Origin: Marinigracilibium pacificum
GTDB taxonomy: Bacteria; Bacteroidota; Bacteroidia; Cytophagales; Cyclobacteriaceae
Direction: 5' to 3'
Assembly: GCF_012926615.1 (NCBI RefSeq)
Contig: NZ_JABBNU010000012.1
Span: 62,001 to 126,000 of the forward strand
Length of the DNA: 64,000 bases
Shown here: positions 1 through 64,000 of the stretch, in pieces
Layout of the letters: each line of letters starts with the position of its first letter
How positions within the stretch are numbered: the stretch's first letter is position 1
Program-made: the position numbers and the translations under genes
The notes under the pieces: generated by a model
Database searches by the model: none
What the model was told of the DNA's origin: nothing
What the model saw: the letters and a program-made list of their open reading frames with translations, nothing else

Positions 1-103
1 TATGATCTGCCTCCATTTTATCTAATGGTTGCCCACAATTTTTACAAAACTCAGAGATATACAGTAGCGCATGGCGCTGTGAAGTGCTAAAAAACCGGTT
101 CAT
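1..103 (-). CDS. HNH endonuclease, N-terminal part (cut by window edge)
   Basis: Reading leftwards from ATG at 103, 34 codons stay open to the window edge. The peptide starts MNRFFSTSQRHALL and continues with FCKNCGQPLD and EADH. This is the usual opening of small HNH nucleases: a short basic lead, the first CxxC zinc knuckle, a G-x-PL turn, and the start of the (D/E)H-(H/I) metal site. The C-terminal half lies outside the window, so activity and full length cannot be judged. It is divergent from the XRE/ImmA gene that starts 530 bases away. A second, broken HNH gene sits near the other end of the island at 19228-20007. Confidence 0.6.
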   Translation of the reverse strand, partial: MNRFFSTSQRHALLYISEFCKNCGQPLDKMEADH

Positions 104-631
104 AATAATTCGATTTAATCACCATTCAACTTTACTGTTGACCTTTGATTATCATTAATATAAATAAAAATTTGATTTTGGATAGATTTTTTGATCAATT
201 ATTTTGTTTTTACTTCAAATTCGATATAAAGTGTGGGTATATCCCAATAGATGAAATATTTTATTTTAATAAATGAATTGGTTAGTCTGGAATTAGGATT
301 TATTGAATGGTCCATTTAAAGTGTTAAATAAAATTATCTAAACGTAGAATATTTATTTAGCTTTTATTATTACAGTCAACACATATGTGGTAATTATTTG
401 GTTTTCAATTTTTTGTAAACTTATTATTTCATGGTTTATTCTAGTTTTGGCTTTAAAGTGAAAATAAAATTAGAATTATTGAAACTATTATCGGTATATG
501 TCGTAAAGGAAATATATGTCCTATTAAAAAAAATAATTGTATATATAGGACATTTTTATTATGTTTGCTAATAAGATTTTGTTTAATAGACATATTTGGC
601 AATCTTCTTATTAGTGATAACAAAGAAAGAC
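104..631. other. AT-rich intergenic region
   Basis: About 530 bases between two divergent genes, strongly AT-rich. I see no convincing gene. A 61-codon open frame on the minus strand at 453-638 is low-complexity hydrophobic and antisense to the regulator start. The only clear structure is the inverted repeat at 516-553, listed separately. Confidence 0.5.
516..553. promoter_or_regulatory. Inverted repeat upstream of the XRE/ImmA gene
   Basis: ATGTCCTAT (516-524) and ATAGGACAT (545-553) are perfect 9-base complements separated by 20 bases. A half-related ATGTCGTA lies just upstream at about 498. The repeat is about 80 bases before the regulator start, so it could be an operator for the XRE protein. 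The T-run after the right arm also allows a terminator reading on the plus strand. Confidence 0.45.
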
Positions 632-1738
632 ATGACAACTAAAGATAATATTGTAGTATTTGCTTCAAATCTTAGCTTGCTAAGAAGGAATGCTGGTTTG
701 ACTCAAGCTCAATTAGCAGAGAAAATCGAAGTTAGTTCTAAAACAATTAGACGATATGAGAGTGGGGAAGCTTATCCTAATATGAAAGTTGTGTTATCAT
801 TGTCTTCAAAATTGAAGGTGAAAATCGAAGATTTTTTTAATGAAAACCTAAAGCAACATTTGTTAGAAAATAATTTTTCGATCGTAGATACATATCATCA
901 TAATCCAAAGTTCAATCTTAATCGAGTTAATTATCGAAGTGGAGTTGATTTACCAAGTGAGTTGACTGATAGTATTAAAAGTGCAACTGTTGATCGGTTA
1001 TTGAAGATTAATGAGCTTTATGATATTCTTAATGTTGATATAAAATTTAATAATCCACTAAAAAATGATAAGCCTATTAAATCAAGAGTTGATGCTGAAA
1101 AGGCAGCAATGAAGGTAAGGAAAAAATGGGGTTTAGGACAAAGTCCAATTGTTTCTGTAATAACTACTTTAGAGAATCATGGTGTTCATGTGATTGATTT
1201 TGATTCACCAGGTGAATTTCAGGGATTGAGTGCCTTTGTCAATGATATTCCAATCATAGTATTGAATAGTTCGGTGTCTGAGACAACCAGAAGAAGGTTT
1301 ACTGCAATGCATGAATTGGGACATTTAGTATTGAATATGGGTGTCGATGACTTTAATGAAATAGAAAATTTTTGTGATGCATTTGCTGCGACAATGTTGA
1401 TGCCCAGAAATTTATTATTGCTTGAACTGGGTGAAAAAAGAACGAGAATTTCAAAAGCTGAGTTAAGGACAATTAAAGAGAAGTATGGGATTTCTGTTCA
1501 AGCATTGTTAGTGGGGGCAGTTTTGTCTGATATTATTTCTTGGGTTCAATATCAGGAGATGAAGAATGAATATTCTTCTGATTTAGGTGAATATCTAGGC
1601 AATGAAAAATCAACACAATTTGAACAGTTTGTGTTTAGAGGTATTGTAGAAGGACATATTTCAAAAGATAAAGCAAAAGAATTATTGGGGATTGGTTATA
1701 AAAAGTTCAAACAAACCTTAGAAAGTGCACTTGGATGA
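632..1738 (+). CDS. XRE-family regulator with ImmA/IrrE metallopeptidase domain
   Basis: The predicted protein has 368 residues. Residues 10-70 form a Cro/C1-type helix-turn-helix (GLTQAQLAEK followed by SSKTIRRYESG). The C-terminal half carries a zinc peptidase motif HELGH at residues 227-231, followed by DAFAATMLMP, the usual third region of ImmA/IrrE (COG2856) proteins. Such proteins act as repressors, or as anti-repressors that cut a partner when DNA is damaged. ATG at 632 is chosen because it follows a purine-rich AAGAAAGA and starts directly at the helix-turn-helix; an in-frame TTG at 596 would add 12 unlikely residues. The stop overlaps the start of the next gene (ATGA), so the two are translationally coupled. 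With the PIN-like partner this resembles known XRE/IrrE plus PIN toxin-antitoxin pairs. The same regulator may also control the ubiquitin-like operon downstream, which is inference. Confidence 0.88.
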   Translation: MTTKDNIVVFASNLSLLRRNAGLTQAQLAEKIEVSSKTIRRYESGEAYPNMKVVLSLSSKLKVKIEDFFNENLKQHLLENNFSIVDTYHHNPKFNLNRVNYRSGVDLPSELTDSIKSATVDRLLKINELYDILNVDIKFNNPLKNDKPIKSRVDAEKAAMKVRKKWGLGQSPIVSVITTLENHGVHVIDFDSPGEFQGLSAFVNDIPIIVLNSSVSETTRRRFTAMHELGHLVLNMGVDDFNEIENFCDAFAATMLMPRNLLLLELGEKRTRISKAELRTIKEKYGISVQALLVGAVLSDIISWVQYQEMKNEYSSDLGEYLGNEKSTQFEQFVFRGIVEGHISKDKAKELLGIGYKKFKQTLESALG

Positions 1739-2151
1739 TTGAGATTGTAGTTAACGATATTGATTTACTATTAAAACTTCGAAAGGGAGGATTTCTTTCA
1801 GAAGATCATAATTTTAAATTTATAGTACATCAAAATAAATGGGAAAAATCTGATAGAATTGATCAGTTGTACTTAGACCCTTATATCAATAAGGGTATTA
1901 TTTTGATTGATGAATGTGATAGGATGAATATTTCAGAGGTGTTTATTTTATCGGATAAATATAGTCTATTAAAATATACCATTTCTGACTTTATGTCAAT
2001 TCAACTTTGCCTAAATCAAGGGAATAGGTTGCTTTCAGAAAACTTAGCAATACGGAAAATTGCACAAAAAGAAAATATTGAAATTATTAGTTATGAACAA
2101 ATTACTCAGGTAATTATTAGAAAAATATCGTATGTAAAAGTGTTAAAATAA
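1735..2151 (+). CDS. PIN-like toxin, partner of the XRE/ImmA protein
   Basis: The protein has 138 residues and overlaps the upstream gene by 4 bases. It has the layout of short PIN-domain proteins: an N-terminal beta strand ending in the first acid (VVND, D8), a central acidic stretch (LIDECDR, ISE), a helix starting at D85, and a late NRLLSENLAIRKIAQ element where active PIN domains usually have TxD. Here that last position is SEN, so one metal ligand may be missing or replaced by E102. PIN proteins cut RNA, and in the known XRE/IrrE operons the second gene is the PIN-type toxin. Operon context supports the role; fold and activity are inferred. It could also be a degenerate, inactive PIN fold. 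Confidence 0.6.
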   Translation: MIEIVVNDIDLLLKLRKGGFLSEDHNFKFIVHQNKWEKSDRIDQLYLDPYINKGIILIDECDRMNISEVFILSDKYSLLKYTISDFMSIQLCLNQGNRLLSENLAIRKIAQKENIEIISYEQITQVIIRKISYVKVLK

Positions 2152-2152
2152 A

Positions 2153-2239
2153 TAAAAAAAGAAACCAGGTGTAAATGTCCTGGCTTGCTTTTAATTCTTG
2201 AAATCAAGGGTTCGCAGCCCTTGATCTATTTGATTGATT
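2153..2239 (-). ncRNA. Candidate small RNA 1, with intrinsic terminator
   Basis: A strong Bacteroidota promoter on the minus strand (2246-2276) predicts a transcript starting near 2239. It would contain the 8-bp hairpin ATCAAGGG/CCCTTGAT at about 2203-2225 and end in the CCAGG/CCTGG hairpin at 2165-2183 followed by a T-rich run (plus-strand A-run at 2153-2161). No ORF lies inside. A free-standing short RNA of about 85 nt fits best. The same hairpin could also terminate the PIN gene on the plus strand. Confidence 0.45.
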
Positions 2240-2245
2240 GTACTG

Positions 2246-2276
2246 CAAATATACACTTCAAGACGTTAAAATGCAA
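2246..2276 (-). promoter_or_regulatory. Bacteroidota-type promoter for candidate small RNA 1
   Basis: Read on the minus strand: TTG at 2276-2274, 20 bases, then TATATTTG at 2253-2246. This matches the Bacteroidota primary sigma consensus (TTG about 20 bases before TAnnTTTG) exactly. No protein gene starts downstream on that strand before the terminator. Confidence 0.55.
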
Positions 2277-2497
2277 GCCTTTATTGTTCAATTGCCTTTG
2301 CTTGCGATTTGACTTTCAGACATTTCCGAGGAATTAATAAAAAATAAAATTTTTTCAAAAGCGAAAAGATATAAGTAAACCTATGTCTTCTTAAAAGCAT
2401 AAACTTAAATGCAAAAGGCATTAAGAAGAAAAATAAATCTCTAAAAACAAGAGGTGAGATGTCTAATAATAATTAATAAAACTAATTAAAAAGAAAA

Positions 2498-3127
2498 ATG
2501 AATTATAAGATTCAAATAAATAATAAAGTATATGATGTTCCGACGGAACATCTTTTAGGTAAAGAGATTCTTCAAATTGGTGGATATATGGATCCACAGG
2601 AGGCAGATCTTTTTTATGTAAAGAAAGGGAATCAGCAAGAATTAATTTCATCTGATCAAAAGATTGATCTTTCTGATCCGGGAATTGAGCGATTTAGAAT
2701 AAGACCTAAAAAGGTAAAGGATGGATTAATTGAGGGCGTAAGCCCTCTTTTATCTAAGGATATTGATTTTTTAAATAAAGAATTCGATGGTCAATGGAGC
2801 ATTTCATTAGATAGGAATAGAAAGATATTAAAAATATCAGATTTTGTACTCCCTGCTGGATATGTTCAAAATAAATCAGATTTGATTATTATTATTCCAC
2901 CTATGTATAACGCTGTTCAACTGGATATGGCATATTTTTCTCCTGGACTTATAAGGATAGATAAAAAAAATATAATTGGAATTACAAACACGAAAATGGA
3001 TGGCAAACCTTATCAACAATGGAGTAGACATAGGACACCAGATTGTTCTTGGGATTCAAGTGTTGATTGTGTTGAAACTCATATTGATTTAATTAGATTT
3101 TTTCTGAAGGAGGAGTTGAAAAGATAA
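2498..3127 (+). CDS. Ubiquitin-like/E2-like fusion protein (multiubiquitin plus Prok-E2 family E)
   Basis: The protein has 209 residues in two parts. Residues 1-72 resemble the bacterial multiubiquitin beta-grasp domain: a short strand (KIQINNKVYDVP), GKEILQIGGY, an acidic turn with LFYVKKG, then the D-x-x-IDL end. Residues 85-209 resemble the bacterial E2-like family E: LPAGY, a hydrophobic strand, PPMYNAVQLDM in place of the eukaryotic E2 proline turn, and the signature QQWSRH with W185 and a late acidic-hydrophobic helix. Cysteines at 183 and 191 lie close to that signature. The Ubl has no C-terminal di-glycine and is fused head-on to the E2, so it has no free tail as encoded. The gene overlaps the JAMM-E1 gene by one base. 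Likely role: Ubl and conjugating enzyme of a bacterial ubiquitin-like system. Assignment rests on motif recognition. Confidence 0.75.
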   Translation: MNYKIQINNKVYDVPTEHLLGKEILQIGGYMDPQEADLFYVKKGNQQELISSDQKIDLSDPGIERFRIRPKKVKDGLIEGVSPLLSKDIDFLNKEFDGQWSISLDRNRKILKISDFVLPAGYVQNKSDLIIIIPPMYNAVQLDMAYFSPGLIRIDKKNIIGITNTKMDGKPYQQWSRHRTPDCSWDSSVDCVETHIDLIRFFLKEELKR

Positions 3128-4482
3128 TGACAACATTTAGACTAACAAAAAAGTTACATGATGAAATGATGGAATTTCTTTTCCAAGATGAAAATGAAAG
3201 TGCAATGCTAGGCTTATGTAGCTATAATACTTTTATGGGACAAAATTTCATTATGTTACATAGGTTAATAAAAGTACCGCATGAGATATGCGAAAGATAT
3301 CCAAACTTCATTTCTTGGCCTACAGAGTTTTGTGATGAATATCTTGATACTGCCTTAACTGATAATATGACTTTGGTGAAGTTTCATTGTCATCCATCAG
3401 ATTATAGACAGTTCTCAACTACAGATGATTCATCAGATGTACAATTATTTGATTATTTCAATGCTTATTTTAATGACGGGAGACCAACAGCAAGTTTGGT
3501 AGTCGTTCCTAATGGCTTTATGTTTGGAAGACTAATTTCTAATGAAGGAAAGTTTAATAGCATTGATAAAATATCAATAATAGGCGAAAGACAACTATAT
3601 TATTCAGATGATGATAATGTTGTATTGCCGGAATTTCTAATCAGAAATAAACAAGTATTTGGTAAAGCTACAACCGAGACTTTAAGAAAGTTGAAAATTG
3701 GTGTTGTAGGTTGCAGTGGGTTAGGATCACCTACTATTCTGGAGTTAGCCAGAAGTGGCGTAGGTGAATTGATAATTGTGGATGATGACACAATTGAAAT
3801 AGAAAATTTGAACAGGATTTTTGGAGCGTCACTAAATGATATTGGTAAAACTAAGGTAGAGTTTTTTAAGGAAAAGATAGAGTCTTTCGGCCTTAATGTA
3901 AAAGTTACTGGTCTCAATGAGAATATATGTAAATCTCAATTATCATTGATGCAATTAAGTACATGCGATCATATATTTGGTTGCATAGATAAATATCTAC
4001 CGAGAGAGATTATCAATAGGTTAACAACTTTTTTTATTATTGGTTATACTGATCTATCTGTTGGCTTAAAGCCAGATGGAGAAGGAGGTATTAATAGTAT
4101 GGTAGGTTGGGTTCGTTATCTATTACCAGGTGGATCTTCATTAATGACCAGAGGTATGTATAATTCAGTCGATTTGGAATCTGAGGCACTTGAATTATTT
4201 TCACCTGAAGATTATAAAATAAAGAAACAAGCAGGGTATTTAGCTGAAGTTAACGAAGGGAGTCCTACAGTGATATGTTTGAATACTACAGTTGCTTCTT
4301 TAGCAGTCACTGATTTTCTACATAGGATTCATGGATTTAAATATAAAAAGGAGTTAGGTTTCTGTATAGATTTTTGTGAGAATGTTATTGAAGAAGAAGA
4401 TGCTTTTCCCGAAAATTTAATGCTAGCTGATTCAATAGGCAAAGGAAAAACTAGTCCATTTCTTGATTTGAATTTTTATTAA
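3127..4482 (+). CDS. JAMM peptidase and ThiF/E1 activating enzyme fusion
   Basis: The protein has 451 residues. The N-terminal domain (about 1-165) is a JAB/MPN metallopeptidase: E24 in an early strand-helix element, then H87-x-H89, seven residues, S97-x-x-D100, a perfect JAMM site. The C-terminal domain (about 175-430) is a ThiF/E1-type adenylation domain with the Rossmann motif GVVGCSGLGS (192-201), IIVDDD, and ENLNR, the arginine-bearing loop of E1 enzymes. In bacterial ubiquitin-like operons the JAMM part trims or removes the Ubl and the E1 part adenylates it. Together with the upstream Ubl-E2 protein, two genes supply all four activities. It starts one base before the upstream stop, so expression is coupled. 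Such operons are linked to phage defence in other bacteria; the role here is inferred. Confidence 0.88.
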   Translation: MTTFRLTKKLHDEMMEFLFQDENESAMLGLCSYNTFMGQNFIMLHRLIKVPHEICERYPNFISWPTEFCDEYLDTALTDNMTLVKFHCHPSDYRQFSTTDDSSDVQLFDYFNAYFNDGRPTASLVVVPNGFMFGRLISNEGKFNSIDKISIIGERQLYYSDDDNVVLPEFLIRNKQVFGKATTETLRKLKIGVVGCSGLGSPTILELARSGVGELIIVDDDTIEIENLNRIFGASLNDIGKTKVEFFKEKIESFGLNVKVTGLNENICKSQLSLMQLSTCDHIFGCIDKYLPREIINRLTTFFIIGYTDLSVGLKPDGEGGINSMVGWVRYLLPGGSSLMTRGMYNSVDLESEALELFSPEDYKIKKQAGYLAEVNEGSPTVICLNTTVASLAVTDFLHRIHGFKYKKELGFCIDFCENVIEEEDAFPENLMLADSIGKGKTSPFLDLNFY

Positions 4483-4599
4483 AAGGAACATGAGGATTTT
4501 AAATTTATTATTGTACTATAACTATCAATATCTAAACATCAATAATAATTTGGATATGGTTGATTGACTTGTGGTATCAAAATAAATAGTAAAAAATTG

Positions 4600-4652
4600 C
4601 AGCAATAAATGTTAGTTTGTTCTCGGAACATCTTCATTTATTGCTGTTTCTT
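4600..4652 (+). terminator. Intrinsic terminator after the ubiquitin-like operon
   Basis: CAGCAATAAATG (4600-4611) pairs perfectly with CATTTATTGCTG (4635-4646), a 12-bp stem with a 23-base loop, followed by TTTCTTAT. It lies about 120 bases after the JAMM-E1 stop, with no gene between. Confidence 0.7.
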
Positions 4653-4780
4653 ATATGTTAAATTAAAAACACACAATCGTTATTAATTAAACTATGTTAC
4701 TACTTTTTATGTGGCGCTCAGTTCTTTAAGATTTTGTATTTAAATAATGTTACTGTTTTAACTAATGATTAAATTGTAAC

Positions 4781-5401
4781 ATGAAGTCGATAATTTATAC
4801 CAGGGTATCTTCAAAAGACCAATCCACTAAAAGACAGTTAAATGATATGAAGTCAATCTCTGGCTTTGAGGTTGCCCAAGTTTTTTCAGAAAAAATTTCC
4901 GCTTTCAATAAATCTTCATTTCACAGGCCAGTTCTCCAAAAAGCTCTCTTGTATGCATATGAAAATGATGTTAAATGTGTAATGATTTCTGAAGTATCCA
5001 GAATAGGTAGAAATACAGTTGATGTATTAAATATAATTGAAGATTTAAAACAACAAGAGATAGCGATCTACATACATAACCTAGGAACAACAATTAATAA
5101 AGGAGACCATTCTGGAAATATATTTACAAAACTCATTGTTACAATTATGGCTGATTTAGCTAGACTTGAAAGTGAACAATTGAGTTATAGAATAAAATCG
5201 GGAATAAGGGCTAGGAAAGCAAGGGGGTTAACTACTGGAAGAAAAGTTGGTTCAAAAGAATCTGAGGAAAAATTTCTTACCAAGCATCAAGATATAATTA
5301 AGTATTTATCCAAGGGATATTCATCTCGTGAAATTCAAAAACTATGTAAATGTTCACCAAATACTATCAGAAAAGTAAAAATGAATTTAATTACCATTTA
5401 A
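4781..5401 (+). CDS. Serine recombinase (resolvase/invertase family)
   Basis: The protein has 206 residues. Residues 1-135 are the catalytic domain: YTRVSS with nucleophile S10, then SEVSRIGRN and the long E helix (MADLARLESEQLSYRIKSG). Residues 140-206 hold GRKVGS and a C-terminal helix-turn-helix (SSREIQKLCKCSPNTIRKV). Size and layout match small resolvases that act on supercoiled DNA at a paired res site. GTTAC/GTAAC inverted elements directly before the start (about 4747-4778) may be part of its site or operator. No transposase accompanies it, so it may resolve a plasmid or the larger island. Confidence 0.88.
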   Translation: MKSIIYTRVSSKDQSTKRQLNDMKSISGFEVAQVFSEKISAFNKSSFHRPVLQKALLYAYENDVKCVMISEVSRIGRNTVDVLNIIEDLKQQEIAIYIHNLGTTINKGDHSGNIFTKLIVTIMADLARLESEQLSYRIKSGIRARKARGLTTGRKVGSKESEEKFLTKHQDIIKYLSKGYSSREIQKLCKCSPNTIRKVKMNLITI

Positions 5402-5669
5402 TTAAATGGTATAAAAGAAAAAGGAAAAGTTTTGAATAGTTTATTTATTTTCATTCACAATGTTTTTTTATTACCCTTTTTATAAAAATGGAGTTTTAAT
5501 TTTTTAAAAAAAATGGCACTTTTGAAATACTTTTTAAATTTATTATCATTTCTAAAGTTTTAAAAAACTGAAAATAAATTTTACTTACAAAGTAAATTTA
5601 GAATAAATAAAGTGGATTTATATTTTTTCATTTTATAATTGAATTTTGAATAAAGGAAAAGCTTCAACT
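5402..5669 (+). promoter_or_regulatory. AT-rich leader before the antiphage deaminase; possible inhibitory RNA or operator
   Basis: About 270 bases without an ORF, extremely AT-rich. It holds a near-perfect palindrome TTTACTT-ACA-AAGTAAA (5580-5596) and a GGCACTTTTGAAATAC element near 5515 that partly resembles a -7 box. In the Vibrio AvcID system a small inhibitory RNA is encoded immediately upstream of avcD. Whether this leader encodes such an RNA cannot be decided from sequence alone. Confidence 0.3.
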
Positions 5670-7232
5670 ATGAATAATTTAAGAGTCGAGAAAAATACGG
5701 ATTTTGAAATTTTGGGTAAAACTACAAAAGATAAGGTTCAAAATACTGAAACTGAAGAGCTTATATTTGGAATTTGCTCAACAATAGGATCGTCTAAGGA
5801 AATTGTTATAGATTCACTTAAAAGACGTTTGAAAGAGTATAATTATGATGTGGAAATTATTAAACTTAGTGAATTTATTTTAGAGAATACAAAGGATGAA
5901 CTAAAGAATATAGATGGCAAAACTGCTATGTATTCAGAAATCCAATTTAAAATTCAACAAGGAAATAAACTAAGAAAAAATTTTAGTCCTTCTATTTTAG
6001 CAGATTTAGCGATAGAAAAAATTCATGGAGAAAGATTAACTATAGATGGGGAATTAGTTACTGATCCTTTAAGATTTAAAACTAGACGAATTTGTTATAT
6101 TATTGATTCAATTAAAAATAAGGAGGAGTTATACTTATTTCGTTCTATTTATAAAGATTTATTTTACATGTTTGGAATATTTTCTCCATTACAAGAACGA
6201 AATGAATATTTACTCAGAAAAGATTTATCTCAAGCTGAAATTGATGAGCTTATAAGTACTGATAGCTTTGAAAATAATACAGAAGGTCAAAATGTGAGAA
6301 ATACATTCATACATGCTGATTTTTTCTTTCGAATGTCTAATAAATTAAAAGCTGAAATTGATAAAAAAACAGAAAGATATTTGCATTTAATATTTAATAG
6401 TTCCATAATAACACCTTTGAAACAAGAAAGAGCAATGTATGATGCTCAATCAGCTGCAGGAAATTCAGCTTGTTTATCTAGACAGGTAGGAGCTGCTATA
6501 GTAGATACTGAAGGTAATTTAATTTCCAAAGGTTGGAATGATGTACCTAAGTATGGAGGGAATTTATATGATGAAAATGATGTAGAAGATAATAGGTGTT
6601 TTGTTAAAGGTTATTGTAGTAATGATTCTGAAAAAACTAAAATGGCCGATTCTATTTTTGAAATTTTTGATAAGAATATTGCAATTAGTGATTTTTTAGA
6701 AAAGAATCAGGAATTAAAAAGGGAATTAAAAAATATATTGAGAAATTCATCTAGAGTAAAAGATTTAATTGAATTTTCTAGATCTGTTCATGCTGAAATG
6801 CATGCAATAATTAATGGTAGTCAATTAGCTGGTTCTAAAATGAAAAATGGTAAATTATATTGTACTACTTATCCATGTCATAATTGTGCTCGGCATATTA
6901 TAGTTGCAGGTATAACAGAGATTTACTACATTGAACCATACATTAAAAGTTTATGCACTTCTTTACATGAGGATGCTATAACTGAAGATGAAAACAGTGA
7001 AAATAGCAAAAAGGTTAAAATTTTGATGTATGATGGTGTGGCTCCAAGAAGGTATTTAGAATTTTTTACTAAAACTATTGAAAGAAAGAACAAGTTGGGT
7101 CAATATGAATATAATAAAATTGAATTAACAAGATTTAAACCTAAAACCAAGTTATCTTTGCAAGCATTAGGCACTCTTGAGCAACAATCTGTACATTCTT
7201 TAAATCAAATGGGTTTTTATGATGGAAAATAA
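5670..7232 (+). CDS. AvcD-like antiphage deoxycytidylate deaminase
   Basis: The predicted protein has 520 residues. The N-terminal half (about 30-230) is a nucleoside-kinase-like P-loop region; its loop GICSTIGSSK is a degenerate Walker A. The C-terminal half is a zinc cytidine/deoxycytidylate deaminase with H374-A-E376 and C403-H-N-C406 (in YPCHNCARH). A P-loop domain plus dCMP-type deaminase in about 520-530 residues is the layout of AvcD/DCD defence proteins, which deplete dCTP or dCMP pools during phage infection. ATG at 5670 fits an AAAGGAAAAG ribosome site; an in-frame TTG at 5646 would add eight residues. All catalytic residues are present. A small ORF overlaps its 3' end. An ordinary metabolic dCMP deaminase would be about 150-180 residues, which argues against housekeeping. 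Confidence 0.87.
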   Translation: MNNLRVEKNTDFEILGKTTKDKVQNTETEELIFGICSTIGSSKEIVIDSLKRRLKEYNYDVEIIKLSEFILENTKDELKNIDGKTAMYSEIQFKIQQGNKLRKNFSPSILADLAIEKIHGERLTIDGELVTDPLRFKTRRICYIIDSIKNKEELYLFRSIYKDLFYMFGIFSPLQERNEYLLRKDLSQAEIDELISTDSFENNTEGQNVRNTFIHADFFFRMSNKLKAEIDKKTERYLHLIFNSSIITPLKQERAMYDAQSAAGNSACLSRQVGAAIVDTEGNLISKGWNDVPKYGGNLYDENDVEDNRCFVKGYCSNDSEKTKMADSIFEIFDKNIAISDFLEKNQELKRELKNILRNSSRVKDLIEFSRSVHAEMHAIINGSQLAGSKMKNGKLYCTTYPCHNCARHIIVAGITEIYYIEPYIKSLCTSLHEDAITEDENSENSKKVKILMYDGVAPRRYLEFFTKTIERKNKLGQYEYNKIELTRFKPKTKLSLQALGTLEQQSVHSLNQMGFYDGK

Positions 7233-7389
7233 AGAAGAAAAAAACACACAACTTACACTTGATTTTTCTAGAAATCTAATTAATATAACTAAGCAAGCTA
7301 AAATTGTAAGTTTTAGTTCATATACTCAGAAGGGAATTGACAAAAAGGTTATTCGTAATCAGATAATAGAAAATACCAAATCCTTCTGA
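7222..7389 (+). CDS. 55-residue ORF overlapping the deaminase gene
   Basis: ATG at 7222 lies 11 bases inside the end of the deaminase gene, and the frame runs to TGA at 7387-7389. The peptide is MENKEEKNTQ, then LTLDFSRNLINITKQ, then a basic C-terminus ending ENTKSF. It is hydrophilic, with no membrane segment or signal peptide. The overlap suggests translational coupling with the deaminase, so it may be a regulator or partner. It could instead be the remaining N-terminus of a longer gene cut by the IS3-derived debris that follows. I do not recognise the family. Confidence 0.45.
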   Translation: MENKEEKNTQLTLDFSRNLINITKQAKIVSFSSYTQKGIDKKVIRNQIIENTKSF

Positions 7390-7547
7390 AGTAATTGTAA
7401 CAGGATTTATACGGTTTTTTATCCAGGTTTTATTTAGTGTGTCTAAATTAGATATATATTATTTTATTAATTCCTGAGGCCGTATTTTAAGGTTTTTTGA
7501 ATTATATAAATTTATCTAATAAGATAAAAAATATTAAATTTGACACT

Positions 7548-7712
7548 CCAATTTAAATCGGATTATTGAACACTTCAATAGAACCCCCAGGGATGATACA
7601 TTGAATGCTTATATATTTTAGAAACTTTATCAAGTAAAACTACTCACCGAATTATTTATGATTATTTCTTTGGTTGATCCTATGAATCTCTTTATGGGCA
7701 AATGGAAATTAA
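7548..7712 (+). pseudogene. IS3-family transposase (orfB, integrase core) remnant
   Basis: One frame reads RIIEHFNRTPRDDTLNAYIF then a TAG, and continues as KLYQVKLLTELF. After a frameshift it reads YDYFFG, a TGA, and SYESLYGQM. This matches the conserved end of IS3-type transposases (IERFN-G-FR-DLLNAY-F, -EVR-LTE-W--DYN--RPHESL-G). At least two stops and one frameshift show it is long dead. The first half of the transposase and both IS ends are missing. Confidence 0.65.
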
Positions 7713-8250
7713 AAATCTCTGCAAAATCAATTAAAGTTGTAACTATAAACTCAGCCCCAAAAAGGTAGGGTTTCAAAGATGGTATGAAAAGTTTATAGCA
7801 TATTTTCTGACTATTCAAATCTTAAATACTTTCATCCCTTTTGTTAAAGTTAATGATCGCTATAAGACGATTTATAAGAAGATGTTCTTAGGAAAGTTAA
7901 TTTGGATATTGGTATTAATATTTGCCTTATGGATTTTATAGTTAAAATGTAAAGAAGATTTCCAATTCTACATAATTTAAAGTTCGTTTTTATTCTTGGA
8001 TCTTTTTTTGTTTATAAACAATTCAAAAGATAATAGAGCTTATTTTTTATAAATATGTGATTGTTAGTGACTTACAATTACAATTAATCCATGTGTTTTT
8101 AAAGTTTATTAAATTTTATTCTTTTCTTAAACTAAAGTGGGTTGATTAATTTGTGGCTTTTTTTCAGAATTAATAAAAAAAGTTGTTACTTTTGAACGGG
8201 CTTTCAACTATCATTTATTAATTGAATTTATCATAATAAATGTTTTAACT
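7713..8250. other. Non-coding, AT-rich region before the secretion operon
   Basis: No supported gene. A minus-strand open frame at 7630-7818 is antisense to the IS3 debris. A short hydrophobic reading at about 7883-7939 is only 18 codons. Near the right end a TACTTTTG element (8187-8194) fits the Bacteroidota -7 box, about 57 bases before the lipoprotein start, and is the likely promoter for the operon at 8251-13608. Confidence 0.45.
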
Positions 8251-8790
8251 ATGAAGAGAATTTTTTTTTTAGTAATTAAGATATGTCTAACCATATTAGT
8301 AATTGCTTGTTCTAAAGAGGAAATAAAACCTACTAATTCTACAGGCACACTACCTGAAGAAACTCAATCAGGGCTTGGTACATTTGGAGCATCTATTAAT
8401 GATGTGAAATTTAATATAGTTGAAACTTCTGACATCTATGCAAAAATAGATGAAGAGTCAGGAGAATTAATTATTTATGGAGGATTAAAAGTGCCATCTG
8501 AGGGAATAGATCAATTTATAATTATAAGATTACTACCACCATTTACTGAAAATAATATTTATAATATTGGTATAACTTCGACGACTGAGGCTATTGCATA
8601 TTATCAATGGATTTTACCTGAGCCTGGTAATTTTTTTGATGCAAACCATATTGTCTCTGGTGAGCTAGAATTAAAAAGATGGGATTTAGAAAATAAAATA
8701 GTGTCTGGAATATTTAATGTGAATTTTGAAAAGAATAATGAAACATTGGATATAAAGGATGGTAGATTTGATTTAACTATTTCAAATTAA
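8251..8790 (+). CDS. DUF6252-like lipoprotein
   Basis: The protein has 179 residues. A hydrophobic N-terminus ends in the lipobox VIAC, so it should be lipidated. The remainder is a beta-rich domain with alternating charged strands and ends in KDGRFDLTISN, the closing motif of DUF6252-type Bacteroidota lipoproteins (GRFDxxY/S at the C-terminus). It is the first gene of a same-strand cluster with a Spy-like protein, a second DUF6252-like lipoprotein and a T9SS hydrolase. Function is unknown; the arrangement suggests a cell-surface role linked to the hydrolase. Confidence 0.7.
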   Translation: MKRIFFLVIKICLTILVIACSKEEIKPTNSTGTLPEETQSGLGTFGASINDVKFNIVETSDIYAKIDEESGELIIYGGLKVPSEGIDQFIIIRLLPPFTENNIYNIGITSTTEAIAYYQWILPEPGNFFDANHIVSGELELKRWDLENKIVSGIFNVNFEKNNETLDIKDGRFDLTISN

Positions 8791-8854
8791 ATTTACCTTT
8801 AGTATTGAATATTAATGATTAAATATATGTTGTAAACTATTAAAAGAGCTAATT

Positions 8855-9274
8855 ATGTTAAAACAGATGATTTTTTTGGGGTTATTATTTTTCACAATTC
8901 ATGTGTCTTTTGGACAAGATAGTGTGAAAGTAAAGGATGATGAAAAGGTGAAGTATTTATTAACTAAACATGATGATTTTTTATCACTGAGTAAAAAACA
9001 AGAAAAGGAGTTGTTGACCATCTTAAAAGATAGACAAAAGAGGATTAAAGAAGATGGTAAGGAAAAATATGTTCTTGCTGATCTTGAGTTGTTTAATAGA
9101 GAGTTCTACGATAAATATTACTCTATTTTAACAGATGAACAACTATTAAAACTCAAGAAATATAAAGCTAAAACACACAATTCTAACTCTTATTATTTAA
9201 AGGAAAAAAGTAAAAAAATGTCGAAAGATGATAAAGCGACAATAAATAAAGAAGATGCTGAATTAAACTTTTAA
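8855..9274 (+). CDS. Secreted Spy/LTXXQ-like helical protein
   Basis: The protein has 139 residues with an N-terminal signal peptide ending near VSFGQ. The mature part is highly charged and helical, with LSKKQEKELLTILKDRQKR and later YSILTDEQLLKLKKY. Two LTxxQ-like helices separated by about 45 residues recall periplasmic Spy/CpxP-type chaperones. It lies 5 bases before the next lipoprotein gene, so they are almost certainly cotranscribed. The Spy relation is inferred from pattern only. Confidence 0.6.
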   Translation: MLKQMIFLGLLFFTIHVSFGQDSVKVKDDEKVKYLLTKHDDFLSLSKKQEKELLTILKDRQKRIKEDGKEKYVLADLELFNREFYDKYYSILTDEQLLKLKKYKAKTHNSNSYYLKEKSKKMSKDDKATINKEDAELNF

Positions 9275-9279
9275 AGCGT

Positions 9280-9804
9280 ATGAAAAATATTAAAAATATT
9301 TTCTTTTTCATGCTTCTTTTAACTGGATGTGAATGTGATGATGTAATAGAAGAACCTAGTTCTGGGTTACCTCCGATTTCTGAAACTGGTAAAGATTTTA
9401 TAGCATTTAAGTTAAATGAAGAAATATTTATAGCTGATGGTTATTATCAATATTCAGAATATAATGATAATGGAACGCCATTTTATTTTATGATTAATGC
9501 GGAAGAAGATTTTAATCGAAGAGAAGTAAAACAATTTTTTAACTTGAAATTTTTTGATGAAATAAGTCAAGGTGATTCAATCTTATTAAACCAAAACCAA
9601 GGCATTGATTTTGAATTTAACAATGTTTATCCAACACCTCAGGTAATTTATACACATGAGAATATTGTTGATGGGTATGTTAAATTCTCAAAAGTTGATC
9701 ATGAAACTTTTATAATATCTGGCACTTTTGATATGACCTTAGAAAAAGAGGGATTTAAAACTTTAGAAATTAAAGAAGGACGATTCGATTTTAAATACAA
9801 ATAA
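9280..9804 (+). CDS. DUF6252-like lipoprotein, paralogue of the protein at 22522-23043
   Basis: The protein has 174 residues. The signal peptide ends in lipobox LTGC (C17), followed by ECDD. It shares long identical stretches with the lipoprotein at 22522-23043, for example NIVDGYVKFSKVDHE, DISQGDSILL (here EISQGDSILL) and GRFDFKY. Its C-terminal GRFDFKYK is the DUF6252-type ending. It sits between the Spy-like gene (5 bases) and the large T9SS hydrolase (21 bases). Function unknown; probably anchored at the outer membrane. Confidence 0.7.
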   Translation: MKNIKNIFFFMLLLTGCECDDVIEEPSSGLPPISETGKDFIAFKLNEEIFIADGYYQYSEYNDNGTPFYFMINAEEDFNRREVKQFFNLKFFDEISQGDSILLNQNQGIDFEFNNVYPTPQVIYTHENIVDGYVKFSKVDHETFIISGTFDMTLEKEGFKTLEIKEGRFDFKYK

Positions 9805-9825
9805 AGAGCAACAAAATTAATTACT

Positions 9826-12800
9826 ATGAATAAAATTTTATACTTGGGATTAATTTATCTCATTTTTTTTAATGTTTATGGTCAGCAAGACACATTAATA
9901 TTAAGTTCAGGAAGTGGAGTCATAGATGTCTCTATTTTACAAGATCAAAGATCTGGATATGAATATAGAGCAAATACTACATATGGTTCACATCAACGAA
10001 TTGAAGCTACAGCCTGGACAGTATCAGGACAAAAATATTTTTATCGAACATTGTTGAAGTTTGATTTATCTCAAATCCCATCGGGCTCTACAATTTTAAG
10101 TGCAAAGTTAAAGCTTTATAGTGACCCAGCAGTAACTTCAAGCTCTGCATATAATGGTAATAGCCAATTAAGCGGTTCAAATGCAGTAAATCTCGAAAAA
10201 ATTACCGAATCATGGAATGAGACAACTGTTACTTGGAACAATCAACCTAATTCTGATATTTTGGAATCTGTATGGGTTCAACCCAGCTCTACTACAACAG
10301 AAAATATAGAAATAAATATTCTCGAATTTGTAAATGAGTGGTTATCGGATCCATCCTCTAACTTCGGCTTGAAGTTTAAATTAGATAATGAGGTATATTA
10401 CAGGGCGAGAAATTATGCAAGTACCAACCACCCAAATAGCTCAATTCATCCAAAGCTTGAAATTATCTATTCTACAGATGGAATAGAATATTCTGATTTA
10501 TTTCAAAATAACATTGACCATACTTTTGAATTTGTTGATAGATCTGAAACCCAAACAGGTTTATTAAAAGAATATGGTTTAGATCATATCAATTTAGAAA
10601 CATTTAATGGCCAGGAATCTGATTCAAATGTGGTAAGTATGGATCAGGGTTTGAGAATTTATTCTTCATTGTATTCTATGCAGTTTTATAATGATATAGG
10701 AATGCTTACCCCAGATGAATTTCAACAAAAAATAAAAACCAAAGCGTTAGAAAATACTGATGTAACTAATATAGTATCTATATATTACGAATATGATATT
10801 ATAAAAAACGATGCTTTCTTAAATTCTTTGTTTGAAGTTCAAAATGATCAAATTTATGATGTTGATGGAAGACCAACTAGACCTTATGAATTAAGAGAGA
10901 CATTTGCAGTTTTTCCTACACGTCATTATTTTGAAGGGAAGCAGCAAATATTTAGATTTTCAAGTGAGCTCTATGAAACGAATACAACAAAAACACTAAC
11001 TAAAATTTCGGCATATTTTAATGATGGGAATGGATTTAGTGATTACCAAATGGATCAGGATATTGTGATCAATTACCCAACTGATGGACAAAAAACATTA
11101 ATATTTTCATTCCATTATGATGATGGGACTGTTAAAACTGTTAGTAGTAAAATAGTTATAAATAAAGCTTCTCCAACGAATTATAGAGGTTATACTATCT
11201 ATAGTCAATATCCTCCAGAAATGGAGATTGTGGGTACCAGACCGTATAATGGAGAAGTGAAAAAAGGCCTTGTGACTCTTCTTTTTAGTCCTGATGGTAT
11301 ATTTGATAAGCCATTTATTGTTGTGGAAGGTTTCGATATTTGGAAAATTAAGGATGAAACTAATCCTTATCTTAATAATAACTATGAATCAATGTTTTGG
11401 AGGTCAAAAGATGGAGGGTTAAGTGTACAATTACCATCTGGAAAGAATTTTATTCAGGAATTATCCGATCAAGGTTATGATTTGGTTTTCGTAGATTACG
11501 ATGATGGAACAGCGGATATTAGGCAGAATGCATATATGTTTGAGGAAGTTCTCAATTGGGTAAATCAAACAAAAGTTGGTACACAGGAGAATGTCGTGAT
11601 AGGCTATAGTATGGGGGGATTAGTAGCAAAGGTTGCTCTAAGAGAAATGGAAATGAGAGGTGATGATCATCAAGTTTCTCATTATATAAGTTATGATACA
11701 CCTCATTTAGGAGCTAATGTACCAATTGGAGGACAAGCGGCAATAAAGCATTTGACTGGCATTGGAGTTAAGCTAGGACTTCCTCCATTATTATTAGTCA
11801 AAACACCTTGGAAAATTTCTGACTTTGTTCCGGAATTAAAAGAATTAAATGTTGGCTTAGCATATGCAGATTTACCTGCTGCGAAACAAATGATTATTAA
11901 TAGAGTCGTGGGTGGTGGAGACAATTTAGAAATTGATAATGGTATCCATGATTCCTTTGTGAATTACCTTAATAATACATTGGGTATGCCACAAAATGCT
12001 AGAAATTTAGCAATTTCAAATGGTTCAGAATGTGGTGGTGATATTGGGTTTACAGCTGGGGAATCTTTTGCTGATGGAAAAGGTTTAGTTTACAATCCAA
12101 GCTATTGGCAGGGGTTAGCATTTGCTGGACTTGCTTTTACAAATTATTATAAGGCGAGTGGTGGAATTTTTCTAAATGTATTTTCAACAGATACAGATGT
12201 AAATTTCCGAACAGATATACGATCAGCTAAAACCAGCGGAGAGCGGGTTTATCTAGGAGAACTTGAAATTTATAGAGAAATTCTATGGGGTTTAGGGCAT
12301 GATACTGATGTGGTTTTTAGTAAGGATTATAGACCAGAAGGGATTAAGATCCAGCCATATGATAATGCTTCAGGGGGACTTTTTGATTTAAGTACACTTG
12401 AAATAGCAGATACCTTACCAGGAAACATCCCAGTGGATATAAAGAAATTTTCTTTTGTTCCTGTAATTAGTGCTTTAAATATCGGTCAAGGAAATTTAAC
12501 TGTTGATGAATCTGATTTATTCAAATCATATAGTCAAATTAGGGAGCTTGATCTAAGCGAGTACACAGATTTTGATAATTATTTTATTACAGCAGGTAAC
12601 ACACCTCATACAAAAATGACTAAAGAGTCTGCTGATTGGATACTAAAAGAAATAACTACTAATAATAGTTTTTATAGCTGCTATTCAACTTGTGGTGATC
12701 CGAATATTTTCCAAATTGCAGGTTCGTCCAGTATATGTGGAGAGGAAACTTATTTTATTGAAGGTGTTTCTCCAAATGCTCAATTAAACTATTCCTGGTC

Positions 12801-13608
12801 ATATAGTAATACCTTAGATTATATATCAGGGCAGAATACAAATAGTTTGACTGTAGTGCCTAATGGAACAACTGGTCCCACGTATGTAAAAGTTGTGATA
12901 TCAGATAACTGTGGGAGTATGCCGGAAATAGTAAAGGAAATCACCTTAGGAAGTCCTGATGTTTCTCAAACAGGAGTATATGGTAATCAAAATATATATT
13001 TAGGAACAATTAGTTCGGTTACAGTTCAAAATCTTCCTGAATATACAAGCTTTGATTGGGTAATTCCACAAGGATGTTCTACTGATAATTCAGGTAGGTT
13101 ACGTTGCTGGAATGAGATTTCAAATAGTAGTCCTAACGGATTGACATACACGGCAGGTACTTTAGGATATCATAATATTACTCTTCAATTATCCAATGAA
13201 TGTGGAACTAAAAGTGTTTCTCTTCCAGTAATTGTTTCGGATAATACTCAACCGTTTTCAATGTCTACTTCAATTTCTCCCAATCCGTCAGACGATGGTA
13301 ATTTTAATGTTACGGTGAGTGATAGTAGTGAACCTGAAACCTATGGTTCAAGATTATCATCCTCAGAGACTCAAAACACTTCTATCAATTCTTCAAATAT
13401 TAAGACTTCTCAAACTTCGAGGATAAATAATACAATTTTTGATGTTGAAGTAATTGATTATAATGGTGTTCTAATGTATAAGAATACATTTTCTGAATCA
13501 AATTTTACAATGAATCTTCAAAATTTACCTGATGGAAATTATTGGGTGATTATTACTATTGATGGTCAACGATTATCTGAACAACAGATTATTTTAGATA
13601 GACAATAA
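9826..13608 (+). CDS. Large T9SS-secreted protein: DNRLRE module, alpha/beta hydrolase, PKD-like, sorting domain
   Basis: The protein has 1260 residues. A signal peptide (1-20, ending VYGQ) is followed by a DNRLRE-type beta-sandwich (about 22-215; YRTLLKFDLSQIP and WNETTVTWNNQP). A middle hydrolase region (about 490-760) has the nucleophile elbow GYSMGG with S595 and YDTPHLGA after it, as in PGAP1-like and lipase-type serine hydrolases. A PKD-like region with paired cysteines spans about 965-1130. The C-terminus (about 1150-1260) is a type IX sorting domain, starting SISPNPSDDG and ending in LPDGNYWVIIT. Expected location is the cell surface or medium, acting on a lipid or ester. It is the last gene of the 8251-13608 cluster and is followed by a strong terminator. 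Confidence 0.85.
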   Translation: MNKILYLGLIYLIFFNVYGQQDTLILSSGSGVIDVSILQDQRSGYEYRANTTYGSHQRIEATAWTVSGQKYFYRTLLKFDLSQIPSGSTILSAKLKLYSDPAVTSSSAYNGNSQLSGSNAVNLEKITESWNETTVTWNNQPNSDILESVWVQPSSTTTENIEINILEFVNEWLSDPSSNFGLKFKLDNEVYYRARNYASTNHPNSSIHPKLEIIYSTDGIEYSDLFQNNIDHTFEFVDRSETQTGLLKEYGLDHINLETFNGQESDSNVVSMDQGLRIYSSLYSMQFYNDIGMLTPDEFQQKIKTKALENTDVTNIVSIYYEYDIIKNDAFLNSLFEVQNDQIYDVDGRPTRPYELRETFAVFPTRHYFEGKQQIFRFSSELYETNTTKTLTKISAYFNDGNGFSDYQMDQDIVINYPTDGQKTLIFSFHYDDGTVKTVSSKIVINKASPTNYRGYTIYSQYPPEMEIVGTRPYNGEVKKGLVTLLFSPDGIFDKPFIVVEGFDIWKIKDETNPYLNNNYESMFWRSKDGGLSVQLPSGKNFIQELSDQGYDLVFVDYDDGTADIRQNAYMFEEVLNWVNQTKVGTQENVVIGYSMGGLVAKVALREMEMRGDDHQVSHYISYDTPHLGANVPIGGQAAIKHLTGIGVKLGLPPLLLVKTPWKISDFVPELKELNVGLAYADLPAAKQMIINRVVGGGDNLEIDNGIHDSFVNYLNNTLGMPQNARNLAISNGSECGGDIGFTAGESFADGKGLVYNPSYWQGLAFAGLAFTNYYKASGGIFLNVFSTDTDVNFRTDIRSAKTSGERVYLGELEIYREILWGLGHDTDVVFSKDYRPEGIKIQPYDNASGGLFDLSTLEIADTLPGNIPVDIKKFSFVPVISALNIGQGNLTVDESDLFKSYSQIRELDLSEYTDFDNYFITAGNTPHTKMTKESADWILKEITTNNSFYSCYSTCGDPNIFQIAGSSSICGEETYFIEGVSPNAQLNYSWSYSNTLDYISGQNTNSLTVVPNGTTGPTYVKVVISDNCGSMPEIVKEITLGSPDVSQTGVYGNQNIYLGTISSVTVQNLPEYTSFDWVIPQGCSTDNSGRLRCWNEISNSSPNGLTYTAGTLGYHNITLQLSNECGTKSVSLPVIVSDNTQPFSMSTSISPNPSDDGNFNVTVSDSSEPETYGSRLSSSETQNTSINSSNIKTSQTSRINNTIFDVEVIDYNGVLMYKNTFSESNFTMNLQNLPDGNYWVIITIDGQRLSEQQIILDRQ

Positions 13609-13618
13609 AATTATTTTA

Positions 13619-13650
13619 TAGCCTCCTTTTTGGGAGGCTATATTTTTTTT
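13619..13650 (+). terminator. Intrinsic terminator of the secretion operon
   Basis: TAGCCTCC (13619-13626) pairs with GGAGGCTA (13633-13640), followed by TATTTTTTTT. It is 11 bases after the hydrolase stop. Confidence 0.85.
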
Positions 13651-13670
13651 GTATTTATTTTTTTAATAAG

Positions 13671-14249
13671 ATGAGAAAAATAATCTTTATATCTTTTCTA
13701 TTTATTGTTTCATATTGCGCTTTTGGACAATATGCCAAAAAACCATCTTTTTATATTGATCTTGGTTTGGATCATGGTAATTATGCTGGAGCATCTTTTA
13801 CTTTGAATTTTATAACAAAAAATAATTTAGTTTTTAGTGGTTTTTATGCCTTTTATCAAAGGTATCCTAATTGGCTTGATAAAAGTTCTATTAATGCTCT
13901 AACACCGTATATTGTTCCGAAAGAAAAAAATCATAACATTGGGGTATCTTTTGGGAAAGGGTTCTACTTAAATGATATTGAAACTATCAGGTTCAGTGTT
14001 AATGGAGGTGTTGGATTTACAAAACTTTACGATCCTATCTATAAGGAGAATATTTCTATAGATAATGCGGAATTTTCAGAATCGTTTTCTCCTGCTTTAT
14101 ATTTAAACCCACGTTTGGAATTTCCATTTTCAAGATATTTTGGTTTAGGTGTTGGTTGTAGAATGACTGCAACTAAAGACAGATACTATTTTGGAATATC
14201 CACATCACTATTAGTTGGATCCCTTAGAGAAAAAAAGATTAATAATTAG
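13671..14249 (+). CDS. Secreted beta-barrel-like outer membrane protein, uncharacterised
   Basis: The protein has 192 residues with a clear signal peptide ending CAFGQ. The mature part consists of alternating hydrophobic/polar strands rich in Gly, Phe and Tyr (FYIDLGLDHGNYAGASFTLN, IRFSVNGGVGFTKLY, GLGVGCRMTAT). It ends in a strand, as small outer membrane beta-barrels do. It starts 21 bases after the hydrolase terminator. No family is recognised; the barrel call is from composition. Confidence 0.6.
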   Translation: MRKIIFISFLFIVSYCAFGQYAKKPSFYIDLGLDHGNYAGASFTLNFITKNNLVFSGFYAFYQRYPNWLDKSSINALTPYIVPKEKNHNIGVSFGKGFYLNDIETIRFSVNGGVGFTKLYDPIYKENISIDNAEFSESFSPALYLNPRLEFPFSRYFGLGVGCRMTATKDRYYFGISTSLLVGSLREKKINN

Positions 14250-14379
14250 AATAAGATTTTTGATTTGATGATCTAAATTATTTCTGGAGAGTAAGTGTTT
14301 GTTATAAGATCTTTTACCTAAGAATTATTCCTCACCCTTTTTAAACTTGCAATTTATTATTTATTTTTTTCAATGCTAC

Positions 14380-14691
14380 TTAATTGATGAAGTATGATGG
14401 ACCATCATACTTGCTCTGTGGTTTTGTTAAAATTATTTTTTTTACTAATACTTCAATTCTCTGGTTCGGTTTTGTGCTATTCATCACAGGTCTTCCTCCG
14501 ACTGGCCAAATAACAATTCCTCGTTCCATTTTAAAATAACTATTCGGGCTTTTAACCAATACAGAAGCTCCTATTATTTGAAAACATATGATGTCTTTTA
14601 AAAAAATGGTTCCCATAGCTAGTTTTGATTGGTCAAAAAGATCCCAGTCCAGATCATTGTTGATCCTGACAACCAAGGTGCTTTTCATCAT
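14380..14691 (-). CDS. Small conserved-looking protein of unknown function
   Basis: The minus-strand ORF gives 102-103 residues (start MMKST or MKSTLVVRINNDLDW). Composition is ordinary globular protein rather than antisense noise: LFDQSKLAMGTIFLKDIICFQ, SVLVKSPNSYF, GIVIWPVGGRPVMN, VEVLVKKIIL. GAGCGGA lies just upstream of the start and could serve as ribosome site. It lies alone between two plus-strand genes and directly after the terminator of candidate small RNA 2. Function unknown. Confidence 0.5.
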   Translation of the reverse strand: MMKSTLVVRINNDLDWDLFDQSKLAMGTIFLKDIICFQIIGASVLVKSPNSYFKMERGIVIWPVGGRPVMNSTKPNQRIEVLVKKIILTKPQSKYDGPSYFIN

Positions 14692-14737
14692 GTCCGCTCT
14701 TTATTAATAAGTCTGTGAATATATATATATTAAGTAA

Positions 14738-14816
14738 TAAAAAAAGCCCGGCGGGGAGCCAGGCTATAGGAATTTATCAACTATGAATATTATGAATAGA
14801 GAGCTATTCATAAAGA
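14738..14816 (-). ncRNA. Candidate small RNA 2, with intrinsic terminator
   Basis: On the minus strand a -7 box TATATTTG (14830-14823) predicts a start near 14816. The transcript contains the 8-bp hairpin TATGAATA/TATTCATA (about 14790-14812), the sequence ATATTCATAGTTGATAAAT, and ends in a GC-rich hairpin AGCCTGGC/GCCGGGCT (14745-14765) followed by a T-run. No ORF is inside. The ATATTCATAGTTGATAAAT block recurs in candidate small RNA 3. Confidence 0.45.
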
Positions 14817-14822
14817 GCTATG

Positions 14823-14830
14823 CAAATATA
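14823..14830 (-). promoter_or_regulatory. -7 promoter element for candidate small RNA 2
   Basis: TATATTTG on the minus strand matches TAnnTTTG exactly; the -33 side 20 bases upstream is T-rich (TTT) rather than TTG. The only transcription unit it can serve before the terminator is the short RNA. Confidence 0.4.
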
Positions 14831-15079
14831 TCATTTTCAGGACGAAAGGGAAAAAGAAATTTGTAATCTATATTCAGCAATTATTGATAGGAATTCTTAG
14901 TCATTCATTTCCTGTTTTCTTGTTAACCTTATTCTTAGGTCGAATTCTATAAACTTGAATCTAAATCTATTTTGTTTGAAGTCGATTTTTTTTATTAGTT
15001 TAAATAGCATCCAGATACCTCAGGGGTTTCAGAGCATATTTAATAGTTTTTCTGAAACTGACGGTAATAAATAATCACT

Positions 15080-15655
15080 ATGGGAATTGGAACAACAAAT
15101 TTTGATTCTTTAGCTAAGCTAACTCAATTGGCTAAAGGAGTATATGAATCAAATTCTGATAATGATCCGATTCAAATTATGGATATTTCAAATATTGCTG
15201 TAAAGCAGATCTTCAAAACACTAGAAGATCTGAAAGTTGACTATATGATAATCGGCGGTTTGGCTACTGTATTTTATGGTCATATTCGAACTACTAAAGA
15301 TCTTGATATATGGATGAAGGAAGTTCCTGCGAATATATCAATTTTGGTCAATGCATTGAAAATATCTAATATCCCTTTTATTGATAGTTATCTCAATGTT
15401 AAATTGATATCTGGAAGGTCAATTCTAACAATTGGGAAAGATAAAGAAATTGTTGTTAATTTTATGGAGTACATCAAAGCTTATAAAAATGAAGATTTTT
15501 TGAAATGTTATAAAAGAGCAACACGTTCAAGGTTCCAGGATATACAACTTACGATTATCAGCTTAAAAGACTTAATTTGGGAAAAAGAGCACTTTGGAAG
15601 ATATAAGGATCTTTATGATGTTAAACAATTAAGAAAGTTTAAAGATGAAGGATAA
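15080..15655 (+). CDS. Nucleotidyltransferase-like protein (MNT fold), first of a tandem pair
   Basis: The protein has 191 residues. The core motif is IIGGLATVFYGHIR followed by TTKDLDIW: G59-G60 and D74-x-D76, the nucleotide-binding glycines and metal acids of the minimal nucleotidyltransferase/AbiEii-like group. Where the third acid is expected (strand EIVVNFM, residues 123-129) there is N127, so catalysis may be lost. The C-terminal half has ISLKDLIWEKEH, the usual second helical element. It overlaps the 72-residue ORF by 11 bases, and that ORF overlaps the second nucleotidyltransferase. A toxin, antitoxin or tRNA-modifying role is possible; none is shown. Confidence 0.72.
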   Translation: MGIGTTNFDSLAKLTQLAKGVYESNSDNDPIQIMDISNIAVKQIFKTLEDLKVDYMIIGGLATVFYGHIRTTKDLDIWMKEVPANISILVNALKISNIPFIDSYLNVKLISGRSILTIGKDKEIVVNFMEYIKAYKNEDFLKCYKRATRSRFQDIQLTIISLKDLIWEKEHFGRYKDLYDVKQLRKFKDEG

Positions 15656-15863
15656 AAACGAAACAAGGAAAATCTATTATATTGATCCTTTTGAAGATTC
15701 TATAGATGAAGAAGTTAAATTAGCAGCTCAGTCAACAATGGAGGAAAATCTAGTCCGGTTTTTTGAGGTTATGACTGCACAATTAGCGATGCAGGGAATT
15801 AATTATAGAACTCACCCAGTAGAACGAACTATCTTTTATATTAATGAAGAAAATTCCAAATAA
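15645..15863 (+). CDS. 72-residue protein between two nucleotidyltransferases
   Basis: ATG at 15645 overlaps the upstream gene by 11 bases, and its end overlaps the next gene by 20 bases. The peptide starts MKDKNETRKIYYIDPFEDS and continues with an acidic helical middle (EEVKLAAQSTMEENLVRFFEV). No motif is recognised. The double overlap argues that it is translated as part of the operon. It may be a partner or antidote of the enzymes. Confidence 0.55.
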   Translation: MKDKNETRKIYYIDPFEDSIDEEVKLAAQSTMEENLVRFFEVMTAQLAMQGINYRTHPVERTIFYINEENSK

Positions 15864-16359
15864 TACTTTTCCTGAACATTTTAAGGACTTTATACTATGC
15901 CTCAACAGAAATAAAGTTGAGTATTTGCTTATAGGGGGATATGCAATGGGTGCCTATGGACATATTCGAGGGACAGGAGATCTTGATATTTTTTTAAATG
16001 CTACTCAAGAAAATAGCAAAAAGATGATCAATGCTTGTATTGATTATGGTATTTCAGAAGATTCTTTATCTGATGAAATGTTTCAAGTACCAAAAATGGT
16101 AGGAATAGGAACACCTCCTTTGCGAATCGAAATTTTAAAACATCTCAATTCTGTAGACTTTAGATATGCATATCAAAGATGTATAAAGAAAAAAGTAGAT
16201 GGAGTTGATATCAATGTAGTGAGCTTAGATGATTTGATTTTATTAAAAAAGGCTGCAAGAAGAGACCGAAATTTATCAAGAGACAAAGAAGATCTGACCT
16301 TTTTAGAAAAACTAAAAAAATATATGGAAAAGAATAAAAATGGAGGAATGAATTTGTAA
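15844..16359 (+). CDS. Nucleotidyltransferase-like protein (MNT fold), second of a tandem pair
   Basis: The protein has 171 residues. The core motif is LIGGYAMGAYGHIR followed by GTGDLDIF: G31-G32 and D46-x-D48. The third acid is present as E96 in LRIEIL, so unlike the first copy all three metal ligands are there. VNVVSLDDLILLKKAA-like sequence (INVVSLDDLILLKKAA) and a basic tail RDRNLSRDKEDL complete the usual layout of this group. It is a divergent paralogue of the protein at 15080-15655. The pairing of an apparently complete and an apparently incomplete enzyme is notable. Confidence 0.75.
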   Translation: MKKIPNNTFPEHFKDFILCLNRNKVEYLLIGGYAMGAYGHIRGTGDLDIFLNATQENSKKMINACIDYGISEDSLSDEMFQVPKMVGIGTPPLRIEILKHLNSVDFRYAYQRCIKKKVDGVDINVVSLDDLILLKKAARRDRNLSRDKEDLTFLEKLKKYMEKNKNGGMNL

Positions 16360-16413
16360 TTGACTTCGTGTTGTTTGACATATTTTGTCATTTCGTTAAG
16401 CTAAATTCATCTT

Positions 16414-17811
16414 ATGAGTATTCTTAACTACAAATTGGTTGAATCAAGAACCATTGATGAAGTTCTAGATATTAATTCTGGAAAAAAGATTGACGTAAGT
16501 CTTATACTTAAAGGTGAAGATCAAAGACATCAATTAAGAGAAAAACTTCAAAAGGCATTTATTAATAAAGATCCCTGGCTCGTTTGTCCGTATTGTAAAC
16601 AACCTCTAAATCTACTTGCAAGTGAAAGTAATAAGAAAATTGTCCATTTTGGACACTTTAAGAGTTCCAATATAGACTGTTATTTGAAGTCATCAAATAA
16701 TTTCACTAAGAAGGAGATAGAAAGAATAAAATATAATGGTGTAAAAGAGGGCGAGAAGCATATTGAATTAAAAACTAAGCTTTACAATATCCTGAAGAAG
16801 CAAAAGAATGTTTCGAATTTAGAGTTAGAAAAAGTATATAGAGATAAGGAAACATCTAAAAGGTGGAAAAGACCAGATGTTCAGTGTCAATTATTAATAA
16901 AATCCGAGAGGCTACATATCGCTTTTGAGTTACAGCTATCAACGACATTTTTAAGTGTTATCGTTGATCGACAGGAATTTTACAAAAAAAACCAGGTCTT
17001 TATCTTTTGGGTATTTCATTCATTTAATAAAATATATAATGATCGAGCTTTTACTAAAAGTGATGTTTTTTATAACAATGGAGAAAATGCATTTATCTTA
17101 AATGAAGAAGCAATTAAAAAATCGAATCAAGAAAATGAACTCTATCTGACATGTGTCTTTAAAAAACACATTGTGGAGAATGGGGATTATAAAGGCGAAT
17201 GGAAGGAAAAATTAATAAATGTATCAAAACTGAAATTTGATCATTCAACTTACAAGGTTTATTATAGAAATATAACAAAGGAGAAAAAAAGAATTGAAAA
17301 GTCTGAATTATATCAAAGACTTCTTAAAACGGGTGGATTGGACGAAATAGCTATGATTATAAAAGATAACCCATTAGAGAAAGAAGATATAAATATATTA
17401 CAAGACCTATATTCTTACCATATTAATGATAGGGAATGCATTAGTCAAGATGAGTGGGAATTAAACATAGTTTGGGCTCTTATTTTGAGCAAACTGAATC
17501 AATATGAAATAGAACAAGTATTAAGAAAAGGTGCTAATAATAGACAAGAACTTAAAACCATTCTTTTCCAAGTATTGGGGCTTCAATTAAATAAGGTATT
17601 ATATAGAAGATACAAAAATTTAAAACAAGATTTAGATTCAGTCATTAGAGGAAGACCACAATACTTTGAGATTTATTTAAAAGCTTTCCAAAAGCATCAC
17701 CCAGAACTGTTTAAAGAAAAGAAAATAAAAGACCAAATACTAAAATTCAGGAAGTCTAAAAACACACCACAAATAACATTATATAACGATATAATTGGTA
17801 AATTTTTTTAG
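16414..17811 (+). CDS. CoiA/DUF6035-like putative nuclease with zinc knuckle
   Basis: The protein has 465 residues. Residues 55-90 form a zinc-binding module (C58-PYC61, then H78-F-G-H81, with C89 nearby), as in competence protein CoiA and DUF6035 proteins. Residues 150-175 hold a PD-(D/E)xK-type nuclease core: RPD155VQ and FE172LQ174. The rest is a long helical, charged C-terminal half with no motif I recognise. It starts 54 bases after the nucleotidyltransferase cassette, same strand, and may belong with it. CoiA helps process incoming DNA; in an island such proteins could be defence nucleases, which is inference. Confidence 0.65.
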   Translation: MSILNYKLVESRTIDEVLDINSGKKIDVSLILKGEDQRHQLREKLQKAFINKDPWLVCPYCKQPLNLLASESNKKIVHFGHFKSSNIDCYLKSSNNFTKKEIERIKYNGVKEGEKHIELKTKLYNILKKQKNVSNLELEKVYRDKETSKRWKRPDVQCQLLIKSERLHIAFELQLSTTFLSVIVDRQEFYKKNQVFIFWVFHSFNKIYNDRAFTKSDVFYNNGENAFILNEEAIKKSNQENELYLTCVFKKHIVENGDYKGEWKEKLINVSKLKFDHSTYKVYYRNITKEKKRIEKSELYQRLLKTGGLDEIAMIIKDNPLEKEDINILQDLYSYHINDRECISQDEWELNIVWALILSKLNQYEIEQVLRKGANNRQELKTILFQVLGLQLNKVLYRRYKNLKQDLDSVIRGRPQYFEIYLKAFQKHHPELFKEKKIKDQILKFRKSKNTPQITLYNDIIGKFF

Positions 17812-17855
17812 TATTCTCTCTTAGTAGATTATTGAAGTTTTAATAAAAATTAATG

Positions 17856-17980
17856 TGAAGAAAATAATCCACCAGGGCGGTGGATTATAAAATAGAGAGT
17901 GAGGTTCTTCATTCAACCAAAACAAAGAACCTAGATTTATCAACTATGAATATTCAATAATACATCAATGACTATAACTA
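17856..17980 (-). ncRNA. Candidate small RNA 3, related to candidate small RNA 2
   Basis: Read on the minus strand, a degenerate -7 box (TTTATTGCA near 17990) would start an RNA near 17980. It shares AATATTCATAGTTGATAAAT with candidate 2, then forms a hairpin AGGTTCTT/AAGAACCT (about 17902-17934), and ends in the strong hairpin AATCCACC-GCCCT-GGTGGATT (17866-17886) followed by ATTTTCTTC. The hairpin could also terminate the plus-strand CoiA-like gene. No ORF. Confidence 0.4.
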
Positions 17981-18039
17981 TGCAATAAATAAACGTTTAA
18001 GTCACATATAAACTAAATTAGAAGATATTAAATGATTAA

Positions 18040-19161
18040 ATGAAAATTTTTATGCCAAGTTACAATGAAGAAATAAAAAATACCGGTTTTATATTAGAGC
18101 ATAGTATTAATGTGATTCTTCAAAACCATGATTGGACTATTATTAATAATAAATACTATGAGGATGATTTGCAAAATACTGTTAGAGAAATAGATATTTT
18201 AGCTTACAAGGTTCAATTAGTAGATGATATAAGAATCTATACAACTTTATTAATAAGTTGTAAGAAGAATAGTGAAAATGCATGGGTTCTTGTTTCAAGG
18301 GAAGTAAATCTAAACAATCCAAATTTTAATTGGAATCCTCTTCATATCCGGACAAATGATTCCGCTATTAAGGATTTAATTAATAAAGAGAAGGATATAA
18401 ATAAGGATTATTATGAATTTTTAAGTAAAGAAAATTCAATTGATATTATGGACACTCCAAAAAATGATGTCTTTGCTTTTCAAGAAATGAGTAAAAGGAA
18501 TGGAGCCCCTAAAAATGATAAAAATATTTTTACCTCAATTACATCGTTAATGAAGGCTCAAGCATATGAAATAGATAGAAAAAGAGTTACTCATTCAGAT
18601 AAGGCAGTATATCAGTTTAATTTAATTTCTATTATTGATTCAGATCTAATCAGGCTTAATATGTTAGATGATAAAACAATTACACAAGAAGAAATTGAAT
18701 CAGAACAAATAGTTACTCAATATATAATTCGTAGAAAAGAGGATTTTTACCGCATACAATTCATCAAGGCTGATGTATTTGAAAAATACCTGAAAAAATA
18801 TGATAGAATACATGAAGCTAATTTAAGGTTTTTTAAAAATAACCGCGATAATTTTTTTGTGGATATTTTAAAAAATGACAGGAAAGTTGAACTATTAAAA
18901 CCTGAGTTTTTGGAAGAAATATTAGATCCGTTATACGAAGCCAGTTCATATAGTGTTTCAAAAGAAAGTGTTAGTAAATATTTAGAATTGATTTGGGACA
19001 TTGATGGGGAAATTGTCAGGATTTACTTGAATGAAGAGCAAAAAATAATTGATAGATTAAATGACTCTGATTCTTTTTGTATAAAGACTAAAGAAGCTTT
19101 AAATAAGATTTATAGATATGATGGAGGATTTATCTATAGTAGTGATAATTTACCTTTTTAG
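18040..19161 (+). CDS. Restriction-endonuclease-like (PD-(D/E)xK) protein
   Basis: The protein has 373 residues. The N-terminal 90 residues look like an Mrr/REase-type fold: an early helix with E20, then VREID52ILAY as the first strand, a loop, and LLISCK75K as the strand with the catalytic lysine. The remaining 280 residues are helical, with a few short strands, and unrecognised. It may be a nuclease-effector fusion or a restriction enzyme of an unassigned type. It stands alone on the plus strand after candidate small RNA 3. ATG at 18052 (MPSYNEE) is an alternative start. Confidence 0.5.
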   Translation: MKIFMPSYNEEIKNTGFILEHSINVILQNHDWTIINNKYYEDDLQNTVREIDILAYKVQLVDDIRIYTTLLISCKKNSENAWVLVSREVNLNNPNFNWNPLHIRTNDSAIKDLINKEKDINKDYYEFLSKENSIDIMDTPKNDVFAFQEMSKRNGAPKNDKNIFTSITSLMKAQAYEIDRKRVTHSDKAVYQFNLISIIDSDLIRLNMLDDKTITQEEIESEQIVTQYIIRRKEDFYRIQFIKADVFEKYLKKYDRIHEANLRFFKNNRDNFFVDILKNDRKVELLKPEFLEEILDPLYEASSYSVSKESVSKYLELIWDIDGEIVRIYLNEEQKIIDRLNDSDSFCIKTKEALNKIYRYDGGFIYSSDNLPF

Positions 19162-19227
19162 AAGGAGTATATTCATTTTCAATTCGCAACGCCTTTAGTT
19201 TTTTCGCATCTTCTATGATAAATCACA

Positions 19228-20007
19228 TCACTGCAAAGCCCTAAATAATTCGGCATATACCTTTTTGTCCAGCGGATCATCTTGAATCTTATTTAACAAA
19301 TGAGTAACAGCCATTTCTTTTACCTGGATAAACGATTTTCCCATAACTAAAAAAGGTCTTGAAGGATCATGTGTCGTGGGAGGACCATAAAGCTCAGTAT
19401 ATAATGGTGACTTTCGCTTTTTGAATAACTGATATTGATATTCATTTTCTCCATTTATTCGGATCTCTACCCGATGTTTTTGACTGCCTATCGTGATATA
19501 ATAAAATAGGATATCATCATTATCATCCATAAAAGGTTTACACTCTTTATGAATATACTTTGATACTTTTTCTGAATACTTTCGCAGCCGATGGACAAAG
19601 TTCACATCATCATCGGTCAAATATTCGACACATTGACTACCTACAATCATGTGACCCCAAGCAGGATGATAAATGTGATGCTCATACTGGATAGCATGCC
19701 CACACCCCGGTCGTTCACAAGTCCCCTCCGGGTGTAGAAGGTTTTCAACAGCAAGTAAATGCCATCCTGAAGATGGAGGAGTTATACCGTGAGCCTGTGC
19801 ATGGCATCCTTTACAAAGGGTGATGCAATCACTCATAGGAGATTCCCAGGGAAGTTTTCCTGGCTCATAGTTTGTATGATGGGCTTGAAGAACAACTTCT
19901 TCGGATGTCCTTCCACATTCAGTACATTGATAACCATCTCTTTTTTTTACCTTATTAGCAAAAGCATATCATTCAGGTCTACGATATAGATTTTTAGTTT
20001 TATCCAT
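19228..20007 (-). pseudogene. HNH endonuclease interrupted by one in-frame TGA
   Basis: From ATG at 20007 the frame reads MDKTKNLYRRPE, then TGA at 19971-19969, then YAFANKVKKRDGYQCTECGR, AHHTNYEP and CITLCKGCHAQAHG. This is a complete HNH core (CxxC, HH, CxxC-H) whose usual opening is RxxxW-x-x-x-x-x-x-V-x-x-RDGY-C. The TGA sits where Trp is expected, so a single TGG-to-TGA change explains it. The restored frame is 259 residues. Downstream translation could restart at ATG 19836, but that would lose the first zinc knuckle. After the HNH core is a second CxxxxCGH/EHH region and a 120-residue tail of unknown role. Confidence 0.75.
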
Positions 20008-20053
20008 ATATACTGATCTTAACGGATTCAGTTAATTTTAATTCCATCAATAT

Positions 20054-20407
20054 CTATATTGCATTAACTACTTTGAATTCATTATTTTCCTGAACAATGA
20101 TATATTGATCTTCATACTGGAGCACAAACTCACCATCATCTGCTTTCAAAAGATCCATTATTGAAGTAGCTTGGTTAAACAACACTCCCATTAAAAACCT
20201 GTTTTTAACTAAAAAATTATGAAAATCCAAAGATCGTTTTTCCCCTTCTTTATATATTCCATCTTCTGCTTTTTGATAAACAATAATAGTGTATCCGGTT
20301 CCTTCCAACTTCCTAAACACTAAACCAACATTCCCATATTTTTTAAGTAAGGACTTCAAGTAGGGCTTAAATTCAGCCTCAGATATTAATGAGCTCTTTT
20401 TAACCAT
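20054..20407 (-). CDS. Hypothetical protein, last gene before the transposon end
   Basis: The protein has 117 residues, starting MVKKSSLISEAEFKPYLKSLLKKYG, with a beta-rich middle (VFRKLEGTGYTIIVYQKAED) and end (EFVLQYEDQYIIVQENNEFKVV). No signal peptide, membrane segment or known motif. It lies 74 bases inside the proposed transposon end and reads inward, so it is likely island cargo. Confidence 0.55.
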   Translation of the reverse strand: MVKKSSLISEAEFKPYLKSLLKKYGNVGLVFRKLEGTGYTIIVYQKAEDGIYKEGEKRSLDFHNFLVKNRFLMGVLFNQATSIMDLLKADDGEFVLQYEDQYIIVQENNEFKVVNAI

Positions 20408-20480
20408 ATCTCAAATATAAAAATCAATAGCCAATTTGCCTTTTCTTATCTTTTTCGATGGCGTTTTTTCTTTTGCCCTC

Positions 20481-20547
20481 TTTAGTATTTACTATTGTAA
20501 TTTTAGCATATACTACTGTTATTTAGCATCATCTTTTGTAATTGACA
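20481..20547 (-). mobile_element. Terminal end of a Tn7-like transposon inserted in comM
   Basis: Starting at the exact point where comM homology stops, the minus strand reads TGTCAATTAC inward. Three 18-bp repeats follow, given here on the plus strand: 20522-20539 TTTAGCATCATCTTTTGT, 20502-20519 TTTAGCATATACTACTGT, 20481-20498 TTTAGTATTTACTATTGT. Twelve of 18 positions are invariant and spacing is 20-21 bp. A 5'-TGT tip with tandem about 20-bp sites is the TnsB-binding architecture of Tn7-like elements, and comM is a known target of such islands. The adjacent CCTGA (20548-20552, plus strand) would be one target duplication. The other end and tns genes are not in the window. Confidence 0.65.
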
Positions 20548-21224
20548 CCTGAGCCTGGAGGGCCTACCATCAATACATTATGACCACCGGCTGCAGCTAT
20601 TTCCATTCCTCGCTTGATATTCTCCTGACCCTGAACATCAGAGAAGTCCACTTCATATTCATTGTTATTACTGAAGAATAGTTCACTGGCAATGGTTGTC
20701 AGCGGTGTGATTCTCTCAATACCTTCGATATGATCAATAGCCTGTTTTAGCGATTGGATGGGTAAGACATCAATTCCATCGACGATTGAAGCTTCATGAG
20801 AATTGGCTTCGGGTAGCATAAAGTACTTAAAACCTTCCTTCTTTGCCTGAATACAAATTGGTAGAGCTCCTTTAATTGGCCGTAGAGAACCGTCGAGGGC
20901 CAGTTCACCCATGATCAGGTATTTTTCTAGGTTGTCGGCCATGATCTGATCAGATGACTTCAGGATGCCCATGGCAATTGGCAGGTCGTACGCAGAACCT
21001 TCCTTGCGGATATCGGCAGGAGCCAGATTTACCACAGTACGCTTTCTGGGGAAGTAATATCCATTATATTTTAAGGCTGCTTCGACGCGTTGTTCACTTT
21101 CTTTGACAGCATTATCGGGCAGTCCAACCATAAAAAACTTATTTCCCTTCATCACTGAAGTTTCGATGGTAATAGTAACAGCTTCCACGCCATGAACGGC
21201 ACTGCCATAACATCTTGATAGCAT
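20529..21224 (-). pseudogene. comM: comM (yifB), Mg-chelatase-like AAA ATPase, truncated by insertion
   Basis: The frame gives 231 residues against about 510 for intact ComM. The N-terminal ChlI-like domain is intact ([53 protein letters not shown]). The AAA domain begins ([18 protein letters not shown]) and stops inside Walker A, GPPGSG, where Lys should follow; the last five residues (VNYKR) come from the transposon end. ComM is a helicase for branch migration in natural transformation. Loss of the whole ATPase makes it non-functional. The missing half should lie beyond the left window edge if the island is intact. Confidence 0.92.
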
Positions 21225-21320
21225 GTATTATCGTTTTGGTTGATAGTTAATTCCTAAGTAACTGCTAATTAACAGGAAAAAACTCAAATTAAAAAACGTA
21301 AACGGTTAGGGGTATGGTTG
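21181..21320 (-). repeat. comM 5' end and promoter region, copy 1 of a duplicated segment
   Basis: This stretch and 32364-32502 are direct repeats, roughly 80% alike by eye. They share a perfect 33-base block covering the first 11 comM codons (21192-21224 and 32375-32407) and extend upstream through a common AACTCAAATTAAAAAA element and a GGTATGGTT element. Confidence 0.75.
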
Positions 21321-21485
21321 AACAAGCGAATATTTTTAATCTCCAGAATAAAAGGGGAGGAGATAAAATGATTTATAATTGGGTTTTGTATTAATAAGAA
21401 AGAGTATTGGTTTGCTATGTGCTTTAGGTGAATTTACAAAACTAAAGGTTTAGATTTTATAAATACTTCCAATATTACATTTGAT

Positions 21486-21617
21486 ATGGTTCACCCAAAT
21501 ACTCATAAAAGAGGTCAAGGTTATTGGATATCAGTTGATTCAAGGAATTTAAATAAGTTAATAGATTTATTGGAAAGAAAAATTGAAATTAAATCAATTA
21601 GATTGCCTAAAATTTAA
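21486..21617 (+). pseudogene. C-terminal fragment of an unidentified gene
   Basis: An open frame ending TAA at 21615-21617 reads MVHPNTHKRGQGYWISVDSR, then NLNKLIDLLERKIEIKSIRLPKI. It is open a further 18 codons upstream without a start before a TGA. The composition looks like real protein, so this is probably the tail of a lost gene. It could also be a 43-residue protein. Confidence 0.35.
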
Positions 21618-21628
21618 TTAGAAAGTAA

Positions 21629-22159
21629 ATGCCGATGAGAAATATTATATTTTTACTCGCTTTTTTATTCTTCAACAACTGTCATTCTCAAAATCTCAAT
21701 AAAAAATTGATGAATTGTCGAGAAAGTAAAATAGAATCACGTGGATTGGTTGGTTTTGAAGATAAAATTTATCAATTCGAAAAAAAACTTTTTAATAATT
21801 ATAATAGGAATTATTTAGAAAAGGAAGACTACTTAAAAATACTGAATGAAATCAATAAGGCTTTAGATGATGATATTGTGCTTGAAGTCAGGAACATTCA
21901 TAATGAAGTTATGGTTTTATCTCAAGAATTACTTTATGACTGCCCGGAAGAAGTTTTAATAAAGAATAAAGCGTCATTAAAATCTTCATTACATTATCAA
22001 TGGTCATGCAGTGGAGAATTATTTAGTGAAGGCTTTAGTAAGGAATCTGTTACTTGGCTTATTGAAGGAACTAAATCAAGTGATTTTAAATATGCAGAAT
22101 ATAGGTTCGCTATAATTTATTCAATGATAAATTATATTGGTTTACATGTAATCAATTAA
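21629..22159 (+). CDS. Secreted hypothetical protein
   Basis: The protein has 176 residues. An N-terminal hydrophobic stretch ends in NNCHSQ, either a weak lipobox or a signal peptidase I site. The mature part is helical and charged with several cysteines (MNCRES, YDCPEE, WSCSGE). No family recognised. It stands alone between the comM fragment and the first 235-bp repeat. Confidence 0.55.
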   Translation: MPMRNIIFLLAFLFFNNCHSQNLNKKLMNCRESKIESRGLVGFEDKIYQFEKKLFNNYNRNYLEKEDYLKILNEINKALDDDIVLEVRNIHNEVMVLSQELLYDCPEEVLIKNKASLKSSLHYQWSCSGELFSEGFSKESVTWLIEGTKSSDFKYAEYRFAIIYSMINYIGLHVIN

Positions 22160-22160
22160 A

Positions 22161-22395
22161 TCCCCCACTCGGGCATGTTGCTTTTTCAGCAAAACGCATA
22201 AGGCTTAATTGTCTGAACCAGGATTTATAGGATTAAAGGATGTTAGGATAAGAACCCAAAAGCCTCTGCTTGCTCAGGGGCTTTAATTGATTATTAAATT
22301 TCAGAATGTATCATTGCTTTAGAATGACCGGGTCACAGACTCTATTTATCATAAAAAAGTTTGAAGTTGTCCTGCGACACTCCAGACAGCAGGGG
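22161..22395 (+). repeat. Dispersed 235-bp intergenic repeat, copy A
   Basis: This copy shares with 23046-23281 and 26739-26975 the blocks TTTATAGGATTAAAGGATG, a terminator-like hairpin around AAGCCTCTG...CAGGGGCTT, AATGTATCATTGCTTTAG, GGGTCACAGACTCT and CATAAAAAAGTTTGAA. It lies between gene ends and starts. The GTCTGAA-C-AGGATT core recurs widely in Bacteroidota intergenic DNA. No transposase is inside, so it would move only with help from elsewhere. Confidence 0.8.
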
Positions 22396-22521
22396 GAATG
22401 TGTATGTGATAAGCCTTGAGTTGCCTGAAAAGAGCCAAATAGTAGGGTAATTAAATCAAGGTTTTTATTTAAAGTGCTTAAATCGTATTATTATGGATTA
22501 AAGAGCAATTTTTTGGAATAC

Positions 22522-23043
22522 ATGAAAAAAATTAGAATAATAATATCATTCATTGTTTTGTTAGGTAGTTGTCAATGTGATGATATTTTTCCGGAGCCAA
22601 ATACTGGTTTGCCTCCAATATCTGATACAGGTGAAAATTTTATCGCCTTTATGTTGAATGAAGAAGTTTTCTACGTGAATGGGACTAATTTTATATCAGA
22701 TTATCGAATGGATGGAAGGCCTTATTATTTAATGATTTTTTCGAAAGAAGACTTTAATCGCAGACATGTAAAACAATATTTCACTATGCAATTTTATAAT
22801 GATATAAGTCAGGGCGATTCGATCTTATTAATTAATAACCAAGATATAGAAATAGAATTTAACAATGCCTATCCATTACCTGATGTTATTTATTATAATG
22901 AAAACATTGTTGATGGTTATGTTAAATTCTCAAAAGTTGATCATGAATCGACTATTATATCCGGCACTTTTGAAATGACTTTAGAAAAGGATGGATATGA
23001 AAACCTTGAAATTACTGAAGGGCGTTTTGATTTTAAATACTGA
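22522..23043 (+). CDS. DUF6252-like lipoprotein, paralogue of 9280-9804
   Basis: The protein has 173 residues from ATG 22522 (an upstream GTG at 22474 would add an unlikely lead). The lipobox is LGSC (C17), followed by QCDD. It matches the lipoprotein at 9280-9804 over its full length (GLPPISDTGENFIAF, DISQGDSILL, NIVDGYVKFSKVDHE, EGRFDFKY). This copy has no hydrolase next to it and is flanked on both sides by 235-bp repeats, which suggests it was duplicated or moved with them. Function unknown. Confidence 0.7.
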   Translation: MKKIRIIISFIVLLGSCQCDDIFPEPNTGLPPISDTGENFIAFMLNEEVFYVNGTNFISDYRMDGRPYYLMIFSKEDFNRRHVKQYFTMQFYNDISQGDSILLINNQDIEIEFNNAYPLPDVIYYNENIVDGYVKFSKVDHESTIISGTFEMTLEKDGYENLEITEGRFDFKY

Positions 23044-23045
23044 TG

Positions 23046-23281
23046 AAGGACTCCATTCGGAGTGTTGCCTTTTCAGCGAAACGCATAAGACTAAATTGTC
23101 TGAATCAGGATTTATAGGATTAAAGGATGTTAGGATAAGAAACCAAAAGCCTCTACCAGCTCAGGGGCTTTTTTTGATCATTAAATTTCACAATGTATCA
23201 TTGCTTTAGAATGACCGGGTCACAGACTCTGTAAATCATAAAAAAGTTTGAAGTTTTACTACGAAACACTCCAGACAATAG
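23046..23281 (+). repeat. Dispersed 235-bp intergenic repeat, copy B
   Basis: It begins 3 bases after the lipoprotein stop and carries the same ordered blocks as copies A and C. A 72-codon open frame over it (22991-23209) is just the repeat read through and is not a gene. Confidence 0.8.
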
Positions 23282-23287
23282 GGAATT

Positions 23288-23371
23288 CACAACATTCAAA
23301 AAGAGTTAGGAATCAGTATAAGAACCTATTACAGGTATATTGATTGGGCTTTAGAGGATGAAAAAAAATAA
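23288..23371 (+). pseudogene. Helix-turn-helix protein, C-terminal remnant
   Basis: Immediately after copy B a frame reads HNIQKELGISIRTYYRYIDW, then ALEDEKK and TAA. IQKELGISIRTYYRYI is a typical helix-turn-helix. The frame is closed by a TAG just upstream, so only the tail of a DNA-binding protein remains, cut at the repeat boundary. Confidence 0.4.
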
Positions 23372-23402
23372 GGTTTGTTTAACAGAATTATAATATAAAA
23401 CT

Positions 23403-24107
23403 ATGAATAAATGTAAATGGGAATCCAAGGTTGATAGTAATCAATCTTGTAAAAGAAACCCTTATGGTGATAGTGATTATTGTTTATACCATAAACCTGA
23501 TAAAACAGAAACAGAAAGCGAACTTTTTTGGAAAATTATTAACTGGGATACTTATTCAAGATTGAATCCTGAGGAGATTCGAAGATCATTTGAGTTAAGG
23601 GAAAATGATCCTTTACTAAATATTATCAATGAAAAATTGAAAATATGTGAACTGAGTAACTTCTCAGAAAAAGAGCAAAATAGAAGCGATTTTGAATCTT
23701 ACAAAAATACTGTGCTTCAAGAAAAAAAGAACAGTAATATATGGGTATCTATTTCTAGTTTATTTGACTTTCGAGGGTTTGTCTTTCCACCGACACATGA
23801 AAAAATTTTCAAATACCAATACCCGATTTTTACTAATAGTTTTGGAAGGATGGATTTTACAGAGGCAATTTTTAAAGGAGTAATATTTTTTGATAATTAT
23901 ACCTTTATAGGTAATACATCTTTTAATAATTGTGTGTTTAAACATGAAGTGCGTTTTTACAGGGCTAAATTTTTAAGACGAGCCTCTTTTATTAATGTTA
24001 CCTTTTCAAATTCGTCTGGAGAATCAGGAATTTTTAATGAAACGCTTTTTAATGGTAATGAAGTGATTTTTGAAAATATTGAAAATCAAAAACTTGATTT
24101 TAAATGA
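23403..24107 (+). CDS. Pentapeptide-repeat ion channel, N-terminal part (split by TGA)
   Basis: This part has 234 residues. It starts with a cysteine-rich zinc-knuckle-like segment (C4, C16, YCLYH), followed by a helical linker and, from about residue 150, pentapeptide-like repeats in which every fifth residue is F or L (MDFTEAIFKGVIFF, TSFNNCVFKHEVRF, ASFINVTF). The stop TGA (24105-24107) is in the same frame as the next ATG, with no bases between, and the repeats continue in the second part. Together they make a 460-residue frame of the pentapeptide-repeat/two-TM channel type. Either a nonsense mutation split the gene or the two parts are made separately through reinitiation at TGAATG. Confidence 0.7.
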   Translation: MNKCKWESKVDSNQSCKRNPYGDSDYCLYHKPDKTETESELFWKIINWDTYSRLNPEEIRRSFELRENDPLLNIINEKLKICELSNFSEKEQNRSDFESYKNTVLQEKKNSNIWVSISSLFDFRGFVFPPTHEKIFKYQYPIFTNSFGRMDFTEAIFKGVIFFDNYTFIGNTSFNNCVFKHEVRFYRAKFLRRASFINVTFSNSSGESGIFNETLFNGNEVIFENIENQKLDFK

Positions 24108-24785
24108 ATGTTATTTGGGAATTATACGAATTTCACACTTAATAATATGAATTTCGGAAAAAGCTTTGGTGTTGCTTCATTCGGTGAAGATGCATATAGA
24201 ATTGCCAAAATTCAAAGTAATAGAATTGGAGATTTCGATAAAAGTGCTGACTATTATTATCTTGAGAAATGCTTTAGAGGATATCAAATTTTACCCTATC
24301 CTTATTTTTGGAATAAACATGAAAAAGGAATTAAAAAATTTCAGTTCTTTGACTACCTTTTTTTTCAAGATAAAGCATATAAAAATATTTTCCCTAAAAT
24401 AATGGACTTAATTTTCAAGTATTCTATTGGATATGGCGAAAAGCCAAGTTATGCTATCAGATCTTTATTATTATTAATTGTTGGATTTGCTTTTATGTAC
24501 ATGTTTTCTGGAATTGAGGTACAATCTAAAATTTCTGAAACAAAAATAATTAACTATAATTTTTACTTTGGCAATGACCTTTTCTCTTTTAGTCATTGGA
24601 TACAAGTTTTTAAGGATTTTGGAACATCACTCTATTTTAGTATTGTTACATGTACAACATTTGGTCATGTTGAAGCTTTTCCAACAACCCTAGGAACTAA
24701 AATTATTTCAAGTATTCAAATGTTTTTAGGAATCACTTTATTCGGAGCATGGACAGCTACTTTATTACGAAAATTTATGAAATAA
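24108..24785 (+). CDS. Two-TM ion channel, C-terminal part of the split gene
   Basis: This part has 225 residues. It opens with the last pentapeptide turns (NYTNFTLNNMNFGKSF) and a helical stretch. Then come a transmembrane segment (LLLLIVGFAFMYMF), a pore loop with a TCTTFGHVEAFP filter-like motif (compare TxTTxGxGDxxP of K+ channels) and a second transmembrane helix (FLGITLFGAWTATLL). The GYG triplet is replaced by FGH, so selectivity may differ from classic potassium channels. The start directly abuts the upstream TGA in the same frame. Confidence 0.7.
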   Translation: MLFGNYTNFTLNNMNFGKSFGVASFGEDAYRIAKIQSNRIGDFDKSADYYYLEKCFRGYQILPYPYFWNKHEKGIKKFQFFDYLFFQDKAYKNIFPKIMDLIFKYSIGYGEKPSYAIRSLLLLIVGFAFMYMFSGIEVQSKISETKIINYNFYFGNDLFSFSHWIQVFKDFGTSLYFSIVTCTTFGHVEAFPTTLGTKIISSIQMFLGITLFGAWTATLLRKFMK

Positions 24786-24787
24786 CA

Positions 24788-25081
24788 ATGCTTAAACCAG
24801 ACCATAAACTGAATTTTATAGAGAAGCGTCATTTTAATCTAGGCGATAAAAATGAGCGTTTTACAATAGAAATATTTCAAGCAGAAGGAAGAGAATTATA
24901 CTGTGTAAGATATTGGAGAGATAAAATCAACTCTATTGAATATAGATCTATTGCTCAAATAGTTACTGACGATACAGAAAGCAATCAACCTCAAACAAAA
25001 TTATTTTCTGGATTGAGTTTAGATGAAATATTTGAGGAATCTATTGAATGGATTGAAATAAATATTTTAGATAAGAACTAA
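24788..25081 (+). CDS. Hypothetical protein coupled to the channel gene
   Basis: The protein has 97 residues from ATG 24788, two bases after the channel stop. It starts MLKPDHKLNFIEKRHF and has a beta-rich middle (RFTIEIFQAEGRELYCVRYW) and an acidic end. No signal peptide or membrane segment. The spacing implies cotranscription with the channel. Family unknown. Confidence 0.55.
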   Translation: MLKPDHKLNFIEKRHFNLGDKNERFTIEIFQAEGRELYCVRYWRDKINSIEYRSIAQIVTDDTESNQPQTKLFSGLSLDEIFEESIEWIEINILDKN

Positions 25082-25118
25082 AAAATTATCATTAAACAAG
25101 AATTAGATAAGAGAAATT

Positions 25119-25571
25119 ATGAATAAAGTTATAATTAGAAAACAAGGAACTATTAGGCAGTTATTTATATTTATTTTTATGATTGGGCTAAATATTTTAT
25201 CATGTACAAATGAAAAAGAGGATACAAACGGAAAAGAAAACATTAACGTTCAACAAAATATTAATCCTCAAAATGAAGACGAAATATTTCAGCAATTCAA
25301 AAGTCTATATTTTGAATTATTAGAATTTAAGGATGATGAAAAATTTAAAAAATATGGTTTTAGTAAAGGAGGACCTTATAATAAATGGTTAACTAAAGTC
25401 GAAGAAATAGAAAGTAACCCTGACTCAAAGCTACTAATGAAAAAAGGTATATTAATTGGGGAGTTAAAAACTTTAGGAATGACATATGCAAATTCAAAAG
25501 GCGAGGAAACTCAAGTAACTAAAAGTTTTAATGAAATGTTTTCAAATGCCATTAATGAGAATCCAAAGTAA
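25119..25571 (+). CDS. Small lipoprotein, unknown
   Basis: The protein has 150 residues. A basic N-terminus and hydrophobic stretch lead to lipobox ILSC followed by TNEKED. The mature protein is Asn/Gln/Glu-rich for 35 residues and then helical (DEIFQQFKSLYFELLEF). No family recognised. Same strand as the neighbours, 37 bases after the preceding gene. Confidence 0.6.
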   Translation: MNKVIIRKQGTIRQLFIFIFMIGLNILSCTNEKEDTNGKENINVQQNINPQNEDEIFQQFKSLYFELLEFKDDEKFKKYGFSKGGPYNKWLTKVEEIESNPDSKLLMKKGILIGELKTLGMTYANSKGEETQVTKSFNEMFSNAINENPK

Positions 25572-25611
25572 TATTAATAAACTTAATCAAATTAAGAAAT
25601 GAATTATTATT

Positions 25612-25779
25612 ATGAATAAAACGTATGGAATATTCGCAATCAACAACGATGGGTCATTGAACCAGGTATTTATGAACGAAGAATTTATAAATGAAAAACA
25701 GGCAGAATTTCATTTAAGCTTTAACCGTGATGTGTACCTCAATATTAATGCTTTTGTAATAGTAAAGGTTTTGGTTTAA
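25612..25779 (+). CDS. 55-residue ORF, unknown
   Basis: ATG 25612 to TAA 25777-25779. The peptide opens MNKTYGIFAINNDGSLNQVF and ends VYLNINAFVIVKVLV, with an ordinary globular composition. It follows the lipoprotein by 40 bases on the same strand. It may be a real small protein or a fragment. Confidence 0.4.
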   Translation: MNKTYGIFAINNDGSLNQVFMNEEFINEKQAEFHLSFNRDVYLNINAFVIVKVLV

Positions 25780-25891
25780 AATAACTAGGATAATAATTCA
25801 CGCTTTCAAAAAATCATTGTGGCACTTTCAGAAACAGATATAATGATAAAAGAAATTAATAAGATTGATTTTGAATGACTAACATATTTAC

Positions 25892-26695
25892 ATGAAAGAC
25901 TATAATCTTAGCGGACTTATACCTGTTAATAAATATCCATACAAAAGAACATATAGACCGTTATACCATAAAGGTCAGTATATAAACACCGTCAATTATG
26001 TGAAAGATCCCTTGTATGCTGTAAACCCACAGAACTACATTAGACCTTTTTTACTCATTCAAAAGGATCTTAAAAATTTATTTGACTTTATAGAACCTGG
26101 AGAAAAGAATAGAAAAACTTATTCTTTCAGAATCCATGAATTGTTAGTAAGAACTTGTATTGAAGTAGAAGCTAATTGTAAAGCGATTTTATTAGAAAAT
26201 GGCTTCAATAAAGACCGCCTAAATATTTTGGACTATTCCAAAATAGAAGTTTCACATCATTTATCTAGTTATGAAGTTCATTTACCCTTTTGGCATGGTG
26301 AAAGAGAAATCAGACGCCCCTATTTAAATTGGGCATCAGGAAAGCCTTTAAAATGGTATCAAGATTACAACGATTTAAAACATAACCGAATTACTACTTT
26401 TGAAAAAGCTAACTTGAATAACCTTATTGATGCTATATGTGGATTAGTTGTAATTTTATCTGCTCAGTTTTATACTGAAGATTTTATTCAAAAAGAACCG
26501 TTGTTAAGCATTAATATAGGAGGAGATGAAGATCTTTTTAAATCAGCTATTGGTTCATATTTTAGAGTAAAATTTCCTAATGATTGGGATTTAGAAGATA
26601 CATATGATTTTGATGATAGTATTGATTCACTAAAACGATTTGAAAAGTTCAATTATTCAAAAATAGAAAACCAACAAAAACATAAAAAAGGCTAG
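25892..26695 (+). CDS. Hypothetical protein, possibly HEPN-like
   Basis: The protein has 267 residues, with no signal peptide. The middle is alpha-helical (RIHELLVRTCIEVEANCKAI), and near residue 165 the conserved-looking WYQDYNDLKHNR is followed by a long hydrophobic helix (LIDAICGLVVILSAQFY). A polar N/R-x4-H element before a helix recalls HEPN domains (RNase or abortive-infection effectors), but the spacing is not the strict R-x4-6-H, so this is only a suggestion. It ends just before repeat copy C. Confidence 0.5.
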   Translation: MKDYNLSGLIPVNKYPYKRTYRPLYHKGQYINTVNYVKDPLYAVNPQNYIRPFLLIQKDLKNLFDFIEPGEKNRKTYSFRIHELLVRTCIEVEANCKAILLENGFNKDRLNILDYSKIEVSHHLSSYEVHLPFWHGEREIRRPYLNWASGKPLKWYQDYNDLKHNRITTFEKANLNNLIDAICGLVVILSAQFYTEDFIQKEPLLSINIGGDEDLFKSAIGSYFRVKFPNDWDLEDTYDFDDSIDSLKRFEKFNYSKIENQQKHKKG

Positions 26696-26738
26696 CGTTT
26701 TAAAAATAAATAGCTGACAATAAAGTGATTATATAACA

Positions 26739-26975
26739 AAGCCCCGATAGGGTGCGTTACTTTTTCTGCAAAACGTATACGACTAACCTGTCTGAGCCAG
26801 GATTTATAGGATTAAAGGATGTTAGGATAAGAAACCAAAAGCCTCCGCTGACTCAGGGGCTTTATTTGATTATTAATTTCAGAATGTATCATTGCTTTAG
26901 TTTGATCGGGTCACAGACTCTGTATATCATAAAAAAGTTTGAAATTAATTGTCCTTTGGACACTTCAGACATCAG
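26739..26975 (+). repeat. Dispersed 235-bp intergenic repeat, copy C
   Basis: Same ordered blocks as copies A and B: AGGATTTATAGGATTAAAGG, the AAGCCTC...GGGGCTT hairpin, AATGTATCATTGCTTTAG, GGGTCACAGACTCTG and CATAAAAAAGTTTGAA. It lies between the HEPN-like gene and the convergent moaCB gene. Confidence 0.8.
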
Positions 26976-27033
26976 TGGGTATATCGATAGCAGGCTTGTT
27001 TCTATGAAAGTATACTCAACTTTTTACTCAAAA

Positions 27034-27945
27034 TTAATCGTGCCTTGCACCTTTAAAAATTCTGAATAAATGTAGTATAAATGGAAATATAGCATCCATT
27101 GATTCTTTTGCTCCGTTGGTGGAACCAGGTATAGCCATTATCAGGCTTTTGCCATAGGTGCCCACAATACTTCTGGAAAGCATTGCATAAGGCATCCGGT
27201 TTTGCCCGTAATTTCTAATAGCTTCTTCAACTCCCGGGATTTTTCTATCAAGTAAAGGTTCTAAAGCCTCTGGTGTCACATCACGTTTTGATAAGCCTGT
27301 CCCTCCAGTAAAAATTATCAGGTCTGCACCATCATTCTGGTAAATTTTCGCTTTATCCTGAATCAGGTCTGATTCATCAGGAATAATTGTATAGTCCATT
27401 ATCGAAACCTCACACTCTTCTAATTTTTTGATAATGGCTTTACCCGCTGTGTCTTCTTTTTTGCCAGCAGAAATTGCATCGGAACAGACGATAACCGCAG
27501 CTTTAAGGTCTTTTCTGAAATTATCTACATAATCTGATTTCCCACCTTTTTTATTGAGCAATTTAATATTATGAATTTCAACGCCCTTATCAATGGGTTT
27601 AAGCATGTCATACATGTTTAATGCTACGACACTGGCTCCGTGCATTGCTTCAACTTCAACACCTGTTTTGTAAATGGTTTTTACGGTAAACAGGATGGTA
27701 ATTTCCAATCCATTGATTTCATACTCGATCCCGGCAAATTCAATAGGGATTGGGTGACAATCAGGAAGTAGTTCCGGGGTCTTTTTCACACCAAGTAATC
27801 CTGCTGCTTTGCTTATTTCAAATACATCACCTTTGGGAACCGTATTGTTATTAATGGAGTCGATAGTCTCTTGCTTACTCACTTTAACAATTGCCTGTGC
27901 TGTTGCAATCCTTAGGGTATTGATTTTATTTGTGATGTCGATCAT
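27034..27945 (-). CDS. moaCB: Bifunctional molybdenum cofactor protein MoaC-MoaB/MogA
   Basis: The protein has 303 residues with two domains. Residues 1-140 are MoaC (cyclic pyranopterin monophosphate synthase): KGDVFEISKAAG, LLPDCHPIPI, and TGVEVEAMHGASVVALNMYD. Residues 148-303 are MoaB/MogA-like molybdopterin adenylyl/molybdenum insertion: VIVCSDAISAGKKEDTAG, FTGGTGLSKRDVTPEA, and AIPGST. Such fusions occur in Bacteroidota. It is the last gene of the minus-strand cluster fdhD-fdhF-mobA-moaCB, after mobA by 72 bases. MoaA and the MoaD/MoaE synthase are not in the window. Confidence 0.93.
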   Translation of the reverse strand: MIDITNKINTLRIATAQAIVKVSKQETIDSINNNTVPKGDVFEISKAAGLLGVKKTPELLPDCHPIPIEFAGIEYEINGLEITILFTVKTIYKTGVEVEAMHGASVVALNMYDMLKPIDKGVEIHNIKLLNKKGGKSDYVDNFRKDLKAAVIVCSDAISAGKKEDTAGKAIIKKLEECEVSIMDYTIIPDESDLIQDKAKIYQNDGADLIIFTGGTGLSKRDVTPEALEPLLDRKIPGVEEAIRNYGQNRMPYAMLSRSIVGTYGKSLIMAIPGSTNGAKESMDAIFPFILHLFRIFKGARHD

Positions 27946-28017
27946 GATTTAATTTACTGCCTGTTATTGATGGGGTTTGTCTAAAAAATGCTTTCCATGA
28001 AACTGGTGTAATAGATT

Positions 28018-28587
28018 TTATTTAATCAGGTTTTGCCATTCTTCACTTGTATTCACATTGGTCACCTTGTTCCAGTCTTTTTTGCTTAGTGTGAGGGTTT
28101 TTACGCTTAATTTTCCAAGGGCAAATTGTACCCGACGTTCTCCATTTTGTAGCAAATCTAAAAATACTGGTGCACATTTCTTTTTGTAAAGTGCTACCAA
28201 AGGCATTATTTGGCCATTAGCTTCTAGTTGTATAACATCAGCACTATTTGTGATATTATCAACCAAAATTTTAAGCAGATTTGTCGTTATTAGAGGAACA
28301 TCACAACTTAGAACCAGGTTATATTCAGTTTTAGAATGATATAATCCGGTATAAATGCCTGCCAGTGGGCCAGCAGGCAAAATATCAGAAACGCATTTCA
28401 AGTTGAACAGTTGATGTTCTTTATGATTGCTTACCAGTATAATTTCATTTGTTATAGGTTTGAGAGCATCTAATATATGAGTCAAAAATGATTTTCCGTT
28501 TAGTTGCATCAATGCTTTGTCTGTTCCCATCCTTGTGCTGTTGCCTCCAGCCAGAATTATTCCGGTTATATCGCTTTTGATGACCAT
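28018..28587 (-). CDS. mobA: Molybdenum cofactor guanylyltransferase
   Basis: The protein has 189 residues. The N-terminal nucleotide-binding motif is GIILAGGNSTRMGTDKAL, followed by LPAGPLAGIYTGL and LSCDVPLI, all hallmark MobA elements; GTP and Mg bind there. It converts Mo-molybdopterin to the guanine dinucleotide form that formate dehydrogenases of this class carry. Position directly downstream of the fdhF-like gene fits that use. Confidence 0.93.
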   Translation of the reverse strand: MVIKSDITGIILAGGNSTRMGTDKALMQLNGKSFLTHILDALKPITNEIILVSNHKEHQLFNLKCVSDILPAGPLAGIYTGLYHSKTEYNLVLSCDVPLITTNLLKILVDNITNSADVIQLEANGQIMPLVALYKKKCAPVFLDLLQNGERRVQFALGKLSVKTLTLSKKDWNKVTNVNTSEEWQNLIK

Positions 28588-28679
28588 GATATATTTTAAA
28601 ATGTTTCGGATTAAATAAAGAAACCCTCCTGAGCTATCTCAAGTATTAGATTAGAGTTTTATTAGGATCAAATACAATA

Positions 28680-31070
28680 TTACTCCAGACTATTATTTTT
28701 AATCATCTCGATTCTCTCATAAACCTTGTCATCATGTGGTCTTATTTTAATCCTTACAAATTTAGATGCAGGCATATTGCTTTCTTTAACCACGTTGTTT
28801 ATCGAAACCAATACATTTGTTTCAGGAAAATAGGTTATAGTATTTTTCTCCGGAACCGGATATTTGACAACTATGAAAAGGGGAGCTATTCGCTCTTTAC
28901 CATCGTCAAAATTATATAAGTCAACTTTATCTCCTTCTTTGAGTCCGGCTTTTTTAATGTCATTGATATTCATTAAAATAACCCGCCTTTCGTTGTAAAT
29001 CCCCCGGTATCTGTCGTCTAGTCCATAAATAGTTGTGTTAAACTGGTCGTGTGTCCGGGTTGTAGCCATCAGGTATTCATCTTCAGCTAAGGTATTATCC
29101 GGAATATCTACTACAGAAAATTGGGCTTTGTCATCACTAGCTCCGGATTTGAATTTTCCATCACGGGCTGCATTAGGAAGATAAAAGCCACCTTTCTGTT
29201 TTACACGGACATTATAATTGTCAAATCCGGGAATACACTTTTCAATATCTTCGCGCACAGCATCGTAACTTTTTAAATAGCGATCCCAGTCAACCACCGA
29301 ACGGTCTCCCAGTGTTGCCTTAGCCATTCTACAAACAATATGAGTTTCATTAATTAATTTTGATGAAACAGGCTCAAGCATTCCTCGTGACCATTCTACA
29401 ACACCCATAGAATTTTCCGTGCTTACATATTGCCATTCACCATTAACAATATCTTTTTCACTTCTGGAAATTGTTGGGAGAATCAAAGCTTCTTTACCAT
29501 GAATAAGGTGGCTTCTATTCAGTTTTGTTGATACTGAAACACTCAAATCCAGTTTACGGATTCCGTTGGCTACAAAAGTGGTGTCAGGTGCGGCAGAAAG
29601 AAAGTTTCCTCCCATTCCAAAAAACACTTTCACTTTACCCTCATTCATTGCTTTAATGGTTTCAACGACATCGTAACCGCTTTCCCTTGGCGGATTAAAA
29701 CCAAAAACTTCCTGTATTTTGTCTAGTTGATCCTGGGTTGGGTTATTATCAATCAGCATTGTTCGATTACCCTGAACATTACTGTGTCCGCGCACCGGAC
29801 TTGGCCCACCTCCGGGTTTACCAATACTTCCTTTTAATAATAGTAAGTTGATGATTTCACGACAGATATCAACGCCATTATGCTGCTGTGTTACACCCAT
29901 TCCCCAACAGATGATGATACGCTTTTTAAAACGGATCATTTCAGCTGCTTTTTTCAAATCATCAAACGATACTCCTGATTTTTCAACAATTTCGTTAACA
30001 TCCAGTTTTTTCAGTTGGTCTAAAAACTGATCAAAACCAGTAGTTTTACTTTTAATAAATTCATAATCGAAAACTTTCCCGGGATCTTCTTCTTCAAACT
30101 CAAGCAAAAATTTTTCTATAGCCTTCAATAAAGCCAGATCGCCATTAATTTTTACCGGTAAATAGAGATCAGCCAGTTCAGCGGTAATACCTAAAATCCC
30201 CGATACTTTTTGTGGGTCACGAAATCCCATTAACCCGGCTTCTGGTAGTGGATTAACGGCAATTATTTTCGCTCCATTTTTTTTGCCTTTAGCCAGGGCA
30301 TTCAACATCCGGGGTGAATTGGTGCCTGGGTTTTGACCAATAATGAATATAATATCCGTATCATAAAATTCTTTTAATTTTACTGTTCCTTTACCTACTC
30401 CAAGTACAGACCTTAAGGCAAAGCCGGAGGTTTCATGACACATATTTGAACAATCAGGAAAGTTGTTAGTGCCAAATTCCCTAACAAATAGCTGATAGGC
30501 AAATGAAGCTTCATTGCTTGTCCTTCCTGAAGTATAAAATGCTGCGTTATCTGGTGATTCTAATTTATTTAGATGAAAAGCTATTTTTTCAAATGCTTCA
30601 TCCCAACTTATGGGTTGATAGTGTGTGCCGTTTTCAGGTAAATACATTGGTTCTGAAAGCCTGCCTAAATGCCCTATTTCATAATCTGTTAGCAAGGACA
30701 AATCGCAAACAGAATTCTTCTTAAAAAAGTCAGCGGTTATCCGTTTGGTAGTAGCTTCTTCTGCAAGAGCCTTTGCGCCGTTTTCGCAATATTCTGCAAT
30801 GGGCGAACGTTCGTCATCCGGGTCGGGCCATCCACAACTGGGGCAATCGAATCCATCAAACTGATTCATTTTGAAAAGGGCTTTTCCACCTCTGGTTAAG
30901 GTTTTTTCCTTAGATAAATTCTGTAGCGACTTAATTACAGCAGGAACTCCACCAGCCCAATTTTTCTCTTTCTCTTGTTTTAAGTTGGAAAGTGTAAAAG
31001 GAGATTGAGTTGCAGGTATATCTGTGTTTTTTTTATCTGATTCACTTTTGGGCTTATCGTGATGTTTCAT
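28680..31070 (-). CDS. FdhF/YdeP-family molybdopterin oxidoreductase (formate-dehydrogenase-like)
   Basis: About 796 residues from ATG 31070 (MKHHDKPK). The open frame continues 26 codons further into fdhD, but ATG 31070 lies 10 bases after the fdhD stop and is the natural start. FDCPSCGWPDPD with EYCENGAKA near residue 85 and DCSNMCHETSGFAL near 200 are typical of the FdhF/YdeP group; IIGQNPGTNSPRML and GGPSPVRGHSNVQGNRTM are molybdopterin-binding segments. The C-terminal part (MATTRTHDQFNTTIYG, then ERRVIL) is the MGD-binding beta-barrel. No signal peptide, so cytoplasmic. Substrate is probably formate or a related acid; YdeP relatives are poorly characterised. Confidence 0.85.
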   Translation of the reverse strand: MKHHDKPKSESDKKNTDIPATQSPFTLSNLKQEKEKNWAGGVPAVIKSLQNLSKEKTLTRGGKALFKMNQFDGFDCPSCGWPDPDDERSPIAEYCENGAKALAEEATTKRITADFFKKNSVCDLSLLTDYEIGHLGRLSEPMYLPENGTHYQPISWDEAFEKIAFHLNKLESPDNAAFYTSGRTSNEASFAYQLFVREFGTNNFPDCSNMCHETSGFALRSVLGVGKGTVKLKEFYDTDIIFIIGQNPGTNSPRMLNALAKGKKNGAKIIAVNPLPEAGLMGFRDPQKVSGILGITAELADLYLPVKINGDLALLKAIEKFLLEFEEEDPGKVFDYEFIKSKTTGFDQFLDQLKKLDVNEIVEKSGVSFDDLKKAAEMIRFKKRIIICWGMGVTQQHNGVDICREIINLLLLKGSIGKPGGGPSPVRGHSNVQGNRTMLIDNNPTQDQLDKIQEVFGFNPPRESGYDVVETIKAMNEGKVKVFFGMGGNFLSAAPDTTFVANGIRKLDLSVSVSTKLNRSHLIHGKEALILPTISRSEKDIVNGEWQYVSTENSMGVVEWSRGMLEPVSSKLINETHIVCRMAKATLGDRSVVDWDRYLKSYDAVREDIEKCIPGFDNYNVRVKQKGGFYLPNAARDGKFKSGASDDKAQFSVVDIPDNTLAEDEYLMATTRTHDQFNTTIYGLDDRYRGIYNERRVILMNINDIKKAGLKEGDKVDLYNFDDGKERIAPLFIVVKYPVPEKNTITYFPETNVLVSINNVVKESNMPASKFVRIKIRPHDDKVYERIEMIKNNSLE

Positions 31071-31080
31071 TTTTGTAATA

Positions 31081-31986
31081 TTAAATATTTTGTAGGGCAG
31101 GTGATACGATGTACTCAATGCCATTATAGATGTTACATCGATTCTCATTTAAAAATCCAATAAGAACAATATTGAACTCCTTTGCTAGTTCAACAGCCAG
31201 ACTTGAAGGTGCTCCAATCGATGCTACGATTGATACACCTGCCATGGCAGCTTTTTGAATAAGTTCAAAACTAGCCCTTCCGCTTAAAAGCAAAATATGT
31301 TGATTTAAAGGTAATAAATCATCTTTAAGGGCATTACCTATAAGTTTATCTAACGCATTATGTCTCCCTACATCCTCGTGTACTAAAAGTAAGTCCCCGT
31401 TGGCACTAAAGAGTCCGGTAGCATGAATGCCACCTGTTTGAGAAAAGCTATTCTGAAATGACTTTAATTTATCTGGTAATGAATATAAGACTTCAAGTGA
31501 AATATTCTTTACGGGGTTTTCATTTTTGCAGTAACTGTTAACAGTTTTTATTGATTCAATAGAGGCTTTACCACACACACCACAGCTTGAGGTAGTATAA
31601 AAATTCCGATCTGATTGAGACAGATTTGGAACTACTGATTCATGAAGTTCTACAACAACGATATTTTGACTCTGTCTATTACAAGAGTTTTCAACTTTAC
31701 GGACGTCTTTAATGTCGAGATAAGAAGAAATAACTCCTTCGGTAAACAAAAAGCCTATTGCCAGGTAGTGATCCTCTCCTGGAGTTCGCATTGTAACAGA
31801 TATATTTTTTTCAATTATATCATTAGGCTTTCCATAAATTACCCTGATCTCCAGAGGTTCTTCTACCGATAGTTTATCAGTTGTTTCCAAACTAATTTTA
31901 CCTTTCATTTTGTGAATGAAAGCTTCCTTAATTGAAACTAATTCTGAATTTTTCATTTTTGATGTTTCAAAAGTGGTGTTTATCAT
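31081..31986 (-). CDS. fdhD: Formate dehydrogenase accessory sulfurtransferase FdhD
   Basis: The protein has 301 residues. The defining loop is SSCGVCGKASIE, with the two cysteines that relay sulfur from a cysteine desulfurase to the molybdenum cofactor. TGGIHATGLF, EDVGRHNALDKLIG and LSGRASFELIQKAAMAG are further FdhD motifs. It is first in the minus-strand cluster, 10 bases before the FdhF-like gene it should serve. ATG 31956 is an alternative start. Confidence 0.95.
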   Translation of the reverse strand: MINTTFETSKMKNSELVSIKEAFIHKMKGKISLETTDKLSVEEPLEIRVIYGKPNDIIEKNISVTMRTPGEDHYLAIGFLFTEGVISSYLDIKDVRKVENSCNRQSQNIVVVELHESVVPNLSQSDRNFYTTSSCGVCGKASIESIKTVNSYCKNENPVKNISLEVLYSLPDKLKSFQNSFSQTGGIHATGLFSANGDLLLVHEDVGRHNALDKLIGNALKDDLLPLNQHILLLSGRASFELIQKAAMAGVSIVASIGAPSSLAVELAKEFNIVLIGFLNENRCNIYNGIEYIVSPALQNI

Positions 31987-32344
31987 AATATATGAAATTC
32001 TAACATAAAGTAGAACGGAATATTCTCAAAGAAGACTCTTGTAAAAATTTGTTTAGGAATAAAGGTTGAAAGGTATTCAGCCTTTAATATTCAAGTGCTT
32101 GAAAATTTATTCATTAATGGTAGTGTTTTAGGGTGGAAAGATTTAAAAGCTAACTGAAAAGCATAACGGTAAATTTTGAATTGACGAGATTATCGATTTT
32201 CGAAAGTTTAATAAATTATTATAAAATGTAGTGGTACAAGTAAAAGTATTTGGTTGAAGAATCATCAGGAAAATCTCTGCCAGTATAGTCGTTAGTGAAG
32301 TTTAGAAGGGTATAAAAATGATTCCATCAATAACCTTGTTAATG
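31987..32344. other. Non-coding region between fdhD and the comM remnant
   Basis: About 360 AT-rich bases. It should contain the fdhD promoter on the minus strand, but I could not pick a convincing TAnnTTTG box. No ORF or repeat seen. Confidence 0.4.
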
Positions 32345-32407
32345 TTTAGAAGTAAAAATTAAAAGCTTCCTCGTTATGAACGGCACTGCCATAACATCTT
32401 GATAGCA
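32345..32407 (-). pseudogene. comM 5' remnant, second copy
   Basis: From ATG at 32407 the peptide is [11 protein letters not shown], identical to comM at 21224, then NEEAFNFYF and TAA. The codons after the eleventh still resemble comM DNA for about 25 bases (GGAAGCT, TTA, TT) before homology fades. It is a decayed start of a second comM copy. Confidence 0.75.
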
Positions 32408-32502
32408 TATATTATCGCTTTTGTAGATAGTTAATTCTTAAGGAATAGTTTATCACTATGATAAACTCAAATTAAAAAATCTAAACGGTTGGGGGTATGG
32501 TT
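32364..32502 (-). repeat. comM 5' end and promoter region, copy 2 of a duplicated segment
   Basis: Direct repeat of 21181-21320, in the same orientation, 11.2 kb away. Perfect block 32375-32407. Upstream similarity includes TATTATCG, GATAGTTAATTC, AACTCAAATTAAAAAA and GGGGTATGGTT. Confidence 0.75.
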
Positions 32503-32558
32503 AAAAGGGTTGTAAAGTGAAAAATGTAATGTATTTGGGTTAGTCAAAATAATGTTGA

Positions 32559-32705
32559 TTACAAAAAGTCATTCATATTGTTTTTTCGCTTATTTCGAAG
32601 CCTGATCATGAAAAATACTATTCCAATAATAATCGAGGCTTCAATTATTACACCTGGAAAAGATGAAATTAATTCAGTAAATGAAGTTGAGTTTTGAGAT
32701 TCCAT
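32559..32705 (-). CDS. 48-residue single-pass membrane protein
   Basis: ATG 32705 to TAA 32559. The peptide reads MESQNSTSFTELISSFPG, then a transmembrane helix (VIIEASIIIGIVFFMI), then a strongly basic tail (RLRNKRKNN). The positive-inside pattern and clean layout suggest a real small protein. It lies just after the gmhA terminator. Function unknown. Confidence 0.45.
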   Translation of the reverse strand: MESQNSTSFTELISSFPGVIIEASIIIGIVFFMIRLRNKRKNNMNDFL

Positions 32706-32734
32706 AAGCTAGTTGAAAGATGTTTTTCATAAAA

Positions 32735-32764
32735 AGAAAAAAGCCTGACAAAGTCAAGCTTTTT
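32735..32764 (-). terminator. Intrinsic terminator after gmhA
   Basis: On the minus strand AAGCTTGAC-TTT-GTCAGGCTT is followed by TTTTCTTTTT, 25 bases after the gmhA stop. Confidence 0.75.
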
Positions 32765-32788
32765 ATTAAATCTTTATGACGATACTGT

Positions 32789-33370
32789 TTAATCATTTAC
32801 TGCCATCTTCTTTTCAATCTGTTGAATTAAGATGTGAATAATTTTAATATGTATTTCCTGAATTCTATCTGCATAACCTTGATGTGGGACCCTGATCTCC
32901 AGGTCAGCTTCATCAGCAAGTACACCTCCGGTGTTACCACTAAGGATAATTACCTTCATGCCTTTTGATCTCGCAGCCTTTGCTGCTTCAATTACATTTT
33001 TGCTGTTTCCACTGGTAGATATTCCAAGTAGAACGTCTCCTTTATTACCTAAGCCTTCCACATATCTGGAAAAGATAAAGTCAAAACCATAGTCATTTCC
33101 AACGCAACTAATGTGACTAGGATCTGAAATGGCTATTGCAGCCATGGCTGGTCTGTTATCACGGTATCTACCTGAAAGCTCTTCAGCAAAATGCATCGCA
33201 TCACAATGTGAACCACCGTTACCACAGCTTATTATTTTGCCTCCATTTTTGAGGCTTGAGGCCATAATTTGAGCTGCCTCAGCAATTTTATTTAATAATG
33301 CCGGGTCAGCAATCACCTTTTGGAGGGTGATCAGTGCTTCTTCTAATTCTTTTTTAATATCTTCAATCAC
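32789..33370 (-). CDS. gmhA: Phosphoheptose isomerase (D-sedoheptulose-7-phosphate isomerase)
   Basis: The protein has 193 residues with one SIS domain. [25 protein letters not shown] is the phosphosugar-binding loop and zinc region in GmhA (motifs [16 protein letters not shown]). [15 protein letters not shown] is the second SIS signature, and [11 protein letters not shown] carries the late Glu/His catalytic element. It makes the heptose precursor for lipopolysaccharide core or surface glycans. Last gene of a minus-strand group with a membrane protein and an MsbA-like exporter, which fits envelope biogenesis. Confidence 0.93.
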
Positions 33371-33387
33371 TGCAGGTAATTTTAATA

Positions 33388-33702
33388 TTATAATTCAGAA
33401 TCTTTGTTTCCTTGATTTTTTACTTGTTTATTTTCTTCCGCTAGGTCAAACATCTTTGCCTTTAATTCTGTCTTTTCTTTATCAAGAAGGGAGATTTGCT
33501 TATGCTGGTCTTTCCATATTCTAAAGAAAAGAAAAATATTGACGAAGAATAATATTAACCCCAGGTATGCGCCGGGTTTAAAGAAAGCATCAAATTTTAG
33601 AAGGTTTAAAAAACTATCTCCGGTTGCCAATGATGCAGCAATAATTACCACTATGTGAAATAGCAAGTAAACAATAAAAAATCCGATAGTAAATTTCTTC
33701 AT
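33388..33702 (-). CDS. Small two-TM membrane protein with coiled coil
   Basis: The protein has 104 residues. Two hydrophobic helices ([17 protein letters not shown] and [16 protein letters not shown]) are separated by a short loop, then a heptad-like charged tail ([22 protein letters not shown]). It lies 17 bases before gmhA and 84 bases after the ABC exporter, same strand. Family not recognised. Confidence 0.65.
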
Positions 33703-33786
33703 TTTCTTAATAAATAAGGTTAATAGCTCAATATACTATCATATCGGCTAAGTTCCACAAAGGGATAAAAGATTTGTATAGGTTAA

Positions 33787-35631
33787 TTACATGTGGAGAC
33801 TTTGCATCTGGATTAATTTAGCATAAAGTCCATCTTGCTCAACTAATGATTCGTGATTACCTCTTTCAATAATTTGACCTCTTTCGATAACCAAAATTTC
33901 ATCAGCATGCTTAATTGTACTCAGTCTATGTGCAATTACTAATGAAGTTCTGTTTTTCATAAGGTTTGTTAATGCCTCTTGTACAAGTTTCTCACTTTCA
34001 GCATCAAGAGCAGAAGTAGCTTCGTCAAGAATCAATATCGGAGGGTTTTTGAGTATGGCTCGTGCAATACTGATACGTTGTCTTTGTCCTCCTGATAGTT
34101 TTGTTCCTCTCTCGCCTATGTTGGAATGATAGCCTTCTTCGAGTTTATCTATAAACTCATGAGCATTAGCAATTTTGGCAGCTGCAATGACATCTTCCTC
34201 ATTTACATTTTTCATTCCGAAAGCAATGTTGTTAAACACTGTATCATTAAACAAAATTGATTCCTGAGTAACAATTCCCATTTGAGCCCTCAGACTTTCA
34301 ATATCTATATCTTTTAGATTAATGCCATCAAGGGTAATATTTCCTTGAGTCGGATCATAAAATCTTGGTAGCAGATCGGCAAGAGTTGACTTTCCACCTC
34401 CGGAAGGGCCAACTAACGCAACAGTCTTACCTTTACCAAGTGTAAATGAAATATCATTGATTACTTTTTCTTTTTCGTAAGCAAAGGATACATTTTTATA
34501 TTCAATACCTTCTTTAAAAGACTCGATATTTTTTGCAATTGGATCATTTTTAACCTCATTTTCAGTATCCATGAGTTCAAAAATTCTATCAGCAGAAACT
34601 ATTCCTCGCTGCATAGATGAAATAGCATTGGTAAAGGATTTTGCCGGATTAAGGATCTGACTAAATACAGCCAGAAAACCAAAAAATGCAGAAGCTTCCA
34701 GTGCATTATCACCATCAAGAATTAATGTACCGCCAATTAAAATGATGATGGCGACAACAGAAACACCCATGAATTCAGACGATGGGCCAGCAAGATTATA
34801 TCGCTTACTAAATTTCCAGTTATAGCCGGCATAATTATTAACCTCTTTTTCAAACTTACTATTGATATAATCACGAGCATTGAAAGCTTTGATTACTCGC
34901 ATTCCTGATAAGGATTCCTCTAGAATATTAGCCATTTTCCCAAGGGTTGTCTGAGTACCTATGGCTTGTTTTTTTAATGCTTTCGATATTGCACTTATTA
35001 TAACTCCGGAAACCGGAAGAAGGATAAGGCTGTATAAGGTTAGTTTTGCACTTATACCAAAAAGAGTAACAAAGTAAACAATGATGAGGATTGGCTCTTT
35101 AAAAAATACTTTTACTGAGTTCATCATACTGTTTTCAACCTCCTGAACATCAGAAGTAATTCTTGACATGATGTCGCCTTTGTGTTCATTAGTGAAAAAG
35201 CCAACATGAAGTCCTGTTACAGAATCAAAAATTGCAGTTCTGAAATTACGAATAACATTAACCTTCATTCTCTCAACACAAAGCTGGGAGATGTATCTGA
35301 AAAGATTAGAGAAAAATACCGATCCGACAAGCAGTGTACAGATATATTGCAAAGCCCTGAGCTTACCAACGTTTTGAATGTACCCGGTAAGATTATAGTA
35401 AAACAAGCTTTTATAATAATCAATCATTCCTACCTCACCCCAAACAGGTTTTTGTTTTAATGCTGCCAGCTTATCTGCGTCAATCTGGTCAAACAGCACT
35501 TCCATTATCGGAACCAACGAAAGCAGGTTAAATAAAGAAAAAACAGTAAAAAACAGGGTGCTGACAATATAAATAGGCGTCAACCACCCAATTGGTTTGG
35601 CATATTGGAATAACCGTGTAAATGTCTTCAT
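33787..35631 (-). CDS. ABC exporter, MsbA-like (fused membrane and ATPase domains)
   Basis: The protein has 614 residues. Residues 1-330 hold six transmembrane helices of the type I exporter fold, with a coupling segment HKGDIMSRITSDVQEVE. Residues 370-614 are the ATPase: Walker A GPSGGGKST, Q-loop VTQESILFND, signature LSGGQRQR, Walker B ILILDEATSALD, and the H-loop IAHRLSTI. Half-transporters like this work as dimers. The MsbA/lipid A flippase role is the most common for such genes in Bacteroidota and fits gmhA next door, but substrate cannot be read from sequence. Confidence 0.9.
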   Translation of the reverse strand: MKTFTRLFQYAKPIGWLTPIYIVSTLFFTVFSLFNLLSLVPIMEVLFDQIDADKLAALKQKPVWGEVGMIDYYKSLFYYNLTGYIQNVGKLRALQYICTLLVGSVFFSNLFRYISQLCVERMKVNVIRNFRTAIFDSVTGLHVGFFTNEHKGDIMSRITSDVQEVENSMMNSVKVFFKEPILIIVYFVTLFGISAKLTLYSLILLPVSGVIISAISKALKKQAIGTQTTLGKMANILEESLSGMRVIKAFNARDYINSKFEKEVNNYAGYNWKFSKRYNLAGPSSEFMGVSVVAIIILIGGTLILDGDNALEASAFFGFLAVFSQILNPAKSFTNAISSMQRGIVSADRIFELMDTENEVKNDPIAKNIESFKEGIEYKNVSFAYEKEKVINDISFTLGKGKTVALVGPSGGGKSTLADLLPRFYDPTQGNITLDGINLKDIDIESLRAQMGIVTQESILFNDTVFNNIAFGMKNVNEEDVIAAAKIANAHEFIDKLEEGYHSNIGERGTKLSGGQRQRISIARAILKNPPILILDEATSALDAESEKLVQEALTNLMKNRTSLVIAHRLSTIKHADEILVIERGQIIERGNHESLVEQDGLYAKLIQMQSLHM

Positions 35632-35676
35632 TTAGTATTTTTCAATTCAGGGCTGCAAGTTACGCCTTTTAATTTG

Positions 35677-37353
35677 CTAAAACAGGTTATTCTGTCTTGC
35701 AATATTCCAGCGTAAACCCAGCGAAACCCAGTTTTCATTATATTTTCCCAGGATTTCGTTTTCCTGGTTTCGAATAGTATACCCCAAATCTACAAAAAGG
35801 TTATTTTTTGGCATGTAGGTTAGCAGTGCTTCTCCTATGAAGAGAGTGTTTTCAACCCCTTGTCCGGTTTCATTATTGTAGTCTTCTTCTCTGGTAATGT
35901 TTGGTTTCAGGATGTCTCCACCCCAGTTTCCACCGTCTTCATCAGATCCATACTTTGATACGATACCAGTAAGTGTCAGGTCAAGTCGTGGGATAATTTT
36001 GTATCTGGCAATACCAATCGCTTCAGTAAAGTTAGCACCTCGGGGGTGAGCAAGTGGTTGTCCGTAATGGCTGAAGCTTCCATAAGAATCCTTGTGTGAA
36101 TACATGTATGGTCGTGCAGTATTAAATTCACCCTGCAAGTCCAGGTAAGGTAGTCCGAATGCATCAACATATTTTAAACCTACCTGAATGGCATTTTTGT
36201 TTGCCCACCATCCATTATTATCCAAGTACTCGTTTAAGACAAATTCGTCTAAAGATAACTGACCATAAAATGAAAAGTGATTCAAGAAATTCCACTTCCA
36301 GTCTAGTCCCAATAATACATTGTCCTGGCTTCCTTCAGATTGCTCAATAGCCCGATAGAATATGATTGGATTAAGGTATCCTAACTGGATGTCGGCACTT
36401 GCAGAGTCTTCATAGATAACTACTGATTCAAACAATCCAATGTTTAGTGATTTACCAATATCAATTCCAAGACGATGATGAGCAAGGTATTTTTTAGGGT
36501 ATCTCGATCTTCCTGTAAGACCACTGGTATTTCCTTCAACGTCTGCAATTAGCTCGGCAAAAAGATTTGTATAATTAACTTTCCCTACTTCGGTTTCGAT
36601 TTTTAAGAAAAGCATAGGAGCAGAGAAATCAGATAATATCAGGCTTCGGTATCCGTTGCCCATAAAAATTCTGTCGTGCCCAAACTGTATGTTGATTAAA
36701 TCTTTTACCGCTGCAAAACTTATGTAACCACGTGCCTCAAAATAATCAACTCCGGTATCTTTAAATCCTTTCCAGAATCCCTGGTTTGGAACAGTCAGAG
36801 TGCCATCAATGTATCGTCTGATATAGGATGGATATCTCGCTTGATTTTCAGTTATTGAGGAGAAAAAAGCTACTTTATTGCCAATTCGGCCTCTAACTTT
36901 TACACCTCTTGTATTTTGGAAGAGTGTGCCGTCAGAGTCGGTATTTTGATTCATGTAAGCAAAATGAATTATCGGATTTACATGAAGATCAAAGTTCTTC
37001 CCTTTATCATGCCAGAAGTCACCGGGAGTTTTATAGAGGAAGTTAAACAAAGGTTTTTTTGATTCCGGCGCATCATCAGTGATATACTCCCAATTGTTAT
37101 TTAGGAGGAGGCTGGCCGCCAAAGCGCTTTTATCAGTTCCATCTGCGATCATATCATAATAAGCAGTATCGATTTTATCTCGTCGGTATGTTTTTAGTGT
37201 TGAGTGAAATCCCGGATATTGTTTTCCGGTTTTGATCTCGAAGCGATCGATAAGATAATGTTGATAGTCTCTTTGGTCTAGTCTGATGTTCTGAGCAGTA
37301 ATTGAAAATGTTAAGCCCAGAAAAGCTAGTAAATAGAATGATACCTGCTTCAT
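35677..37353 (-). CDS. Outer membrane beta-barrel, Wzi/RemB-like
   Basis: The protein has 558 residues with a signal peptide ending SITAQ. The mature part is a large barrel of alternating strands (GRIGNKVAFFSSITENQARYP, INIQFGHDRIFMGNGYRSLI, YLNPIIFYRAIE) and ends in SLGLRWNIARQNNLF with a terminal aromatic residue. GHDRIFMGNGYRSL and LNPIIFYRAIE are typical of the capsule-assembly Wzi family and of gliding-motility protein RemB in Flavobacteria. It probably acts at the outer membrane in surface polysaccharide attachment or gliding. It is 45 bases before the ABC exporter gene on the same strand. Confidence 0.8.
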   Translation of the reverse strand: MKQVSFYLLAFLGLTFSITAQNIRLDQRDYQHYLIDRFEIKTGKQYPGFHSTLKTYRRDKIDTAYYDMIADGTDKSALAASLLLNNNWEYITDDAPESKKPLFNFLYKTPGDFWHDKGKNFDLHVNPIIHFAYMNQNTDSDGTLFQNTRGVKVRGRIGNKVAFFSSITENQARYPSYIRRYIDGTLTVPNQGFWKGFKDTGVDYFEARGYISFAAVKDLINIQFGHDRIFMGNGYRSLILSDFSAPMLFLKIETEVGKVNYTNLFAELIADVEGNTSGLTGRSRYPKKYLAHHRLGIDIGKSLNIGLFESVVIYEDSASADIQLGYLNPIIFYRAIEQSEGSQDNVLLGLDWKWNFLNHFSFYGQLSLDEFVLNEYLDNNGWWANKNAIQVGLKYVDAFGLPYLDLQGEFNTARPYMYSHKDSYGSFSHYGQPLAHPRGANFTEAIGIARYKIIPRLDLTLTGIVSKYGSDEDGGNWGGDILKPNITREEDYNNETGQGVENTLFIGEALLTYMPKNNLFVDLGYTIRNQENEILGKYNENWVSLGLRWNIARQNNLF

Positions 37354-37427
37354 ATTTATTATTTTTGCGTGTGTAAAAGATAATTATAGCACAATTAAAA
37401 TTTAATAATACTAAATCTTTGTTTTAT

Positions 37428-37458
37428 TTGGTAAACAAAATTGATGTAGTTATCTTTG
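37428..37458 (+). promoter_or_regulatory. Bacteroidota-type promoter for the L31 gene
   Basis: TTG at 37428-37430, 20 bases, then TATCTTTG at 37451-37458, an exact TTG-N20-TAnnTTTG match. The predicted start is near 37465, giving a leader of about 40 bases before the L31 ATG at 37504. Confidence 0.75.
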
Positions 37459-37503
37459 TGCCTCATTTTGAAAAAGGGAAAGTAATTTAAAGCTGATACA
37501 ATA

Positions 37504-37749
37504 ATGAAAAAAGATATTCATCCGGACTATAGAGAGGTGATTTTTCAAGATACGTCAAGTGACTTTGCGTTCATGACAAAATCAACAATCAAGACCAGCG
37601 AAACGATCAAGTGGGAAGACGGTAACGAATATCCGTTGGTAAAAGTGGAAGTTTCTTCTGCTTCACATCCATTCTACACTGGTAAGAAATTGTTTGTGGA
37701 TACCGCTGGACGTGTTGAGAAATTCAACAAGCGTTACAAGAAGAACTAG
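37504..37749 (+). CDS. rpmE2: 50S ribosomal protein L31, zinc-free (type B) form
   Basis: The protein has 81 residues: [20 protein letters not shown], then [20 protein letters not shown] and [12 protein letters not shown], a full-length L31. The CxxC zinc pair of type A L31 is absent, so this is the zinc-independent form. Single-gene unit with its own promoter and terminator. Confidence 0.97.
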
Positions 37750-37770
37750 TCTTCGAATTAAAGAAATTAA

Positions 37771-37803
37771 AGCCTTCGTTAGAAATAGCGGAGGCTTTTT
37801 TTA
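37771..37803 (+). terminator. Intrinsic terminator of the L31 gene
   Basis: AGCCTTCGTT (37771-37780) pairs with AGCGGAGGCT (37787-37796, with G-T wobble), followed by a T-run. It is 21 bases after the stop. Confidence 0.8.
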
Positions 37804-37859
37804 TTCCCTTTTATCAAACCGGAAGTATTTATTATATTGAGCTCAAACAACTTCCGTAA

Positions 37860-39902
37860 ATGAAAGACCGGCAAATCGAAAAACAGGAGCTGTACTCTCA
37901 GGCTATAAAAAGAATACATATTGCATTCACCCATTTTTTTAATGATCCTGAAAAACAAATTGAAGAGCTTTTCAGGGTAGGGATAGATCTGTTTAATATG
38001 GATAATGCTTCTTATGTGGAAGTGGTCAGGGAAAAGATTATTGTCAGGTTTATTTATAGTACCATGGCAAATGGTTTAGCTGAGGTTCAGATGAAGGAAT
38101 TGCCATATTATGGGTCAATGGCCGAAGATGCTTGGGATTCAGACGATATACTGGTATTTGAAGACCTTACTTTAGAACATATACCTGAAAAGTATAAAGT
38201 TTTTTTAAAGCAAAATATCAGGTCGTTTATTCATATCCCTGTGTGGATTTTTGGAGAAAAGAGAGGGATTATTAGTTGGTCGTCATCAAAGAAGCTGAAC
38301 TCACCACTTTTGCAGGAGCACTTACAAGATTTGGTTTATTTAATCTCTAATTCATTTGAAAAAGTATTGGAATTAAAAATTTCGGGAGAAATTCAAAATC
38401 AATATCGCGAGGAATTGCAGAAGCAAATGGAGCAATATATTGTTTCTGAGCAGTTGAATAAAATGGGTGTTTGGTATCGGGATGCTAAAACAAATAGACT
38501 TACTACTTCAAAGGGAGCGGTCAAAGCAATCGGCATTCCTGCCTTGGGTGATTCTGTGAGTCTTGATGAAGCTTTAAAATTTGTTCATCCGGATGATGCA
38601 TTACTATTAGAATCTGAACGAAAGGAGTCTTATGAAACCGGTCAGCCTTATGAATGCGAGTTTAGATTGACAAATGGTGAGAAGGAAGTTTGGATGCTAA
38701 TTAAAGGTGAGCCGGTGTATGATGAACAGGGTGAGCTTATTGCTGTGAGGGGAACCATTCAAAATATCGATGAGGACAGGAAGTTGCGACAAGAAAGAAA
38801 TCAGTATAAAGCATTGCTCGAAGAATTCGTAAGAAGTAATCCTGTTCCTGTGGCTATGTTTGATACTGAGATGCGATATATCATGGTAAGTGAAAGGTGG
38901 CTGGCTGATTATGCTCTTGATATTTCTATCATTGGGAAAAAACATTATGATGTTGTTCCGGGGATTAAAGAGGATTGGAAGCAAAGGCATCAGGAGGCAT
39001 TAAATGGTAAAAGTCAGAATAAAGAAAATGATTTTATTCAGTGGCCGGATGGAAGCTTTTCATATATATCATGGGCTGTTGGTCCGTGGTATTATCCAAA
39101 TAAAGAAATAGGTGGGATAATTCTCTATGCTGAAGATGTAACAAACCTTAAAGAAAAAGAATTAAAAATTGCTGCAATGGCTGATCAGTTAACCCGGTAT
39201 TCGCAAAAACTTGAAAAGAGTAATGAGGATCTGGAGAACTTTGCATCATTAATTGGGCATGACCTTCAAGAACCTCTTCGGAAAATCAAGGCTTTTGGTG
39301 ATATGCTAAAAAGAAATTTAATGGGTAAAATGGAGGGGCACGATCTGGAACTTCTGGAAAGAATGGTTAATTCTTCAGAAAGGATGCAAGATCTGGTTAA
39401 TAAGCTGCTGGAAGAAAGTAAAAAAAGCACAAAAGATAACCGAAAAAACACCTCTGTCCGATCTGTTATTTTAGATGTTTTAGATGATCTGGAAATTGCA
39501 GTTAAGGAAGCTGATGCTGAAGTCGAAATAGATCTTAATTCATCCGTTTATGCCACCAGGCAAGAATTGTACAGGCTTTTTCAAAACATCATTTCCAACT
39601 CTATAAAATATCGTGAAGATAGTAGAAAATTAAAGATCAAAATCAGTGATGAGATAGTAAGTGAAGAGACTCATATTCTAATTAAGGATAATGGAATTGG
39701 GGTTGATAAAAGTAACAATAATTTGCTTTTTGAATTTTTTACCCGTGGGAAAGAAGTTTCTGGGATAAAAGGGTACGGAATTGGCTTGGCAGCGTGCCGA
39801 GATATAATGGTCGATCTTAATGGTGAAATTGAGATATTTCCTGCAGAAAATGGCGGTACAATGGTTAAACTAGCGTTTAAAAATGATCCATTGAAATATT
39901 GA
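37860..39902 (+). CDS. GAF-PAS-PAS sensor histidine kinase
   Basis: The protein has 680 residues and no transmembrane segment, so it is cytoplasmic. Order: GAF-like domain (about 20-165), first PAS with PAC (about 195-305), second PAS (about 315-430; ends with the PAC-like GGIILYAEDVTNLKEKE), coiled-coil, HisKA with H-box ASLIGHDLQEPLRKIKAF (His near 464), and HATPase with N-box LFQNIISNSIKYRE, G1 KDNGIGVD and G2 IKGYGIGLAAC. No response regulator is fused, but one is fused to the next kinase, 100 bases downstream. The two probably share a pathway; the ligand is unknown. Confidence 0.92.
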   Translation: MKDRQIEKQELYSQAIKRIHIAFTHFFNDPEKQIEELFRVGIDLFNMDNASYVEVVREKIIVRFIYSTMANGLAEVQMKELPYYGSMAEDAWDSDDILVFEDLTLEHIPEKYKVFLKQNIRSFIHIPVWIFGEKRGIISWSSSKKLNSPLLQEHLQDLVYLISNSFEKVLELKISGEIQNQYREELQKQMEQYIVSEQLNKMGVWYRDAKTNRLTTSKGAVKAIGIPALGDSVSLDEALKFVHPDDALLLESERKESYETGQPYECEFRLTNGEKEVWMLIKGEPVYDEQGELIAVRGTIQNIDEDRKLRQERNQYKALLEEFVRSNPVPVAMFDTEMRYIMVSERWLADYALDISIIGKKHYDVVPGIKEDWKQRHQEALNGKSQNKENDFIQWPDGSFSYISWAVGPWYYPNKEIGGIILYAEDVTNLKEKELKIAAMADQLTRYSQKLEKSNEDLENFASLIGHDLQEPLRKIKAFGDMLKRNLMGKMEGHDLELLERMVNSSERMQDLVNKLLEESKKSTKDNRKNTSVRSVILDVLDDLEIAVKEADAEVEIDLNSSVYATRQELYRLFQNIISNSIKYREDSRKLKIKISDEIVSEETHILIKDNGIGVDKSNNNLLFEFFTRGKEVSGIKGYGIGLAACRDIMVDLNGEIEIFPAENGGTMVKLAFKNDPLKY

Positions 39903-40030
39903 ATGTCCGTAAAATTCTAAATTATATTTGAAATCTTACATCAGGTAAAAAAGGTATAAAACCTCAACTTTTAAGATTATTTAAGTCATAATATCTAGTT
40001 AATTTGAGAGTCGAATTTCAAATTGAACAG

Positions 40031-41461
40031 ATGTCAACAAAAATTCTTCTTGTAGATGATGATTTCGAAGATTACCTAATCATTCAGGATCTTCTAAATT
40101 CATCAAAACTAAAAGATTTTGAATTATCATGGATTGATAATTCACAAGACGCACTTGAGTCGTTTTGTGAAAACAGCTATGATATTTATCTTCTTGACTA
40201 TAGAATTGGAGAGGAGAATGGACTTCAATTGCTGAGAAATGCAATTGATTGTGGCTGTCTAAGCCCGATAATCTTATTAACAGGTTACTCAAATGAGCGA
40301 CTTGAGCAGGAAGCATTAAAGGCTGGTGCAGCAGACTATTTGCTTAAAAATGACATCACAGGAGATCAGCTTTATAGATCTATTTGGTATTCACTGGAAA
40401 AAACCAAGCTTGAAAGACAAGTTTACCTTGTAAGAGAACGTGCTAAAAGCCCCAATGGAATACTTATATTAAATAAAAATAATCAGGTTATTTATGCAAA
40501 TGAGGCCGCTACAATCTTTCTGAATGTAAAGATGAGTGAGCTTAGTAATATGTATCTTCATTTTGATTTTAAACCAAATCAAAATCATGAAGTGGAGATA
40601 ACCACTAAGGGTGGCAAGCTGGGAGTTGGAGAAATAAGAACAATGGATATCAATTATGAAGGGCAGAACGCTACCTTAATCACTATAATTGATATAACAG
40701 GCCATAAGCAGTTGCAAAACAATCTGTTAATGGTTAATGCCAAGTTGGAAAAGCAAAATAACTACCTGAGGCAGTTTGCTTATATCGCATCTCATGACTT
40801 GAAAAGTCCTGTAAATAATATTCTTTCTCTAATTGATCTGTTGAATATTGAAGGAAAGCTTGATAGCTCCGAACTTGAGTTGTTTAATGCATTGAAGAAG
40901 GCAAGTAATAAGCTTGATCGATCAATTCATGAAATGATTTCCCTGTTAAAGGATCATCAGGAAGATGTGGAAATCGAAGATAATCAGGTTAATGTAGAGG
41001 ATGTTTTTGAAGATATTAAAGAGTCTCTTTTTGAGCAAATTGAAAAGTCAGAAGCAGAAATAGAAACTGATTTTGATCCAATTATTAATATTAAGTATAA
41101 CAGGGTTCATTTAAGGAGTATTTTGCTTAATCTGATTACCAACGCTATAAAGTACCGAAGGTCTGATGCCAAGTTGAGAATTAAAATCACCACTGGTGTC
41201 AACGAGGGTAATGAATATCTCGAGGTGAAAGATAATGGTATGGGAATAGATCTTGATCTGCATGGTAAAGCTCTTTTTGGATTATTTACCAGATTCAATA
41301 AACAAATAGAAGGGTCAGGTATTGGATTATACTCTGTAAAGTCTATTGCTGAGTCTTATGGTGGGTCTGTAGCTGTAAAAAGTAGACCTGGAGAAGGAGC
41401 AATATTTAGGATCTACCTGTATAATAAGGTGAGATCTCCAATGCAGGTAATCGAAAGTTAA
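40031..41461 (+). CDS. Hybrid protein: response-regulator receiver, PAS and histidine kinase
   Basis: The protein has 476 residues from ATG 40031 (MSTKILLVDDDFEDY); an upstream TTG at 40004 would add nine residues. N-terminal receiver (about 1-125): acidic pocket DDDFED, phosphoacceptor D in IYLLDYRIG, T in ILLTGYS, K in LLKND. Middle PAS-like (about 140-230). C-terminal HisKA with IASHDLKSPVNNILSL and HATPase with LLNLITNAIKYR, VKDNGMGID and GSGIGLYSV. A receiver at the N-terminus of a kinase points to a relay receiving phosphate from another kinase, plausibly the neighbour at 37860-39902. Confidence 0.92.
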   Translation: MSTKILLVDDDFEDYLIIQDLLNSSKLKDFELSWIDNSQDALESFCENSYDIYLLDYRIGEENGLQLLRNAIDCGCLSPIILLTGYSNERLEQEALKAGAADYLLKNDITGDQLYRSIWYSLEKTKLERQVYLVRERAKSPNGILILNKNNQVIYANEAATIFLNVKMSELSNMYLHFDFKPNQNHEVEITTKGGKLGVGEIRTMDINYEGQNATLITIIDITGHKQLQNNLLMVNAKLEKQNNYLRQFAYIASHDLKSPVNNILSLIDLLNIEGKLDSSELELFNALKKASNKLDRSIHEMISLLKDHQEDVEIEDNQVNVEDVFEDIKESLFEQIEKSEAEIETDFDPIINIKYNRVHLRSILLNLITNAIKYRRSDAKLRIKITTGVNEGNEYLEVKDNGMGIDLDLHGKALFGLFTRFNKQIEGSGIGLYSVKSIAESYGGSVAVKSRPGEGAIFRIYLYNKVRSPMQVIES

Positions 41462-41526
41462 CTCGGATAACTATCCTTTTATTATAATTTCTTCTAGATT
41501 GCGAGCAGGATTTTTATTTTTGCTAT

Positions 41527-42723
41527 ATGAATATAGTATTGTTCGACAATCATTCCACGCGAAAGAGTTTATTGCCTTTCACATTTACCCGTCCGGTAGC
41601 TGAAATTCGTATCGGTATTCTGACAATATCTGAAAAATGGGGTAAGCGATTAAATGGTGATGTATCATTCATAACTGAGTCATATCTGACTAAGAAATTC
41701 CCACTCAATCATACTGATGATAATTTATATATTGATGGGGCATTGTGTCCTACAAATGAATTGATAAAGAAAGTCAATGCTTTAAAGCCTGAATCAGGAT
41801 TTAAGATTGATGATCGTGTGGTAGTTTGGAGATCTTCAGAATCAATAACTGATTTTCAGACTATCGAATCAAAAGCTGCAAGTTGCGATCAGATGGATCT
41901 CGATGTTGATGTTATTGATTTTCCATGGGAGATTTTTCAAAAGAACAGATCTCAAATTGAATCAGATTTTGAATTAATCACTTCCGGAAGAAAATCAGCT
42001 GAAATTTCTGATCCGCATACTATTATTTATGGTAAGGAAAATGTATTCATTGAAGAAGGTGTTGATGTAAAGGCTGCAGTAATCAATGCAGAGTCGGGCC
42101 CAATATATATTGGTAAAGATGTTGTAATTGGTGAGGGGGCGATAATTAGAGGTGCCTGTGCAATATTAAATAACTCTCATGTTAGCATGGGAGCAAAATT
42201 TAGAGGTGATAGTACAATAGGACCTTATTGTAAAGTAGGTGGAGAGGTTTCGAATTCTGTGTTTATAGGTTATTCTAATAAATCTCATGATGGTTTTCTT
42301 GGTAATGCCGTAATCGGAGAATGGTGCAATATGGGTGCTGATTCTAATAATAGTAATCTGAAGAATAATTATGATCAGGTGAAACTCTGGAGTTATGCAA
42401 AGGAAGGATTTATTAGAACAGGCCAGCAGTTTTGTGGGTTGATGATGGGTGATCATACCAAATGCGGAATAAACACAATGTTTAATACCGGAACAGTTAC
42501 GGGAGTTTCGGCAAATATTTTTGGAGCAGGATTTCCAAGGAACTTTATTCCATCTTATTCATGGGGAGGCCCTCAAGGGTTAACTACTTTTCATATTAAT
42601 AAGGCATTGCAATCGGCAGAAATTGTGATGAAGAGGAGAGGTAAAGAACTCGATGAAGTCGAAAGAGAGATTTTGACTCATATTTTTGAAGAAACAAGTA
42701 AGTATCGAAATTGGGAAGTATAA
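41527..42723 (+). CDS. GlmU-like sugar nucleotidyltransferase with left-handed beta-helix
   Basis: The protein has 398 residues. It opens with MNIVLFDNHSTRKSLLPFTF, then TRPVAEIRIGILTISEKW, a signature of Bacteroidota GlmU-family proteins in place of the classic LAAGxGTRM loop. From about residue 165 it becomes an imperfect hexapeptide left-handed beta-helix (VIGEGAIIRGACAIL, NSHVSMGAKFRGDSTIGPYC). It is close to a UDP-N-acetylglucosamine/glucose-1-phosphate nucleotidyl- and acetyltransferase, but the unusual N-terminus leaves the reaction open. Four bases separate it from holB. Confidence 0.85.
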   Translation: MNIVLFDNHSTRKSLLPFTFTRPVAEIRIGILTISEKWGKRLNGDVSFITESYLTKKFPLNHTDDNLYIDGALCPTNELIKKVNALKPESGFKIDDRVVVWRSSESITDFQTIESKAASCDQMDLDVDVIDFPWEIFQKNRSQIESDFELITSGRKSAEISDPHTIIYGKENVFIEEGVDVKAAVINAESGPIYIGKDVVIGEGAIIRGACAILNNSHVSMGAKFRGDSTIGPYCKVGGEVSNSVFIGYSNKSHDGFLGNAVIGEWCNMGADSNNSNLKNNYDQVKLWSYAKEGFIRTGQQFCGLMMGDHTKCGINTMFNTGTVTGVSANIFGAGFPRNFIPSYSWGGPQGLTTFHINKALQSAEIVMKRRGKELDEVEREILTHIFEETSKYRNWEV

Positions 42724-42726
42724 TTT

Positions 42727-43845
42727 ATGCAGTTTTCAGATATTCCGGGATTTAAAGAAGAGAAAGAGGCGTTAACAAACGCTGTAAAAAATAATCATCT
42801 GGCTCATGCCCATATGTTTGCAGGCAAACAAGGTGGAGCTAATCTTGCATTGGCAATTGCATTTGGGCAGTTTATAAATTGTGAAAACCCAAGTGAAACA
42901 GATAGCTGTGGTACTTGTGCAAGTTGCCGGCAATTTACTCAGTTTACTCATCCGGATTTGCATTTTATTTTTCCAACAGGAGGTACTTCTAAACTTGCTT
43001 CGAAAGATGCAGTTAGTAGTGCGTTAATGACAGAGTGGAGGTCTTTTCTTAAAGAATATTCTTATCCGGTTATAAATGACTGGGCTGCTTTTTATGGTGG
43101 TCAGGATAAGCAATTGAGTATTTCTAAGGAAGAGTCCAGAAATATTGTCCGAAGCTTATCATTATCTACTTTTGGCTCAGGTTATAAAGTGATGATAATA
43201 TGGCTGCCGGAATATTTGCATCCATCGGCAGCCAATGCAATATTAAAAATACTTGAAGAACCACCAGGGAAAACAATATTTATTCTTGTTTCATGTGACC
43301 TTGAAGCAATTCTTCCAACGATATTATCAAGAACACAAATTCTGACTGTAAGTAACTTTTCTGAGGAAGAACTAAAAGGCCTTCTGGTTGAAAAGGGAGT
43401 TGAGGAATCTCAGGCTATTCAATTAGCTCGTTTGTCAGATGGAAATGTCAGCAAAGCATTGGCATACATGGATCAGGCAGATCAGGATACGCATAAGCTA
43501 TTTCAGGAATGGATGAGGACCTGTTATAAAAGAGATTATTCTGAATTAGTAGACTGGGCCGATAAATACCAAAAGCTAGGGAAAATGAATCAGAAAAGTC
43601 TTCTTGAGTATGGTATTCATATGATGCGTGAAAGTTTGATTGGCATTAGCCAGGCAGAAGATTTGTACAGATTATCCGGAAGTGAAAGAGACTTTATCGA
43701 GAATTTTCAAAAAGTATTAAACACTAAGAAGATTGAGAGAGTATATGAGTTATTAAATGAATCTCTTTATCATATCGAACGTAATGTCAATGCAAGGTTG
43801 ATGTTTTTAAATTTATCTCTGAATCTGGTAAAAGCATTAAGGTGA
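42727..43845 (+). CDS. holB: DNA polymerase III subunit delta'
   Basis: The protein has 372 residues. Clamp-loader fold: HAHMFAGKQGGANLALA is the degenerate Walker A (GKQGGAN has no Lys-Ser/Thr pair, typical of the non-ATPase delta'). A zinc module C-x8-C-x2-C-x2-C (CENPSETDSCGTCASC) follows, and HPSAANAILKILEEPPGKTIFIL and LSRTQI-like (ILSRTQILTV) complete the AAA core. Loads the sliding clamp with delta and gamma/tau. Its stop overlaps the hemC GTG start by 4 bases. Confidence 0.93.
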   Translation: MQFSDIPGFKEEKEALTNAVKNNHLAHAHMFAGKQGGANLALAIAFGQFINCENPSETDSCGTCASCRQFTQFTHPDLHFIFPTGGTSKLASKDAVSSALMTEWRSFLKEYSYPVINDWAAFYGGQDKQLSISKEESRNIVRSLSLSTFGSGYKVMIIWLPEYLHPSAANAILKILEEPPGKTIFILVSCDLEAILPTILSRTQILTVSNFSEEELKGLLVEKGVEESQAIQLARLSDGNVSKALAYMDQADQDTHKLFQEWMRTCYKRDYSELVDWADKYQKLGKMNQKSLLEYGIHMMRESLIGISQAEDLYRLSGSERDFIENFQKVLNTKKIERVYELLNESLYHIERNVNARLMFLNLSLNLVKALR

Positions 43846-44762
43846 AAGAAGTAATTAAGATTGTAACGAGGAAAAGTAAGCTGGCAATGTGGCAAACATA
43901 TCATATTGAGAATTTGCTCAATAATGCTGGTATGGAAACTGAAATTATTCAGCTGGAAACGATTGGTGATAAGATCCTTGATGTAGCAATAAATAAGATT
44001 GGAAGTAAAGGAGTGTTTACTGAGGAATTAGAGGCTGCTTTACACGCCGGTGAAGCACATATTGCAGTTCACTCTGCTAAAGATATGCCAAGTAAGCTAC
44101 CTGAGGGACTAGAATTAATAGCTTTTACCGAGAGGGAAAGAATGCATGATGTCCTTGTAGCTAACAAAGAAATTGATATTACCAAACCTTTAACAATCGG
44201 GACTTCTTCAACACGAAGGGTGGCAATGCATAAGAGGTTTAATCCTCATTTTAATATTGTGGATATGCGTGGTAACCTGCAAACAAGAATCGCAAAGATG
44301 AAAGATGGTCAATGCGATGCTTTGCATTTAGCTTTTGCAGGTGTTCATCGGATGGGTTATGAAGATATGATTCAACATCATTTTGACCTTGATATTTTTA
44401 CTCCTGCTGTAGGTCAGGGGAGTATTGCAATTGAGGCGAGTACATCACTAGACCCGGAATTAAAATCAAGAATTGTAAAAGCCGTTGATCATGCAGAAAC
44501 ACATGCGTGTCTGGTAGCTGAAAGAGCATTTTTGAAAAAGCTTGAAGGTGGCTGTAGTGTGCCGGTATATGGTCTTGCGCAACTCGAAAATAATACAATA
44601 AACCTAAGTGGAGGGATTGTGAGTCTTGATGGGAAAAAAATAATAAATGATATAATTAAAGGAAATATAAACAGGGCAGAAGAAATTGGATCTGAACTTG
44701 GAAACATACTGATTGACCTTGGAGGAAAAGAATTGTTACAAGAGATTAAAAGCAACCTTTAA
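43842..44762 (+). CDS. hemC: Hydroxymethylbilane synthase (porphobilinogen deaminase)
   Basis: The protein has 306 residues with a GTG start at 43842 overlapping holB by 4 bases (no ATG fits the N-terminus). Motifs: RKSKLAMWQT, LETIGDKI, KGVFTEELEAALHAGEAHIAVHSAKDMP, GTSSTRRVAM, MRGNLQTRIAKM. The cofactor-binding cysteine lies in LEGGCSVPVYG. It polymerises four porphobilinogens in heme synthesis. No other hem gene is adjacent. Confidence 0.96.
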   Translation: MKEVIKIVTRKSKLAMWQTYHIENLLNNAGMETEIIQLETIGDKILDVAINKIGSKGVFTEELEAALHAGEAHIAVHSAKDMPSKLPEGLELIAFTERERMHDVLVANKEIDITKPLTIGTSSTRRVAMHKRFNPHFNIVDMRGNLQTRIAKMKDGQCDALHLAFAGVHRMGYEDMIQHHFDLDIFTPAVGQGSIAIEASTSLDPELKSRIVKAVDHAETHACLVAERAFLKKLEGGCSVPVYGLAQLENNTINLSGGIVSLDGKKIINDIIKGNINRAEEIGSELGNILIDLGGKELLQEIKSNL

Positions 44763-44764
44763 TT

Positions 44765-45637
44765 ATGCATAAACTTCACTTTTTATTATTCATATCATCA
44801 TTTTTGCTAATCATTTCCTGTGATTTTTTAGGTGAAACTGATAATTCACTGGTTGTTGTTCATACAGAATATGGTGATTTGACTTTTAAGCTTTACGAAC
44901 AGCCTGAAGAACACACAGAAAACTTCCATGACTTGATCGAAGACGGGTTTTATGATAGCACTACCTTCCATAGAATTCTTGATGGTGAAATGGTGCAAGG
45001 AGGGGATCCGAATACTAAAGATGATGATCGCTTTAATGACGGAATGGGTGGACCTGGGTATAAATTGCCTGCTGAAATCTTTCCGGAGCTTATTCATCAA
45101 AAAGGAGCATTGGTTTCAGCCAGGGTTATAGGTAAAGATAAACTTGATAAAACCGCACATGGGTCTCAGTTTTTTATTGTTTATGGTAAAACCTGGACTG
45201 ATCAATCGATTGATAGCCTGGCAAATAGAAGAACCTCTGATATTGAAAATTTTTATATAGCCAAATATCTGGGAGATTCATTGAATAGTAAGATTCGTGA
45301 CAGGATGGTAAAACTGTCGAATGAAAAAAAGACAGATGAATTTAACCAGGTTACAGACTCAATAAGGAAGGTTATCATAAACAAATTTGACCTTAAGCCT
45401 ATTACTTATTCCGAGGAGGCGAGAAATATATATAAAACAGCAGGCGGTATGCCTCAATGGGATGGAGAGTATACGGTATTCGGTCAACTTGTAGATGGCT
45501 TTGATGCATTTGAAAAAATCATGAAAGCTAAGAAAGGACCAAATGGCAGGCCTGAAAAGGATATTATTGTTACAATGGAAATTACTGGCTCGGAAGGAGC
45601 GATAAATAATAACGAATCAAATACTTCAAATGAATAA
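44765..45637 (+). CDS. Cyclophilin-type peptidyl-prolyl isomerase, lipoprotein
   Basis: The protein has 290 residues. Signal peptide with lipobox IISC followed by DFLGE, so probably membrane-anchored in the periplasm. The cyclophilin domain shows FYDSTTFHRILDGEMVQGGD, GSQFFIVYG and EYTVFGQLVDGFDAFEKI, with an insertion of about 70 residues before the last motif. It overlaps the next cyclophilin gene by 8 bases. Likely assists folding of exported proteins. Confidence 0.93.
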   Translation: MHKLHFLLFISSFLLIISCDFLGETDNSLVVVHTEYGDLTFKLYEQPEEHTENFHDLIEDGFYDSTTFHRILDGEMVQGGDPNTKDDDRFNDGMGGPGYKLPAEIFPELIHQKGALVSARVIGKDKLDKTAHGSQFFIVYGKTWTDQSIDSLANRRTSDIENFYIAKYLGDSLNSKIRDRMVKLSNEKKTDEFNQVTDSIRKVIINKFDLKPITYSEEARNIYKTAGGMPQWDGEYTVFGQLVDGFDAFEKIMKAKKGPNGRPEKDIIVTMEITGSEGAINNNESNTSNE

Positions 45638-46511
45638 CAGAACAGCATTTTATCTTGTTATATTTTTTATGCTTATCGCTTTTGCCGGTAATGCACAGAA
45701 GAAGAAAAAAGATGAGTTGGTCAGAATAAAAACAGTATATGGGGATATGCTGGTTTTATTATATGATGACACTCCTAAACATAAAGAAAATTTCTTGAAG
45801 TTGGTTAGAGAGGGAGTCTATGATGGTACAACCTTTCATCGTGTGATAAAAGATTTTATGATTCAGGGAGGAGACCCTAATTCTAAGGATTCGATTCCTG
45901 AAAATGATGGCGCCGGAGGTCCTGGGTATACTATTGATGCTGAATTTGGTGCAGGCCACAAACACTTTAAAGGGTCTTTGGCAGCAGCTAGACAGGGCGA
46001 TAGGGCAAACCCTAAAAGAAAAAGTAGTGGTAGCCAATTTTACATTGTAAAAGGAACCGAGGTTGATTCTCTTGAACTTGTAACTATGGCTAAAGATAAG
46101 AATGTTAAAAACCTGTTTCGCGTGATGGCTGAATGTGCTAAAAGCCCTGGTGGAGATACATTAGCTGCAAAATATCAGGAGTATCGGGATATGAATGACT
46201 ATCAGGCGTTTGAAAATTGGCTGGTAAGCATTAAGCCACAATTAATTGCCCAGGATGATACTTATGTAGAAGTTAGCTATTCTGCTGAGGACATTAAGAC
46301 ATATGAAGAGTTGGGTGGTACACCACACCTTGATGGTGAATATACTGTGTTTGGAAGAGTGATTGATGGTCTGGATGTGGTTGACAAGATTAGTGAAGTA
46401 AAGACTAATTATAGCGACCGACCTGAAGAAGATATAAAAGTAGAAGTGGAGATTGAAGAGTGGAAGGTAAAAAAGCTGGAAAAGACTTACGGGGATATTT
46501 ATAATAATTAA
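45630..46511 (+). CDS. Cyclophilin-type peptidyl-prolyl isomerase, periplasmic
   Basis: The protein has 293 residues. It has a cleavable signal peptide ending AGNAQ and no lipobox, so it is soluble in the periplasm, in contrast to its upstream neighbour. Cyclophilin motifs YDGTTFHRVIKDFMIQGGDP, GSQFYIVKG and EYTVFGRVIDGLDVVDKI are present, with a similar insertion of about 80 residues. The pair arose by tandem duplication. Confidence 0.93.
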   Translation: MNNRTAFYLVIFFMLIAFAGNAQKKKKDELVRIKTVYGDMLVLLYDDTPKHKENFLKLVREGVYDGTTFHRVIKDFMIQGGDPNSKDSIPENDGAGGPGYTIDAEFGAGHKHFKGSLAAARQGDRANPKRKSSGSQFYIVKGTEVDSLELVTMAKDKNVKNLFRVMAECAKSPGGDTLAAKYQEYRDMNDYQAFENWLVSIKPQLIAQDDTYVEVSYSAEDIKTYEELGGTPHLDGEYTVFGRVIDGLDVVDKISEVKTNYSDRPEEDIKVEVEIEEWKVKKLEKTYGDIYNN

Positions 46512-46513
46512 AA

Positions 46514-47446
46514 ATGGCAACAACCAAAATACTGATCACTGGTTCTAATGGATTATTAGGACAAAAGCTTGTAGGGATATTAGCTAATGATCCTGATACA
46601 GAACTTATTGCTACATCAAGAGGTGAAAACCGTATTGAGCATATTGACCAGAATCTTTATACATATCACAGTCTTGATATTACAAGTAAAAGTGAAGTAG
46701 ATAAAGCGATTGAAGCTTATGCTCCGGATGTGATTATCCATGGAGCGGCAATGACAAATGTTGATCAGTGTGAGCAGGAACCTGAAAACTGCAAAAAATT
46801 AAATGTTGATTCTGTAAGGTACCTGACAGATGCAGCATATAAGGTTGGAGCTTTCTTTGTGTTTGTCAGTACAGATTTTATCTTTGACGGATCACATGGT
46901 CCGTTATTAGAGACTGATGAGCCAAACCCAATTTCAATTTATGGGCAGTCCAAGCTTGACGCAGAGACGATTGTTCGTTCCTATAAAGGAAAATGGGCTA
47001 TTGCCAGGACAGTTCTTGTATATGGAATTACACCATCAATGAGCAGGTCTAATATTATTTTATGGGTTAGAAATAGCCTTGAAGAAGGTAAAAAAATCAA
47101 TGTGGTTACAGATCAGTGGCGTACACCAACTTTGGCTGAAGATTTGGCTGTTGGATGCATTGCCATTGCAAAAAATAATGCTGAAGGAGTGTTTAATATT
47201 AGCGGAGAAGAAATGCTTACTCCATATGATATGGCCATGAAAACAGCAGATTATTTTAATCTTGATAAGTCATTGATTAGTAAGGCTGACGCATCGACTT
47301 TTTCACAGCCGGCTAAGCGTCCGCCAAAAACAGGTTTTATAATTAACAAAGCAAAAGAATTGTTAGGCTATTCCCCTCGGTCATTTGATGAAGGGATAGC
47401 CATTTTAGATAAACAGTTGCAAGAAATAGATTCTCAGAATGAGTGA
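46514..47446 (+). CDS. dTDP-4-dehydrorhamnose-reductase-like SDR protein
   Basis: The protein has 310 residues. NAD(P)-binding TGSNGLLGQKL at 10-20, INHGAAMTNVDQCEQEP-type segment (IIHGAAMTNVDQCEQEP), VSTDFIFDGSHGPLLE, and the catalytic Y-x3-K in YGQSKLDAE. Matches the RfbD/RmlD family of extended short-chain dehydrogenases. No other rhamnose pathway genes are adjacent, so the exact substrate is uncertain. Confidence 0.87.
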   Translation: MATTKILITGSNGLLGQKLVGILANDPDTELIATSRGENRIEHIDQNLYTYHSLDITSKSEVDKAIEAYAPDVIIHGAAMTNVDQCEQEPENCKKLNVDSVRYLTDAAYKVGAFFVFVSTDFIFDGSHGPLLETDEPNPISIYGQSKLDAETIVRSYKGKWAIARTVLVYGITPSMSRSNIILWVRNSLEEGKKINVVTDQWRTPTLAEDLAVGCIAIAKNNAEGVFNISGEEMLTPYDMAMKTADYFNLDKSLISKADASTFSQPAKRPPKTGFIINKAKELLGYSPRSFDEGIAILDKQLQEIDSQNE

Positions 47447-48905
47447 TTTTTTAATTGAAGGAGGTTTCGATAGTTGGTTAAATGATGTTTTGGCACCAAT
47501 TACCGACAAAGTAAACGATATCGTCCTTTTTAGTATTCCTCTTACAGATTCAATAGAAATGCCCGTTGTGGTGGCTCTTCTTTTGATTTCGGCTATCTTT
47601 TTTACAGTTACCTTCAGGTTTATAAACATTGGTATGTTCAGACATGCCATTGATGTAGTGAGAGGGAAATATGATAAGCCGGATGATGATGGAGAGGTTA
47701 GTCACTTTCAGGCGCTGACAGCGGCTCTTTCAGGCACCGTTGGAATCGGTAACATCGGAGGTGTCGCTATTGCGGTTTCCACCGGAGGTCCCGGAGCTAC
47801 TTTCTGGATGATCCTTGCTGGTATATTCGGGATGACAACAAAATTTGTTGAATGTACATTAGGTGTAAAATACAGGAATCTTTATGAAGATGGTACTGTA
47901 TCCGGTGGCCCAATGTATTACCTGCAGAAAGGACTTGCAAAAAGAAATTTACCTAAGTTTGGTCGATTCCTGGCAGTGTTTTTTGCCATCGCCTGTGCTG
48001 GTGCAGCAATTGGTAGTGGTGGCCCGGCACAAGTAAACCAGGCTACAGAACAAATGATTGCTATAACCGGAGGCAAGGAAAGTTTTCTCTTTGGTAATGG
48101 CTGGATGTTTGGTCTGCTAATGGCTGGAATTGTCGCGCTGGTAATTATCGGTGGAATTAAAAGTATTGTTAAGGTTACGGAGAGAATTGTCCCATTCATG
48201 GTAGGGATATACTTGCTTGCAGGATTTATTGTTCTGGGGGCACATTTTGATAGCATTTTACCTGCTATTTGGCAAATAATCTCTGAAGCATTTACTTTCA
48301 AAGCCGGATTAGGTGGCTTTATTGGAATAATGATCGTCGGGTTAACCCGATCAGCTTATAGCAATGAGGCGGGGTTAGGTTCGGCATCAATTGCTCACTC
48401 GGCAGTGAAGACCGATGAGCCGCTTTCCGAAGGTCTCGTAGCATTATTGGAGCCATTTATTGATACTGTAATCGTATGTACAATTACTGCTCTGGTAATT
48501 GTGGTGACCAATAATTATGATCCAAATGCAACTGAAGGAATTAGTCTGACAAGTAAAGCCTTTGGAAGTGTTATAACCTGGTTTCCTTATGTGCTTTCAG
48601 TGGCTGTGATATTATTTGCCTTATCAACAATGGTTGCTTGGGCGTATTATGGACTTAAAGCATGGACGTTTTTGTTTGGAGAAAACAAAACAGCAGACCT
48701 CATTTACAAGGTGCTGTTTTGTATTGCCGTAGTCGTTGGGTCATCCCTCAGCCTGAAAGCGATGTTTTCATTAGCTGATGCTTTGGTATTATTGATGGCA
48801 TTTCCAAACCTTATCGGACTCTACTTCCTCTTCCCAGAGGTGAAGAAAGAAGTACTGTCGTATAAGCAAAAACTACGGGATGGGATCATAAAAAGAATTG
48901 ACTAA
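47439..48905 (+). CDS. AGCS-family sodium:alanine/glycine symporter
   Basis: The protein has 488 residues with about 10-12 transmembrane helices. ALSGTVGIGNIGGVAIAVSTGGPGATFWM is the AGCS signature region (key parts GTVGIGNIGGVA and GGPGA), and TRSAYSNEAGLGSASIAHSAVKTD is the second conserved element (key part NEAGLGSA). Imports alanine or glycine with sodium. It overlaps the upstream SDR gene by 8 bases and ends 15 bases before the convergent STAS-like gene. Confidence 0.94.
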   Translation: MSDFLIEGGFDSWLNDVLAPITDKVNDIVLFSIPLTDSIEMPVVVALLLISAIFFTVTFRFINIGMFRHAIDVVRGKYDKPDDDGEVSHFQALTAALSGTVGIGNIGGVAIAVSTGGPGATFWMILAGIFGMTTKFVECTLGVKYRNLYEDGTVSGGPMYYLQKGLAKRNLPKFGRFLAVFFAIACAGAAIGSGGPAQVNQATEQMIAITGGKESFLFGNGWMFGLLMAGIVALVIIGGIKSIVKVTERIVPFMVGIYLLAGFIVLGAHFDSILPAIWQIISEAFTFKAGLGGFIGIMIVGLTRSAYSNEAGLGSASIAHSAVKTDEPLSEGLVALLEPFIDTVIVCTITALVIVVTNNYDPNATEGISLTSKAFGSVITWFPYVLSVAVILFALSTMVAWAYYGLKAWTFLFGENKTADLIYKVLFCIAVVVGSSLSLKAMFSLADALVLLMAFPNLIGLYFLFPEVKKEVLSYKQKLRDGIIKRID

Positions 48906-48920
48906 AATCGACAAAACCGT

Positions 48921-49259
48921 CTATTCGGTAGTAAGCCAATGCTTTGCCTTTTCAGTATCCCTGAAAACTCTAACCGGTGAACCAGTAATCAGTGCGATCA
49001 TATTAATTATATATGCATCAATGCTATTAAGAGCAATAACAGCTTGAGCTTTGACATGTGATCTGTATTTAATTTTTAATAAGTTGAAAAATGCTTTTAA
49101 CAATGACTTTCTTGAGATTGTTGTTAATACAAGAGCAGAATTCGGATCACAATATTTTAAGAATGCATCTCGTTCGTTTGGTAGCTTCTGATCAGTAAAT
49201 ATTAACTCCTCCTGAACAATCAGCTTTCCGTTGTGTGTAATGATTTTTATATCAGACAT
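48921..49259 (-). CDS. STAS/SEC14-like small protein
   Basis: The protein has 112 residues, no signal peptide. It has a beta-alpha pattern: ALVLTTISRK, KYRSHVKAQAVIALNSIDAY, PVRVFRDTEKAKHWLTTE. The ending F-D-E-A-K-x-WL is typical of the STAS/SEC14-type Bacteroidota proteins related to SpoIIAA. Role unknown. Confidence 0.55.
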   Translation of the reverse strand: MSDIKIITHNGKLIVQEELIFTDQKLPNERDAFLKYCDPNSALVLTTISRKSLLKAFFNLLKIKYRSHVKAQAVIALNSIDAYIINMIALITGSPVRVFRDTEKAKHWLTTE

Positions 49260-49655
49260 AGGCAGGTGGTTTTAATTCAATAATAATCTTATGAAATAAA
49301 ATTTTCCTGTCAGGAATACGCCAAAACTTACCGAGTAGGATTATTGTGTATGAATTCTAAGAAAAAGTGATTGATTTGTGTTGAATTGAATTTTTCCATG
49401 AAAACTGCCATTAGTTTATTATTGTTGTCAATATAAACATTTGGTTTTTAGTTATTTGTATCTTCTTTTGAGAAGTGGAGGTTGAAAGCTACCGTAGTTT
49501 TAAGGGTTGTTTTACTTTAATCAAAATTGACTTTATATAAGAATCAATTAGGTAAACGAGGTAGTAATATCTTTTGTTAAATTCAAGATTTTACAGAGTA
49601 AGTTTTGCAGAATATCTGAAATTCAGAATTTAATTTGAATAATATTACAACGAGT
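49260..49655. other. Intergenic region with no recognised feature
   Basis: About 400 AT-rich bases between two minus-strand genes. It should hold the promoter of the STAS-like gene. I see no ORF, clear hairpin or repeat. Confidence 0.4.
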
Positions 49656-52172
49656 TTAATCGCACAGAATTTTATCAGAGGTTGTGATTTTTTCGGATTC
49701 CTCAATCAGTTGAATTCCTTTCGGAGACATATAGACGATTGTTCGATATCCTGCTTCTTCAAAGTCTTTGAATGCAAACAGAACTGAATTTTTACTATTT
49801 CCTCTAAACTCGATGCTTGTATATTCCGGAGCTAAAATTTCTCCTTTTGATGATGAAACAGCCCCATAACCTTTGTCAGTTAGATAAACAGCAACTCTTT
49901 CGGTGTTATTAATGTCAAAGGTTTCTAAAAGTTTGGCTTCAATACCTAGAGAATCATTCTTTTGGATATCCCATAGTGCCCACCTGAAGTTGTTTTTAAT
50001 CCATACACTTGAATCATTCCATGCCTTGATGTCATCAGCAACAGACCTGAAAAAGGTTGATCCATCAAAATTTAATAGATATTGATATCGACCATAAGTG
50101 GTTACGATCTTATTCCCATCAATTTTTGGAAGACTTGAATATCTCGGAGCGACAGTTTTAAATGTTTTTGTATTTACCCAGCCAAACTTTCCATCTCTCA
50201 CGATTGTCAGATGGTTACTGTCTAAAGCTGCAAAACCATCATAAACACCAGGTAGGATAGTTTTTCCACTTAGAGTTTTTAGCATGTAATTTCCTGACCT
50301 GAACATGATCGAGATAAGAGAATCGCTGAGTATAGAATAACTTTTACCATCTCCTTCAAATACCTGATTCCCCTTGGAGTTAAATACCACATGATTTCTA
50401 CCAGTTTCAGTTATAATTACTTCCTGTAACAGGCCTGATTTGCTGCTTGAAACTAATTTGAAATTTGTAGTTCGGTAAAACTTTTTATCAGTTCTATCTG
50501 AAAAGTATATAGTCGGAATGTTATTTTTTATTCCTATGAAAAAACTTTCTCCCAGAATGTATCCTGTGTCTAAATCTAAAGTCAATGGCTCAGACCAGGA
50601 TTTGTTATAAACTATTGAAGAGGAATCATTTACAGCTAAAAGCCATTTTGTATTGCTATTTAAACGACGATAGGGCTCCGATAAGTCGTTTACCTCACCA
50701 TAGGCTAGTCTTACCTGAGAAGTGTCGCTAATAATTATTCCGAATGATGAATTAGTTATTTTATCTGTGGAAGGAGATCGCAGCCATTGTAGAGAATTAT
50801 TTAACACTCCAAACCACCTGTTTTCATTTTCGATAATAATTTTCGAATTGTCGATAACCTCATAATCGTAAACATTCCTTATCCATGGAAATTGATCTGA
50901 TTTACTTTTGGAAAGCAGAGAGGCATGACTGACTTTTAATTGATCGTCAGTTTCAAGAAAAATGAAATCATTTTCTGAATAAAGATCTCCATCCTGAACG
51001 GATAACAACATTTGACCTAGAAGCGACCTGAATTCAATGCTGTTATCGCGTTTTGCTGAAATAAAATTTTTGTGAGGGAGGTTTATTTCATCGTAAATTG
51101 GCGGTAATATAATCGTTCCGTCTGAAAGAAGGAGTCCTGATTTACCATTTTGAACGAAAGAAATAAATGCCGGCGAAAGCTCATTGATTTTTTCTGCGGG
51201 ACCCCGAAATACGAAATTCCCCTTACGGTTTACCACAGCCGTTGCTTTTCCGATGTACCCGATGATATATCTTGCCAGATATCCTTCACAATTGTCATTT
51301 ACTTCAAGACTGTCGAAAATAGCAGGGACAATATGGTTTCCCGCCGAATCAATCAATCCGATTTTGGAGTTTTCCATGAAAGGGAAAAGAGCCTCGATTT
51401 CATTGGTGCTGTCATAATGAGCATCAACAATCAGCTGTGCGTTTTGTGCGGATTTGAGTTGGGGATAGGCTGTTGCATAATATGATAATCGTTCTTTCGT
51501 TCCTGAACGAGTTACAATTTCAGCAAGTTTAGCTTCTGCTTCCTTAGCATATGGACTACTTGGATTTTTTCTTAAGAAATTGGCATATTCTTTTTCTGTG
51601 AAGTTGGTAAAGTGCTGCCTGAATTCAAGGTCAGCTAAACGCTCATCGATTTTATTATTGTATTTACTATTCGGGAACCAACGCTTAAAATTATTATAGG
51701 AAGCTTCGGTATTGGTTGTCAGGGCAGTTTTATAAGCCCACTCTTCCCACATTACCCTTGCTTGGGATGAATATTCCGAAGTGTTATGAATCGTTATAAA
51801 GCTTATAAACCTGTTTTGTGAATGAGGAGGCACCAGCTGTTGAAAAGCCAATGAGTCGACACGAATTTTCAGACTGTCAGGATGGACTGATTCGCTGAGC
51901 TTAGACTCTTCAGAAGCAATGTTCAGGTATTTTGAAAGCATTGAGCCGGCGCTATCGAGAAGCTTGAGGTCGTTGGGATGAAGCCATTGAAGATAGTAAG
52001 CAGTGGCAAGCTTTGTGTCCGGATTGTTTGGATCCTTTTCATTGATTTTCAGGATATACTCAGTTGCTTTGAGTGTATCCGTTTTTTCAACAAGCTTAAA
52101 TATTCTGTTTTGTCCTGAAACAGAAAAAGATACAAGTATAATAATATAAAAAAGTAGCTGGCGGATCATCAT
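49656..52172 (-). CDS. Secreted WG-repeat protein
   Basis: The protein has 838 residues with a signal peptide ending FSVSGQ. The N-terminal 230 residues are helical, TPR-like in spacing (PNDLKLLDSAGSMLSKYL, FKRWFPNSKYNNKIDERLAD). From about residue 260 come repeats of the WG type: KIGLIDSAGNHIVPAIFDSL, KSGLLLSDGTIILPPIYDEI, KFGWVNTKTFKTVAPRYSSL, each G-hydrophobic, a turn, then a P-x-Y/F. WG repeats form beta-propellers for binding. No sorting domain, so probably periplasmic. Function unknown. Confidence 0.75.
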   Translation of the reverse strand: MMIRQLLFYIIILVSFSVSGQNRIFKLVEKTDTLKATEYILKINEKDPNNPDTKLATAYYLQWLHPNDLKLLDSAGSMLSKYLNIASEESKLSESVHPDSLKIRVDSLAFQQLVPPHSQNRFISFITIHNTSEYSSQARVMWEEWAYKTALTTNTEASYNNFKRWFPNSKYNNKIDERLADLEFRQHFTNFTEKEYANFLRKNPSSPYAKEAEAKLAEIVTRSGTKERLSYYATAYPQLKSAQNAQLIVDAHYDSTNEIEALFPFMENSKIGLIDSAGNHIVPAIFDSLEVNDNCEGYLARYIIGYIGKATAVVNRKGNFVFRGPAEKINELSPAFISFVQNGKSGLLLSDGTIILPPIYDEINLPHKNFISAKRDNSIEFRSLLGQMLLSVQDGDLYSENDFIFLETDDQLKVSHASLLSKSKSDQFPWIRNVYDYEVIDNSKIIIENENRWFGVLNNSLQWLRSPSTDKITNSSFGIIISDTSQVRLAYGEVNDLSEPYRRLNSNTKWLLAVNDSSSIVYNKSWSEPLTLDLDTGYILGESFFIGIKNNIPTIYFSDRTDKKFYRTTNFKLVSSSKSGLLQEVIITETGRNHVVFNSKGNQVFEGDGKSYSILSDSLISIMFRSGNYMLKTLSGKTILPGVYDGFAALDSNHLTIVRDGKFGWVNTKTFKTVAPRYSSLPKIDGNKIVTTYGRYQYLLNFDGSTFFRSVADDIKAWNDSSVWIKNNFRWALWDIQKNDSLGIEAKLLETFDINNTERVAVYLTDKGYGAVSSSKGEILAPEYTSIEFRGNSKNSVLFAFKDFEEAGYRTIVYMSPKGIQLIEESEKITTSDKILCD

Positions 52173-52459
52173 TCTTAATTTAAGATTCGATGAAAAGTAA
52201 AGCTAGTATATTTAAGATAATAAAGCGATAAAACGGGATTAAGCTTATTAAAATGGGGAAAGAATACAGATATTTACCCTGAAAATACTATTTGAGGGTG
52301 GTTTTAAAGCAAAACATCTGTTTTACACAAGCGAGAAGCTTGCGTAAGCATATTTAACGGAGGGGGGAAATTAAAATAATTATAATAACCCTACGGAATT
52401 TTGAAAACTGAAGTATCGATTCGATATTTGGTTATTTTTTAGAGCATAAAGAGACAACT

Positions 52460-52882
52460 ATGAAGATTTTAATTAAGGTATTAATGGCAGTGACTATTGC
52501 ATCAACTTTTCAGTCTTGTTATAAGCCCGGGCCGGCTGTTCCTTTGGAGGGCATTTGGTGGACTATGGTTAGTTATAGAAGAGATTGTAACCCAGATGAT
52601 TTTGTTTATGAGGAGTATGATTGCGAAAAAGAATATTGTACTGAGTACATATTTAGGGATAATGTTTTAAATATTTATGAATATAACTCAATGGGTGAAG
52701 AGACAATCTACCAGTATGCATATCAAAAAAACGGGAATCAGATTTTTTATGATAAAAATAATATAATTAATGATGGTATTGGTGAAGTAGTTATAAGTTA
52801 TAACATCTCAGGAAGGACTTTAAATATTGAAGAATATGAGGTAGGTGGTTGTCATGTAGATAGAGTCTTAGAAACCAATTAA
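52460..52882 (+). CDS. Lipocalin-like lipoprotein
   Basis: The protein has 140 residues. Lipobox FQSC followed by YKPGP. The mature part starts LEGIWWTMVSYRRDC and continues with antiparallel strands (YIFRDNVLNIYEY, ISGRTLNIEEYEVGGC), the pattern of lipocalin-like Bacteroidota proteins. Four or five cysteines may form disulfides. Single gene. Confidence 0.6.
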   Translation: MKILIKVLMAVTIASTFQSCYKPGPAVPLEGIWWTMVSYRRDCNPDDFVYEEYDCEKEYCTEYIFRDNVLNIYEYNSMGEETIYQYAYQKNGNQIFYDKNNIINDGIGEVVISYNISGRTLNIEEYEVGGCHVDRVLETN

Positions 52883-52894
52883 GTTAATTGAAAC

Positions 52895-52970
52895 TGCCAA
52901 TAGTCGGATTTCAAATCCTATGATAGACCATCAGGATTGCAAATCCCGAAGAGCGGATTTGAAACATTTT
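52895..52970 (+). repeat. Short intergenic repeat, copy 1
   Basis: Begins 13 bases after the lipoprotein stop and shares AGTCGGATTT, AAAT, CTATGATA, GGATTGCAAATCCC and AAGAGCG, in order, with 53750-53812. The internal GGATTTCAAATCC/GGATTGCAAATCC words form near-palindromes. Confidence 0.6.
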
Positions 52971-53099
52971 AAGGCACAAGCGAGACGCTTGAGCCAGTGA
53001 TTTAAGGATTAATGTATTTTAAGTTATTTGAGGATCAACTGTGTAAATAAAGTAACTTTTCGTCACTTTTAATTTATCTTCAATTAAAACCACTGTGAT

Positions 53100-53744
53100 A
53101 TGCAACTCAATTCTATTTTCGTCGGAAAGCCTAAAGACGTACCTTATAATGGTAAAATTATTTCCACAAGCATTTATAAAGAATTGGTTTCGGGGCCGGT
53201 GAGAGTGGTTAAGCATAATATTGAAGGTGATCAGCAAGCTAATCTCGAAGTTCATGGTGGTGAATATAAGGCTGTTTATGCCTACCCGGTTGAGCATTAT
53301 GATTTTTGGCGTAACTCAAGAGCAGATTTGAGTTTTGAACCGGGTGTTTTTGGTGAAAACCTCTCTGTATCGGGTTTGTTTGAGGATGAAGTCAATGTCG
53401 GTGATGTTTACAAAATTGGTACCGCTACCTTTGCAGTAACTACTCCCAGATTACCCTGTTTTAAATTGGGTATTAAAATGAATGATCCGGGAATTATAAA
53501 AGATTTCATGGCTGCAATGCGAAGTGGTTTTTATTTGAAAGTGGTTGAGGAAGGTGTTATTGAAGCTGGTGATGAAATCGTTTTGTTGAAAAAGGATGAT
53601 TATGGACTTACAATTAAAGAACTGGTAAAACTTCAATCTACCGATAAATCCAATAAGCAATTATTGAAAAAGGCTATTGAAGCTCCGGCTCTGCAAAAGG
53701 ACTGGGTGGATAGTTTTAAAGAAAAGCTTGATAAGCTTAAGTAG
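53100..53744 (+). CDS. MOSC-domain protein (YiiM-like)
   Basis: The protein has 214 residues. MOSC core: RVVKHNIEGDQQANLEVHGG, YKAVYAYPVEHYDFW, FGENLSVSGLFEDEVNVGD, and the conserved cysteine in TTPRLPCFKLGIKM. MOSC proteins bind molybdenum cofactor and act in sulfur or N-oxide reduction. It is 22 kb from the fdh/mob/moa cluster on the other strand and could be one of the cofactor's users. Confidence 0.92.
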   Translation: MQLNSIFVGKPKDVPYNGKIISTSIYKELVSGPVRVVKHNIEGDQQANLEVHGGEYKAVYAYPVEHYDFWRNSRADLSFEPGVFGENLSVSGLFEDEVNVGDVYKIGTATFAVTTPRLPCFKLGIKMNDPGIIKDFMAAMRSGFYLKVVEEGVIEAGDEIVLLKKDDYGLTIKELVKLQSTDKSNKQLLKKAIEAPALQKDWVDSFKEKLDKLK

Positions 53745-53749
53745 TATAG

Positions 53750-53812
53750 TCGGATTTAAAATACTATGATAAGGCTATTGGATTGCAAATCCCAAAGAGC
53801 GAAGGCGCCTCA
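53750..53812 (+). repeat. Short intergenic repeat, copy 2
   Basis: Begins 6 bases after the MOSC stop with AGTCGGATTTAAAATACTAT, then GGATTGCAAATCCCAAAGAG. Same order and orientation as 52895-52970, so the MOSC gene sits between two direct copies. Confidence 0.6.
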
Positions 53813-54080
53813 TAGAAATCATCATCTTGAACTAGCTAGTGAAAGATCTGTAACATTTTTAGGCGATGTTATTGTCATCACAAACACAGAAGATTATTAA
53901 TAATGATTTGTTGAAATTCAGCATAACATAAATCCAATTCATCCTACTAATATCAGACAGATTCTTCACTTACTGATTTGCCTGGCCGCAATCAGCACAA
54001 GACGTTCAGAATGACGACAAAATTGAAGGGATTGCAAAACCAAAGAATAAATAGATTTAATAATCTTTACAAGATTCATA
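53813..54080. other. Intergenic region with no recognised gene
   Basis: About 270 bases after the short repeat. It contains another GGATTGCAAA word near 54029 but no ORF or strong hairpin until the SusD terminator. Confidence 0.35.
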
Positions 54081-54106
54081 TAAAAAAAGAGGCTCTTTCG
54101 AGCCTC
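54081..54106 (-). terminator. Intrinsic terminator of the SusCD operon
   Basis: On the minus strand GAGGCTC-GAAA-GAGCCTC followed by TTTTTTTA, 31 bases after the SusD stop. The GAAA tetraloop and perfect 7-bp stem are strong. Confidence 0.9.
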
Positions 54107-54136
54107 CTCTGAGGAAAATTAACTATTGGGCAATAG

Positions 54137-55564
54137 TTATTCAGTATCCCACCACACACTTGTGTCTAAATCATCCGGACCCTGTCTTGAAACAGCCGCT
54201 TCATAGTTTGCAGCATTGTTTTGTGATTCTGAAGAGGGATAACCTTGTCTTCTAGGTATCTCTCCTGAATTATTTAACGCTGCCGGTGCAGGTAATAACT
54301 CAGGATAACCCAATCTTCTCCATTCAGCCCAGGCCTCATAGCCCTGAAGATAGGTAGCAATCCATTTTTGGGTTCCAATTAATTTCATAGCATTTTCTGA
54401 TTCATACTTAACGTCTGCATGATTGATGTAATCATCATAAATTGATTGATCAAATACTCCCCATTGTTCCATGCTGGCTTTAATTGCCTCATTATAGTGC
54501 TCGCTGGCTGAGCCATTTGCGTTCCAGCCTTTCTCAGCTCCTTCAGCAAGGAAAAACAATACTTGCGAATAAGTTAGAATAGGGATTTCAGCTGCTTTTG
54601 AAATCACAAGAGAAGAATTAGGTAACGATACCTCATCATAAGCATAATCAGATGCAGCGCTATTGTCTAATCCAAAAGGAATGCCTTCATAGGTGTCAGG
54701 CTCATTAGGATTAATCGGGTCTGCATAGGCTTTCAAACGTGGGTCATTCAAATTGTTCAAGACATCAGTTAGCTCTTTACTCACTGCATTGTCTATTCTT
54801 GTAAGGAAGTCGTCATATCTAGGGTTATCAAATACACCATCGCCAAGATACTGATAGAACGCTCCATCAGCATTTGATGTAAATACACCATCGGAGACTG
54901 CTTCTTCAAATTCTTGTCTGGCTTTTTCCGGAGCAATATTTGAAATTCTGATAGCCATTTTTAGCTTTAACGAGTTGGCGAATTTTTTCCATTTTTCGAT
55001 ATCTCCGTTGTATAAAATATCGCCTGATGGGGCTGCCCCGTTATCAAATTGATTTATTGCTTCATCAAGGTCATCAAAAATGGCATTGTATATATCCTCC
55101 TGTGTGTCGTATGCAGGTGCCAGATTTTCACTTCCTTTCAACGCCTCACTATATGGCAGATCTCCCCAGCGGTCTGTGGCATGAATAAAAAAGTGTGACT
55201 GTAAAATTTTTGCAACAGCGATCTGATTTGCATTTGAACCACTTTCTGCAGCAAATGCCATTGTCTCCGGATTGCTGTTATAGTCAATTACTGTTTCCAG
55301 GGCATTTAAAGGACCGCTGTAAATTCCAGTGAAATCAAACTGTGACACGTCGTATCGTGAATTTTCTGTGTATTGGGTAGCGGCCCAATATTGAGAATAA
55401 TACAATCCTGTTAATCCATTTTCATAACCTGGAAGGGAGTGGATCGCATTAGCAAGAAATCCTGATACTGGTACTTGGGTTGGGTTGTTTGGGTCTGTGT
55501 TGATATCTCCAAAATCATCACATCCAAGTAATATAAGTAGTAAGGGAATTATATATTTCTTCAT
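54137..55564 (-). CDS. SusD/RagB-like nutrient-binding lipoprotein
   Basis: The protein has 475 residues. Lipobox LLLGC followed by DDFGDINTDPNNPTQVP. SusD-like-2 type motifs: FLANAIHSLPGY, YYSQYWAATQYTENSRYD, and DRWGDLPYSEALKGSENLAP. TPR-like helices follow, and the C-terminus has EWRRLGYPELLPA. It caps the SusC channel and binds the substrate, usually a peptide or glycan. It is 11 bases after the SusC gene. Confidence 0.94.
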   Translation of the reverse strand: MKKYIIPLLLILLGCDDFGDINTDPNNPTQVPVSGFLANAIHSLPGYENGLTGLYYSQYWAATQYTENSRYDVSQFDFTGIYSGPLNALETVIDYNSNPETMAFAAESGSNANQIAVAKILQSHFFIHATDRWGDLPYSEALKGSENLAPAYDTQEDIYNAIFDDLDEAINQFDNGAAPSGDILYNGDIEKWKKFANSLKLKMAIRISNIAPEKARQEFEEAVSDGVFTSNADGAFYQYLGDGVFDNPRYDDFLTRIDNAVSKELTDVLNNLNDPRLKAYADPINPNEPDTYEGIPFGLDNSAASDYAYDEVSLPNSSLVISKAAEIPILTYSQVLFFLAEGAEKGWNANGSASEHYNEAIKASMEQWGVFDQSIYDDYINHADVKYESENAMKLIGTQKWIATYLQGYEAWAEWRRLGYPELLPAPAALNNSGEIPRRQGYPSSESQNNAANYEAAVSRQGPDDLDTSVWWDTE

Positions 55565-55575
55565 GATATCGGTTA

Positions 55576-58500
55576 TTATAATCCTAATTTTAAGTTAAAT
55601 CCATACGAACGAAATCCTGCCATTCCTCCACCTTCATGGAAAGCTACACCCGAAGCATCCGGTGTGATCTCTGAAGGGTCAATTCCTTTAACATTAGAAT
55701 GAATTAGCCATGCGTTTCGTACACTCACTGCAAATGAAATATTTGTAAATGGTGTGTTTTCAAGAGTTTTGGTAGGTAATTGATAGCCAAGTCTCACCTC
55801 TCTTAGTTTAATGTAGCTTGCATCGTAAATCCAGTTTCCTGTAACTCCAACAAGGTTCCATGCGTGTTGTCTTCCCGAGGCATAACCACTAGCGGGTGAG
55901 CCATCAGCATAAACCCCTTCGACAGGAAAGCCTCCACCATTATCAATTCTGTCTCTAACTGATTGTCCGTTGTCATTCAAACCTACAGTTTCGGCTAGCT
56001 GACCTGCTCCAAATCCATACATCTTAGTCACGGAATGGAAATTTCCTCCTTTCTGGAAGTCGAAATTCAATGACAGATTAATCCCTTTGTATGATAATGT
56101 GTTTACCAAACCACCAGTGAAATCAGGCAATACATGACCGATGACCTGGTTGTCTTCAGTAAGGTATTCGAGGTTATCTTCATCATTGGCATGGTACCAG
56201 CTACCTGATTTTCTAACTACTGGTTGGCCGTCTATCGTTTTGAAGTCACGCCCTCTTAGCACGCCCCACTCTGATCCTTCTTCCAGTACAAGGTCTACAC
56301 CTCTTCTACTTAAGATCGGATATGCTGTAATGTCTTCGTAAATGTGCTCAACTGTTGATTTGTTTTTTGCAAGATTGAAATTTAAATCCCATGAGAAATT
56401 TTTTGTTTCAATTGGAGTTGCAAAAAAGGCTAGTTCAAGACCTTCACTGATTATCTTTCCGCCATTAGTCAGGAATCGGTTATATCCGGTTACTCCGGAG
56501 ATATTTATTTCGATAATATCATCTTCGTTGATCTGTCGATAGTAGTTTACATCAAGACCAAGTCTGTTATTAAAGAAATTTAGTTCGGCACCAACTTCAA
56601 TAGCTTCGGCTAATGAAGCTTTAATATTCGGATCAACAATTCTGTCTCTAACTCCAAAAGAAGGCGTTCCATTGTATACACCACCTGGAGGGTAAGTATT
56701 CAGGATTAGATATGGGTCTATATCATTTCCTACCTGAGCATAACTAGCTCTGATTTTTCCATGAGATAGGATTTTAGAAGAAATTAGCTCTGAAAATACC
56801 ATACTCAGACCTGCAGAAGGGTAGAAGTATGAGTTGTTGTTTGCCGGAAGGGCTGAAGACCAGTCATTACGTGCGGTAAGGTCCAGATAAAGGAAATTGT
56901 TGTAACCAATACTTGCTGTACCATAGATACTTTTGATTTCCTTGTTGGTCTCCCAGTTGTCAACGAAAGGTCTGTCAACGGATGCTTCAAGGTTAAACCA
57001 GTTCGTAGCAGTGAGTCCGCCACTTGTAGATCCAGTCAGGCCAATATATTTCTGCTTCAGAATATTACCACCGACAAAACCATTTAATGAAAGCTTATTT
57101 ATGGTTTTATCGAAGTTTAATAATAGCTCGTAGTTAGTTTCTTTACCAGTACGATTTGTTTGTTTGAAAAATGCCTGTGCCTGTGCTTCTTCCGGAATTC
57201 GGTTGTTGATCTTTTGGTCGTAGAAGTCAATCTTGGCACTTCCTGTAACTGAGAATACTTCACTAATGTCATAAGTCAGGGAAGTACCGCCTATAAATCT
57301 GTCACGTTCGTCAAACGGTTTTGCATTTTCAAGCATGAAATAGATGTTGTCCCAGAAGTTTGGAGATGTATTAGTAGGACTAATGATATTCCAGGTTTTT
57401 ATTTCTCCGTTAGGACCTCTGTAGTCTTTCAGCCTGTTATAGTCAAGTTGTCTTTGAGTCCACATATTCAGGTTTGGACCTACGTTGATTAGTGACCAGC
57501 TATCAAAACTACCGGTGTAACCAAAGCCCGGTCTACCTTCAAACTCGTTATGTGCATATTTTACAGAAGCGTTTACTCTAAGTTTATCGGTGATATTGGA
57601 ATTGATATTTAATGAGGCATTATTCTTTTTACCACCACTGAATGGAATTGCGCCATCAATTTCAGTATATCCGTATGAAAGTCTGTAACTGGTATTTTCA
57701 CTTCCGCCACTGATTGCAATATTGTGAGTTTGAGTGATACCTGTTTCATAGAAGTTTTTTACATTATCCGGATTTGCTACAAGAGCTCTTGTTTTTCCAT
57801 ATTCTGAAGTGCCCGGATACCAGCTATCCCAATGTCTAACCTGACGACCATCCATTTCCGGCCCCCAACTTTCATCTGCGTGATAATCCAGGATATATTC
57901 ACCATCTAATTGGTTAAGTTCCTGTGAATAACCACCTGCATATTGATTTTGATATTCAGGCAAAATAGCAACTTTATCAATTGATAATTGACCATTATAT
58001 TCAATGCCAATTCCTTTCTTTTTTGTTCCTTTTTTAGTGGTAATCAGGATAACTCCATTCTTACCTCTAATTCCGTATAGTGCTGAAGCTGCTGGTCCTT
58101 TTAATACTGAAATTGATTCAATATCGTTTGAGTTTATATCTTGTGCCAGGTTGCCATAGTCTCTGCCGTTATAAGTATTAGAGAAATTGTCGTTTGAAAT
58201 AGGAATACCGTCAACAACGAAAAGAGGCTGAGCGTTCCCCGAAATACTATTAGCACCTCTGATTCTAATGTTTACTGTTCCACCGATACTTGCAGACGAC
58301 GGGTTTGTAATTTGTACTCCCGCTACTTTACCAGAAAGGGCTCCAAGATAGTTTTGCTCACCTGTCTGTGTTAACTTTCCACCGTCAACCTCTTGCACTG
58401 CATAGGATAACGAGGCTTTTTTACGCTCGACCCCGAGAGCGGTAACAACAAATTCAGATAACTCAGTTTGAGCTTCATGCATTACAACATCAATTTGATT

Positions 58501-58749
58501 GTTATCTGATACTGTAAGTTCAATGGTTTGATATCCTATAAACGAAAAAATCAATATTTCTCCTTCTGTGGCATCAACACTATACTCACCAGCCGCGTTT
58601 GATACGGCTCCTTTTGTTGTGCCTTTTATGAATACGGAAACACCAGGTATGGCCTCTCCGCTTTCATCTTTGATTGTGCCTTTTACTTGTGCTTGTATCA
58701 TGTAACTGGTTAATGTTAATATGATAGTCAGCAGGAATTTATTCCTCAT
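55576..58749 (-). CDS. SusC/RagA-family TonB-dependent outer membrane transporter
   Basis: The protein has 1057 residues. Signal peptide ending MIQAQ, then a carboxypeptidase-D-like domain (VKGTIKDESGEAIPGVSVFI), the SusC plug with NPSSASIGGTVNIRIRGANS and LFVVDGIPI, then GPAASALYGIRGKNGVILIT. The 22-strand barrel follows and ends in GFRSYGFNLKLGL. Imports nutrients bound by the adjacent SusD using TonB energy. No glycosidase or peptidase is in the operon, so substrate is unknown; anti-sigma/ECF regulators are also absent. Confidence 0.96.
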   Translation of the reverse strand: MRNKFLLTIILTLTSYMIQAQVKGTIKDESGEAIPGVSVFIKGTTKGAVSNAAGEYSVDATEGEILIFSFIGYQTIELTVSDNNQIDVVMHEAQTELSEFVVTALGVERKKASLSYAVQEVDGGKLTQTGEQNYLGALSGKVAGVQITNPSSASIGGTVNIRIRGANSISGNAQPLFVVDGIPISNDNFSNTYNGRDYGNLAQDINSNDIESISVLKGPAASALYGIRGKNGVILITTKKGTKKKGIGIEYNGQLSIDKVAILPEYQNQYAGGYSQELNQLDGEYILDYHADESWGPEMDGRQVRHWDSWYPGTSEYGKTRALVANPDNVKNFYETGITQTHNIAISGGSENTSYRLSYGYTEIDGAIPFSGGKKNNASLNINSNITDKLRVNASVKYAHNEFEGRPGFGYTGSFDSWSLINVGPNLNMWTQRQLDYNRLKDYRGPNGEIKTWNIISPTNTSPNFWDNIYFMLENAKPFDERDRFIGGTSLTYDISEVFSVTGSAKIDFYDQKINNRIPEEAQAQAFFKQTNRTGKETNYELLLNFDKTINKLSLNGFVGGNILKQKYIGLTGSTSGGLTATNWFNLEASVDRPFVDNWETNKEIKSIYGTASIGYNNFLYLDLTARNDWSSALPANNNSYFYPSAGLSMVFSELISSKILSHGKIRASYAQVGNDIDPYLILNTYPPGGVYNGTPSFGVRDRIVDPNIKASLAEAIEVGAELNFFNNRLGLDVNYYRQINEDDIIEINISGVTGYNRFLTNGGKIISEGLELAFFATPIETKNFSWDLNFNLAKNKSTVEHIYEDITAYPILSRRGVDLVLEEGSEWGVLRGRDFKTIDGQPVVRKSGSWYHANDEDNLEYLTEDNQVIGHVLPDFTGGLVNTLSYKGINLSLNFDFQKGGNFHSVTKMYGFGAGQLAETVGLNDNGQSVRDRIDNGGGFPVEGVYADGSPASGYASGRQHAWNLVGVTGNWIYDASYIKLREVRLGYQLPTKTLENTPFTNISFAVSVRNAWLIHSNVKGIDPSEITPDASGVAFHEGGGMAGFRSYGFNLKLGL

Positions 58750-59227
58750 GGTTTTTTGATGTTTAATTGTGTTATTATTTTAATTGGGTTTTTTTGTTAA
58801 TTAAGTAATAATGTTATGGTGGATTTAGTATTATGTACTTGTTAATTGCCATGATTAATTGATTAATATTTTGATTGGCAATGTACAGCTTAGAGTAAAG
58901 CCTATTTGATACTTAATTAACCTGTTTTGGTGAGATTTTATCGAAAATTAAATTATCTGTTATTTAACGTTTGTTAGTTAGTTTAAATGTTTCAGTTAAT
59001 TATATAGTTTGAAAATGGTGATTTTTAGTTTAATATTTTGTTCATATTGATATTTGTGAAATTTGTTTTTATGGTAAAATAATATTATTAAAAGGTTATT
59101 TTGTTCTAGTGTATATTGTCTGGAATTGCATAAGTGATAATATAATATCACTAGTTGTTAATAAGGTATTAAATGTGCCTTCTGATTTTTGAGAACTTAG
59201 GGTTAATTATTTGTTAATCTTAAAATT
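58750..59227. other. Divergent promoter region between SusC and the M43 protease
   Basis: About 480 very AT-rich bases. It must carry promoters for both divergent genes. I see no ORF, no long inverted repeat and no unambiguous TTG-N20-TAnnTTTG match. Confidence 0.4.
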
Positions 59228-61483
59228 ATGATGAATATATACCGTCTGGTTCCGGTCATGTTTTTGTGCATGATTTCGGGGTTAAATAATATTTATTCCC
59301 AGAACACTGATTTGAATTGCAGGAGTTCTGAACAAAACAAAATTATATTGCAACAATCCAGTGAAGCACAGGCCGAGTACCTGATGCATGAGAAATTCAC
59401 AAGTGATTTTGTTGAAAACTTAAAAAAACTAAGGAATAATAGTACATCTCAAGCTAGTGCATATATCATTCCTGTGGTATTTCACGTATTTGGAACTTCC
59501 TTTTCAGGCCAAACAGTAACCCAGTCAAAAATTGAACAGGCCTTAAGTGTGTTGAATGAAGAATTTCAAGGATTAAATGATGATTTTAATTCTGTTGATG
59601 CAAGGTTTGACGGAGTAAAGCAGTTTATGAATATTGAATTTCGACTTGCTCAAATTGATCCTGATGGGAACTCAACTTCCGGAGTAATGTTTTATGGAGT
59701 TCAAAATGGATTTGGTAACGGTAGTGGGTATGATGCAAAGATTCGCCAATATGCGTGGGATAACTATAAATATATGAATGTATACATTCAGTCAGATCTT
59801 TATAATGATGGAGGTACAACTAACTCGGGAGTGGCGTGGTATCCTAATACTCAAATGTCTAATAAGAATACTGCCCGGGTAGTATATAATGGCAGATATT
59901 TATATGGAAATACTGATCCTGAATTTGCTTCGGTTTTAACTCATGAGTTTGGGCATTGGTTAAACCTAATCCACACTTTTGAAGGAGGTTGTTCATATCC
60001 AAATGATCAGGTGACTGATACACCTCCGGAAAACTCAAGTATTTCAGATAATTGTAATCCTGCTACTAATTGTGAAGGAAATTATATCAATCATGAGAAT
60101 TATATGGGGTATAATGGTGCTGATGGTTGTTATAAAATGTTTACTCAAGGACAAGTTAACCGTATGCTTGCGGCTTTGGAGCATCCGGCAAGAAAACCGT
60201 TGTGGCAAGAATCAAACCTGATAGCAACCGGGACATCTGATGTTGGATCTATTACTGTTGAAGCTCCCTCCAGTCTGGTGGCATCTGCTGTCTCTTCATC
60301 AAAAATTGATTTGACATGGAATGATAATTCTAATAATGAAGAGGGCTTTTCCATAGAGCAATCTGTAAACGGAGGTAGTTATAGTCAGATAGCGACAGTT
60401 GGCGCAAATACTACTAATTATTCTAATACTAATCTAGCTGCATTTACCCAATACAGTTACCGGGTAAGAGCCTACGCTGGAAGTACAAACTCTTCTTATT
60501 CTAATGTAGCTTCGGCAACAACTCTTGAAGACTCAAATACTTATTGTGATATTTCAGGTAATACAAAATATGAATTTATAAAAAATGTAAGTATTGGTAG
60601 TTTCTCATATTCGTCATCGGCAAGTTCATCAGGGTATGAAGATAATACTGCGAAGGTAATAACACTTTCGCCTGGGGCAAATACATCGGTAAGTTTATCA
60701 CCTGGTTTTGCAGGAAGATCTTATACTGAATACTGGTCAATTTGGATAGATTATAATAATAACAATACTTTTGAAAGTTCTGAACGTGTAGTTTCTGGTC
60801 TGTCTGGAACAGGTGATGTGAATGGAAGTTTCACTGTTGATAGCAATGCAAGCGGTACTGCCAGAATGAGGATTGTGATGAAGTATAATAGTACACCTTC
60901 TTCGGCATGTGGCGAGATTGGTGATGGTGAAGCAGAAGATTATACGGTGGATTTTTCGGGCTCAGGAAATCCTGATCCAACAGTACTTCCAGCTCCGGCA
61001 AATGTCAGGTCAGCAGGGACTTATTCCTCTGGTTTTTATGCCGGCTGGGATTTGGTTGATGGAGCAACTAGTTATGAAGTTCAGTTATTTAATGGGACAT
61101 GGGAAAATGAAGGGACCTCAACAACGTATTATTTTTGGATACCCAAGCAAGGTAATATTACTTCATATACTTTTAGAGTTCGAGCGAGAAATAGCGAGGG
61201 TGTAAGTGAATGGAGTAATGAATTTACTGTGAATCTACCCGTCGCAGGGCCAATGACATCTTCTTTTAATTTCTATCCAAACCCTTCAGATGGACAAATC
61301 CAGTTTTATATACCTAAGGATAGAGGTGATTTCACTGTAGAAGTATATAATTCAACAGGCAAAATGGTAGATGAGGTGAGTAACCAATTTCACTATTCAA
61401 CTCAGCATTTAACTAGCGGGATATATTTATTACGGCTAAGGGGAGATGGTGAGAGTGCTACAAAACGACTAATAGTTAAATAG
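59228..61483 (+). CDS. T9SS-secreted M43-family zinc metalloprotease with FN3 and GEVED domains
   Basis: The protein has 751 residues. Signal peptide ending NIYSQ. Catalytic domain (about 75-325) with HEFGHWLNLIH (239-249) and the later MY/MGYNGADGCYKMFT Met-turn, the pappalysin/cytophagalysin (M43) signature. FN3-like domain (about 345-430), then GEVED-type domain with YWSIWIDYNNNNTFESSE and GDGEAEDYTVDF (about 440-575). Second FN3 (about 590-670) and C-terminal sorting domain (SFNFYPNPSDGQIQFYIP, LTSGIYLLRL). Secreted by T9SS and probably digests protein outside the cell. It is divergent from SusCD, which might import products. Confidence 0.93.
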   Translation: MMNIYRLVPVMFLCMISGLNNIYSQNTDLNCRSSEQNKIILQQSSEAQAEYLMHEKFTSDFVENLKKLRNNSTSQASAYIIPVVFHVFGTSFSGQTVTQSKIEQALSVLNEEFQGLNDDFNSVDARFDGVKQFMNIEFRLAQIDPDGNSTSGVMFYGVQNGFGNGSGYDAKIRQYAWDNYKYMNVYIQSDLYNDGGTTNSGVAWYPNTQMSNKNTARVVYNGRYLYGNTDPEFASVLTHEFGHWLNLIHTFEGGCSYPNDQVTDTPPENSSISDNCNPATNCEGNYINHENYMGYNGADGCYKMFTQGQVNRMLAALEHPARKPLWQESNLIATGTSDVGSITVEAPSSLVASAVSSSKIDLTWNDNSNNEEGFSIEQSVNGGSYSQIATVGANTTNYSNTNLAAFTQYSYRVRAYAGSTNSSYSNVASATTLEDSNTYCDISGNTKYEFIKNVSIGSFSYSSSASSSGYEDNTAKVITLSPGANTSVSLSPGFAGRSYTEYWSIWIDYNNNNTFESSERVVSGLSGTGDVNGSFTVDSNASGTARMRIVMKYNSTPSSACGEIGDGEAEDYTVDFSGSGNPDPTVLPAPANVRSAGTYSSGFYAGWDLVDGATSYEVQLFNGTWENEGTSTTYYFWIPKQGNITSYTFRVRARNSEGVSEWSNEFTVNLPVAGPMTSSFNFYPNPSDGQIQFYIPKDRGDFTVEVYNSTGKMVDEVSNQFHYSTQHLTSGIYLLRLRGDGESATKRLIVK

Positions 61484-61491
61484 AAATAATC

Positions 61492-61529
61492 ACGGAGGCC
61501 AGAAATTTTTCGGTCTCCATTTTTTTTAA
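61492..61529 (+). terminator. Intrinsic terminator of the M43 protease gene
   Basis: GGAGGCC and GGTCTCC arms around AGAAATTTTTC form a hairpin followed by ATTTTTTTT, 9 bases after the stop. Confidence 0.8.
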
Positions 61530-61898
61530 GATTTATGATATTAAAAATTTCAGGACGCTGGGAAGAGGAATTTAAGAAGCCGCATTAATCGATAACGATA
61601 TTCCGAGACTGGGCAAATAAGTTAAACACCTTTGTTAATGGAATCTGCTTTATCAGATTAACAAATGGAAGTAAATCCTCTGTTAGAAAAATACTTGTTA
61701 AGTAAATAGTTTGGTTGAAGATAAGGCTGTCTTGAAAATTCATTTTTTGAGATGGCCTTTATTATATTTATGCTAATAGAAATAACAAGCTTTTAAATCT
61801 GCTACAGCAACAATTGACGAGTTGCCAAGATAAGCTGATATGATAATCTTATTGCTATTTAGGTTACTAAAAACCGACTTGCCAAGAAGAATTTAGTA
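61530..61898. other. Intergenic region with no recognised feature
   Basis: About 370 bases between convergent genes. A TTGCCAAGA word recurs (about 61822 and 61872), too short to interpret. No gene seen. Confidence 0.4.
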
Positions 61899-62762
61899 TT
61901 ATAAATTATGATTGATTTTTCGGTAATCTGAAGGAGTCAGTCCAGTTACTTCTTTAAACTTCCTGTTAAAATTGGATAGATTATTAAAACCAGATAGAAG
62001 GCAAATTCCGGTTATTGATAGGTCCTCTTCTTGTAGTTTTTTGCAAGCGTAGCTAATTCTCATTTCGGTAAGAAACTGTATGTAAGTTTTGCGCGTGCGT
62101 TTTTTAAAGTATCTACAAAAAGACTGTACTGTCATATTTGATATTTCAGCTACTTCTTCAAGTGTAATATCACGTTGAAATTCGTTTAAGGTAAACTGAT
62201 AGATGTCGTTTATTCGTTTTGCCTGTGATTCTGTATAATTATTTCTTAATTCAGAAGTCAGAATCTGGTGTTCTGATGAGCTGGCAAGAATTTGCAGGAT
62301 TGAGAGAAGCTCAATTACTTTGTTAAGATTATCCATTTCTTTTATACCCTCAATCCTTGGGCGTAGTAACTTTGCTGTTTGTGGATCAATTTTTAATGAC
62401 TGGTGTTTTTTTATGAATTCACCAATAAAATGAGTTTCTGGAAGACTAAAAAACTTATCTCCAAAGAGGTTGTCATTAAAAAATATAGTAACACTATATG
62501 CACGATTTTCATTTTCTTCCTCATAAAATCTATTGTCATTTTTGAATACATGAGGAACATTACTGGCAATTAAAAACACATCCCCAGGCTTAAAGTTACC
62601 AACATAGTCTCCTATAAGTGCAGTGCCGTCACTTTCTATAATTACAGTTAGTTGAAATTCAGGATGTTTGTGAAGAATATCATAGAAATGAAGTTCGTCA
62701 TCAACCTGAATTAGAAAGGATGAGTTAACTGCTTTGGGAACTTTAAAAGGAAGTACTTTCAT
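61899..62762 (-). CDS. AraC-family transcriptional regulator with cupin sensor
   Basis: The protein has 287 residues. N-terminal cupin-like domain (about 15-110; FKPGDVFLIASNVPHVF) may bind a small molecule. C-terminal double helix-turn-helix (about 185-287): DITLEEVAEISNMTVQSFCRYFKKRT and SITGICLLSGFNNLSNFNRKFKEVTGLTPSDYR (key parts LEEVAEISNMT, SGFNNLSNFNRKFKE). Target genes are unknown; the nearest candidates are the divergent and flanking transporter/protease genes. Confidence 0.93.
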   Translation of the reverse strand: MKVLPFKVPKAVNSSFLIQVDDELHFYDILHKHPEFQLTVIIESDGTALIGDYVGNFKPGDVFLIASNVPHVFKNDNRFYEEENENRAYSVTIFFNDNLFGDKFFSLPETHFIGEFIKKHQSLKIDPQTAKLLRPRIEGIKEMDNLNKVIELLSILQILASSSEHQILTSELRNNYTESQAKRINDIYQFTLNEFQRDITLEEVAEISNMTVQSFCRYFKKRTRKTYIQFLTEMRISYACKKLQEEDLSITGICLLSGFNNLSNFNRKFKEVTGLTPSDYRKINHNL

Positions 62763-62930
62763 GCCTGATTTACTTTTGCCTTTACCTAAAGTAATAATAT
62801 TATTTAATCATTGTTAAAGCAAATCAACCATCAAAATAGGGTAAAATAGTATTAGTTTTGGTTAATATCATAACATTACTAGCAATTGTAGCATTTAAAC
62901 TAAGTTTTGAAGCAGCTTGCTTAAGTTCGA

Positions 62931-64000
62931 TTATGATCGTTTCAAATCCTCTATTTCTTCTGTTGTCCTGGCAAGTGGCTTACCTAATAACTTATAACCT
63001 TTTTCAGTAATGAGGAAATCATCTTCTATGCGAATACCTCCAAAATCACGGTATTTTTGAAGATTTCCATAATTTATGAACTCTTCGTTCTTCTTAGTTT
63101 TTGACCAAAGATCAATAAGATCGGGTATGATGTAAATGCCAGGTTCTACTGTCAGGACAAAACCTTTTTTAAGTGCCTTGCCTAACCTCAGTGACTTAAG
63201 ACCAAATTCGGTGCTTTTTGTTAAATCATTGGTATACCCGACATATTGTTCACCCAGATTTTCCATATCATGGACGTCAAGTCCCATCATATGCCCTAAG
63301 CCACATTGGAAAAACATAGTGTGGGCTCCATTCGCAACAGCTTCTTCGGTATCACCCTGCATCAGGTTGATTTGCTTTAGTCCGTCAACAAGAGTTTTAC
63401 AGGCTAAAAGGTGAATGTCTTTGAATAAAACTCCCGGCTTTAATGCCTCGATAGCTGTCAAATGGGCATTTAACACTATATCATAAATTTCTTTTTGCCT
63501 TGAAGTATATTTAGGGCCTACGGGAAAGGTTCTGGTCATATCTCCTGCATAACGCATGGAAGTTTCAGCCCCACTATCACAAAGAAACAAGTCGCCATCT
63601 TGAATTGTATTGCCATGGTAATAGGTATGCAATGTGTTACCATTTATTGTTCCGATAATCGGGAATGATAAATTTCCACCATCTGCAATAGCTTCAGCAT
63701 GTACCTTGGCCACCACTTCAGATTCCTTTATGCCAGGCTTACCATACTTTATTGCAGCCGTATGCATTTTTACCGTTGTGTTTACCGCTTTTTCAATTTC
63801 GATTATTTCCTCATCGGTCTTTATTTCACGGAGACTCACAATAGCCCTGATCAGTTCTACTGATTTATGTTCAGAGACTTTATTTAAAGGAATTGATAAC
63901 CATTCTGCGAGTTTTATAGCTTGTTCTGGTCTGTATGGAGGTAGAAAATGAACTTTCTTTTTAGAGGAAAGATAATGGGTAAGTTCTCTTAATGGTTTTG
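62931..64000 (-). CDS. Aminopeptidase P family (Xaa-Pro) peptidase, partial
   Basis: At least 355 residues; the frame is open to the right edge, so the N-terminus is missing. An apparent GTG start at 63839 is internal, because the open reading continues upstream as protein-like sequence (HFLPPYRPEQAIKLAEWLS). The catalytic pita-bread domain has metal ligands in LFLCDSGAETSMRYAGDMTR, GLGHMMGLDVHDMENLG and FVLTVEPGIYI (key acids D, D, H, E) and GGIRIEDDFLIT. Removes N-terminal residues before proline; cytoplasmic. Confidence 0.93.
   Translation of the reverse strand, partial: KPLRELTHYLSSKKKVHFLPPYRPEQAIKLAEWLSIPLNKVSEHKSVELIRAIVSLREIKTDEEIIEIEKAVNTTVKMHTAAIKYGKPGIKESEVVAKVHAEAIADGGNLSFPIIGTINGNTLHTYYHGNTIQDGDLFLCDSGAETSMRYAGDMTRTFPVGPKYTSRQKEIYDIVLNAHLTAIEALKPGVLFKDIHLLACKTLVDGLKQINLMQGDTEEAVANGAHTMFFQCGLGHMMGLDVHDMENLGEQYVGYTNDLTKSTEFGLKSLRLGKALKKGFVLTVEPGIYIIPDLIDLWSKTKKNEEFINYGNLQKYRDFGGIRIEDDFLITEKGYKLLGKPLARTTEEIEDLKRS

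Follow-up and report, generated by a model that had tools for sequence, protein, structure and literature searches.

A minimal two-gene Bub operon, encoding fused BubA-BubB together with BubCD, carried by a Tn7-like transposon in Marinigracilibium pacificum

Described ubiquitin-like operons and the locus in the window

Among the bacterial ubiquitin-like pathways, the recently solved Bub (bacterial ubiquitination-like) pathway is represented by Citrobacter structures (PDB 9ea4, 9ea5, 9ea8, 9eae, and 9eav) that comprise a ubiquitin-like domain (Ubl), an E2 fold, and a JAMM-E1 protein, with entry titles naming BubCD in complexes with BubA and with BubB, including the JAMM mutant D104A and Y370F. 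The same family appears as operon type 6e of Iyer et al. 2006, which combines a polyUbl protein of one to three Ubl domains, an inactive E2/RWD-like domain that in some cases is fused to the Ubl, a JAB domain at the N-terminus of the E1, and a metal-binding companion protein, and for which proteobacteria, cyanobacteria, and actinobacteria are listed as hosts while Bacteroidota are not named (PMC1779556, excerpt). The Bil system (BilABCD) shares the set of Ubl, E1, E2, and JAMM domains with the operon described here. It is encoded by four genes and relies on a cysteine E1 and E2, BilB having its catalytic cysteine in a CEHH motif and BilD possessing a cysteine domain (PMC11354881, excerpt). Bil is a known anti-phage pathway, whereas protection against phage by Bub is not demonstrated according to an excerpt of PMC13373217. 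The statement of the initial annotation that bacterial ubiquitin-like operons protect against phage is thus sound for Bil and goes too far for Bub.

The stretch of DNA analysed here, called the window, comprises 64,000 nucleotides of the M. pacificum genome. It contains two intact genes with a one-base overlap (TAATG), exactly at the coordinates 2498-4482 given in the initial annotation. Their parts are as follows.

2498..3127, plus strand: gene A, a bubA-bubB fusion (Ubl plus E2-like domain) of 209 aa (ORF, Pfam, PDB matches, AF2 model)
3127..4482, plus strand: gene B, bubCD, an N-terminal JAMM peptidase plus a C-terminal E1-like adenylyltransferase, 451 aa (ORF, Pfam, PDB, Foldseek)
2504..2725, plus strand: ubiquitin-like beta-grasp domain, residues 3-76, ending at conserved Gly76 (family alignment; solved BubA(155-229))
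2747..3112, plus strand: E2-fold domain (Prok-E2_E) lacking a conserved cysteine, S176 and H178 invariant (Pfam, alignment, Foldseek)
3385..3426, plus strand: JAMM motif H87-x-H89-x7-S97-x2-D100, with E24 upstream (all five positions in 94/95 loci)
3631..4479, plus strand: E1-like domain with no obvious catalytic cysteine; Y371 aligns to Citrobacter Y370 (alignment, PDB, Foldseek)

The domain scores of both genes lie far beyond chance. In gene A, Pfam searches recovered Multi_ubiq at residues 3-70 (43.4 bits; cut-off 24.5) and Prok-E2_E at residues 84-205 (82.8 bits; cut-off 25), and in gene B the ThiF family at residues 176-302 (106.4 bits). Prok-JAB remained sub-threshold (E 0.03, 14.7 bits against a cut-off of 25). 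The JAMM residues E24, H87, H89, S97, and D100 are complete in 94 of 95 aligned loci, the exception being a gap at E24 in L014, and the mutated site of the solved complexes, D104A, aligns to D100 of the window protein. Together with the match to solved BubCD, these results bear out the four domain assignments made from the sequence alone, and the earlier reading of a perfect JAMM site was exact.

Among PDB sequences, a profile of nine relatives matched Citrobacter BubB (1.5e-40), the multi-ubiquitin protein 9d59 (3.3e-18), and BubA(155-229) (9.9e-13), while the gene B profile matched BubCD (3.8e-138). Single sequences gave the same hits, namely BubB (1.5e-11), 9d59 (8.2e-6), and BubA(155-229) (8.4e-4) for gene A, and solved BubCD (8.6e-55, aligned over residues 6-430) for gene B. 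AlphaFold2 models were obtained for gene A (pLDDT 93.4, pTM 0.65) and gene B (pLDDT 91.8, pTM 0.92), the low pTM of the fusion making the placement of the Ubl against the E2 domain unreliable. Their best Foldseek matches were BubB 9eae_C (TM-score 0.89 by target length) and BubCD (TM-score 0.86 by query length), so that both predicted structures correspond to solved beta-grasp, E2-fold, and JAMM-E1 proteins. Because the sequence matches in the PDB and the best structural matches are all Citrobacter BubB, BubA, and BubCD, the gene pair is almost certainly a Bub operon, with a Multi_ubiq beta-grasp domain bearing a terminal glycine (BubA), a Prok-E2_E fold (BubB), and a JAMM domain fused to an E1 (BubCD). 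Whereas the Citrobacter BubA carries several Ubl domains (9d59) and its BubB is a chain of its own, the window has a single Ubl fused to BubB. The Ubl count, the inactive E2/RWD-like domain, and the JAB domain at the E1 N-terminus agree with type 6e (PMC1779556, excerpt), whose metal-binding companion has no counterpart in the window. The arrangement differs from type II CBASS (Cap2/Cap3) in that the E1 is fused to the JAMM domain and not to the E2, and no CD-NTase family was found among seven ORFs scanned around the operon.

The predicted working of a two-gene operon

The end of the Ubl was compared in an alignment of 96 rows representing 95 distinct loci (L011 and L032 are one locus). The terminal glycine is present in 95 of the 96 rows, the remaining one (L016) being a partial match only, and all 77 fused rows retain it, in L015 one residue beyond the end of the match. 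Among the 19 rows with a separate Ubl, the protein stops exactly at the glycine aligned to G76 in 15; three others extend 2-4 residues past it, and the fourth is the partial match L016. The chains of solved BubA(155-229) and 9d59 also end at the residue aligned to Gly76, although these construct ends were chosen by their authors. In the model of the fusion, residues 75-78 form the only segment of at least three residues with a pLDDT below 50, which suggests that this junction is probably flexible.

2720..2731, plus strand: predicted JAMM cleavage junction, residues 75-78 (D-G|L-I), flexible linker (low pLDDT; separate-Ubl relatives stop there)

Since the ends of separate-Ubl relatives, the ends of the solved chains, and the low-pLDDT junction coincide at this point, the JAMM domain is predicted to cut the fusion after Gly76, a reading that is well supported by comparison. 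A different possibility is that the Ubl is never released and that BubA-BubB works as one piece, with the Ubl serving as a docking domain for BubCD. In its favour, fusion occurs more often than any other layout in the sample (81 of 105 loci, a figure biased by a locus search whose query was mostly fused proteins and which took the best 80 of 209 relatives). However, fused genes retain the glycine even though it is not C-terminal there, separate relatives stop at this very residue, and the low-confidence junction between the domains is probably flexible, and we therefore regard a permanently attached Ubl as unlikely. The same count, biased as it is, speaks against the earlier description of the fully fused layout as distinctive, a layout already in print in 2006 (PMC1779556, excerpt).

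The two-gene form was assessed in a sample of 114 loci, in which five were repeats and L107 and L145 (no E2 match with the profile) were left out, the rest being 108 distinct operons. A gene for DUF6527 (PF20137) lies 3' of bubCD in 100 of the 106 loci with enough flank (L023 and L142 being too short to count), and the six loci that lack it are the window, L018, L102, L105, L106, and L141. The 4 kb downstream of the window operon yielded no same-strand DUF6527 match even at E up to 10, and the whole genome gave 0 matches at E up to 0.001, so that a hidden downstream copy was rejected. The literature searched yielded no mention of DUF6527. The closest relative found, locus L018 of Aestuariibaculum sp. 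M13 (BubCD 59% identical), likewise consists of two genes, lacks DUF6527, and has a junction hairpin as well as HTH and M78 genes upstream. Unlike in the window, its regulator genes are separate and divergent, and no Tn7-like gene was found within its 8-kb flanks. A quick tree of 105 BubCD proteins (excluding three shorter than 300 aa) grouped the window and L018 as a sister pair (SH-aLRT 100) well apart from all others, with long branches elsewhere in the tree. The absence of DUF6527 requires five changes on it, at least three of them forced by well-supported branches; gains and losses were not distinguished. The two-gene form, rare in this sample of sequences, is therefore recurrent, and as far as can be told DUF6527 is not a defining Bub feature, given that five other loci also lack it. 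Nine of 76 conserved columns are changed in both the window and L018; as a candidate DUF6527 interface they were uninformative, since three of the four remaining loci without DUF6527 have almost all of these columns unchanged.

The missing gene could mean reduced function, and a stronger version of this reading is that the operon is a decaying, non-working remnant that has lost DUF6527. While the absence of DUF6527 from the genome, set against its presence in nearly all loci compared, would fit such decay, neither gene is truncated, the JAMM and ATP-site residues are kept, the closest relative found has the same two-gene form, and the repeated changes on the tree indicate that this form recurs. 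A remnant is thus quite improbable.

The E2 domain has no conserved cysteine. No column holds cysteine in more than 11 of 95 loci, and the two cysteines of the window protein, C183 and C191, are cysteine in just 4/95 and 7/95 loci, respectively, whereas S176 and H178 are invariant (95/95). For this reason a cysteine E2 relay, the activity implied by the initial annotation, is not supported by the alignment, and an active cysteine E2 was rejected; a cysteine-less E2 has been stated for the same family (PMC1779556, excerpt). In the E1 domain, the ATP-site residues G195, G198, G200, D219, R230, K243, and D288 are each present in 93-94 of 95 loci. C286, cysteine in 90 of 95 loci, adjoins the conserved D288, and we take it to be structural, as in ThiF-fold enzymes, although given its conservation a cysteine step is conceivable. 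Y371 is present in 93/95 loci and aligns to Citrobacter Y370, which is Phe in 9eav (by its title a BubCD-BubB-BubA complex). This pairing was counted by hand on the alignment, in which the chain has two extra residues, and was confirmed by the D104A site.

These residues bear on a canonical cascade of the Bil type, in which a cysteine of the E1 would hand the Ubl to one of the E2 for placement on phage structural proteins. Such a cascade uses the same four domain types, and C286 together with C183 and C191 would offer the cysteines; however, neither E2 cysteine is conserved, the 95 E2 domains have no conserved cysteine column, in contrast to Bil with the catalytic CEHH cysteine of BilB and the cysteine domain of BilD (PMC11354881, excerpt), and the top structural matches are Bub and not Bil. 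We consider a Bil-type cascade very improbable. Least probable of all is a sulfur-carrier pathway (ThiS/MoaD-like) in which E1 and JAMM make a thiocarboxylate: the E1 belongs to the ThiF/MoeB superfamily and molybdopterin genes lie at 27.0-32.0 kb of the window, but these lie outside the transposon (which ends at 20547), the best ThiF models scored 75.8 (cut-off 275) and 75.6 (cut-off 159) and no MoeB model exceeded 61.8 (cut-off 266), the genome contains a further two full-length genes of the ThiF family (contigs C23 and C32), and no rhodanese or sulfur-metabolism family was found among the seven ORFs scanned around the operon, so that a thiamine or molybdopterin role was rejected on scores, context, and the other ThiF-family genes.

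Our preferred reading of the operon is accordingly that of a Bub pathway in which the JAMM half of BubCD would cut after Gly76, yielding a Ubl with a C-terminal glycine and a separate E2-fold protein. The E1 half, judging from its fold and conserved ATP-site residues, would then adenylate Gly76, and the Ubl would be passed to a target by a route that dispenses with the usual E1 and E2 cysteines. The best candidate participants in this transfer are the E2-fold domain, with its invariant S176 and H178, and Y371 of the E1. The JAMM domain may also remove the tag. Taken jointly, cleavage after Gly76, adenylation, and transfer that bypasses the usual cysteines are likely.

Putative regulators and a hairpin at the fusion junction

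Two genes precede the operon on the same strand.

596..1738, plus strand: HTH plus M78 (ImmA/IrrE) metallopeptidase, a possible CapH/CapP-like regulator (Pfam; PADLOC RmrA/capP matches)
1735..2151, plus strand: 138-aa gene that overlaps the regulator gene and belongs to no family (ORF, Pfam)

The HTH-M78 neighbour may hold the operon low and release it on DNA damage, in the manner of CapH+CapP. CapW or CapH+CapP accompanies 219 of 544 Bub operons (PMC13373217, excerpt). In our scan of 141 upstream ORFs from 78 loci (the window's own and 140 of 144 picked by a script that took no more than two per locus, from loci up to L097), an iterative HMM detected an M78-like ORF upstream in 45 of the 78 loci, window included, and Pfam Peptidase_M78 was found in 42 of the 141 ORFs. 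The 138-aa protein showed no similarity to its counterpart in L002. A terminator-like stem (2203-2225) lies between the regulator pair and bub; given this stem and the same-strand, fused regulator, the regulator may be an independent unit, and any co-regulation with bub is putative. An invertible promoter acting through the neighbouring recombinase was also considered and dropped, as the 25 longest of 101 pairs around the operon included no convincing inverted repeats.

2732..2747, plus strand: mRNA hairpin with a 6-bp stem and a GUAA loop at the Ubl-E2 junction (shuffles, codon permutation, family enrichment)

Junction hairpins were first seen during a terminator check; the stems of the window and L018 differ in sequence and have GNRA-type loops. 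The window hairpin reached a z of -3.19 against dinucleotide shuffles, none of 200 being as stable, and a z of -2.9 against synonymous-codon permutation (as stable in 2/100). Across 82 fused genes, the mean z against dinucleotide shuffles was -1.47 at the junction versus -0.87 to +0.24 at other offsets, and values under -2 occurred in 33% at the junction versus 0-26% elsewhere. Under codon permutation, at most 2 of 100 permuted sequences were as stable in 24 of 82 genes at the junction, compared with 1-11 elsewhere and 17 near the Ubl start. Thinning to 69 representatives less than 80% identical placed the peak at -10 from the end of the Gly codon (20/69, against 0-7/69 outside offsets -20 to 0), with a second, weaker peak at the Ubl start (12/69). 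Perfect stems of -8 kcal/mol or better were present in 31 of 82 junction stretches as opposed to 44 of 328 sites elsewhere in these genes, the junction count being unthinned, and at least five of these 31 strong hairpins lie wholly or almost wholly 5' of Gly. In 106 BubCD genes, the JAB-E1 linker gave no hairpin signal, and the first 60 bases gave a mild one (mean z ~-0.5). Split-gene loci showed no peak with dinucleotide shuffles, z being under -2 in 3/25 versus 27/82 fused genes (Fisher p 0.045), which constitutes a weak contrast. The hairpin test was post hoc, one row (L105) was anchored one codon off, and phylogeny was handled by thinning alone.

Two roles considered for the junction hairpin found no support. 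For a terminator, the mean was 2.06 U in the 8 bases 3' of the 31 strong stems; the window alone has 6 U among these 8 bases. As a frameshift site, a -1 stop was present in just 6 of the 31 strong-hairpin genes, and no slippery heptamer was seen by eye in 36 junctions. Directly after Gly, -1-frame stops occurred in 19 of 82 genes, compared with 11.1 +/- 2.8 when codons were permuted, and +1-frame stops in 4, compared with 2.6 +/- 1.0. A tentative reading, which we judge possible and rather less than even, is that an RNA (or DNA) hairpin has been under selection right at the junction of fused bub genes, with its structure and not its sequence preserved, and that it might pause or recode translation and thereby set the ratio of free Ubl to fusion. 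We know of no such control element in any bacterial ubiquitin-like system.

The Tn7-like carrier and the spread of the family

The operon is cargo of a Tn7-like transposon of 29,121 bp, whose left end lies 8,573 bp before the window.

1..20547, no strand: right part of the Tn7-like transposon carrying the operon (transposase genes, ends, empty sites)

Genes for TnsA, a TnsB-like transposase, TniB/TnsC, and TniQ lie inside defined ends, TGTTAAATTCAAAAG and TGTCAATTACAAAAG, with 29,121 bases between the flanks. The insertion site is empty in both congeners searched. In G001, the left flank (L146 1-5426) matches up to base 1,110,060 and the right flank (from window position 20548) matches from base 1,110,237, leaving a gap of 176 bases; in G002 the flanks are likewise adjacent, with a gap of 175 bases. 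The first 20 kb of the window gave no match to G002 and four scattered matches to G001, in the recombinase region 4746-5380 (82%) and at 13922-14237 (67%), 14398-14553, and 14618-14658; in G001, the second of these maps directly past the right flank and probably represents a paralogue. The target gene, comM, is split by the element: the N-terminal part, with Mg_chelatase positions 1-34, is on the right side, and the C-terminal part, with Mg_chelatase positions 126-205 and the C-terminal domain, is on the left. No target-site duplication is visible because ~176 bases of comM are missing. Tn6022-like Tn7 transposons also target comM and have the same TnsA/B/C/TniQ set (PMC10293859, excerpt); unlike in those elements, no TnsF or TnsE was recognised in the window element. 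The 553-aa and 185-aa genes that follow TniQ belong to no Pfam family, and the former showed no similarity to the TnsE annotated beside Bub in L005.

Other Bub operons occur in comparable surroundings. A further Bub in G753, whose genes are separate and include DUF6527, resides in a related comM element with a TnsB that is 46% identical (L130, L149, L150), and a Bub of G518 has a comparable gene set nearby (L140, L151). When the four transposase genes served as phmmer queries, at least 3 of 114 loci gave matches (L030, L130, L140), a lower bound given the short flanks. A narrow literature check found no report of Tn7-like elements with ubiquitin-like cargo among the 15 matches listed of 16,453 loose ones, and the word 'ubiquitin' had 0 matches in PMC8649781. 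Also among the cargo is a gene for an anti-phage dCTP deaminase (NF041025, 474 bits, cut-off 400). In a PADLOC scan of 28 of the 65 listed window ORFs, this was the sole clear match besides the operon and its HTH-M78 neighbour, the partial matches to an ABC transporter (mad3/mad8) and a histidine kinase (PDC-M43B) being judged unspecific; the picture of an island full of other defence genes was therefore overdrawn.

Prok-E2_E was found in 3 of 98 near relatives, 19 of 390 genomes of the family, and 9 of 395 of the phylum (own genome counted in each), and in neither congener. Plasmid records contained 79 matches to gene A at 1e-5 (47 typed conjugative) and 109 to gene B at 1e-20 (54 typed conjugative). 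Phages gave no match to the operon, and in viral contigs a single-sequence search found none and an alignment-based search 1.

The system is not new: the Bub family is known, and the operon of M. pacificum is a small, mobile member of it, Bub in its smallest form, consisting of fused BubA-BubB and BubCD, lacking the usual companion gene for DUF6527, and borne by a Tn7-like carrier. What is new here is the predicted cut at Gly76, the missing DUF6527, the Tn7-like carrier in comM, and the enrichment of junction hairpins. For a pathway only recently solved, the two-gene form offers a very small set for reconstitution and suggests that some lineages can do without the DUF6527 partner. Carriage by a Tn7-like element, together with the Bub of another genome in a related comM element, fits a role in conflicts between mobile elements and their hosts.

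A Tn7-like transposon in comM carries the bub operon

The operon lies within a Tn7-like transposon of 29,121 bp, the left part of which lies in L146, the stretch immediately left of the window:

window 1-20547 plus L146:5427-14000, Tn7-like transposon (TnsA, TnsB-like, TniB/TnsC, TniQ)

The insertion target was comM, about 176 bases of which are missing, and the comM site is free of the insertion in two congeners. Further Bub operons were located within or beside related Tn7-like elements in two other genomes, G753 (L130, L149 and L150) and G518 (L140 and L151), with comM again serving as the location of the Bub-associated element in G753.

Cargo, neighbours and sequences beyond the transposon

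window 1735-2151, 138-aa protein of no family, whose gene shares a few bases with the HTH-M78 gene
window 4781-5401, serine recombinase (closest in NCBIfam to the Mpi family, score under the cut-off)
window 5646-7232, anti-phage dCTP deaminase (NF041025, 474 bits; PADLOC dCTPase, 2.5e-159)
L146:9921-13968, helicase and neighbours (partial PbeA-like PADLOC matches, best 1.4e-21)
window 27034-31986, molybdopterin gene cluster (MoaC-MoCF fusion, MobA-like, molybdopterin oxidoreductase, FdhD)

The dCTP deaminase is cargo of the same transposon as bub, and the helicase adjoins two genes without a family (553 and 185 aa) that follow TniQ. The serine recombinase gene lies immediately 3' of bubCD; an 82% DNA match to it occurs in congener G001, at another genomic place. 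The molybdopterin cluster is not part of the transposon. Two paralogous stretches with 75% DNA identity, window 9280-9806 and contig (C4) positions 84522-85048 (window 22522-23048), lie one within the transposon and the other outside.

Hairpins and a palindrome in fused bub genes

window 2534-2552, palindrome GATGTTCCGACGGAACATC, Ubl codons 13-19 (z -2.79)
window 2732-2747, mRNA hairpin at the Ubl-E2 junction (counterpart at 8224-8243 of L018, the Aestuariibaculum sp. M13 locus)

Across 82 fused bub genes, the Ubl-E2 junction was enriched for mRNA hairpins, an enrichment that persisted with synonymous permutation; the split-gene loci (n=25) displayed no hairpin peak. A second, weaker peak was observed family-wide at the Ubl start.
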